DNA from: Jiangella ureilytica
Lineage (GTDB): Bacteria > Actinomycetota > Actinomycetes > Jiangellales > Jiangellaceae
Length of the DNA stretch: 32,686 nucleotides
Direction: 5' to 3'
Assembly: GCF_004348545.1 (NCBI RefSeq)
Contig: NZ_SMKL01000070.1
Span: 1-32,686 of the forward strand
Below are positions 1 to 32,686 of the stretch, piece after piece. The translations under genes and the position numbers were made by a program. The first letter of the stretch is position 1, and each line of letters starts with the position of its first letter. A model generated the notes under the pieces. That model saw nothing but the letters and a program-made list of their open reading frames with translations, had not been told where the DNA came from and did not search any database.

Positions 1-14
1 GGGGTGGCGGGGCA

Positions 15-3298
<3,284 letters not shown>

Positions 3299-3299
<1 letters not shown>

Positions 3300-4444
3300 C
3301 AGGCGTTCTCCTCGCTGCTGGCGTTCGCCGTCATGACGTCGGTGAACCGGTCGAACAGGTAGGCGGCGTCGTGCGGGCCGGCCGCGGCCTCGGGGTGGTA
3401 CTGGACCGAGAAGCCCTTGAGCCGGCCGTCGCTGCCCCGCAGCGCGAGCCCCTCGACCACGTCGTCGTTGAGGCAGACATGGCTGACCTCGGCCGATCCA
3501 TAGGGCGTGCGGACGGTCTCGTGCAACGGCGCGTCGACCGCGAAGCCGTGGTTGTGCGCCGTCACCTCGACCTTGCCGGTGCCGCGGTCCTGAACCGGCT
3601 GGTTGATGCCGCGGTGGCCGTAGCCGAGCTTGTAGGTGCCGAAGCCGAGCGCGCGGCCGAACACCTGGTTGCCGAAGCAGATGCCGAAGAACGGCAGGTC
3701 GCGCTCGAGCGCCGCCTGCACGACCCGCATGGGGCCGTCGCCCGTGGCCGGGTCGCCCGGGCCGTTGGACAGGAACAGCCCGTCGGGCCGCAGGCTCACG
3801 ACGTCGTCGATGGTCGCCGTTGCCGGGAGCACGTGCACCTCGATGCCGCGCTCGGCCAGGCGCCGCGGCGTCATGGTCTTGATGCCGAGGTCGAGGGCGA
3901 CGACGGTGAACCGGCGCTCGCCGTCGGCCCGCACGACGTACGGCTCCTGCGTGCTGACCTCGGCGGCGAGGTCGGCGCCGAGCATCTCGGGGCTGTCGAG
4001 CACCCGCTGCCGCAGCGCCTCGGGGTCGATCTCGACGGTGGAGATGCCGACCCGCATGGCGCCGCGCTCGCGCAGGTGGCGGGTGAGCGCGCGGGTGTCG
4101 ATGCCGCTGATGCCGACGACGCCCTGGGCCGCGAGCTCCTCGTCGAGGCTGCGCGCGCTGCGCCACGAGGACGGCCGGCGGGCGGGGTCGCGCACCACGT
4201 AGCCGGCGACCCAGATGCGGCCGGACTCGGGGTCGTCGTCGTTGACCCCGGTGTTGCCGATGTGCGGCGCCGTCTGCACCACCACCTGGCGGTGGTAGGA
4301 CGGGTCGGTCAGCGTCTCCTGGTAGCCGGTCATGCCGGTGGAGAAGACGGCCTCGCCGAACGTCTCGCCTGCGGCGCCGTAGGAGCGGCCGCGGAAGGCC
4401 CGGCCGTCCTCGAGCACGAGCAGCGCGGGTTGGCTCGTCGTCAT
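3299..4444 (-). CDS. carA: Carbamoyl-phosphate synthase small subunit (glutaminase)
   Basis: The 381-residue glutamine amidotransferase subunit releases ammonia from glutamine for CarB. The N-terminal CarA domain ([31 protein letters not shown]) is followed by a class I amidotransferase domain. The nucleophile Cys256 lies in FFGICFGNQ, and His350 and Glu352 in VQYHPE complete the triad. The ATG at 4444 overlaps the pyrC stop by four bases (ATGA), and the stop overlaps carB. In mycobacteria a small membrane-protein gene sits between pyrC and carA (from memory); here there is none. No truncation is seen. Confidence 0.98.
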
Positions 4445-5763
4445 GTGTTCCCTCCTGCGGTTCCCCCGGTGATCTGGTGCGCCTGGTGCGTGGGCCGGCC
4501 GCGCAGGAACGTCGCGACGACGGTGCCCGGCAACTTCATGCCCTCGTACGGCGTGTTCCGCGACAGCGACGCCGACGTCGACGGATCGATGGTGGTCGTG
4601 GTGCTCGGGTCGACGAGCGCGAGGTTGGCGGGCTCGCCGACGGCGACGGGGCGCCCGTGCGGGACGCCGCCGGTGTCGCAGCGGCCGATGCGGGCCGGCG
4701 CGAACGACAGGCGGTCGGCGACCCCGGCCCAGTCGAGCAGCCCGGTGTCGACCATGGTGTGCTGCACGACCGACAGCGCGGTCTCGAGCCCGAGCATGCC
4801 GAACGCCGCGGCGTCCCACTCGCAGTCCTTGGCCTCGACCGGGTGCGGCGCGTGATCGGTGGCGACGATGTCGATGGTGCCGTCGGCCAGCGCCTCGCGC
4901 AGCGCCGCGACGTCGTCGGCGGTACGCAGCGGCGGGTTGACCTTGTAGCGCGGGTCGTAGCCGGCCACCAGCTCGTCGGTGAGCAGCAGGTGGTGCGGCG
5001 TGACCTCGGCCGTCACCGGCAGCCCGCGCTCCTTGGCCAGCCGGACGATCTCGACCGAGCCCTTCGTCGAGAGATGGCAGATGTGGACCCGCGAGCCGAC
5101 GTGCGCGGCCAGCAGCACGTCGCGGGCGACGATGGCCTCTTCGGCGACGCTCGGCCAGCCGCGCAGCCCGAGCCGGCCGGAGAGCTCGCCCTCGTTCATC
5201 TGGGCGCCTTCGGTGAGCCGCGGCTCCTGCGCGTGCTGGGCGATGACGCCGTCGAACGCCTTGACGTACTCGAGCGCGCGGCGCATCAGCTGGGCGTCGT
5301 GGACGCAGAGGCCGTCGTCGGAGAAGACCCGCACCCCGGCGGCGGACTCGGCCATGGCGCCGAGCTCGGCCAGCCGCTCCCCCTTCAACCCGACGGTGAC
5401 GGCGCCGACCGGGCGGACGTCGGCGTGCCCGGCCTCGCGCCCGAGCCGCCACACCTGCTCGACGACGCCGGCGGTGTCGGCGACGGGGTCGGTGTTGGCC
5501 ATGGCGTGGACGGCGGTGAACCCGCCCCGGGCCGCCGCCAGGGTGCCCGTCTCGACGGTCTCGGCGTCCTCGCGCCCGGGCTCGCGCAGGTGGGTGTGCA
5601 GGTCGACCAGGCCGGGCAGCGCGATCAGTCCGGCGGCGTCGATCGTCGTCGCGCCGTCCTTGCCCAACCCGGCACCCAGACCGGCGATGACGCCGTCGTC
5701 GATGAGGATGTCCTGCGGGTCGCCGCCGAGGACGCGCGCGTTCTGGATCAGGATCGGGGTCAC
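4441..5763 (-). CDS. pyrC: Dihydroorotase
   Basis: The 440-residue amidohydrolase catalyses reversible cyclisation of N-carbamoyl-aspartate to dihydroorotate, the third pyrimidine step. Zinc-site motifs are visible in order: [10 protein letters not shown] (the HxH pair), [17 protein letters not shown], and DHAPH near the C-terminus. The type I hallmark FSDDG is present. The GTG start at 5763 is chosen because it overlaps the pyrB stop as GTGA, the same arrangement as other junctions in this operon, and the protein then begins with the standard [11 protein letters not shown] strand. The TGA stop overlaps the carA start. Confidence 0.97.
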
Positions 5764-6698
5764 GCTTCCTCCGTCGTGTTCGTGCCCGCCAGCATCAGAT
5801 AGAGGACCGCCATGCGCACGTAGACGCCGTTCGTCACCTGCTCGACGATGACCGAGCGGGCGCTGTCGGCGACCTCGGCGGTGATCTCCATGCCGCGGTT
5901 CATGGGGCCGGGGTGCAGGACCAGCGCCTCGGGCGGCATGAGCGACTGCCGGCGGGAGTCGAGGCCGTAGCGCCGGCTGTACTCGCGCGCAGACGGGAAG
6001 AACGCGGCGCTCATGCGCTCGCTCTGGACGCGCAGCATCATGACGGCGTCGGCGCCGGCCAGGGCGTCGTCGAGGTCGTAGCTGACGCCGCACGGCCAGT
6101 GGTCGACGCCCTTGGGCAGCAGTGTCGGCGGCGCGACCAGCGTGACTTTCGCGCCGAGCGTCGCCAGCAGCAGGACGTTGCTGCGGGCCACCCGGCTGTG
6201 CAGCACGTCGCCGACGATGACGATGCGCTTGCCGGCCAGCTCGCCCAGGTGGCGGCGCATGGTGAACGCGTCGAGCAGCGCCTGGGTCGGGTGCTCGTGG
6301 GTGCCGTCGCCGGCGTTGACCACGCAGGCGTTGATCCAGCCCGACGTGGCCAGCCGGTACGGCGCGCCACTCGCGGAGTGCCGCACGACGACGCCGTCGG
6401 CGCCCATGGCCTCGAGCGTCAGCGCGGTGTCCTTGAGGCTCTCGCCCTTGGACAGGCTGGACCCCTTGGCCGAGAAGTTCACGACGTCGGCCGACAGCCG
6501 CTTCGCCGCGAGCTCGAAGGAGGTGCGGGTGCGGGTGGAGTCCTCGAAGAAGAGGTTGACCACCGTGCGCCCGCGCAGGGTCGGCAGCTTCTTGACGGCG
6601 CGGCCCTCGGTGAGCCGGGCCATCTCGTCCGCGGTGTCGAGCACCAGCGTGGCGTCGTCGAGTGAGAGGTCGCCGGCGGAGAGCAGGTGACGGATCAC
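5760..6698 (-). CDS. pyrB: Aspartate carbamoyltransferase catalytic subunit
   Basis: The 312-residue enzyme joins carbamoyl phosphate and aspartate to give carbamoyl-aspartate, the committed pyrimidine step. The carbamoyl-phosphate loop [13 protein letters not shown] is near residue 50, the second-subunit loop ([12 protein letters not shown]) follows, and [10 protein letters not shown] and [11 protein letters not shown] mark the substrate sites. No regulatory pyrI gene is present, as usual outside enterobacteria, so control is probably through PyrR. The GTG start overlaps the pyrR stop by four bases (GTGA). It competes for carbamoyl phosphate made by the carAB genes of the same operon. Confidence 0.97.
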
Positions 6699-7294
6699 GG
6701 TTGCACCTCGCTTGCGGCCGTCTCGGCGGGTTCGCGCTGCTCGCGGGCGGGCTTGTCGAGGAGGACGCCGTCGTGACCGTCGGACTCGGTGAGCCGGACC
6801 TTCACGCTCTCGGCGAGGCTGGTCGGGATGTTCTTGCCGACGTGGTCGGCGCGGATGGGCAGTTGTCGGTGGCCGCGGTCGACGAGGACGACCAGGCGGA
6901 CGGCGCGCGGCCGCCCGATGTCCTCGAGCGCCGTCAGCGCCGCCCGGATGGTGCGCCCCGAGAACAGCACGTCGTCGACCAGCACCACGATGCGGTCGTC
7001 GACTCCGCCGGGCGGGATCTCGGTGTGCTCGAGGGCCCGGGCCGGCCGCAACCGCAGATCGTCGCGGTACATGGTGACGTCGAGCGCCCCGACGGGGACC
7101 TCGATGCCCTCGACCGCGGAGATGCGCTGGGCCAGCCGATGCGCGAGCGGGACGCCGCGCTTGGGGATGCCGAGGAGGACGAGGTCGGTGGCGCCCTTGT
7201 TGCGCTCCACCACCTCGTGGGCGATACGCGTGAGAGCCCGGGCGACGTCGTCGCCGTCGAGCACCTCGCGCGCGCCGGTCAGGTCGCGAGACAT
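6695..7294 (-). CDS. pyrR: Bifunctional pyr operon RNA-binding regulator / uracil phosphoribosyltransferase
   Basis: The 199-residue protein has the type I phosphoribosyltransferase fold, with the PRPP loop [18 protein letters not shown] in the middle and [12 protein letters not shown] near the N-terminus. PyrR proteins bind a conserved pyr mRNA hairpin when charged with UMP/UTP and many also make UMP from uracil. I prefer the ATG at 7294 because GGAGG at 7306-7310 lies 11 bases upstream; the in-frame TTG at 7303 is only 2 bases from that GGAGG. The gene leads the operon and its own leader carries the target hairpin, which implies autoregulation. The C-terminal tail (after about residue 175) is longer and more charged than in Bacillus PyrR. 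Confidence 0.95.
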
Positions 7295-7313
7295 GCTTCG
7301 CAAGACCTCCTTC

Positions 7314-7331
7314 CCCGCCTCACAGGACGGG
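7314..7331 (-). promoter_or_regulatory. PyrR-binding RNA hairpin in the pyrR leader
   Basis: Read on the minus strand, TCCTGTGAGG (7327-7318) matches the PyrR binding-loop core UCCNGNGAGG exactly. It is closed by a CCCG/CGGG stem (7331-7328 with 7317-7314). The pyrR Shine-Dalgarno GGAGG (7310-7306) begins three bases after the stem. No second hairpin with a U-run is visible between this element and pyrR. The layout therefore fits translational repression, as described for mycobacterial pyr operons, rather than Bacillus-type attenuation. Protein binding itself is inferred. Confidence 0.8.
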
Positions 7332-7355
7332 ACTTAAAGGACGTCGGTCATTGCG

Positions 7356-7361
7356 AGGGTA
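7356..7361 (-). promoter_or_regulatory. Candidate -10 box for the pyr operon
   Basis: On the minus strand TACCCT fits the loose actinobacterial TANNNT -10 pattern and is preceded by TGA. It would give a start near 7349 and a leader of about 55 bases holding the PyrR hairpin. No convincing -35 box is seen at 16-19 bases upstream, so this is only a candidate. Confidence 0.3.
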
Positions 7362-7406
7362 TCAGCGCGCCCGCCATCGCCCCGGCACGGCGCGCTGTTC
7401 GCCCCG

Positions 7407-7523
7407 TCACACCAGTGCCGGCTCACCGTCCTCGCCGTCGTCCTCGTCGGGGTCGCGCACGTCGCGCAGTTCGTCGAGGACCACCTCGGTGGGTGGCTGG
7501 GTCTCTCGGCTCTCGGTCGTCAT
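7407..7523 (-). CDS. Small acidic protein of unknown function (38 aa)
   Basis: A short ORF starts at ATG 7523 with a good ribosome binding site (GAGGAG, 5 bases upstream) and uses high-GC third positions throughout. The product is strongly acidic in its second half (RDPDEDDGEDGEPALV). It has no signal peptide, transmembrane segment or cysteine. It lies on the same strand as and just upstream of the pyr leader, with about 45 bases between its stop and the candidate pyr -10 box. I do not recognise it. It could be a real microprotein, a leader peptide or chance; the Shine-Dalgarno and codon use favour a gene. Confidence 0.45.
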   Translation of the reverse strand: MTTESRETQPPTEVVLDELRDVRDPDEDDGEDGEPALV

Positions 7524-7618
7524 GTCGGCTCCTCTTCCCGCGGCCCGGATGGCCGCTCACCTTCTATGGGTGGTTTCCGGAGCCCGAATGTGACAGGGCG
7601 GAGTGATGTCATCGCGAT

Positions 7619-7836
7619 GTGATCGAGCTGCTGTCCGTGGACGCCCTCCCGCCGGGGTTCAGCCATCCCGCGGCGTTCGTCCGCGTCGTCGAGCTGCGAC
7701 TGACCGATCTCGAGCCTGGTGGATCCTCGCGGGCGACCAGCTCGACGAGCGGCACGAAGGACTGCGGCAGCGCTACCCGGCCCGCCGTCTGGTGCCGTTC
7801 GCGCGGCGCCATCGCTCGCCGGCGCTCACCCGGGAG
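7619..7836 (+). pseudogene. Frameshifted remnant resembling a SMI1/KNR4-type protein
   Basis: Two adjacent frames read as one protein: IELLSVDALPPGF...LTDLEP in the first frame (7619-7714), then WWILAGDQLDERHEGLRQRY and LVPFARR in the frame starting at the TGG at 7717. Only two bases (CC) separate the GAG codon ending at 7714 from that TGG where a full codon is expected, so one base is missing. After PFARR the expected continuation is absent and sequence runs into the acetyltransferase leader. The resemblance to SMI1/KNR4-like immunity-type proteins is from memory of similar proteins, not from a search. Confidence 0.45.
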
Positions 7837-7896
7837 CAGTACCAGCCGCGGAAATTGCGATGCGGCCGCCCGGCCGCGGCCCCTACGGTGACCGCC

Positions 7897-8433
7897 ATGG
7901 AGCTGCGCCTCGAACGACCCGCCGACCACGACGCCGTGCACGAGGTGCACCGGCAGGCGTTCGGCGACGACGGCGACCATGTCGCGCACCTCAACCAGGA
8001 CCTGCGCGGCCTCATCGAACCCGGCAGCGGCGTCTCGCTCGTCGCCGTCGACGACAGAGAGATCGTCGGGCACGTGCTCTTCACCCGGAGCATCCTCGAC
8101 GCCCCCGGGCGACTGGTCGACGTGCTCGTGCTGAGCCCGGTCGGGGTGCTGCCCACCCACCAGAACAACGGCGTCGGCACCGCGCTCGTCACCCGCGGCC
8201 TCGAGCTGGCCGACGACCAAGGGGCACCCGCCGTCTTCCTCGAGGGCTCGCCGGGCTACTACCCGAGGTTCGGGTTCGAGCCCGGCGAGCCGCTCGGCTT
8301 CCGCAAGCCGTCGCTGCGCATCCCCGACGCCGCGTTCCAGGTCAAGCGGCTCAGCGGCTACGACGAGACGATGACCGGCACGCTCGTCTACTCGGAGGTC
8401 TTCTGGCGCCACGACGCCGTCGGCCTGCGCTAG
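7897..8433 (+). CDS. GNAT-family N-acetyltransferase
   Basis: The 178-residue protein has a single acetyltransferase fold. The acetyl-CoA pyrophosphate loop appears as THQNNGVGTALVTRGLE (Q-x-x-G-x-G type), preceded by the strand LVDVLVLSPVGVLP. The downstream SPGYYPRFGFEP is typical of YhbS-like GNAT proteins. The substrate cannot be told. ATG 7897 follows a stretch that still carries a degraded gene; a weak GGTGACC lies just upstream and no strong Shine-Dalgarno is visible. It ends 7 bases before the convergent PPOX gene. Confidence 0.85.
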   Translation: MELRLERPADHDAVHEVHRQAFGDDGDHVAHLNQDLRGLIEPGSGVSLVAVDDREIVGHVLFTRSILDAPGRLVDVLVLSPVGVLPTHQNNGVGTALVTRGLELADDQGAPAVFLEGSPGYYPRFGFEPGEPLGFRKPSLRIPDAAFQVKRLSGYDETMTGTLVYSEVFWRHDAVGLR

Positions 8434-8440
8434 TGCGGGC

Positions 8441-8842
8441 TCAGCGGCCGGCGAACTTCCCCCACCCGTGCCAGCGGTCGACCTCGATCCAGGCGCTGAT
8501 GCGCCGGCGATCGCGCCGGCGGTAGTCGTGGCCGGTGTAGTGGCGCGACAGCCGGTCGATGTCGGCCAGGCCCTCGTCGTCGAACAGCTCGGCCACGCGG
8601 CCCTGGACGCTGACGTGCGTGTACCAGTCCTCGGCGAGCGCCGTGAGGCTGATGCGCGGATCGGCGCGCAGGTGCTCGACCCGCTTGCGCGACTCGTCGA
8701 GGTTGATGAGGATGCGCCCGTCCTCCCAGATGTACCAGGTGGCGACGGTCACCGGCCCACCTGGGCCGATGGTGCCCATGACGGCGGGGTTGGGCTGGGC
8801 GAGGAACGCGCTGATGTCGTCAGGAAGCGGGGGCTTCGGCAT
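8441..8842 (-). CDS. PPOX-class (pyridoxamine-phosphate-oxidase-like) FMN/F420-dependent protein
   Basis: The 133-residue protein has the split-barrel flavin-binding pattern: a short N-terminal helix (ISAFLAQPNPAVMGTIG), then PVTVATWYIWEDGRILINLDESRKRVEHLRADPRIS broken over the barrel strands, and WHGWGKF at the C-terminus. Such proteins in actinobacteria are often F420-dependent reductases or biliverdin reductases; which one cannot be decided here. The start at 8842 overlaps the end of the upstream SnoaL-like gene by 23 bases, so the two are probably co-transcribed. Confidence 0.85.
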   Translation of the reverse strand: MPKPPLPDDISAFLAQPNPAVMGTIGPGGPVTVATWYIWEDGRILINLDESRKRVEHLRADPRISLTALAEDWYTHVSVQGRVAELFDDEGLADIDRLSRHYTGHDYRRRDRRRISAWIEVDRWHGWGKFAGR

Positions 8843-9212
8843 CTCCCGATCCAACCACAGCGGCCCGCGCCGCCTGGAAGGGTGCGCGGTCGAAGACGAA
8901 CCAGCTGTGCACGATCCGCCCGCCGGCGACGGTGACGCGTTCGGCCCCGGGCGCCTGCGCCACCAGCCGCGTCGACGAGTCGTACATGACGACGGCGGTC
9001 TCGTCGTCGCCGAACGCGGCCAGCAGGGTGACGCCGAGCAGCTGCGACACGTACGGCTCCATGAACGCGCGGTACGCGTCGACCCCCGAGAGCCGGCCGG
9101 GCGGCGCCTCGCAGACGACGTCGTCGGCGATGAAGCGAAGAGCGGCGTCGAGGTCGCCGCCCGCCCACGCGCGGTGGTAGGCGAGCGCGACGTCCAGGGC
9201 TGCACTGCTCAT
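8820..9212 (-). CDS. SnoaL-like / nuclear transport factor 2-fold protein
   Basis: The 130-residue protein has an NTF2-like layout: helix ALDVALAYHRAWAGGDLDAALRFIADDVVCEAPPG, then strands with VTVAGGRIVHSWFVFD. The fold is used for small polyketide cyclases, isomerases and as an accessory domain of ECF sigma factors. It is divergent from an ECF sigma gene whose own C-terminus has the same kind of fold, which hints at a shared ligand or partnership. A Shine-Dalgarno-like AAGGA is nine bases before the ATG at 9212. Confidence 0.8.
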   Translation of the reverse strand: MSSAALDVALAYHRAWAGGDLDAALRFIADDVVCEAPPGRLSGVDAYRAFMEPYVSQLLGVTLLAAFGDDETAVVMYDSSTRLVAQAPGAERVTVAGGRIVHSWFVFDRAPFQAARAAVVGSGDAEAPAS

Positions 9213-9305
9213 GATCAACGGTCCTTCGGAGATGAGGAGATCCCTACAGCGGTACTGACACCGCCGGGCCCCGGATCGGAACGGTCGCTGTGCGACGATT
9301 CCGGC

Positions 9306-10352
9306 GTGACGTCCCCGCTCCTCGACCGCGCCCGGGCCGGTGACCACGACGCGTTCGCGGAGCTCGTCGACCCGTACCGCCGCGAGCTGCAGCTGCACTG
9401 CTACCGGCTGCTCGGCCGGCTCGCCGACGCCGAGGACGCGGTGCAGGAGACGCTGCTGGCGGCCTGGCGCGGCCTGCCGGAGTTCGAGGGCCGGGCGTCG
9501 GTGCGCAGCTGGCTGTATCGCATCGCGACGCGCCGCTGCCTCAACGCCGTCCGCGACGCCGGCCGGCGCCCGCCCCTGGCGCCCACGCCGCCGTTCGAGG
9601 CCCCGGAGCCGACCCGGCACAACGAGGTCCCGTGGGTCCAGCCGTACCCCGACGTCCTGCTGCCGGAGCCCGCCTACCTGCACCGCGAGCGGGTCGAGCT
9701 GGCCTTCGTCGAGGCGCTGGCCACGTTGCCGCCGCGGCAGACCGCCGCCCTCGTGGTGTGCGACGTCCTCGGCTTCCCGCTCACGGAGGCGGCGGCCGTG
9801 CTCGACACGACGGCGGCAGCGGTCAAGGGGGCGTTGCAGCGGGCCCGCTCGACCCTCCGCTCGACGGCGACGGCGACGGCGCCGGCGACGGCGCCGGCGG
9901 CCAGCCGGCCGCCGGCGCACGGCTCGGCCGAGGAGCGCCGCCTCGGCAAGCAGTTCGCCACCGCGTTCGTCGCCGACGACGTCGACGCCGTCATCGCGCT
10001 GCTCACCGACGACGCCTGGCTGGCCATGCCACCGGCTCCGCACCAGTACGCCGGCCCGGCGGCCATCGCCGGCTTCCTCCGCGCCAGCGCGGCGTGGCGG
10101 GCCGGCCGGCGGTACTCGCTGCTTCCGACCAGGGCCAACGCCCAGCCCGGGTTCGGCTGCTACCTCGGCGGCGCGCCCGCCGGCCTCGTCGTCCTCACCC
10201 TCGACGGCGACCGGATCGCCCGCATCACCCGCTTCATGGACGACTCCCTGTTCCCCGCGTTCGGCCTGCCCAGGACGTTCAGCCGATCCCCCGCATCTGC
10301 AGCACCTTCAGCGCAAGAGCAAGATCCAGACGCAGCTCCGGGTCGGTGGTGA
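9306..10352 (+). CDS. ECF sigma factor with C-terminal SnoaL-like domain
   Basis: The 348-residue protein has sigma region 2 near the N-terminus (FAELVDPYRRELQLHCYRLL, DAEDAVQETLLAAWRGL), region 4 around residues 135-185 (LPPRQTAALVVCDVLGFPLTEAA, VKGALQRARS), an Ala/Thr/Pro linker, and an NTF2/SnoaL-like tail (FVADDVDAVIALLTDDAWLAMPP, ITRFMD). This matches the ECF group with fused SnoaL domains (mycobacterial SigG/SigJ-like); the tail is thought to modulate activity instead of a separate anti-sigma factor. The GTG start is chosen from the conserved N-terminus. The 3' end runs 74 bases into the convergent pucR-like gene, and the last 20 residues look like non-conserved extension. Confidence 0.9.
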   Translation: MTSPLLDRARAGDHDAFAELVDPYRRELQLHCYRLLGRLADAEDAVQETLLAAWRGLPEFEGRASVRSWLYRIATRRCLNAVRDAGRRPPLAPTPPFEAPEPTRHNEVPWVQPYPDVLLPEPAYLHRERVELAFVEALATLPPRQTAALVVCDVLGFPLTEAAAVLDTTAAAVKGALQRARSTLRSTATATAPATAPAASRPPAHGSAEERRLGKQFATAFVADDVDAVIALLTDDAWLAMPPAPHQYAGPAAIAGFLRASAAWRAGRRYSLLPTRANAQPGFGCYLGGAPAGLVVLTLDGDRIARITRFMDDSLFPAFGLPRTFSRSPASAAPSAQEQDPDAAPGRW

Positions 10353-11991
10353 ACGGGCCGAGGATGCGCTCGAGCTTGCTGATGCGGTACCGCAGCGTGT
10401 TGTAGTGGAAGTGCAGCTGGCGGGCCGCCTCGGCGACGTTCAGATTCGTGTCGAGCAGCACCTTCAGCGTGTGGCGCAGGTCCTCCATCTCGGGGTCGTC
10501 CTCGGCGGCGAGGCCGTGCAGGGTCTCGCGGACGAAGCCGCGCAGTTCCTCGCGGTCCTCGATCTGGCTGAGCAGACGGAACGAGCCGAGGCTGTCGAAA
10601 TGGGCCAGCGACCCGCGGCCGTTCATCTGCCGTCCCACGTCGACGGCGCGGCGGGCCTGCTCGTAGCCGACCGGCAGCCGCGCGGGGTCGTCGACGACGC
10701 GGCTGACGCCGGTGGAGAAGGACCGCCGGCCGCCACCGCCGTCGCCGGCGACCTGCCGGACCGCCTCGCGCACCGCCGACTCCGGGTCCAGCCGCGAGCC
10801 GACCGGCAGCAGCGCGACCACCTCTTGTGCGAAGCCGACGACGGCGGCACGAGGGTCACGCCGTCCCACCACCGTCTGCCAGGCCACGGTGAACCTCTCC
10901 TGGACGGGACGCAGCTGCGGGCCGGGCGGCCCGGCCGGCCCGCTCTCGGGGTCGAGCTCGGCCACCACGACGACGAGGTCGCGGCCGACGTCCCAGCCGA
11001 GCGACTCGCAGTGCGCCACGATGCGGTCGCGGTCGCCGGCCCGCCCGACCAGGACGTCGCGGAGGAAGTCGCCGCGGTACTTGCTCTCGACGGCGGTGAC
11101 GGCGAGCTGCTTGTTCACGGCCAGCGCGGCGACGGTGGCGGCCCGCTCCAGCACGTTGACATCGGCGTCGTCGAGGGCGCGGTGCCGGGCGAACGCGACG
11201 ATGCGCCCGTGGTCGACCCGCCCGGCCACGATCGACACGACGGCGTGCCGGCCGGGCACGTCGACGTGCGAGTGGACGCCGCCGGGCTCGTACTCCGTGC
11301 GGAACCGGCCGGACGTGTCGAAGCACGGCGTGTGCCGCCACGAGGCGAGGTCGTCGACGTTGCCGCCCTCGGCGAGGATGCGCCCGTCCGCCGTCGTCAC
11401 CATGATCGGCACGCCCAGCACGGCAGACGTCTTCGTGACCAGCTCGGTCAGCCCGCCGCCGTCGAGCACGACCGACAGCAGCGCGTGGTGCACCTCCCAC
11501 GACCGCTCCAGCGCCGCGGCCTGCTTGTTCAGCACGCCGGTGAGCACCTGGTTGAGGATGTCGTCGAACCCGACGGCGTCGGGCAGGAGCAGCAGCGGCA
11601 GGCCCAGCCGGTCGGCCTCGTCGATCATCTCGTCGGGCAGCGCGTCGAGATAGCGGTGCAGCTTGACGCCCAGCGCGGCCAGCCCGCGCGCATCGAGCTC
11701 GGCGACCAGGCCCGGCAGGCCCTGTGGTGTGTTGCGCAGCGGATAGCCCGTGGTGAGCAGCAGCTCGTTCGGCTTGACCCATGGCAGGATGTCCGGGACC
11801 TCCATGATGTTGGCCCGCTGGACGACGCGGTCGAGCCCGTTCTCGCCCGCCAGCAGCCGCGCGCCGGTCAGCGCGGGGATCTCCATCGCCTTGCGCACGG
11901 TCAGCCCGGGCACCGCGCGGGTCGGCCATTTGCCGCCGCCGGCTGGCAACTCCGGCGAACCCGGGGCCCGATCGTTGGCAAGTTTGCCCAT
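10279..11991 (-). CDS. PucR/CdaR-family transcriptional regulator
   Basis: The 570-residue protein begins with a PucR N-terminal ligand domain (VRKAMEIPALTGARLLAGENGLDRVV, VPDILPWVKPNELLLTTGYPL), continues with a GAF/GGDEF-like middle, and ends in the PucR helix-turn-helix (LLDTNLNVAEAARQLHFHYNTL, then RYRISKLERILG). Family members sense purine- or ureide-related metabolites and control nitrogen salvage genes. It is divergent from the allH-allF-allG-like operon with a 77-base gap, so it is the likely regulator of that operon. ATG 11991 is taken as start, but the initiation site is uncertain because no clear Shine-Dalgarno is seen. Confidence 0.9.
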   Translation of the reverse strand: MGKLANDRAPGSPELPAGGGKWPTRAVPGLTVRKAMEIPALTGARLLAGENGLDRVVQRANIMEVPDILPWVKPNELLLTTGYPLRNTPQGLPGLVAELDARGLAALGVKLHRYLDALPDEMIDEADRLGLPLLLLPDAVGFDDILNQVLTGVLNKQAAALERSWEVHHALLSVVLDGGGLTELVTKTSAVLGVPIMVTTADGRILAEGGNVDDLASWRHTPCFDTSGRFRTEYEPGGVHSHVDVPGRHAVVSIVAGRVDHGRIVAFARHRALDDADVNVLERAATVAALAVNKQLAVTAVESKYRGDFLRDVLVGRAGDRDRIVAHCESLGWDVGRDLVVVVAELDPESGPAGPPGPQLRPVQERFTVAWQTVVGRRDPRAAVVGFAQEVVALLPVGSRLDPESAVREAVRQVAGDGGGGRRSFSTGVSRVVDDPARLPVGYEQARRAVDVGRQMNGRGSLAHFDSLGSFRLLSQIEDREELRGFVRETLHGLAAEDDPEMEDLRHTLKVLLDTNLNVAEAARQLHFHYNTLRYRISKLERILGPFTTDPELRLDLALALKVLQMRGIG

Positions 11992-12068
11992 GCGATGACG
12001 GTATCGGTCCCGGCTACGTTCGTGGCAGTCCCAGTTCAGGTGATCTTGGGCGGAAACGGAGGTCGCGA

Positions 12069-12938
12069 GTGCCGGTACCGACGGTTCCGACCGGGGTCCG
12101 GGCCGCCCGGCCGTGGCCGGGTGACGTGTCTCGGCAGGTCCTGCCGGGCGCCGCGAGCACCGTCGTCGCCGCTCTCGTCGGGGGTCCACGGCTCACCGGG
12201 GAGGTCGTGGCCGCCACCCGAACACTGACCGCCGTCCTGGTCGACCACGGCACCGGGCCGGTGCTCCTGTGCGTCACCGGCCCGGCTGCCGTGCGCCTGC
12301 CGTGCGCCGTCGTCACCCCGTGGCCGCTGTCCGGGCTGCGGGCCGGCCAGCGGGCGGTGGTCGGCGACGGCGAGCTGCGCATCGGCGACTCCGCGGCCGA
12401 CGGCGTCGTCGTCACGGCCGCGCGGTGGTGGCGGGTGCGCCCGGCCGCGATCGGCGACGTCGCGCTCGCGCGGACCCGGACCGCGGGGCTCGCCGACGGA
12501 GCCGGGCTCGACGGCGGCGTCGTGGCGGCGGCCGGACGGCTCGGGCTCGGGCTGCTCTGCGGCGACGACGAGGAGCTCGCCGACGCCGTCGACGGCCTGC
12601 TCGGTCTCGGGCCCGGATTGACGCCCGCCGGCGACGACGTGCTGGCCGGCGCGCTGGTCGTCGCGGCCGCGCTGGGCCGGGCCGCCCGGCTGGCGTCCGT
12701 CGTCGGGGCGGCCGTCCCGTTCGACCGCACGACCGCCGTCTCCGCCGGGCTCCTCCCCCACGCCGCCCACGGCCTCGCCGTCCCGCAGCTCGCCGCGTAC
12801 CTGGCCGCGCTCGGCGCCGCCCGCGGCGACGTCGAGGCCGCCGAGCAGCGGCTGCTCGCCGTCGGCCACACCTCCGGCGCCGCGCTCCGGCTGGGCGCCG
12901 TCGTCGCACTGGCCGCGCTGGCCGGCGGGCCGCGGTGA
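12069..12938 (+). CDS. DUF2877 protein, AllH (YlbF)-like oxamate carbamoyltransferase subunit
   Basis: The 289-residue protein carries the DUF2877 signature LLGLGPGLTPAGDDVLAGALV near residue 180 and the later LLPHAAHGLAVPQ. In E. coli the DUF2877 protein YlbF was renamed AllH and, with AllF and AllG, forms the oxamate carbamoyltransferase of allantoin degradation. The GTG start has an ideal GGAGG six bases upstream (12058-12062). The stop overlaps the next GTG by four bases. The gene order H-F-G differs from E. coli, where fdrA comes first. Function is inferred from the family and the complete three-gene set. Confidence 0.85.
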   Translation: MPVPTVPTGVRAARPWPGDVSRQVLPGAASTVVAALVGGPRLTGEVVAATRTLTAVLVDHGTGPVLLCVTGPAAVRLPCAVVTPWPLSGLRAGQRAVVGDGELRIGDSAADGVVVTAARWWRVRPAAIGDVALARTRTAGLADGAGLDGGVVAAAGRLGLGLLCGDDEELADAVDGLLGLGPGLTPAGDDVLAGALVVAAALGRAARLASVVGAAVPFDRTTAVSAGLLPHAAHGLAVPQLAAYLAALGAARGDVEAAEQRLLAVGHTSGAALRLGAVVALAALAGGPR

Positions 12939-14431
12939 TCCGCCACGTCGAGGTGCGCACCGGCACCTACCACGACTCCGTCACGTTGATGCAGGTCAGC
13001 CAGGCGGTACAGGGCGAGGACGGGGTCGGGTCGGCGCTCGTCGCCATGGCCACCCAGCTCAACCTCGACCTTCTCGCCGGCATGGGCTTCGACCCGCCGG
13101 CCGCGAGCCCGAACGACCTGGTCGTCGGGGTGGTCGCCGACGACGACGGCGCGCTCGGCCGGGCACTGGGCCGGCTCGAGTCGGCGCTGGCGGCGCGGGG
13201 CCCCGGTGGGTCCGGCGACGGCGGCGGGTTCGACGCCGCGCCGCCGCGGTCGGTCGGCGCGGCCGCCCGGCGCGACGGCGCCACCATCGCGTTCGTCTCG
13301 ACGCCCGGCGCGTACGCGTTCGTCGACGCGATGGACGCGCTGCAGCACGGCCTGCACGTCGTCGTGTTCTCCGACAACGTCCCCGTCGAGCAGGAGATCC
13401 GGCTCAAGCAGGAGGCCGCCGACCGCGGGCTGCTGGTCATGGGACCCGACTGCGGCACGGCGGTGGTCGGCGGCGTCGGGTTCGGGTTCGCCAACGTGGT
13501 GCGGCCGGGGCCGGTCGGCGTCGTCGCGGCGTCCGGCACCGGCGCCCAGCAGCTGCTCGGCCTGGTCGACGGCGCGGGGGTCGGCATCAGCCACTGCCTC
13601 GGGGTCGGCGGGCGCGACCTGACGGCCGAGGTGGGCGGCGCGTCGACGCTGGCCGCGCTCGACCTGCTGGCCGACGACGACGCGACCGAGGTCATCGTCG
13701 TCGTCAGCAAGCCGCCCGCGGCCGACGTCGCCGACACCGTCCGCGAGCGGGCCGAGAAGCTCGGCAAGCCCGTCGTCCTCGCGCTGCTCGGCCCCGGCCG
13801 GCCCGACCTCACTGCCGTCGCCGAGACCGTCGTCACCACCGCCGGCGCCACCTGGGCGCCGCCGCGGTCGTGGCCGTCGACGGCGCCGCGCACCGGCCCG
13901 TACCCGTTCGTGCGCGGCCTCTACGCCGGCGGGACCCTCTGTGACGAGGCGATGCTGCTGGTCAGCGCGGCGTTCGGCCCGGTGCGGTCGAACATCCCGC
14001 TGGCGTCGGCGTGGGCGCTCGGGCCGGACCTGCAGGCCGAGGGACACACGATGATCGACTTCGGCGACGACTCCCTGACCCAGGGCCGGCCGCACCCCAT
14101 GATCGACAACTCGCTGCGCATCGAGCGGCTGCTCACCGAGGCGCGCGACCCGACCTGCGGCGTCGTGCTCCTCGACGTCGTGCTCGGGCACGGCGCGCAC
14201 CCCGACCCGGCCGGCGAGCTGGCCCCGGCCATCGTCCGGGCCCGCAACGTCGCCGGGGCGCGCGGCCGCGACCTCGCCGTCGTCGTCGCGCTGATCGGCA
14301 CCGACACGGACCCGCAGCGGCTCGACGACCAGGCCCGGGCGCTGCGCGACGCCGGCGCCTCGGTGCAGTTGTCCAACGCCGCGGCGGCCCGCGAGGCCGT
14401 CGCGCTGGTCCGGGACGGCGCCGATGGCTGA
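12935..14431 (+). CDS. fdrA: FdrA-family protein, AllF-like oxamate carbamoyltransferase subunit
   Basis: The 498-residue protein resembles the succinyl-CoA-synthetase-alpha-like FdrA family. Visible motifs include the N-terminal GTYHDSVTLMQVSQ, the stretch VVFSDNVPVEQEIRLKQEA, the glycine-rich LVMGPDCGTAVVGGVGFGFANVV and VAASGTGAQQLLGLVDGAGVG with HCLGVGGRDL. It starts at GTG 12935, overlapping the DUF2877 stop (GTGA), and its stop overlaps the next ATG by eight bases. It is somewhat shorter than E. coli FdrA (about 555 residues). A Gly/Ala-rich insert around residues 80-105 looks poorly conserved. Confidence 0.9.
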   Translation: MIRHVEVRTGTYHDSVTLMQVSQAVQGEDGVGSALVAMATQLNLDLLAGMGFDPPAASPNDLVVGVVADDDGALGRALGRLESALAARGPGGSGDGGGFDAAPPRSVGAAARRDGATIAFVSTPGAYAFVDAMDALQHGLHVVVFSDNVPVEQEIRLKQEAADRGLLVMGPDCGTAVVGGVGFGFANVVRPGPVGVVAASGTGAQQLLGLVDGAGVGISHCLGVGGRDLTAEVGGASTLAALDLLADDDATEVIVVVSKPPAADVADTVRERAEKLGKPVVLALLGPGRPDLTAVAETVVTTAGATWAPPRSWPSTAPRTGPYPFVRGLYAGGTLCDEAMLLVSAAFGPVRSNIPLASAWALGPDLQAEGHTMIDFGDDSLTQGRPHPMIDNSLRIERLLTEARDPTCGVVLLDVVLGHGAHPDPAGELAPAIVRARNVAGARGRDLAVVVALIGTDTDPQRLDDQARALRDAGASVQLSNAAAAREAVALVRDGADG

Positions 14432-15839
14432 CCTGCTGAACGACGAGCCGCGCGTGGTCAGCGCCGGGGTCGACCTGTTCGCGGCCGCGCTGGCGGCGCA
14501 GGCGGTGCCGGTGACGACGGTCGACTGGCGCCCGCCTGTGGCCGGCACGTCGGACGACCTGGCCCGTGTGCTGGCCGACCCGCGGCGGCCGGAGGCGAAC
14601 GCGCTCGCGCTGTCGCGCATGCTCGAGGCGGGCGCCGACCTCGTCGACGTCCGGCCGGCTTCCGAGGTGCTCGGCCTGGAGCCGGGCCAGTTCCTGCACG
14701 CCGGCCCGCCGGTCACGTGGGATCGGGCGTCCGGGCCGCTGCGCGGTGCGCTGATCGGGGCGACTCTGTTCGAGGGCCTGGCTACCTCGCCGGGTGAGGC
14801 GGAAGCACTGCTGGCGGCGGGTTCGGGCTCGTCGGTCGAGTGGTCGCCGTGCCACGACCGCGGGGGCGTCGGTCCCATGGCCGGGGTCGTGTCGCCGTCG
14901 ATGTGGCTGTTCGAGCTCGCCGATCCTGTGGGCGGCCGGACGGCGTGGTGCTCGCTCAACGAGGGCCTCGGCGCGGTGCTGCGTTACGGCGCGTACGGCC
15001 CGGAGGTCATCGAGCGGCTGCGGTGGATGGCGTCGGCGCTGGGGCCGCTGCTGCAGGCCGCCGTGCGGCGGCGCGGGCCCGTGGACGTCAAGGCGATCGT
15101 CGCGCAGATGGTCCAGATGGGCGACGAGGGCCACAACCGCAACCGCGCCGGCACGCTGATGCTGCTGCGCGACCTGCTCCCGGCTCTCGTCGACAGCGGA
15201 GCGCCGTCGTCGGACGTCGCCGCGGCCGCCGCCTTCATCGGCGGCAACGACCACTTCTTCCTCAACCTGGTCATGCCGGCCGGGAAGCTCCAGACGGCGG
15301 CCGCGGCCGGAATCGCCGGCTGCTCCGTCGTCACGGCCATGGCCCGCAACGGCACCGACTTCGGCATCCAGGTGTCGGGGACGGGCTCGGCCTGGTTCAC
15401 CGCACCCGCCAACACGCCATCGGGGCTGTATCTGGGGGCGTTCGGGCCCGACGACGCGAACCCCGACATCGGCGACTCCGCGATCACCGAGACCATCGGT
15501 CTCGGCGGGTTCGCCATGGCCGCCGCCCCCGCCATCGTCCGGTTCGTCGGCGGCTCGGTGCCCGACGCGCTGGCGACCAGCCGGCTGATGTACGAGATCA
15601 CCGTCGGCGAGAATCCGGCGTACGCGTTCCCGATCCTCGAGTTCCGCGGTGCCCCGACGGGCATCGACGTCACGCTGGTGGCGCGGACCGGTGTGCTGCC
15701 GCAGATCAACACCGGGATCGCCGGCCGGGTCGCCGGGACGGGCCAGGTCGGCGCCGGCCTGGTCCAGCCGCCGATGGACTGCTTCACCGCCGCACTCTCC
15801 GCGTTGGCCGCCGCCGTCCCGCCGCCCGCCTCGGAATGA
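14424..15839 (+). CDS. DUF1116 protein, AllG (YlbE)-like oxamate carbamoyltransferase subunit
   Basis: The 471-residue protein has the DUF1116 hallmarks: VTTVDWRPP near residue 32, QMGDEGHNRNRAGTLMLLRDL in the middle, AAFIGGNDHFFLNLVMPAGK, and ARNGTDFGIQVSGTG. In E. coli the family member YlbE (AllG) is the third component of the enzyme that splits oxalurate into oxamate and carbamoyl phosphate. Translation is probably coupled to fdrA (ATG lies inside the fdrA end). Length is slightly above the E. coli protein. The stop codon is embedded in a repeat element shared with the convergent gene. Confidence 0.87.
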   Translation: MADLLNDEPRVVSAGVDLFAAALAAQAVPVTTVDWRPPVAGTSDDLARVLADPRRPEANALALSRMLEAGADLVDVRPASEVLGLEPGQFLHAGPPVTWDRASGPLRGALIGATLFEGLATSPGEAEALLAAGSGSSVEWSPCHDRGGVGPMAGVVSPSMWLFELADPVGGRTAWCSLNEGLGAVLRYGAYGPEVIERLRWMASALGPLLQAAVRRRGPVDVKAIVAQMVQMGDEGHNRNRAGTLMLLRDLLPALVDSGAPSSDVAAAAAFIGGNDHFFLNLVMPAGKLQTAAAAGIAGCSVVTAMARNGTDFGIQVSGTGSAWFTAPANTPSGLYLGAFGPDDANPDIGDSAITETIGLGGFAMAAAPAIVRFVGGSVPDALATSRLMYEITVGENPAYAFPILEFRGAPTGIDVTLVARTGVLPQINTGIAGRVAGTGQVGAGLVQPPMDCFTAALSALAAAVPPPASE

Positions 15840-15888
15840 TCACGTTCACCACCCGGTCCCCTGCCACACCAGGCCTGCGGCCCTGGTG
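15825..15888 (+). repeat. Short terminator-bearing repeat, copy A
   Basis: This stretch starts in the last codons of the DUF1116 gene (CCCGCCTCGGAATGA), continues with ACGTTCACCACC and TCCCCTGC, and ends in a hairpin. Read on the other strand, 16041-15976 repeats the same order of blocks with small indels and compensating changes in the hairpin stem. The two copies face each other across an 87-base spacer. Confidence 0.75.
15867..15888 (+). terminator. Hairpin after the allH-allF-allG-like operon
   Basis: CACCAGG (15867-15873) pairs with CCTGGTG (15882-15888) around an eight-base loop, 28 bases after the DUF1116 stop. There is no U-tract, which is common for actinobacterial terminators. Confidence 0.55.
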
Positions 15889-15975
15889 ATGCGCGGGAAC
15901 GCCTCGTGACGGGTGCCAGCCGGAGGAGGCAACCGCTTTCCGGCGCGTTCGGTCGACCGTCACCAGGATCGCTCG

Positions 15976-16007
15976 TGCTCCACGAGGGCTGCAGGCCTCG
16001 TGGAGCA
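15976..16007 (-). terminator. Strong hairpin between convergent operons
   Basis: TGCTCCACGAGG (15976-15987) pairs perfectly with CCTCGTGGAGCA (15996-16007), a 12-bp stem with an eight-base loop containing CTGCAG. It lies 20 bases past the stop of the minus-strand nucleotidyltransferase gene and can act on both strands. No U-run follows. Confidence 0.65.
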
Positions 16008-16041
16008 GGGAATCAGGTGGTGAACGTCATTCCGAGGCGGG
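15976..16041 (-). repeat. Short terminator-bearing repeat, copy B (inverted)
   Basis: Read on the minus strand, it holds CCCGCCTCGGAATGA, CGTTCACCACC, TCCCTGC and then a hairpin, in the same order as copy A. The first block contains the last three codons and stop of the nucleotidyltransferase gene, so both convergent proteins end in Pro-Ala-Ser-Glu. Confidence 0.75.
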
Positions 16042-16605
16042 GAGATCGGCGGGGGTGTCGACGTCGGCGGGGAGGCCGGTGCCGGTGCAGTCGACGGGGG
16101 TGACGAGTTCGGGGTGGGCCCGCATGAAAGGGCGGGCGCCCACATCGCCCTCGGCCAGGGCCGCGACCTCGTCCCAGACGTGCCGCGACAGCAGCACCGG
16201 GTTGCCACGGCGGCCGTCGTAGGTCGCCACCGCGACGGACACCTCGCCGTCCGAAGACGACCACGCCGACCGCAGCCGCCGGACCGCCTCCACCCCGACC
16301 CAGGGCTGGTCGACCAGCGCGACCACGACGGCGCCGGCAGCCGACGCCGTCAGCGCCCGCAGTCCGGCCCGCAGCGACGACCCCATGCCACTGGCCCAGC
16401 CGGGGTTGTGCACGACGATCGCGCCCGGCACCGTCAGCGACACCGCGCCGGACACCACGACCACCGGGTCGCACCCGCCGTCGGACACCAGCCGCGCCGC
16501 CCGGTCGACCAGCCGCGATCCCTCGTACTCGACCAGGGCCTTGGGCGAGCCGTAGCGAGAGCCCGATCCTGCCGCGAGGACCAGGCCCGCGACGTCAGAG
16601 GACAT
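16027..16605 (-). CDS. MobA/MocA-like molybdenum cofactor nucleotidyltransferase
   Basis: The 192-residue protein has the MobA-like NTP transferase pattern: LVLAAGSGSRYGSPKALVEYEG at the N-terminus, the metal-binding VVALVDQPW, then RRGNPVLLSRHVW, GDVGARPF and DVDTPADL at the C-terminus. MocA enzymes cytidylate molybdopterin for xanthine dehydrogenase and CO dehydrogenase-type enzymes. It overlaps the xdhC-like gene by 11 bases and is the last gene of this maturation cluster. The start is ambiguous: ATG 16605 is chosen, but GTG 16623 in the same frame is possible and neither has a clear Shine-Dalgarno. Confidence 0.87.
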   Translation of the reverse strand: MSSDVAGLVLAAGSGSRYGSPKALVEYEGSRLVDRAARLVSDGGCDPVVVVSGAVSLTVPGAIVVHNPGWASGMGSSLRAGLRALTASAAGAVVVALVDQPWVGVEAVRRLRSAWSSSDGEVSVAVATYDGRRGNPVLLSRHVWDEVAALAEGDVGARPFMRAHPELVTPVDCTGTGLPADVDTPADLPASE

Positions 16606-17713
16606 CCGACGCGAGCGGTTCACGGTGGATCGGCCCGCTGGTGTCGCGCAGCCGGCGGCCCGAGCCGCCCCAGCGCGACGCGATGATCTCGGCGGCGATG
16701 GAGACCGCCGTCTCCTCGGGTGTGCGGGCGCCGATGTCGAGGCCCAGCGGCGACGCCAGCCGGGCGAGGTCCTCCTCGGCGACCCCCTCGGCGCGCAGCC
16801 GCGCGAGCCGGTCGTCGTGCGTGCGCCGCGACCCCATGACCCCGATGTACGCGGCCGGCGTGCGGACGGCCTCGGCCAGCAGCGGCACGTCGAACTTGGG
16901 GTCGTGGGTGAGCACGCAGATGACCGTCCGCGCGTCCACCGCCGTCGAGGCCAGGTAATCGTGCGGCCACTTGACCACCACCTCGTCGGCGTCGGGGAAG
17001 CGCCGCGGCGTCGCGAAGACCGGCCTGGCGTCGCACACCGTCACGTGGTAGCCGAGGAACCGGCCGACCCGCACCAGGGCCGCGGCGAAGTCGATGGCGC
17101 CGAAGACCAGCATGCGCGGCCGCGGCGCGAACGACTGTACGAACACCTGCAGATCGTCGAGCCGCCGCTCCCCCGAAGCGCCGTAGCGCCGGATCCCCGT
17201 CATCCCCTGCTCGAGCAGGCCGCGGGCGTCGTCGGCGACGGCGTCGTCGAGTCGCTGGCCACCCAGCGACCCCGCGACCCGGTCGGGCCAGACGATCAGG
17301 TGCGCGCCGACGGTTCCGGGCCCGGCGACGACGGTGGCAACGGCGACCGGCTCGGCGGCGTCGACACTGGCCGCGACGTCGACCAGCGCCGGGAAGGTCT
17401 GGCGGTCGACCGCCTCGACGAACACGTCGATGACGCCGCCGCAGGTCAGCCCGACCGCGAACGCGTCGTCGTCGCTGACGCCGTAGCGCTGCAGGACCGG
17501 CGCGCGGCCGGCCATGACCTCCTGCGCGAGCTCGTACACCGCACCCTCGATGCAGCCCCCGGAGACGCTGCCGACCGCCTCGCCGGCCTGGGTGACGGCC
17601 ATCGAGGCGCCGGGCGGTCGGGGCGCGGACTCGAACGTGCTGACGACGGTGACCAGGCCGGCCCGCTCGCCCGCGCCGACGGCGGCCACCAGCTCACGCA
17701 TGACCTCCTGCAC
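16595..17713 (-). CDS. xdhC: XdhC/CoxI-family molybdenum hydroxylase maturation protein
   Basis: The 372-residue protein has the N-terminal XdhC domain (GLVTVVSTFESAPRPPGASMAV, then SVSGGCIEGAVYELA, where the SGGC cysteine is the conserved one) and the C-terminal Rossmann-like XdhC domain (MLVFGAIDFAAALVRVGRFL, VTVCDARPVF, LTHDPKFDVPLLAEA, YIGVMGSRRTHDDRL). XdhC binds molybdenum cofactor, helps its sulfuration and delivers it to xanthine dehydrogenase-type enzymes. Several GTG/ATG starts are possible; GTG 17713 has GGGAGG five bases upstream, while GTG 17719 and ATG 17701 have no properly spaced site. The start lies inside the end of the VWA gene. Confidence 0.93.
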   Translation of the reverse strand: MQEVMRELVAAVGAGERAGLVTVVSTFESAPRPPGASMAVTQAGEAVGSVSGGCIEGAVYELAQEVMAGRAPVLQRYGVSDDDAFAVGLTCGGVIDVFVEAVDRQTFPALVDVAASVDAAEPVAVATVVAGPGTVGAHLIVWPDRVAGSLGGQRLDDAVADDARGLLEQGMTGIRRYGASGERRLDDLQVFVQSFAPRPRMLVFGAIDFAAALVRVGRFLGYHVTVCDARPVFATPRRFPDADEVVVKWPHDYLASTAVDARTVICVLTHDPKFDVPLLAEAVRTPAAYIGVMGSRRTHDDRLARLRAEGVAEEDLARLASPLGLDIGARTPEETAVSIAAEIIASRWGGSGRRLRDTSGPIHREPLASDVL

Positions 17714-18851
17714 GGTCACCTCCCTTCCCGGACGAGTCGAGCCGTCCGTCGAGCAGCCCGGCCAGCTCGTGCATGGCTCCCAGCGAGTGCCCGGCGACCA
17801 GCCGGTCGACGTACGGAAGCGCCGCCCGCATGCCACCCGTACTGGGAATGTATCCAATATATCCTCGGTGCGGATTCACCCACACGATACGCCTGGCCAG
17901 CCGCGACAGCCGACCCATCTGCGTCGCGAGCTGCTCCGTCCCGCCGCGTTCCCAGCCGTCGCTGCCGATGACGACGACGGCGCCGCGAGCCGTGCCGCGC
18001 TGACCCCAGCGGTCGAGGAACTCCTTCAGCTCGTCGCCCAGCCGGGTGCCGCCGCTCCAGTCATCGATGACCGCCGATGCCGCTGCCAGCGCCGCCGCGG
18101 GCTCGCGCCGCCGCAGCTCACGGGTGATGCGAGTGAGCCGCGTGCCGACGGTGAACACCTCGGTCCCGGGGCGCACGCGGCAGGCGGCGTGGGCGAAGCG
18201 GAGCAACGTCTCGGCGTACGCCGCCATGGATCCACTGACGTCGATGAGGAAGACCAGCCTGCGCTGCCGCCGTCCGTGCCGATGCCTGCGCAGCTCGACC
18301 GGCTCGCCGCCGTGGCGCAGCATGCTCCGGACGGTGCGGCGGGCGTCGACGGGTCCCGACGGCGACGGCTTCAGCCGGCGGGTGGTGCGGTCGGGTGCCG
18401 CCGGGAGCAGTGCGCTGACGTAGCGGTGCACCTCGGCACGGTCGGCGGCGCTGAGCGTGGCGACGTCGCGGTGACGGAGCACCTCGATGCGGTTCGCAGT
18501 GGCGATGCGCTGCTCAGGGGCGTCGGGCGGGTCGCCGTCGCGGCCGCCCGGGTCGTCGGGCTCGGCCGGGACCGCGACGAGCCGCTGCACCGGCGTGACG
18601 GCGACGCGGTTCGGCGGGCTGGCCGGGTGGCCGCCGAAGTAGGCCGCGAACACCCGGTCGTAGGCCGCGACGTCCTCGGGCGAGCCGCACAGCGTCGTCC
18701 GGCCGGCCCAGTACACCGGCCGCAGCCCGGCCGCGCCGAGGACGTCGAGCGCCTCGATCATGGCGTGCACCCGAGTCGGCGGGACGTCGACGCCGGCCGC
18801 GGCCAGCCGCCGGGCGAACCCGACCACCTCGACGTCGATGTGACGAGTCAC
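17694..18851 (-). CDS. CoxE-type von Willebrand factor A domain protein
   Basis: The 385-residue protein has an N-terminal helical part (FARRLAAAGVDVPPTRVHAMIEAL), a basic linker, and a C-terminal VWA domain with the MIDAS motif DVSGS at residues 204-208, a threonine in GGTRLGDEL and an aspartate in IGSDGWERGG. CoxE works with the MoxR-type ATPase CoxD in assembling the Mo/Cu centre of CO dehydrogenase and relatives. The GTG start has no strong Shine-Dalgarno. The stop overlaps the xdhC-like start by 20 bases. Confidence 0.9.
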   Translation of the reverse strand: MTRHIDVEVVGFARRLAAAGVDVPPTRVHAMIEALDVLGAAGLRPVYWAGRTTLCGSPEDVAAYDRVFAAYFGGHPASPPNRVAVTPVQRLVAVPAEPDDPGGRDGDPPDAPEQRIATANRIEVLRHRDVATLSAADRAEVHRYVSALLPAAPDRTTRRLKPSPSGPVDARRTVRSMLRHGGEPVELRRHRHGRRQRRLVFLIDVSGSMAAYAETLLRFAHAACRVRPGTEVFTVGTRLTRITRELRRREPAAALAAASAVIDDWSGGTRLGDELKEFLDRWGQRGTARGAVVVIGSDGWERGGTEQLATQMGRLSRLARRIVWVNPHRGYIGYIPSTGGMRAALPYVDRLVAGHSLGAMHELAGLLDGRLDSSGKGGDRAGGHA

Positions 18852-18984
18852 GCACGATCACCGCTCTCACGTTCGCCTCGTCGCGATGGACCGGCGGATC
18901 GCAGAGGCCTCCGGCCCCCGCTCCCGCCGGTGTGCGTGACTCTGCACGGCTCGTCGACGGCGATCGGCGCCGGTGCCCGCCCGC

Positions 18985-19869
18985 TCATGGGCGGCCGACC
19001 AGCTCCGCGACCTCGCTGGTCATGCGCTCGGTGTCTTCCTGGTACTTGAGCACGGCGCCGAAGGTCCGGGTGGCGAGGTCGGCCGACAGCTCCGTCGCAC
19101 CGAGCGCCGCGAGCGCCGTGACCCAGTCGATCGACTCCGCCAGTCCCGGCGGCTTCAGCAGGCCGGCCGCGCGCAGCCGCTGGACCGCGCGGGCGACGTC
19201 GTCGGCCAGCCGCTCGCTGACGCCCGGCAGGTGCCGCCGGATGACCGCGACCTCGCGCTCGAACGTCGGGTGCGCCAGCCAGTGGTACAGGCAGCGCCGC
19301 TTGAGCGCGTCGTGCACCTCGCGGGTGCGGTTGCTGGTCACGACGACGACCGGCGGCGTCTCGGCGCGGACGGTGCCGAGCTCGGGGATCGAGATGGTGA
19401 ACTCGGACAGCACCTCGAGCAGGAACGCCTCGAACTCGTCGTCGGCGCGGTCGATCTCGTCGACCAGCAGCACCGACGGCGTCGTCTCGAGCGCCCGCAG
19501 CAGCGGGCGGGCCAGCAGGAACCGGCGGTCGTACAGCTCGTGCTCGAGCCGCTCGACGTCGGTGACGCCGGCGGCCTCGGCGGCGCGCAGGTGTAGCAGC
19601 TGGCGCGGGAAGTCCCAGTCGTACAGCGCCTGAGCGGCGTCGACGCCCTCATAGCACTGCAGCCGGATCAGCGGCGCCTCGAGCACGTCGGCGAGCGCCT
19701 GCGCGAGGGCGGTCTTGCCGACCCCGGCCTCGCCCTCGAGGAACAGCGGCCGGCCCATGCGCAACGCCAGGAACGCGGCCGTCGCGACCCCCTCGTCGGC
19801 CAGATACCCTGCGGCGTCCAGCCGCTGGGCCAGCTCGCCGGGCGTCGTGGCCCCCTCGGTGTCGACCAT
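18985..19869 (-). CDS. MoxR-family (CoxD-like) AAA+ ATPase
   Basis: The 294-residue AAA+ protein has Walker A GEAGVGKT at residues 46-53, Walker B VLLVDEID around 133-140, sensor-1 VVVTSN followed by the arginine-rich NRTREVHDALKRRCLYHW, and a C-terminal lid. The phrase LIRLQCYEGVDAAQALYDWD is typical of CoxD-like MoxR proteins. It is the first gene of the minus-strand maturation cluster, 133 bases upstream of the VWA gene, and probably acts with it as a chaperone pair. Confidence 0.93.
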   Translation of the reverse strand: MVDTEGATTPGELAQRLDAAGYLADEGVATAAFLALRMGRPLFLEGEAGVGKTALAQALADVLEAPLIRLQCYEGVDAAQALYDWDFPRQLLHLRAAEAAGVTDVERLEHELYDRRFLLARPLLRALETTPSVLLVDEIDRADDEFEAFLLEVLSEFTISIPELGTVRAETPPVVVVTSNRTREVHDALKRRCLYHWLAHPTFEREVAVIRRHLPGVSERLADDVARAVQRLRAAGLLKPPGLAESIDWVTALAALGATELSADLATRTFGAVLKYQEDTERMTSEVAELVGRP

Positions 19870-19945
19870 GACCCCACGCTACGCCGAGCCGATCGGTCAG
19901 GAATCGAGAAGCAGGTCAGGCGGCCGCGCGCCTAGCGTTCCGGCC

Positions 19946-20413
19946 ATGGACGACACCACGAAGCAGACCCGCACGAAGGGCACCCCCGGCCGCCTGTCCC
20001 TGTGGTTCCAGCGGCGGATGAACGCGAGGACGGCCGCGAAGATCCGGCGCAAGAACGACGGCCGGATGATGGGCATGGACGTCTTGATCCTGCACACCGC
20101 CGGGCGCAGGAGCGGGCAGCCGTACGAGACGCCGATCGCCTGGTTCCCCGAGGAGGACGGCGCTGCGCGCCTCGTCATCGCCTCCGGCGGCGGCAGCGAC
20201 CACCCGAACTGGTTCCGCAACCTCATGGAGCATCCCGATCGCGCGGCGATCGAGCTCCCAGGCGGCGAACCGCAGCCCGTCACTCCGCAGTGGCTCGACG
20301 GCGCCGACCGCGAGGAGGCGTGGCAGCGCATCGTCGCCGCCAACCCGCGGTTCGCGAAGTACCAGAAGAAGAGCGACCGCCAGTACCCGCTCGTCCGCCT
20401 CACCCCGCGCTGA
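19946..20413 (+). CDS. Deazaflavin (F420)-dependent nitroreductase-family protein
   Basis: The 155-residue protein belongs to the DDN-like split-barrel family: a basic N-terminal helix, then GMDVLILHTAGRRSGQPYET, PIAWFPEEDGAARLVIASGG, DHPNWFRNLMEHPDRAAIEL and the C-terminal RFAKYQKKSDRQYPLVRL. Family members reduce substrates such as quinones or nitro-compounds with F420H2. No signal peptide is seen. The ATG at 19946 fits the family's usual N-terminus; the gene is divergent from moxR with a 76-base gap. Confidence 0.88.
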   Translation: MDDTTKQTRTKGTPGRLSLWFQRRMNARTAAKIRRKNDGRMMGMDVLILHTAGRRSGQPYETPIAWFPEEDGAARLVIASGGGSDHPNWFRNLMEHPDRAAIELPGGEPQPVTPQWLDGADREEAWQRIVAANPRFAKYQKKSDRQYPLVRLTPR

Positions 20414-20419
20414 CGGGAC

Positions 20420-21712
20420 ATGTCACGTTGTCACCAGGGGATCGGATGGCCCATCCTCGTCGTCGTGATCAGCACCAGGGACGGCGTCGGCCGGCTGCTG
20501 CGCCGCGACGCCGCGTTCCGGGGGCTGTTCGCGGCCCGGACCATCTCGTTCCTCGGCGACTCGCTGAGCCTGGTCGCGCTGATGCTGCACGTCGCCGACA
20601 CCGCGGGGCAGGCGCTGGCGGTCGCGCTGCTCCTGCTGGTCGGCGACCTCGCGCCGGCGCTGCTCAGCCCGCTGGCCGGCGCGGTGAGCGACCGCTGGGA
20701 CCGCCGCAAGGTGATGATCGTCTGCGAGCTGGTGCAGGCCGGGCTGCTGGCCGCGATCGCGCTCTCGCTGCCGCCGTTGCCGCTGCTGCTGGTGCTGGTC
20801 GGCGCGCGGGCGATCGCCGGGCACGTGTTCCTGCCGGCGTCGCGGGCGGCGGTGGCGACTCTGGTCCGCCCCGGCGACCAGGCCGCCGCCAACTCCGCGC
20901 TCGGCCTGGCGACGAACGGCGGCGAGGCGGTCGGCCCGCTGGTCGCCGCCGCGCTGTTCCCGCTGGTCGGCGTCCAGGGCGTGCTGCTGGTCGACGCGGC
21001 GACGTTCCTGCTGTCGGCGCTGCTGCTCGTGCGGTTGCCGCAGCTGCCGCCGTCGTCGCCGGACGGGGAGCCGGGGCACGACGGCGGCGGCTCGCTGCTG
21101 GGCGGGGCTCGCGCCGGGCTGGCCTACCTGTGGCGGGAGCCGGCGCTGCGGATCATCGGGCTCGGCTTCTGCGCCGTCGTCGCGTTCAACGGCATCGACG
21201 ACGTCGCGCTGGTGGTGCTGGCGAAGGACACCTTCGACGCGGGCGACTCCGCCGCGGCGGCGCTGCTGGCCGCCGTCGGCATCGGGCTGTTCGCCGGGTA
21301 CGCACTGCTCGCCCGCTGGTCGTCACAGGCGTCGATGCTGTGGCTGCTGGTCGCCGGGTTCGCCGTCAGCAGCATCGGGAACCTGCTCACCGGGCTGGCG
21401 TGGGCGGTCGCGGCCGCGTTCACCCTGCAGACGGTGCGCGGCCTGGGGATCGCGGCGATGGACGTCGCGACCAACACGCTGTTGCCGCGACTGGTGCCCG
21501 ACGCGATGCTCGGGCGCGTCTTCGGCAACCTCTACGGCGCCATCGGGCTGGCCGCCGGGGTGTCGTACGTGGCCGGCGGCCTGCTGCTCGACGCGACGTC
21601 GGCGCCGGCGACCTTCGTCATCGCCGGCGCGGGCGGGACGCTCGCCACCGTCGCGGTCGCCGTCACGCTCCCCCGGGCACTGCGCCGGGCGCCGCGACCC
21701 CGTCAGCCTTGA
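20420..21712 (+). CDS. MFS transporter, likely drug/multi-substrate exporter
   Basis: The protein of up to 430 residues has the alternating hydrophobic segments of a 12-helix MFS carrier. The loop SDRWDRRKVMIVCELVQAG between helices 2 and 3 is the MFS signature, with a long hydrophilic loop near residues 210-230 (PPSSPDGEPGHDGGG). The sequence type is that of enterobactin/macrolide-exporter-like MFS proteins. ATG 20420 and GTG 20465 are both possible starts; the conserved region begins only after the latter. It starts six bases after the reductase gene and overlaps the convergent SRPBCC gene by 10 bases. Confidence 0.88.
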   Translation: MSRCHQGIGWPILVVVISTRDGVGRLLRRDAAFRGLFAARTISFLGDSLSLVALMLHVADTAGQALAVALLLLVGDLAPALLSPLAGAVSDRWDRRKVMIVCELVQAGLLAAIALSLPPLPLLLVLVGARAIAGHVFLPASRAAVATLVRPGDQAAANSALGLATNGGEAVGPLVAAALFPLVGVQGVLLVDAATFLLSALLLVRLPQLPPSSPDGEPGHDGGGSLLGGARAGLAYLWREPALRIIGLGFCAVVAFNGIDDVALVVLAKDTFDAGDSAAAALLAAVGIGLFAGYALLARWSSQASMLWLLVAGFAVSSIGNLLTGLAWAVAAAFTLQTVRGLGIAAMDVATNTLLPRLVPDAMLGRVFGNLYGAIGLAAGVSYVAGGLLLDATSAPATFVIAGAGGTLATVAVAVTLPRALRRAPRPRQP

Positions 21713-22191
21713 GCCAGCAGCGCGTCGAGCCGCTCGAACTGCTCGAGGACGCCCGTGGCCATGCCGGTGCCGACGGCGAAGTCGAGCACCTCGGGCGAGG
21801 GGAACGTGGTGAGCCAGCGCACCCGGGTGGCGCCGTCGACCTCCTCGAACGTGATGGTCTCGACGGCTGGAGGCCCGCCCGCCGGCTCCATGTCGGGCGC
21901 CGTCGTGCGCACCAGCCGCTGCGGCGGGTCGATCTCGAGGTACTCGCCGGCGAACGCGACCTCGCCGCCGTCGTACCGGTTGATCCACTTCCACCGGCCA
22001 CCGGGGCGGAGGTCGAGCTCCACGACCTCGGTGGTGGTGCCATGGGGGCCGATCCAGTTCACCAGGTGTGCGGGCGACGTCATGGCGGCCCAGACCAGCT
22101 CGCGAGGCGCGGCGAACACGCGCTCGATGAGCAACTCGGATCCCTCGGCGACGACGGTGGTGGCGGCGTCGCCCAGCTCGCGTCGGGTCAT
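21703..22191 (-). CDS. SRPBCC / AHSA1-like domain protein
   Basis: The 162-residue protein has the Bet v1-like AHSA1 pattern: LLIERVFAAPRELVWAAMTS, a cavity-strand region with LDLRPGGRWKW, AGEYLEIDPPQRLVRT and the C-terminal helix VLEQFERLDALLAQ. Such proteins commonly pair with an ArsR-type repressor, as here. The ATG overlaps the ArsR stop (ATGA), so the two form an operon. The ligand is unknown. Confidence 0.9.
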   Translation of the reverse strand: MTRRELGDAATTVVAEGSELLIERVFAAPRELVWAAMTSPAHLVNWIGPHGTTTEVVELDLRPGGRWKWINRYDGGEVAFAGEYLEIDPPQRLVRTTAPDMEPAGGPPAVETITFEEVDGATRVRWLTTFPSPEVLDFAVGTGMATGVLEQFERLDALLAQG

Positions 22192-22529
22192 GGCCGATCT
22201 CCCTTCTGCAGGTCCGTGAGGTAGCGGTCCAGCCGGTCGAAGCTCTCGCCCAGGAACTCGCGGTACTGCGTCATCCACGTGACGACGTCGCGCAGCGGCT
22301 CCGGGCGCAGCCGGCACGAGCGCCACTGCGCCTGCCGCGTCTGCTCGACGAGCCCGGCCTTCTGCAGCACCTTCACGTGCTTCGAGATGGCCGGCAGGGT
22401 GACGTCGAACGGCTCGGCGAGCTGGCCGACGGTGGCCTCGCCGTGCGCCAGCCGGGCCAGGATGGCGCGGCGGGTCGGGTCGGCGAGCGCGGCGAAGGTG
22501 GCGGTGAGCTGATCGCCCCGGACCGGCAT
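22188..22529 (-). CDS. ArsR-family winged-helix transcriptional regulator
   Basis: The 113-residue protein has the ArsR HTH (LADPTRRAILARLAHGEATV, LAEPFDVTLPAISKHVKVLQ, KAGLVEQTRQAQWRSCRL). It has no cysteine metal site, so it probably does not sense metals. It leads the two-gene operon with the SRPBCC protein. GGAGGGG lies four bases before the ATG at 22529, and a palindrome just upstream is a candidate autoregulatory operator. Confidence 0.93.
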   Translation of the reverse strand: MPVRGDQLTATFAALADPTRRAILARLAHGEATVGQLAEPFDVTLPAISKHVKVLQKAGLVEQTRQAQWRSCRLRPEPLRDVVTWMTQYREFLGESFDRLDRYLTDLQKGDRP

Positions 22530-22540
22530 TTTCCCCTCCA

Positions 22541-22550
22541 GTTAATTAAC
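22541..22550. promoter_or_regulatory. Candidate ArsR operator palindrome
   Basis: GTTAATTAAC is a perfect 10-bp palindrome, 11 bases upstream of the ArsR start codon, in otherwise very GC-rich DNA. It touches the Shine-Dalgarno region, so binding there would block transcription of the arsR-SRPBCC operon. It is AT-rich and stands out, but regulation is inferred. Confidence 0.45.
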
Positions 22551-23113
22551 CACTCTGGAAAGTACGAGACTCGCCGCACCATGTCAACCGATTCGTGTGA
22601 ACCATCCGGCGCCGCCGAACGTCATACAGTCACGGGCCGGTTCGGCGGAGGGGCGCTGACCCATCGAGGTCTCGTGAACGTGCGGTGCTCCCGACGTTGG
22701 GCAGCTGCGGGCTCAACGAGCGGTGGCAGCACACAGTGACCGCCTGTGCGGCGCCGGTCACCACGATCACGCCTCCACCGGCCGGCCCGGCCAGCCGCAG
22801 CGGCCGCCGTCAGCCATTGGTCCCCCTCCCCGGCGCGCCGGCGAACAGCGCGGCCAGGCCCACAAGAACAGCACCCAGCGGGTCGCGTCGCCGACCGTCA
22901 CCTCGCGGTCGCGGCGGGCGATGACGACCAGATCGAAGACGACGGTCGCCAGTCACCCCACGACGGTCAGGATCCGCACGCAGCCCGGCACGCCCGAGAC
23001 CATCCGCGTCCCCTCTCGTTCGGCGACAGCGACGCGCCGCTACTCTCCGAACCTGTGCGGCCCTGTGCACTGCCTCAGGGAACGTGGTTTGGATACATCA
23101 CGCGGAGCACCGA
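22551..23113. other. Intergenic stretch with one decayed gene
   Basis: Between the ArsR operator and the second sigma gene I see no intact gene. The part 22810-23003 is a broken small membrane-protein ORF on the minus strand, described separately. The part 22560-22800 has no convincing coding frame, and no strong hairpin or promoter was recognised. Confidence 0.5.
22810..23003 (-). pseudogene. Broken small two-helix membrane protein
   Basis: Read from ATG 23003 the frame gives VPGCVRILTVVG, then a TGA at 22955-22953, then in the same frame LATVVFDLVVIARRDREVTVGDATRWVLFL. A shift at about 22875 is needed to reach VGLAALFAGAPGRGTNG and a stop at 22810. Joined, it would be about 64 residues with two hydrophobic segments around a charged loop. 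The TGA sits where a Trp codon would be natural. This reconstruction is by eye only; the function is unknown. Confidence 0.4.
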
Positions 23114-24058
23114 GTGAGTGACGAGACGTTCGAGCGGCTGGTCGGCCCGTACCGCCGCGAGCTGACGGCGCACTGCTACCGCATGCTCGGCTCGGTGCAG
23201 GACGCCGAGGACGCCGTCCAGGAGACGCTGCTCGCGGCCTGGCGAGGGTTGGACGGGTTCGAGGGCCGCAGCTCGGTGCGCACCTGGCTGTACCGGATCG
23301 CGACGCACGCCTGCCTGCGGCTGTCGTCGAAGCGGCCGCCTCGGCTGCTCTCCCCGGACCACGGCCCGGCCCGTCGTGATGTGTGGGAGCTCGGTTCGCC
23401 CGTGGCGGGTCCGGTCTGGCTGGAGCCCTGGCCGACGGATCCGGCCGACGAGTACGTCACGCGCGAGAGCGTCGAGCTGGCGTTCGTCGCCGCCCTGCAG
23501 CACCTGCCGGCGACCCAGCGGGCGGTGCTGATCCTGCGCGAAGTGCTGCAGTACTCGGCCGCTGAGACGGCGTCGCTGCTCGACACCACGCCGGCGTCGG
23601 TGAACAGCGCCCTGCAGCGGGCCCGCGCCTCGGTCGGCGAGCGGCTGCCCGCCGTCAGCCAGCGCGACGAGCTGTCGGCTCTCGGGGCCGACGGGCAGCG
23701 CGAGCTCCTCGACGCGTTCGTCGCCGCTTGGGAGGCCGCCGACGTGCCGGCCCTGCTCGCGCTGCTGGCCGAGGACGCCCGGTTCACGATGCCGCCGCTC
23801 CCCGCGTGGTTCTCCGGTCGCGTCGACGTCGGGCGCTTCCTGGCCGAGCGGGTGTTCGAGACGCCGTGGAAGCTGCGGCCGGCCGGGTTCAATGGCTAGC
23901 CCGGGTTCGCCTGCTACCAGCGCTCGCCGGAGGACGGGGCGTTCCGGCTGAGCGGGGTGAACGTCCTGAGCCTGCGGGACGGCCTCGTCACGCACCTCAA
24001 CACCTTCATCGACCCGGAGCTGCTCCCCCGCCTCGGCCTCCCCGCCGACCCGCCCTGA
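23114..24058 (+). pseudogene. ECF sigma factor with SnoaL-like tail, interrupted by an in-frame amber codon
   Basis: GTG 23114 (GGAG six bases upstream) opens a sigma-70-like ORF: region 2 (FERLVGPYRRELTAHCYRML, DAEDAVQETLLAAWRGL), region 4 (LPATQRAVLILREVLQYSAAE, VNSALQRARASVGERLPAV) and a SnoaL-like tail. The frame stops at TAG 23897-23899 after PAGFNG. The same frame then continues for 52 codons as PGFACYQRSPEDGAF...TFIDPELLPRLGL to TGA 24058. Relatives usually read NGQPGFACYQ-like there (from memory), so a CAG-to-TAG change is likely. Both sigma domains are intact, so a truncated 261-residue protein lacking the end of the tail could still work. Confidence 0.85.
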
Positions 24059-24074
24059 GGCGCGCGGATTTCCA

Positions 24075-24154
24075 TGATCATGTTTCGTGACGGCGTGTCA
24101 GCGATGTCCTGAAACAGAACAAGGCGCGTCAGCGACCGCTACCGCACATGATCA
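24075..24154. repeat. Nested inverted repeat, candidate intergenic mobile-type repeat
   Basis: TGATCATGT (24075-24083) is inverted as ACATGATCA (24146-24154). Inside, TGTTTC (24081-24086) faces GAAACA (24111-24116). The 80-base unit lies 16 bases after the final stop of the interrupted sigma gene. It may be a small palindromic repeat or a terminator region; only one copy is seen here. Confidence 0.4.
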
Positions 24155-24327
24155 AGGGCTGCGCCCCGTCGGGCCGTTCGTGGCCGCGTCGGCGACCGCA
24201 TTAGCGGCGGCCCGGGGACCGACCCGCCACGGGCTGACCGCGTCGGCCAGCGCCGCCACGGCGGGTTCAGGGCGTCGGACACGACCCGACGGTGCCGGGT
24301 CGCGCGGCTCGGGCGCCGCGCAAGAGA

Positions 24328-24368
24328 GAAGGCCGCTCCGCCAGTTGGGGGGCAAGTGGCGGAGCGGC
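24328..24368 (-). terminator. Perfect 14-bp hairpin, orphan terminator
   Basis: AGGCCGCTCCGCCA (24328-24341) pairs perfectly with its inverted copy (24355-24368) around a G-rich 13-base loop. On the minus strand the stem is followed by a pyrimidine run (TTCTCTCTT), as in a Rho-independent terminator. No intact minus-strand gene ends nearby, so its transcript is unknown. Confidence 0.55.
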
Positions 24369-24570
24369 CTGTATGCAATCGATGATAGCGGAGCGTGACC
24401 ACCTTGTCGCACTACGTGACGATCTGGTAACTGACCTGCGAGGACGCGGCAGATCAATCTCCAAGGATCCATGCGTTCGGGTGCAACCGATCGCCTCGCT
24501 GAGGAGTGATTGATGGTGAGAGCCGATACCCGGTCGCACCGTCCGGGACGGCGATGTCAGGAGGTCCACC

Positions 24571-25143
24571 ATGATCGTCCGGCAACGGGTCCGGCGGGCG
24601 GCGATCGCGCTCGCCACGGCCGTCATCGTTCCCCTCGGCCTGCTCGCGACCACGTCGACGGCACAGGCCGCCACGACCTACAAGGGCAAGGTCACCGAGG
24701 GCGTCAACGTCCGCAGCGCACCCACCTCTGCGGCCACGAAGGTCGGGTCGTACGCCAAGGGCGCGACCATCACCATTCAGTGCAAGGTCTACGGCCCGTC
24801 CGTCAGCGGCAACAGCCTCTGGTACAAGCTGGGGACAGGCCGCTGGGTGTCGGCGCGCTACGTCGCCAACATCGGCGCCGCGCCACGCTTCTGCGGTGAC
24901 GGCCACGAGTACACCGGCCGGGTGTCGTCGTCGACGTCGCTCGCGGTGCGCAGCGGCCCGCACACGGCGAACGCCAAGGTCAGCTCGGCCCCCCGGGGCG
25001 CGACCCTGGCCATCGTCTGCAAGGTCGACTCCCAGACGGTCGACGGCAACCGGCGCTGGTACCAGCTCACCGGCGACGGCGGCGGCCAGTGGGTCTCCGC
25101 CCGCTACGTGACGAACGTGGGCGCCGCCCCGCCGTACTGCTAG
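24571..25143 (+). CDS. Secreted protein with two bacterial SH3 domains
   Basis: The 190-residue protein starts with a Sec signal peptide (MIVRQRVRRAAIALATAVIV..., cleavage likely after AQA at about residue 33). Two SH3b repeats follow: GKVTEGVNVRSAPTSAATKV...GRWVSARYVANIG and GRVSSSTSLAVRSGPHTANA...GQWVSARYVTNVG. Each repeat ends in AAP..(F/Y)C and has another cysteine, so disulfides are plausible. SH3b domains usually bind cell-wall peptides. There is no catalytic domain. AGGAGG lies six bases before the ATG, and a strong hairpin follows the stop, so it appears to be a single-gene unit. Confidence 0.9.
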   Translation: MIVRQRVRRAAIALATAVIVPLGLLATTSTAQAATTYKGKVTEGVNVRSAPTSAATKVGSYAKGATITIQCKVYGPSVSGNSLWYKLGTGRWVSARYVANIGAAPRFCGDGHEYTGRVSSSTSLAVRSGPHTANAKVSSAPRGATLAIVCKVDSQTVDGNRRWYQLTGDGGGQWVSARYVTNVGAAPPYC

Positions 25144-25153
25144 ACCCGGGAAC

Positions 25154-25192
25154 GACGGCGCCGGCCCGCTCTCACCCGCGGGCGGCGCCGTC
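25154..25192 (+). terminator. Terminator hairpin after the SH3 protein gene
   Basis: GACGGCGCCGGCCCGC (25154-25169) pairs with GCGGGCGGCGCCGTC (25178-25192), 15 bp with one bulged base and an eight-base loop. It begins 10 bases after the stop. There is no U-tract. Confidence 0.75.
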
Positions 25193-25214
25193 GGCAGTCG
25201 CGGACCGCACGCCG

Positions 25215-25440
25215 TTGCGGCGTCGTCGGGGCTGACGATCACGACCTTCGTGCCGCGGTAGCGACCTCGGCCACGCGTGCATGCCGGGGTGCGGTGACGG
25301 GAACGTTCGCGCCCCACGTCGTCAGGCAGATCGCGTCCCACCAGTCCTCGGCTCCGGCACGTCGGTCTGGTCGAGCACATCGCCTGCCCGTCACCGGACT
25401 CGTCCCAGCGGGTGAGGAATCGGCCCGCCTTCAGAAGGGC
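25215..25440 (-). pseudogene. Shredded remnant of a respiratory nitrate reductase alpha subunit gene (narG)
   Basis: Three minus-strand frames in succession give NarG-like text. DQTDVPE is at 25372-25352. DWWDAICLTTWGANVPVT follows (about 25346-25293), then HA, LAEV, and RYRGTKVVIVSPD (about 25263-25224). Single-base losses separate the blocks. Upstream, LLKAGRFLTRWDESGD (about 25440-25395) resembles the NarG N-terminus, so most of the first few hundred codons have been deleted between the two parts. NarG normally exceeds 1,200 residues and binds the Mo-bisMGD cofactor. Identification rests on recognising the conserved TDVPE...WG(A/S)NVP.TRTPDAH...RYRGTK order. Confidence 0.65.
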
Positions 25441-25657
25441 CGCCTCAGCCGGGCCGCCTTCAGCCGGCCCGCCGACGCGGCGGCCGTCGCCGCTGGTCCT
25501 CGCGCTGCGTCCCATCGGGCGACCTCGTTCTCCGTCGTCGCGAGCGCCGAAACGCTCCTCACACCCGTCGCGGCGCGCGAGCCGCCCCGAGTTGGACAGA
25601 GCACCCCGCGAGTTTGGTATGGTTACGCAGCCGCTGGCGCTCCACGTAGCGCAGCAA

Positions 25658-25742
25658 GTCCGGGTGGCGGAATAGGCAGACGCGCTAGCTTGAGGTGCTA
25701 GTCCCCGTCAAGGGGGTGGGGGTTCAAGTCCCCCCTCGGACA
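25658..25742 (+). tRNA. tRNA-Leu (GAG anticodon)
   Basis: The 85-base sequence folds as a class II tRNA. The acceptor stem GTCCGGG/CTCGGAC (one G-T pair) has discriminator A. The anticodon stem CTAGC/GCTAG has loop TTGAGGT, giving anticodon GAG. A variable arm (CCCCGTCAAGGGGG) and a T-arm with GGTTCAAGTCC follow. CCA is not encoded. Upstream, TTGGAC (25592-25597) and TATGGT (25618-25623) resemble promoter boxes, but the 20-base spacing is long. Confidence 0.96.
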
Positions 25743-25930
25743 CGCCCAGATGGACTCACCCCTGGCACCAGCTCAGCACGGAGCTGATGTGCCAGGGGTT
25801 CGTACGTCAGATCCAATCCCAGCTCCTTACAGAGGTCGGACTTCTCCTCGTCCGTCGCTTCTCTGAGCGCGGACGCCAGCCCGCCGACGTAGTCGATCAA
25901 CTCCTTCACCTCCTCGACAGCGATCGCCTG
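25724..25930 (-). pseudogene. Probable C-terminal remnant of a serine recombinase
   Basis: A minus-strand frame runs from the base after the response-regulator stop to a stop at 25724, inside the tRNA. It reads VEEVKELIDYVGGLASALRE, then ATDEEKSDLCKELGLDLTYEP and HQLRAEL. The pattern helix - A..(D/E)EK..L..LGL.LTY.P....(V/L)RAE is the usual C-terminal end of large serine integrases. No catalytic N-terminal domain or cysteine-rich region remains. It could start at GTG 25909, giving 61 residues, but I read it as debris of an element once inserted beside tRNA-Leu. Confidence 0.5.
25758..25799 (+). terminator. Two-part hairpin after tRNA-Leu
   Basis: ACCCCTGGCAC (25758-25768) pairs perfectly with GTGCCAGGGGT (25789-25799); inside, CAGCTC pairs with GAGCTG around a six-base loop. 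It lies 16 bases after the tRNA and probably ends its transcript. It overlaps the recombinase remnant frame. Confidence 0.65.
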
Positions 25931-26587
25931 CTAATCGGCTCTCACGCGTCTGGTGTCGTATGACCACATCGCGATCTCGACGCGGTTGCGGGCGCCGAGC
26001 TTGGCCATCAACGATGCGACGTGGGTCTTGACCGTGCTCAGGCCGACGAAGAGCTCGGTGGCGATCTCGGCGTTGGTCCGGCCCCGTGCCACCAGCGCGA
26101 GCACCTCCTCCTCGCGCTCGGTGAGCGGGTCGATGGGCTGGACCGGTACCACCGGCGCCTGGTCGGCGAAGGTCGCCAGCAGCCGGCGGGTGACGTTGGG
26201 GGCGATCAGCGCGTCCCCGTTGGCCGCCGCGTGGATGGCCTGCACGAGAAGCTCCGGCCCGGCGTCTTTGAGCAGGAAGCCGCGAGCACCGGCGCGTAGA
26301 GCGCCGAGGACGTACTCATCGAGGTCGAAGGTGGTGATCACGACGACCGCCATCGGGTCCGTCACGTCCGGACCGGCCAGGCGTCGCGTCACCTCGACGC
26401 CGTCGAGCCCGGGCATCCGGATGTCGACAAGGAGGACATCGGGACGCAGCCGGGTCGCCAGGTCGAGCGCTGCGAGCCCGTCTGCTGCCTCCCCCACGAC
26501 CTCGAGGTCGGGTTGCGCGCCGAGGATCATCACCAGCCCGGTCCGGACCAAGTCCTGGTCGTCGGCTACGACAACACGGATGCTCAT
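25931..26587 (-). CDS. NarL/LuxR-family response regulator
   Basis: The 218-residue protein has a receiver domain with phosphoacceptor Asp55 (LLVDIRMPGLDG), the acidic pair in VVVADDQDLVR, switch Thr86 (VVITTFD) and Lys107 (GFLLKDAG). The C-terminal LuxR-type HTH is LTEREEEVLALVARGRTNAE, IATELFVGLSTVKTHVASLM. It pairs with the overlapping upstream histidine kinase gene (ATGA overlap). The C-terminus is cut by a TAG immediately followed in the same frame by the recombinase remnant. The end MWSYDTRRVRAD departs from the usual YDTGLVRPG-like ending. Confidence 0.95.
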   Translation of the reverse strand: MSIRVVVADDQDLVRTGLVMILGAQPDLEVVGEAADGLAALDLATRLRPDVLLVDIRMPGLDGVEVTRRLAGPDVTDPMAVVVITTFDLDEYVLGALRAGARGFLLKDAGPELLVQAIHAAANGDALIAPNVTRRLLATFADQAPVVPVQPIDPLTEREEEVLALVARGRTNAEIATELFVGLSTVKTHVASLMAKLGARNRVEIAMWSYDTRRVRAD

Positions 26588-27723
26588 GCCAGCGCCTCCA
26601 CCGGCAGCACGGCCTCGACCACCCAGCCACCCTCGGGCCCCGGCCCCGCGGAGAGCGATCCGCCGAGGAGCTGGGCGCGTTCGGCCATGCCCAGCAGGCC
26701 GAACCCGGGCTCCGGGGCCGGCCGCGGCTCGGTCTGTCCATCGTCGCTGACACGCAGCCTGACGGCGTCGCCCTCGCGGCGGACGTCGATCCCGACGCGG
26801 GTCGCGCTCCGGGCGTGCCGTACGGCGTTGGTCAGCGACTCCTGCGCGAGCCGATAGAGCGCGGCATCCACGGGTCGTGCCAGCCGGGTCAACGAACCGT
26901 CCAGCGAGACCTCGACGGTGGGTGTCGCGTCGGCGCGCGCCAGAGCAGGCAGGTCCGCGACACCCAGCTGCGGTGCGTAGGCGACGGCTTCCTCCTCACG
27001 CAGCACCCGCACCATGGATCTCATCTCCGCCAAGGTTCGCGACGCTTCGGACTCGATCGCGGCAAGGATCTCGGCAGCCTTCTCAGGCTGCATGCCGGCG
27101 ACCACGCCACCGGCCTGCGCCTGCACCGCGATGGCCGAGACGTGGTGGGCCACGGTGTCGTGCAGTTCGCGAGCCAGCGCCACCCGCTCCTGGTTGCGGA
27201 CCTCACGCTGTTGGCGATGCCAGAGGTCCGCGCGGTAGCGGAACACCGCCGCGAGGGCGACGAACAACAGCACGAGGACGCTCCCGCCGAAGACGTCGGC
27301 CCAGCCCGCGGAGGAGGCGTACATCCCCAGCGCGACGACGACCGTCACGAACGCCGTCCCCAGGACCATCTCCCGGCCCGAGCCCCACCGCACCAGGGAG
27401 TAGAGCAGGATCAGGACGGCCATCATGGAGTAGAGGCCGAGGTCCCCGGCGTGCGCGGTCAGCTGGAGAACCGAGAGCAGCCCGGCGACGCCCCACCCGA
27501 CCAGGGCGGCCATCAGGGGGCGGCCCCGCCGCCAGAGCAGGGCAGGCATCAGCGCCAGGGCGAGCACCGTCACCAGGGGTCGCCAGGCCAAGTCCGGCCG
27601 AGCGATGCCCTCGACCAAGGCGGCGGCCGCGAACACGCCCACCAGCAGCCAGTCGAGCCGGCCGACGGGCGGGGCGTCAGCAGGCCGCGGCTCCTGCCAG
27701 ATGGAGCGCCGGATGGTGACCAC
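26584..27723 (-). CDS. Sensor histidine kinase (HisKA_3 type)
   Basis: The 379-residue membrane kinase has about five hydrophobic segments between residues 22 and 160 and no large extracellular domain. The dimerisation box ERVALARELHDTVAHHVSAI has phospho-His188. The HATPase domain shows ESLTNAVRHARSATRV (N box) and GFGLLGMAERAQLLGGSL (G box). It phosphorylates the response regulator encoded next. The GTG start at 27723 is the first in frame. The signal is unknown; the divergent neighbour at 27885 may be a target. Confidence 0.94.
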   Translation of the reverse strand: MVTIRRSIWQEPRPADAPPVGRLDWLLVGVFAAAALVEGIARPDLAWRPLVTVLALALMPALLWRRGRPLMAALVGWGVAGLLSVLQLTAHAGDLGLYSMMAVLILLYSLVRWGSGREMVLGTAFVTVVVALGMYASSAGWADVFGGSVLVLLFVALAAVFRYRADLWHRQQREVRNQERVALARELHDTVAHHVSAIAVQAQAGGVVAGMQPEKAAEILAAIESEASRTLAEMRSMVRVLREEEAVAYAPQLGVADLPALARADATPTVEVSLDGSLTRLARPVDAALYRLAQESLTNAVRHARSATRVGIDVRREGDAVRLRVSDDGQTEPRPAPEPGFGLLGMAERAQLLGGSLSAGPGPEGGWVVEAVLPVEALA

Positions 27724-27884
27724 GGCTCCAGCCTAGGATCGGCGCGCCTCGGCGTACCCGCCGAAAGAATGAGAGAGAGACCATGCCATCGGCCAGGCGA
27801 ACTCCAGCCTCCGGGCCGAGGCGCCCGCCGCCGGGCTCAGCGATCGTGGACCTGCCGATCCTCACCACGACAACGGAGCCCATG

Positions 27885-28373
27885 ATGAGAACACGTCAAG
27901 CCACCACGGCCACACTGGAAGACCAGCCGATCCCAGTGAGAGCCAAGCTCACCGCAACGTGGACCAGCTTCATGTTCCTCTATGCCTACGTGGACATTCT
28001 CAACTTCTTCACGCCCGGCGTCATCGACGACATCCTCGACGGCAGGGTCTTCGAGTTCGACCTCTCCCAGACCTTTTCGACCACGGCGCTGACCCTCATG
28101 GCCATCCCGATCCTCATGGTCGTGCTGTCGATGACGCTGCCCGCCCGGGCGAACCGCATCACCAACCTCATCGTCGCCTCGCTCTACGTCCCCGTCACGG
28201 CATTCAACGCGGTGGGCGAGTCCTGGCTGTACTTCTACGGCCTCGGCATCGTGCTGGAACTGATCCTTCTCGCCCTCATCCTGCGGTACGCCTGGACCTG
28301 GCCCCGCACCACACCGTCGGCGACCATGGCGACCAGTCCGGACCGTGAAACCGTTCACTGGGACGCCGCGTAG
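27885..28373 (+). CDS. Small four-helix membrane protein, DUF6326-like
   Basis: The 162-residue protein has hydrophobic segments at about residues 25-45 (TSFMFLYAYVDILNFFTPGVI), 75-95 (ALTLMAIPILMVVLSMTLPA), 105-120 (ITNLIVASLYVPVTAFNAV) and 125-145 (LYFYGLGIVLELILLALILR). The phrase YVDILNFFTPG with a following acidic IDDILDG is typical of DUF6326 proteins. No function is known. The second of two adjacent ATGs (27885) is favoured because GGAG lies six bases upstream. It is divergent from the two-component system, a common arrangement for a controlled target. Confidence 0.8.
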   Translation: MRTRQATTATLEDQPIPVRAKLTATWTSFMFLYAYVDILNFFTPGVIDDILDGRVFEFDLSQTFSTTALTLMAIPILMVVLSMTLPARANRITNLIVASLYVPVTAFNAVGESWLYFYGLGIVLELILLALILRYAWTWPRTTPSATMATSPDRETVHWDAA

Positions 28374-28390
28374 GGCTTCCAAGGCCCTAC
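28370..28390 (+). terminator. Hairpin at the end of the DUF6326-like gene
   Basis: GTAGGGC (28370-28376) pairs with GCCCTAC (28384-28390) around a seven-base loop. The stem contains the TAG stop codon of the gene. Confidence 0.5.
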
Positions 28391-28964
28391 CGGCGGACGA
28401 TGGACAAGTCCCCCTCGGAGGCGTCCATACCCTCCGCGCTTGGTCAACATCTACCGTGGCCGGGCGCGGTCCTGGTTCGTCGCACTGAGCAAGGCCGGTG
28501 CATCAGGCATATACATCCTAGGCCTGCTCGGACCGCATCCCAGGAGCATCGACCTGGAAAGCTCTCGGCCAGATTCTGCTCGCGTGGGCGATGACTATGT
28601 TCCCCTGACCAGGACCGGGCACCATCATCCGCCCTTGAAGGACCTTGACGGAACCGAGGAGCTACTCGAAGAGCTGAAGCGCCGCGACAGAGTCAGCTCG
28701 TTCGGCCCGGCGAAATTGATGGGCGGAATCCGCGTGTACATGCGCCACCAACGCCGGCGGACACTTCAGGTCGCCCCACGTTGCTGGTCATGCGCCGTCC
28801 AGCCGATCGTCGCCGCCGGCCGTCGTCGACTGCGTTGAGGCGCTCCCTGTTGCCTCTGACCGCACATCCCCAGCTGCTCCACCTGCTCGCCGGGATCATC
28901 GACGTCACCCAGGTCGCTCTTGCCGCCTGAGACCCGCTGTCACCTCGTCGTGCAGCAGACCCGG
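28391..28964. other. Gene-poor stretch left of the IS21 element
   Basis: Codon use here is mixed and GC lower than in the core genes. It contains one doubtful ORF (28440-28838). Just before the IS there is also a plus-strand fragment reading LTAHPQLLHLLAGIIDVTQ and ending in TGA near 28930. That fragment looks like the end of a once-longer protein, but I cannot name it. Confidence 0.4.
28440..28838 (+). CDS. Doubtful hypothetical protein, possibly a remnant
   Basis: The 132-codon frame opens with TTG and has no well-placed Shine-Dalgarno. The middle part looks protein-like (LGLLGPHPRSIDLES, VGDDYVPLTRTG, PLKDLDGTEELLEELKRRDR), with balanced charge and a plausible helix. The last 30 residues are Arg-rich and look like noise. 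Codon use is less GC-biased than in neighbouring genes. I do not recognise a family. It may be a decayed or recently acquired gene. Confidence 0.3.
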   Translation: MVNIYRGRARSWFVALSKAGASGIYILGLLGPHPRSIDLESSRPDSARVGDDYVPLTRTGHHHPPLKDLDGTEELLEELKRRDRVSSFGPAKLMGGIRVYMRHQRRRTLQVAPRCWSCAVQPIVAAGRRRLR

Positions 28965-29017
28965 TGTCGGCAACGCTCGAAAATGAGGCCGATCCGACGC
29001 TCGAAAACGAGGCCACC
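28965..29017. repeat. IS21 left terminal inverted repeat
   Basis: This 53-base end matches the reverse complement of 31107-31159 at 45 of 53 positions by my count. It contains two spaced copies of a GACGCTCGAAAACGAGGCC-like block, the multiple transposase-binding repeats expected at IS21 ends. Confidence 0.9.
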
Positions 29018-29030
29018 GGTTCGTCGGCTT

Positions 29031-29834
29031 CTAGTGTGCCGGGTCTTGGGTTCTGATGCTGGGCAGGGTGTCGATGCCGCGGTTGCGTAGCCGGTAGCTG
29101 GCGCCCTTCAGGGTGAGGACGTCGGCGTGGTGGACGATGCGATCGATCATTGCGGCGGCGACGGCCTGGTCCCCGAAGACGCCACCCCAGCCGCTGAACG
29201 GCAGGTTGCTGGTCAGGATCAGTGAGGCGTGTTCGTAGCGGCTGGACACGAGCTGGAAGAACAGGTTCGCGGCGTCTTGCTCGAAGGGCAGGTAGCCGAC
29301 CTCGTCGACGATGATCAACCCGTAGCGACGCGGCCGCGCTAGTTCCTGCGGTAGCCGGCCGGCGCGGTGGGCCTCGGTGAGTCGGGTGACCCACTCGGTC
29401 GCGGTCGCGAACAGCACCCGATGTCCGTGGTTCGCGGCCGCGATGCCCAGTCCGGTGGCAAGGTGGGTCTTGCCGGTGCCGGGCGGGCCGAGCAGCACGA
29501 CGTTGCGTGCCTTGGTCAGGAACCCACCCGATGCGAGTGCGGCGATCTGCTGCCGGATGGCCGGCTGGGCGTCCCAGTCGAACTCCTCGATCGTCTTGCG
29601 GGCGGCGAATCCGGCGGCCCGGATCCGCAGCTGGGCGCCCGACGCGTTCCTGGCGGCGACCTCACGGTCCAGCACCGCGGCGAGGTACTCCTCATGGGTC
29701 CAGCCGGCATCGCGGGCGTGGTCGGCCAGCCTCGCTGCGGACTCGGTGATCCGTGGTGCCTTCAATGCCGACGCCAGGTAGGTGACCTGCTTGAGCGCCT
29801 CGGCCGCGTCGCTCTTCGACTTCGTGGTCGCCAT
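29031..29834 (-). CDS. istB: IS21-family transposition helper ATPase IstB
   Basis: The 267-residue AAA+ protein has Walker A GPPGTGKT at residues 116-123, Walker B YGLIIVDEVGYLPF around residue 177, and sensor motif SLILTSNLPFSGW. The N-terminal helices (ESAARLADHARDAGWTHEEY) and the IDRIVHHADVLTLKGASYRL end are typical of IstB. It assists IstA by choosing and remodelling target DNA. The start shares one base with the istA stop (TGATG). The stop lies 14 bases inside the left terminal repeat boundary. Confidence 0.95.
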   Translation of the reverse strand: MATTKSKSDAAEALKQVTYLASALKAPRITESAARLADHARDAGWTHEEYLAAVLDREVAARNASGAQLRIRAAGFAARKTIEEFDWDAQPAIRQQIAALASGGFLTKARNVVLLGPPGTGKTHLATGLGIAAANHGHRVLFATATEWVTRLTEAHRAGRLPQELARPRRYGLIIVDEVGYLPFEQDAANLFFQLVSSRYEHASLILTSNLPFSGWGGVFGDQAVAAAMIDRIVHHADVLTLKGASYRLRNRGIDTLPSIRTQDPAH

Positions 29835-31090
29835 CAGGCCACCTCCTCACCGTCGACCGAGCCGTCGGCAGGGTCATCTGTCAGGCCGCCGTCGAAGAGC
29901 CCGAACGCGCGGTCGTAGTCGCCCAGATCCCGCAGCAGTCCGTCGTGGGGATCGGGTGCTGGGCGGGGATGCTGGAACTGCTCGCGCAGCACCTTCGCCG
30001 CCGCCACGTGGGCGGGGTCGGTGATGGTCATGCCGCGTGCCCAGACCCGGTCATGGACGGCGACCAGTCGCCCCTCGTGGCGGACTTCGACGCGGGACAG
30101 GTCGGCGGTGACGTCGACGAACCGGCCGATCACCGCGGGGTCGACGGAGTAGTCGTTGCTGTCGAGGCGGACGTAGTAGTCGCGTCCCAGCCGGACCCGG
30201 TTGACCCACCCGACCGCTGGTGGCACCGGCGGCAACGGGAGCATCGCGGCCCGGTCGGCGTCGAGCAGGTCGACAGGTCGGGCCTTGATGGTGCGCACGA
30301 TCCGGGCGTTGGCATTGGTCAGCCAGTCGGCGAACTGGGCGTCGAAGTCAGCCGGTGATGTGAAGTCGCGGCCGGGCATGAAGGACGTCTCGAAGTAGCC
30401 GTTGCGACGCTCCACGACGCCTTTGGACTCGGGGTCGTAGGGCTTGAGCCGGACCAGCGTGGTCGCCAGGGTGCCGGTGAACGCACCGACCCCTTCGGCA
30501 TGCCGCTTGCCCCGGCCGATGCCGGTCTCGTTGTCCCAGATCAGCCTGCGTGGGACCCGGCCGAGCAGCTGCAGCAGCATCCACATCCCCGACAGCAGAT
30601 CGGCGGTGTGCCGGGTCGGGATCATCCGCCCGACCATGAACCGCGAGTGCGCCGCGGTGATCACCAGGACTGGCAGCAGCGTCCGCGCGCCGTCCTCGAG
30701 CGGGATCTTCCTCGGCGGGAACCACAAGTCGCACTGCGCCGCGTCCCCGGGCAGCCACGTCAGCCGGTCCGACGGGTCGACCGGCGTGTGGTCAGGACGC
30801 AGCCGGCGGACGTTGTCGCGGAACCAGGTGATCGACCCAGTCCAGCCGACCCGCTCGGCGAGCACCGTGGCCGGCATATCCGGCGTCTTGACCAGCAGCT
30901 GTCGCACCACCGGCTCGAACGCCGTGAACGACGTCGGCACCGCCGGCCGCTCGTACTTCGGTAGCCGATCCGACGCCAACGCCCGCGCCACCGTCGACCG
31001 CCCAACGCCCAAGTCCCGCGCGACCTGCCGCTGCGGAACACCGTCCGCGACCAGCCGCCGGATCAGAGCCCAATCCTCCACCGAGATCAC
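29834..31090 (-). CDS. istA: IS21-family transposase IstA
   Basis: The 418-residue DDE transposase starts with an HTH (WALIRRLVADGVPQRQVARDLGVGR over two segments) and carries the catalytic residues Asp121 (AAQCDLWF), Asp186 (LIWDNETG) and Glu227 (ESKGVVERRNGYFE). The C-terminal Mu-type domain (RLGRDYYVRLDSNDYSVDP) follows. It is about average length for IS21 transposases. The GTG start lies 16 bases from the right terminal repeat. Confidence 0.95.
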   Translation of the reverse strand: MISVEDWALIRRLVADGVPQRQVARDLGVGRSTVARALASDRLPKYERPAVPTSFTAFEPVVRQLLVKTPDMPATVLAERVGWTGSITWFRDNVRRLRPDHTPVDPSDRLTWLPGDAAQCDLWFPPRKIPLEDGARTLLPVLVITAAHSRFMVGRMIPTRHTADLLSGMWMLLQLLGRVPRRLIWDNETGIGRGKRHAEGVGAFTGTLATTLVRLKPYDPESKGVVERRNGYFETSFMPGRDFTSPADFDAQFADWLTNANARIVRTIKARPVDLLDADRAAMLPLPPVPPAVGWVNRVRLGRDYYVRLDSNDYSVDPAVIGRFVDVTADLSRVEVRHEGRLVAVHDRVWARGMTITDPAHVAAAKVLREQFQHPRPAPDPHDGLLRDLGDYDRAFGLFDGGLTDDPADGSVDGEEVA

Positions 31091-31106
31091 CCATCCAATC
31101 TGTCTG

Positions 31107-31159
31107 GGTGGCCTCGTTTTCGACCGTCGCTATGGCCTCGTTTTCAAGCGTCGCCGACA
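31107..31159. repeat. IS21 right terminal inverted repeat
   Basis: Two copies of GGCCTCGTTTTC... blocks precede the CCGACA end. The reverse complement aligns with the left end over its whole length with eight mismatches, half of them in the central spacer. Confidence 0.9.
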
Positions 31160-31253
31160 ACCAGGAGAGCACCCTAGTGTTGGTGGGAGTTGACACCACC
31201 CTGGCGGGCGCGCAAGCGGAGCGAGTCCGAGCCGATTGAGCGGAGGTGGGCGC

Positions 31254-31847
31254 ATGTCGGCGACGAAGCTCCTGGTACTCGGTATCGTGCACCTCTCCGG
31301 CGGCGCGCATGGCTACCAGGTGCGGTCCGAACTGCAGAGCTGGGGTGCGGAGATTTGGGCCAAGATCAAGCCCGGCTCGATTTATCACGCGCTGAAAAAG
31401 GCGGCGGCTGATGGCCTCCTCACCGAACACGCCGAGCCGGGCAACTCCGGGCCGGAGCGCGTTCTGTACCGCGCGACAGCTCGGGGACGTGACGAGATAG
31501 TCGAACTGGTCCGCGACGGTCTGCGGCGCACCCATGACCCGGCCATGCTCGACGCGGCCATCGCCATGTTGCCCATGCTGACCAGGACAGATGCCATCGC
31601 GCACGTTAACGAGCGGGTCGCGCGCCTGGAAGCGGAGCTCGTAGGGCAGGCCAAGGGGTGGGAGAACCCGAACCCCGACATTCCCGAACACGTCCGCGAT
31701 CAGGCCGAACTGTGGGCGGGACACGCACGCACCGAACTGGAGTGGGCGAAGAACCTGAGCAAACGACTGTCTGAGGGCGCCTACACCATGGCCGATGATC
31801 CGGGTTCGTGGCGAACGGTCCACGATCCCCTCAAGATGCGCTTCTAA
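31254..31847 (+). CDS. PadR-family transcriptional regulator, copy 1
   Basis: The 197-residue protein has the PadR winged helix (KLLVLGIVHLSGGAHGYQVR, KPGSIYHALKKAAADGLLTE, RVLYRATARGRDEI) and a C-terminal helical dimerisation domain rich in Ala, Glu and Leu (residues about 105-175). GGAGG lies seven bases before ATG 31254. It follows the IS21 right end by only 95 bases, so the IS may have separated it from its original upstream neighbour. PadR repressors normally control an adjacent transporter gene and themselves. The protein is identical to copy 2. Confidence 0.93.
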   Translation: MSATKLLVLGIVHLSGGAHGYQVRSELQSWGAEIWAKIKPGSIYHALKKAAADGLLTEHAEPGNSGPERVLYRATARGRDEIVELVRDGLRRTHDPAMLDAAIAMLPMLTRTDAIAHVNERVARLEAELVGQAKGWENPNPDIPEHVRDQAELWAGHARTELEWAKNLSKRLSEGAYTMADDPGSWRTVHDPLKMRF

Positions 31848-31860
31848 TCAACCTTGACTA
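31845..31860. promoter_or_regulatory. PadR operator 1, imperfect palindrome (copy 1)
   Basis: TAATCAA-CC-TTGACTA differs from the perfect downstream site at one base of each 7-base arm comparison. It overlaps the padR stop codon and the -35 box. Confidence 0.6.
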
Positions 31861-31883
31861 GACGTTTCCTCCTCGCGTACTCT
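31854..31883 (+). promoter_or_regulatory. Sigma-70-like promoter after padR copy 1
   Basis: TTGACT (31854-31859), an 18-base spacer, then TACTCT (31878-31883). Transcription would begin near 31890 and read into the ATG at 31951. The -35 box lies within operator 1 and the start region within operator 2. Confidence 0.65.
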
Positions 31884-31890
31884 GGCCAGG

Positions 31891-31906
31891 TAGTCAAACT
31901 TGACTA
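31891..31906. promoter_or_regulatory. PadR operator 2, perfect palindrome (copy 1)
   Basis: TAGTCAA-AC-TTGACTA is a perfect inverted repeat with a two-base spacer, placed at the predicted transcription start. A PadR dimer here and at operator 1 would lock the promoter. Binding is inferred. Confidence 0.65.
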
Positions 31907-31950
31907 GCTCAACCAATCCGTTCGCAACACCGAGAGAAGGAATCGAACCC

Positions 31951-31980
31951 ATGGGAAAGCTCGCGATCGAGACAAGCAGG
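31951..31980 (+). pseudogene. Truncated start of the downstream gene (probably an ABC transporter ATPase)
   Basis: ATG 31951 (AAGGA nine bases upstream) opens MGKLAIETSR, which resembles the first residues of actinobacterial ABC ATPases of the drug-export type. After ten codons the reading frame runs straight into duplicate copy 2 and stays in frame with its padR. A complete copy of this gene should start just beyond the window end. Confidence 0.55.
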
Positions 31981-31998
31981 TTGAGCGGAGGTGGGCGT

Positions 31999-32592
31999 AT
32001 GTCGGCGACGAAGCTCCTGGTACTCGGTATCGTGCACCTCTCCGGCGGCGCGCATGGCTACCAGGTGCGGTCCGAACTGCAGAGCTGGGGTGCGGAGATT
32101 TGGGCCAAGATCAAGCCCGGCTCGATTTATCACGCGCTGAAAAAGGCGGCGGCTGATGGCCTCCTCACCGAACACGCCGAGCCGGGCAACTCCGGGCCGG
32201 AGCGCGTTCTGTACCGCGCGACAGCTCGGGGACGTGACGAGATAGTCGAACTGGTCCGCGACGGTCTGCGGCGCACCCATGACCCGGCCATGCTCGACGC
32301 GGCCATCGCCATGTTGCCCATGCTGACCAGGACAGATGCCATCGCGCACGTTAACGAGCGGGTCGCGCGCCTGGAAGCGGAGCTCGTAGGGCAGGCCAAG
32401 GGGTGGGAGAACCCGAACCCCGACATTCCCGAACACGTCCGCGATCAGGCCGAACTGTGGGCGGGACACGCACGCACCGAACTGGAGTGGGCGAAGAACC
32501 TGAGCAAACGACTGTCTGAGGGCGCCTACACCATGGCCGATGATCCGGGTTCGTGGCGAACGGTCCACGATCCCCTCAAGATGCGCTTCTAA
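31999..32592 (+). CDS. PadR-family transcriptional regulator, copy 2
   Basis: The 197-residue protein is identical to copy 1 and keeps its own Shine-Dalgarno (GGAGG). Because ATG 31951 is in frame, the operator-controlled promoter of copy 1 could also give a version with 16 extra N-terminal residues (MGKLAIETSRLSGGGR). Copy 2 is therefore placed under a promoter that PadR itself probably represses, unlike copy 1, whose promoter is not evident. Confidence 0.93.
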   Translation: MSATKLLVLGIVHLSGGAHGYQVRSELQSWGAEIWAKIKPGSIYHALKKAAADGLLTEHAEPGNSGPERVLYRATARGRDEIVELVRDGLRRTHDPAMLDAAIAMLPMLTRTDAIAHVNERVARLEAELVGQAKGWENPNPDIPEHVRDQAELWAGHARTELEWAKNLSKRLSEGAYTMADDPGSWRTVHDPLKMRF

Positions 32593-32605
32593 TCAACCTT
32601 GACTA
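32590..32605. promoter_or_regulatory. PadR operator 1 (copy 2)
   Basis: Same imperfect palindrome as at 31845, displaced by 745 bases, overlapping the stop of padR copy 2. Confidence 0.6.
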
Positions 32606-32628
32606 GACGTTTCCTCCTCGCGTACTCT
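32599..32628 (+). promoter_or_regulatory. Sigma-70-like promoter after padR copy 2
   Basis: TTGACT (32599-32604) and TACTCT (32623-32628), spaced by 18 bases, as in copy 1. It should drive the intact downstream gene outside the window. Confidence 0.65.
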
Positions 32629-32635
32629 GGCCAGG

Positions 32636-32651
32636 TAGTCAAACTTGACTA
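32636..32651. promoter_or_regulatory. PadR operator 2 (copy 2)
   Basis: The perfect TAGTCAA-AC-TTGACTA palindrome recurs at the predicted start site of the second promoter. Confidence 0.65.
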
Positions 32652-32686
32652 GCTCAACCAATCCGTTCGCAACACCGAGAGAAGGA

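Follow-up and report, generated by a model that had tools for sequence, protein, structure and literature searches.

In Escherichia coli, oxalurate is made by AllD, the ureidoglycolate dehydrogenase. The oxamic transcarbamylase of this organism has been described as AllFGH, encoded by the allFGHK operon (PMC11326118). Operons of the same type are reported from comammox and ammonia-oxidising archaea, where they lie beside biuret/triuret hydrolases and, in the loci described, without upstream purine genes (PMC12625717). Plasmids of Aminobacter sp. SR38 and Klebsiella quasipneumoniae display a cluster of the order fdrA-DUF1116-ring-opening amidohydrolase-arcC. The oxidative pyrimidine pathway of Rhodococcus erythropolis features barbiturase and ureidomalonase (PMC3758960, PMC4051656, PMC3961730); the step after barbiturase is published as hydrolytic, with ureidomalonase yielding malonate and urea, and the route as a whole has been called rare (both PMC3758960).

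The Jiangella ureilytica genome combines elements of these systems. As in E. coli, all three AllFGH subunit families are encoded in one operon and a carbamate kinase is present in the genome; unlike in E. coli, the kinase gene is on another contig with a predicted barbiturase, the gene order is H-F-G, the regulator belongs to the PucR family, AllG falls in a separate clade and AllD is not found above its cut-off. The ring opener shares its signature group with the R. erythropolis barbiturase, and a molybdenum-hydroxylase-type oxidase would plausibly act as uracil dehydrogenase; in place of the last step published for that pathway, hydrolysis to malonate and urea, we propose a phosphorolytic carbamoyl transfer coupled to carbamate kinase. 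The comammox and archaeal loci likewise place AllFGH and carbamate kinase next to genes for ureide hydrolysis and lack upstream purine genes, but the partners described there are biuret-type cysteine hydrolases (PMC12625717), as opposed to the barbiturase, molybdenum hydroxylase and nucleobase permease found here. On the Aminobacter and Klebsiella plasmids, too, AllF and AllG are found with an AtzD-family ring opener and with carbamate kinase, there in one run; however, the signature of that ring opener is RTRGG, as in cyanuric acid hydrolases, and the DUF2877 gene is about 9 kb away.

The allHFG operon and its neighbourhood

The window, the whole stretch of 32,686 nucleotides that was analysed, is the entire contig C136. 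Four of its genes, at 10279-15839, are arranged as described in the original prediction, with a PucR-family regulator divergent from an overlapping DUF2877-FdrA-DUF1116 operon. The pucR gene (10279..11991, minus strand; 570 aa from the chosen start codon, although its longest ORF extends to 12189) encodes both the N-terminal PucR domain (PF07905, 1.3e-33) and the C-terminal helix-turn-helix (PF13556, 3.4e-19), along with a match to PF17853 (5e-15). On the plus strand are allH (12069..12938; 289 aa; DUF2877, PF11392 1.9e-20), the proposed third subunit, allF (12935..14431; 498 aa; FdrA, CoA-ligase-like, PF00549 1.2e-35) and allG (14424..15839; 471 aa; DUF1116, PF06545 8.1e-91). With start codons as called, allH overlaps allF by 4 bp and allF overlaps allG by 8 bp, and the pucR-allH gap measures 77 bp. 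AllF scores 419.8 bits against NCBIfam NF004760, slightly below the cut-off of 433, and matches the solved E. coli FdrA structure 3dmy at 4.7e-71; AllG matches the solved structure 3clq at 3e-101. The Pfam matches and the identities to E. coli K-12 (AllF 40.4%, AllG 47.2%, and AllH 40.4% across 109 aligned residues) bear out the assignment of the three families to the subunits of oxamic transcarbamylase, as that enzyme is described in PMC11326118. Given this homology, AllHFG is at first sight best taken for a complex that transfers carbamoyl groups. The gene order had been called rearranged, and H-F-G does differ from the F-G-H-kinase order of K-12, but it is not unusual, because an E. coli plasmid and Peptoclostridium have DUF2877-fdrA-DUF1116-arcC.

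AllG recurs in 20 of the family's 22 genomes (20/20 among those at least 90% complete), and the arrangement is therefore not a product of chance. All 19 loci compared from relatives contain allF and allG, and 18 contain pucR and allH, the one locus devoid of the latter two beginning at a contig end. Downstream, on the minus strand and convergent with allG, there is a mobA/mocA-like nucleotidyltransferase gene of molybdenum cofactor maturation (16027..16623; PF12804 2.1e-36), which adjoins allG in 17/19 of these loci. Also on the minus strand are genes for an xdhC/coxI-like molybdenum hydroxylase maturation factor (16595..17719; PF13478, PF02625; 216 bits against NF045664, below its cut-off) and for two molybdenum hydroxylase accessory proteins, a coxE-like VWA protein (17694..18851; PF05762 5e-55) and a MoxR/CoxD-like AAA+ ATPase (18985..19869; PF07728 and other AAA families).

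Barbiturase, carbamate kinase and the split cluster

The original prediction of an operon without carbamate kinase holds for the window only: none was found among the scanned window ORFs, nor on contig C136 by whole-genome search, whereas the genome does encode a full-length carbamate kinase at C111:40482-41399. The kinase scores 322.9 bits against TIGR00746 (below the cut-off of 358) and 322.2 bits against NF009007 (above the cut-off of 266), and its gene directly precedes that of an AtzD-family ring opener. The latter gives 658 bits to the solved barbiturase 5hwe, while none of six other family members, cyanuric acid hydrolases included, exceeds 328, and it has NHKVS at N195/H321/K325/V345/S346 (AtzD numbering), i.e., the full barbiturase-group signature Asn195, His321, Lys325, Val345 and Ser/Ala346 given by Peat 2013 (PMC3758960). 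On account of this score and signature, we identify it from its sequence as a barbiturase; both lines rule out a cyanuric acid hydrolase.

In relatives, the two halves are united in clusters that hold allHFG, pucR, a nucleobase permease, a three-subunit molybdenum hydroxylase, an amidase or nitrilase, HyuAB, carbamate kinase and barbiturase. Nine such intervals from six families were reconstructed: coxM, coxS, coxL, coxG, hyuA, hyuB and bar are present in 9/9, the permease (at least 500 bits) and arcC each in 8/9, amidase in 3/9 and nitrilase in 5/9. Amidase and nitrilase never occur together, either here or in a set of 80 (13 and 6, both in 0), as would be expected for two stand-ins at one amide-hydrolysing step. 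A conserved housekeeping order, with a pyr...fmt block between the halves, was ruled out as the cause of the linkage by gene calls showing catabolic genes between them. In the named genome collection, coxM, coxS and coxL are all nearby in 57 of the 63 loci whose upstream flank of allG spans 8 kb or more. The locus of Pimelobacter simplex ATCC 6946 carries the permease, coxMSL, an amidase gene and allFG.

In the window's own genome, contig C155 has the order permease-coxM-coxS-coxL-coxG-nitrilase-hyuA-hyuB, and the missing end of its hyuB sits at the end of C111. The permease falls below the cut-offs for uracil permease and RutG. CoxMSL has the domains of a three-subunit molybdenum hydroxylase, and CoxL scores 1515.7 bits against the NCBIfam family for aerobic CO dehydrogenase (NF040766, cut-off 950). 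An AYxCSFR loop marks the active site of form I CO dehydrogenase; this loop was not found in CoxL, which carries PYRGAGR instead, and an identity as a form I aerobic CO dehydrogenase was rejected.

Also tying the halves together is TCAGGTGATCT, an 11-bp element between pucR and allH (12036..12046, plus strand; its sole exact match within the window), which recurs exactly in the J. ureilytica genome about 116 bp upstream of the nucleobase permease heading the barbiturase operon. The gap copy is exact in 9/9 tested Jiangella genomes with the split arrangement, and the permease copy is exact in 5/6 other Jiangella, with one mismatch in the sixth; the word is absent from both tested Jiangella genomes (n=2) in which the permease adjoins pucR. 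Outside Jiangella, it does not exceed the shuffled expectation in the relatives examined, and no palindromes were found in the pucR-allH gap. We regard TCAGGTGATCT as a candidate PucR site.

Co-occurrence and phylogeny of AllG

Among 296 genomes of the class, a barbiturase of this type is found in 63/72 genomes with AllG as against 1/224 without it (table 63/9/1/223, odds ratio 1561; 43/9/1/223 outside the family of Jiangella). AllG thus tracks barbiturase almost perfectly and uricase or AllD-like dehydrogenases hardly: the controls, computed on the same 296, give odds ratios of 1.83 (p 0.019) for uricase and 1.68 (p 0.078; 0.79 outside the family) for AllD-like dehydrogenase, with p-values that do not represent independent counts since the genomes share ancestry. 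The signature is NHKV[S/A] in 63 of the 64 genomes with this barbiturase type and NYKVS in one; 63/64 have AllG, as do 0/5 genomes with solely other AtzD types (RTRGG or N-KGG). AllG and barbiturase occur together in 12 families, on one contig in 41/63 genomes and within 50 kb in 34/63. Directly upstream of bar, arcC is found in 56/64 genomes; one of the eight exceptions offers only 32 upstream bases. The one barbiturase genome without AllG, G190, has, by gene calls alone, neither arcC nor the cluster, and arcC adjoins AllG in 5 of the 9 genomes with AllG and no barbiturase.

Phylogenetic trees took in 53 of the 63 genomes having both AllG and barbiturase, 10 being left out. In 52 of the 53, the window's included, AllG forms one clade with support 100/99, and the E. 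coli AllG versions, chromosomal and plasmid, fall outside it. The first tree had L177 on a very long branch, and L180 of genome G063 raised to two the number of changes required for the barbiturase group; the second, with L177 dropped and three further genomes added, recovered the 52 rows in one clade with L180 remaining outside. The only AllG found in G063 falls in a distant clade.

A proposed barbiturate route and its alternatives

We consider it probable that the operon encodes an AllFGH-type carbamoyltransferase serving oxidative pyrimidine (barbiturate) rather than allantoin catabolism, by which ureidomalonate would be split with a yield of ATP; this proposal builds on gene homology, the barbiturase signature, near-perfect co-occurrence, shared clusters and the separate AllG clade. 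An NCS2 permease would import uracil or a related base, which the CoxMSL molybdenum hydroxylase, matured by MobA, XdhC, CoxE and MoxR, is presumed to oxidise to barbiturate. The predicted barbiturase would open the barbiturate ring to ureidomalonate (HOOC-CH2-CO-NH-CO-NH2), from which AllHFG, judging its substrate and product from context, would form malonamate and carbamoyl phosphate with the use of phosphate; the corresponding reaction of the E. coli enzyme has oxalurate as its substrate. Carbamate kinase could then convert carbamoyl phosphate and ADP to ATP, CO2 and ammonia, and the amidase or nitrilase-family enzyme could release ammonia and malonate from malonamate. PucR would regulate the route, the order of whose steps is likewise predicted. 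Counting against this scheme are the exceptions G190 and G063, the nine AllG genomes without barbiturase, the eight barbiturase genomes without an adjacent arcC, the sub-threshold scores of the permease and the CO dehydrogenase family match of CoxL; moreover, all four maturation genes (mobA, xdhC, coxE and moxR) are near allG in only 11/62 named-collection loci.

The allantoin-based reading is mostly not supported. It would have allantoin-derived ureidoglycolate converted to oxalurate, from which AllHFG would produce oxamate and carbamoyl phosphate for ATP formation by the distant kinase, the barbiturase link reflecting only shared regulation or kinase sharing. Such an E. coli-like role agrees with the homology to the sole characterised enzyme (PMC11326118), with the purine catabolism that gives PucR regulators their name, and with a genome encoding an allantoinase (564 bits, cut-off 358), a uricase, a protein above the cut-offs for (S)-ureidoglycine aminohydrolase and two AllD-like dehydrogenases. 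Yet these two Ldh_2-family proteins are below all their cut-offs (scoring 229 and 170 bits where NF011599 requires 356 and AllD 496), AllD itself exceeds its cut-off in 0/296 class genomes, and the purine genes form a separate cluster on C112. With 23 of the 63 AllG and barbiturase genomes lacking uricase, AllD-like genes not tracked by AllG and the E. coli AllG outside the barbiturase-linked clade, we judge an oxalurate role unlikely. The original prediction had also let carbamoyl phosphate flow to biosynthetic carbamoyltransferases, and carB, carA, pyrC, pyrB and pyrR do lie within the window (15-7303), so that a neighbouring aspartate carbamoyltransferase might draw on AllHFG for pyrimidine synthesis. 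We reject this as highly improbable: just 6/19 relatives' loci have the pyr/carAB operon near allHFG, a carbamoyl phosphate synthase of the genome's own is encoded next to pyrB, and the catabolic kinase is tied to barbiturase.

A different division of labour is suggested by the published ureidomalonase activity (cited in PMC3758960): the clustered amidase or nitrilase, one or other of which is present in 8/9 reconstructed clusters, could be this enzyme, a point against the barbiturate scheme, and would hydrolyse the barbiturase product to malonate and urea. AllHFG and the kinase would then take another ureido acid, for instance one arising from the action of the molybdenum hydroxylase and HyuAB on a hydantoin or a purine. 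HyuA and HyuB, in all nine clusters, stand outside the barbiturate scheme, which again counts against it. However, the cluster of G046 has AllG, arcC and barbiturase with neither amidase nor nitrilase, and the nearly exclusive link of AllG to barbiturase is left unexplained by such a division, which we hold to be rather unlikely.

Returning to the ureidomalonate-splitting route, we give about even chances to a broader view, in which the AllHFG complexes of this clade act as ureidomalonate:phosphate carbamoyltransferases, encoded by a gene set so far unrecognised for the reaction following barbiturase, many actinobacteria have an ATP-yielding oxidative uracil route, and AllFGH serves as a movable phosphorolytic unit that goes together with barbiturase here, with a cyanuric-acid-hydrolase-type enzyme on the enterobacterial and Aminobacter plasmids and with allantoin enzymes in E. 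coli. In the literature searched, we found no publication linking barbiturase with carbamate kinase, FdrA, oxamic transcarbamylase or DUF1116. If true, uracil oxidation and the reaction following barbiturase would gain candidate genes from the cluster, and the oxidative pyrimidine route would conserve energy, with ring cleavage yielding ATP instead of urea, in about one fifth of the class sample (64/296 with barbiturase). It would also extend AllFGH, a family named only recently, to a second class of substrates and caution against labelling every FdrA/DUF1116/DUF2877 set an oxamate enzyme. The AllFGH substrate in E. coli, oxalurate (HOOC-CO-NH-CO-NH2), is ureidomalonate minus one CH2.

The allH-allF-allG operon of the window

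The window is the complete contig C136 (32,686 bases), one of 168 contigs in a 6.35-Mb genome. At 10279-15839 it bears a pucR-family regulator gene on the minus strand, divergent from allH, allF and allG, which overlap successively by 4 and 8 bp. This arrangement, noted in the original prediction, is confirmed and conserved in the family: AllG is present in 20 of its 22 genomes (the two lacking it are 75% and 81% complete), and the relatives' loci display allF and allG in 19/19 and pucR and allH in 18/19 cases. Among named-genome loci with at least 3 kb, an AllH profile match lies upstream of AllG in 66 of 67. The window AllG has its nearest named relatives in Jiangella species (91% to J. rhizosphaerae), which makes Jiangella the very probable genus. 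The family assignment was also right, because AllF and AllG resemble (40.4% and 47.2% identity) the E. coli K-12 subunits of a characterised enzyme. The AllFGH family is thus already known; the purified E. coli AllF-AllG-AllH is reported to have oxamate carbamoyltransferase activity, with a KM for oxamate of 36.9 mM (Kim and Kim 2024, PMC11326118).

The genes mobA, xdhC, coxE and moxR, accessory to molybdenum hydroxylases and convergent with allG, are found in 17/19 relatives' loci; of the 62 loci in the named collection that extend 8 kb downstream, just 11 have the whole quartet close to allG. On the other side, pucR and a gene for an ECF sigma factor that includes a SnoaL-like domain (9300-10352) overlap tail to tail by about 74 bp (10279-10352), the sigma-factor gene ending within the 3′ end of pucR. 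Near the right contig end are the istB/istA pair of an IS21-type element (29031-31090) and a stretch (31236-32592) that looks partly duplicated, since its two adjacent ORFs share the starting peptide LSGGGRMSATKLLVLG.

Carbamate kinase, barbiturase and the distribution of AllG

The carbamate kinase, which the original prediction described as absent from the window, is encoded in the genome on another contig, C111 (C111:40482-41399; TIGR00746, 322.9 bits, below the cut-off of 358; NF009007, 322.2 bits, above the cut-off of 266). The gene after it encodes an AtzD/TrzD/barbiturase-family protein (PF09663, 1.4e-143), whose best solved relative is the barbiturase 5hwe (658 bits); none of the six remaining solved matches, of which five bear the name cyanuric acid amidohydrolase and one that of ring-opening amidohydrolase, exceeds 328 bits. 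Five positions are described as discriminating barbiturases (N, H, K, V, S/A) from cyanuric acid hydrolases (R, T, R, G, G) (Peat 2013, PMC3758960), and at these the C111 protein displays NHKVS, the barbiturase type.

Across 296 class genomes of at least 90% completeness, we found AllG in 72 and PF09663 in 69, for all of which the signature was determined: 64 have the barbiturase type (63 NHKV[S/A], one NYKVS) and five only other AtzD types (RTRGG or N-KGG). AllG occurs in 63/64 of the former as against 0/5 of the latter. The resulting table (both, AllG only, barbiturase only, neither: 63, 9, 1, 223; 43, 9, 1, 223 outside the window's own family) gives an odds ratio of 1561 and a Fisher value of 2.6e-53, which, like the p-values that follow, overstates the number of independent events owing to shared ancestry. 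As controls in the same genomes, uricase (40, 32, 91, 133) gives an odds ratio of 1.83 (p 0.019) and any AllD-like match (18, 54, 37, 187) one of 1.68 (p 0.078; 0.79 outside the family). Given that AllG tracks barbiturase and only weakly uricase or AllD-like proteins, we revise the original allantoin reading of the operon to a barbiturate one.

The AllG-barbiturase pair spans 12 sampled families, and AllG without barbiturase is seen in four others. The 63 genomes with both have them on the same contig in 41 cases (at most 50 kb apart in 34) and on different contigs in 22, including the window's draft. Immediately upstream of the barbiturase, on the same strand, arcC is present in 56 of 64 genomes; the eight without an adjacent arcC count against our proposal. 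In the AllG genomes without barbiturase, arcC adjoins allG in 5/9. One barbiturase gene (genome G017, L081/L082) lies in two pieces in different frames as two adjacent matches, reflecting either a sequencing error or decay.

Of 66 AllG rows placed in a tree, 52 from barbiturase genomes, among them that of the window, form one group (support 100/99; 95/81 for 49 in a first tree with one extra, very long-branched row). Outside it fall the E. coli chromosomal and plasmid AllG, the Aminobacter plasmid AllG, Peptoclostridium and eight rows from genomes without barbiturase. A distant group holds the only AllG found in the fragmented genome G063 and a second copy from G076. A 4.2-kb contig (L200) of a MAG named Spirochaetaceae, with an AllG 74% identical to that of the window, is probably a mis-binned actinobacterial contig.

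The catabolic cluster and a shared promoter word

Gene calls, checked by tblastn, were made for intervals in nine genomes of six families (two from the window's own, three from f22 and one each from f35, f26, f15 and f28). All nine contain coxM, coxS, coxL, coxG, hyuA, hyuB and the barbiturase gene, and eight each contain an NCS2 permease (at least 500 bits) and arcC. An amidase is found in three and a nitrilase-family protein in five, never together, and G046 has neither. Of 80 named-genome loci, many from the same species as the sampled genomes, 63 reach 8 kb or more upstream of allG; coxM, coxS and coxL are present in 57 of these, with the permease too in 55. In the window's genome, contig C155 carries the permease gene, coxM, coxS, coxL, coxG, the nitrilase gene, hyuA and the greater part of hyuB. 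Pfam domains were confirmed there for the permease, CoxM, CoxS, CoxL, CoxG, nitrilase and HyuA, and in relatives for HyuB, the amidase and an NmrA-like protein. We found no sequence overlap joining the C155 and C111 ends; the final 130 residues of HyuB are encoded at the C111 end, on the strand of arcC and the barbiturase gene, and a congener (L300) has hyuA, hyuB, arcC and bar on one strand of a single contig. Hence, the full gene set of this genome is divided between two sites, the window operon and a permease-to-barbiturase operon. The permease, coxMSL, coxG, nitrilase and hyuAB are likewise together in six of six other Jiangella.

The cluster's CoxL-type subunit (L183:10427-12817) scores far above the cut-off of NCBIfam NF040766 ('aerobic carbon-monoxide dehydrogenase large subunit'). 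Despite that name, it is probably not a form I enzyme, as it has PYRGAGR in place of AYxCSFR, the form I motif; public annotation may give such CoxL-like proteins the wrong name.

The pucR-allH gap holds an 11-bp word, TCAGGTGATCT (12036-12046), found nowhere else in the window; a second copy precedes the permease on C155, where it is again the only one, and a further 70 kb taken from elsewhere in this genome contain none. Among Jiangella whose arrangement is split, 9/9 have an exact copy in the gap and 5/6 have one before the permease, the sixth differing by one mismatch; the word is absent from both tested Jiangella in which the permease adjoins pucR. Outside the genus, matches are no better than in shuffled sequence. 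Because the word precedes both operon halves in Jiangella, it suggests their common control, and it is a candidate PucR-binding site.

Predicted phosphorolysis of ureidomalonate and its alternatives

With this good contextual support, we are confident that the window operon belongs functionally with the barbiturase cluster. Uracil would be oxidized by CoxMSL, as suggested by its three-subunit molybdenum hydroxylase make-up, the nucleobase permease and the known barbiturase substrate. Barbiturase would then yield ureidomalonate (HOOC-CH2-CO-NH-CO-NH2; 3-oxo-3-ureidopropionate in PMC3758960), which has the same bond as oxalurate (HOOC-CO-NH-CO-NH2), a known AllFGH ligand. From the genomic context, we posit, as our preferred reading but with rather less assurance, that AllHFG cleaves ureidomalonate with phosphate to malonamate and carbamoyl phosphate, from which ArcC would generate ATP. 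Malonamate would require an amide hydrolase, predicted to be the amidase or nitrilase-family enzyme of the cluster. The malonate could be activated by a family III CoA-transferase (PF02515; L024:11007-12191, minus strand) encoded on C111 between hyuB and arcC; by eye, similar-looking ORFs are at the corresponding place in G020 and G291.

Alternatively, the cluster's amidase or nitrilase could act as a ureidomalonase, in keeping with the published hydrolytic ending that releases malonate and urea (PMC3758960). One genome (G190, L163:8383-9960) with a full-signature barbiturase and no AllG, arcC or cluster, which we count against phosphorolysis, possibly belongs to an organism using that route. 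Oxalurate is also a possible AllHFG substrate in the window's organism, because xanthine dehydrogenase, uricase, allantoinase and an (S)-ureidoglycine aminohydrolase-type protein are encoded above cut-offs on its contig C112; against this, AllD is above its own cut-off in 0/296 class genomes.

The pairing of AllFGH and carbamate kinase with the barbiturase cluster has a parallel in the allFGHK genes that adjoin ureide hydrolases without upstream purine genes, described in PMC12625717 for biuret and triuret hydrolases of comammox and archaea. In the searchable literature, outside which most subscription papers lie, we found nothing joining barbiturase with carbamate kinase, transcarbamylase or FdrA; in PMC3961730 and PMC7662398, barbiturase occurs in the reference lists. 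Plasmids of Aminobacter sp. SR38 (pSR8; L057:8430-20849) and Klebsiella quasipneumoniae (L060) combine fdrA, DUF1116, a ring-opening amidohydrolase and arcC with a further amidohydrolase, a BMP/ABC transporter and DUF2877. Their ring opener displays RTRGG, the cyanuric acid hydrolase type, in contrast to NHKVS on C111, and these plasmid genes, which form one run, possibly serve to break down cyanuric acid or biuret phosphorolytically.
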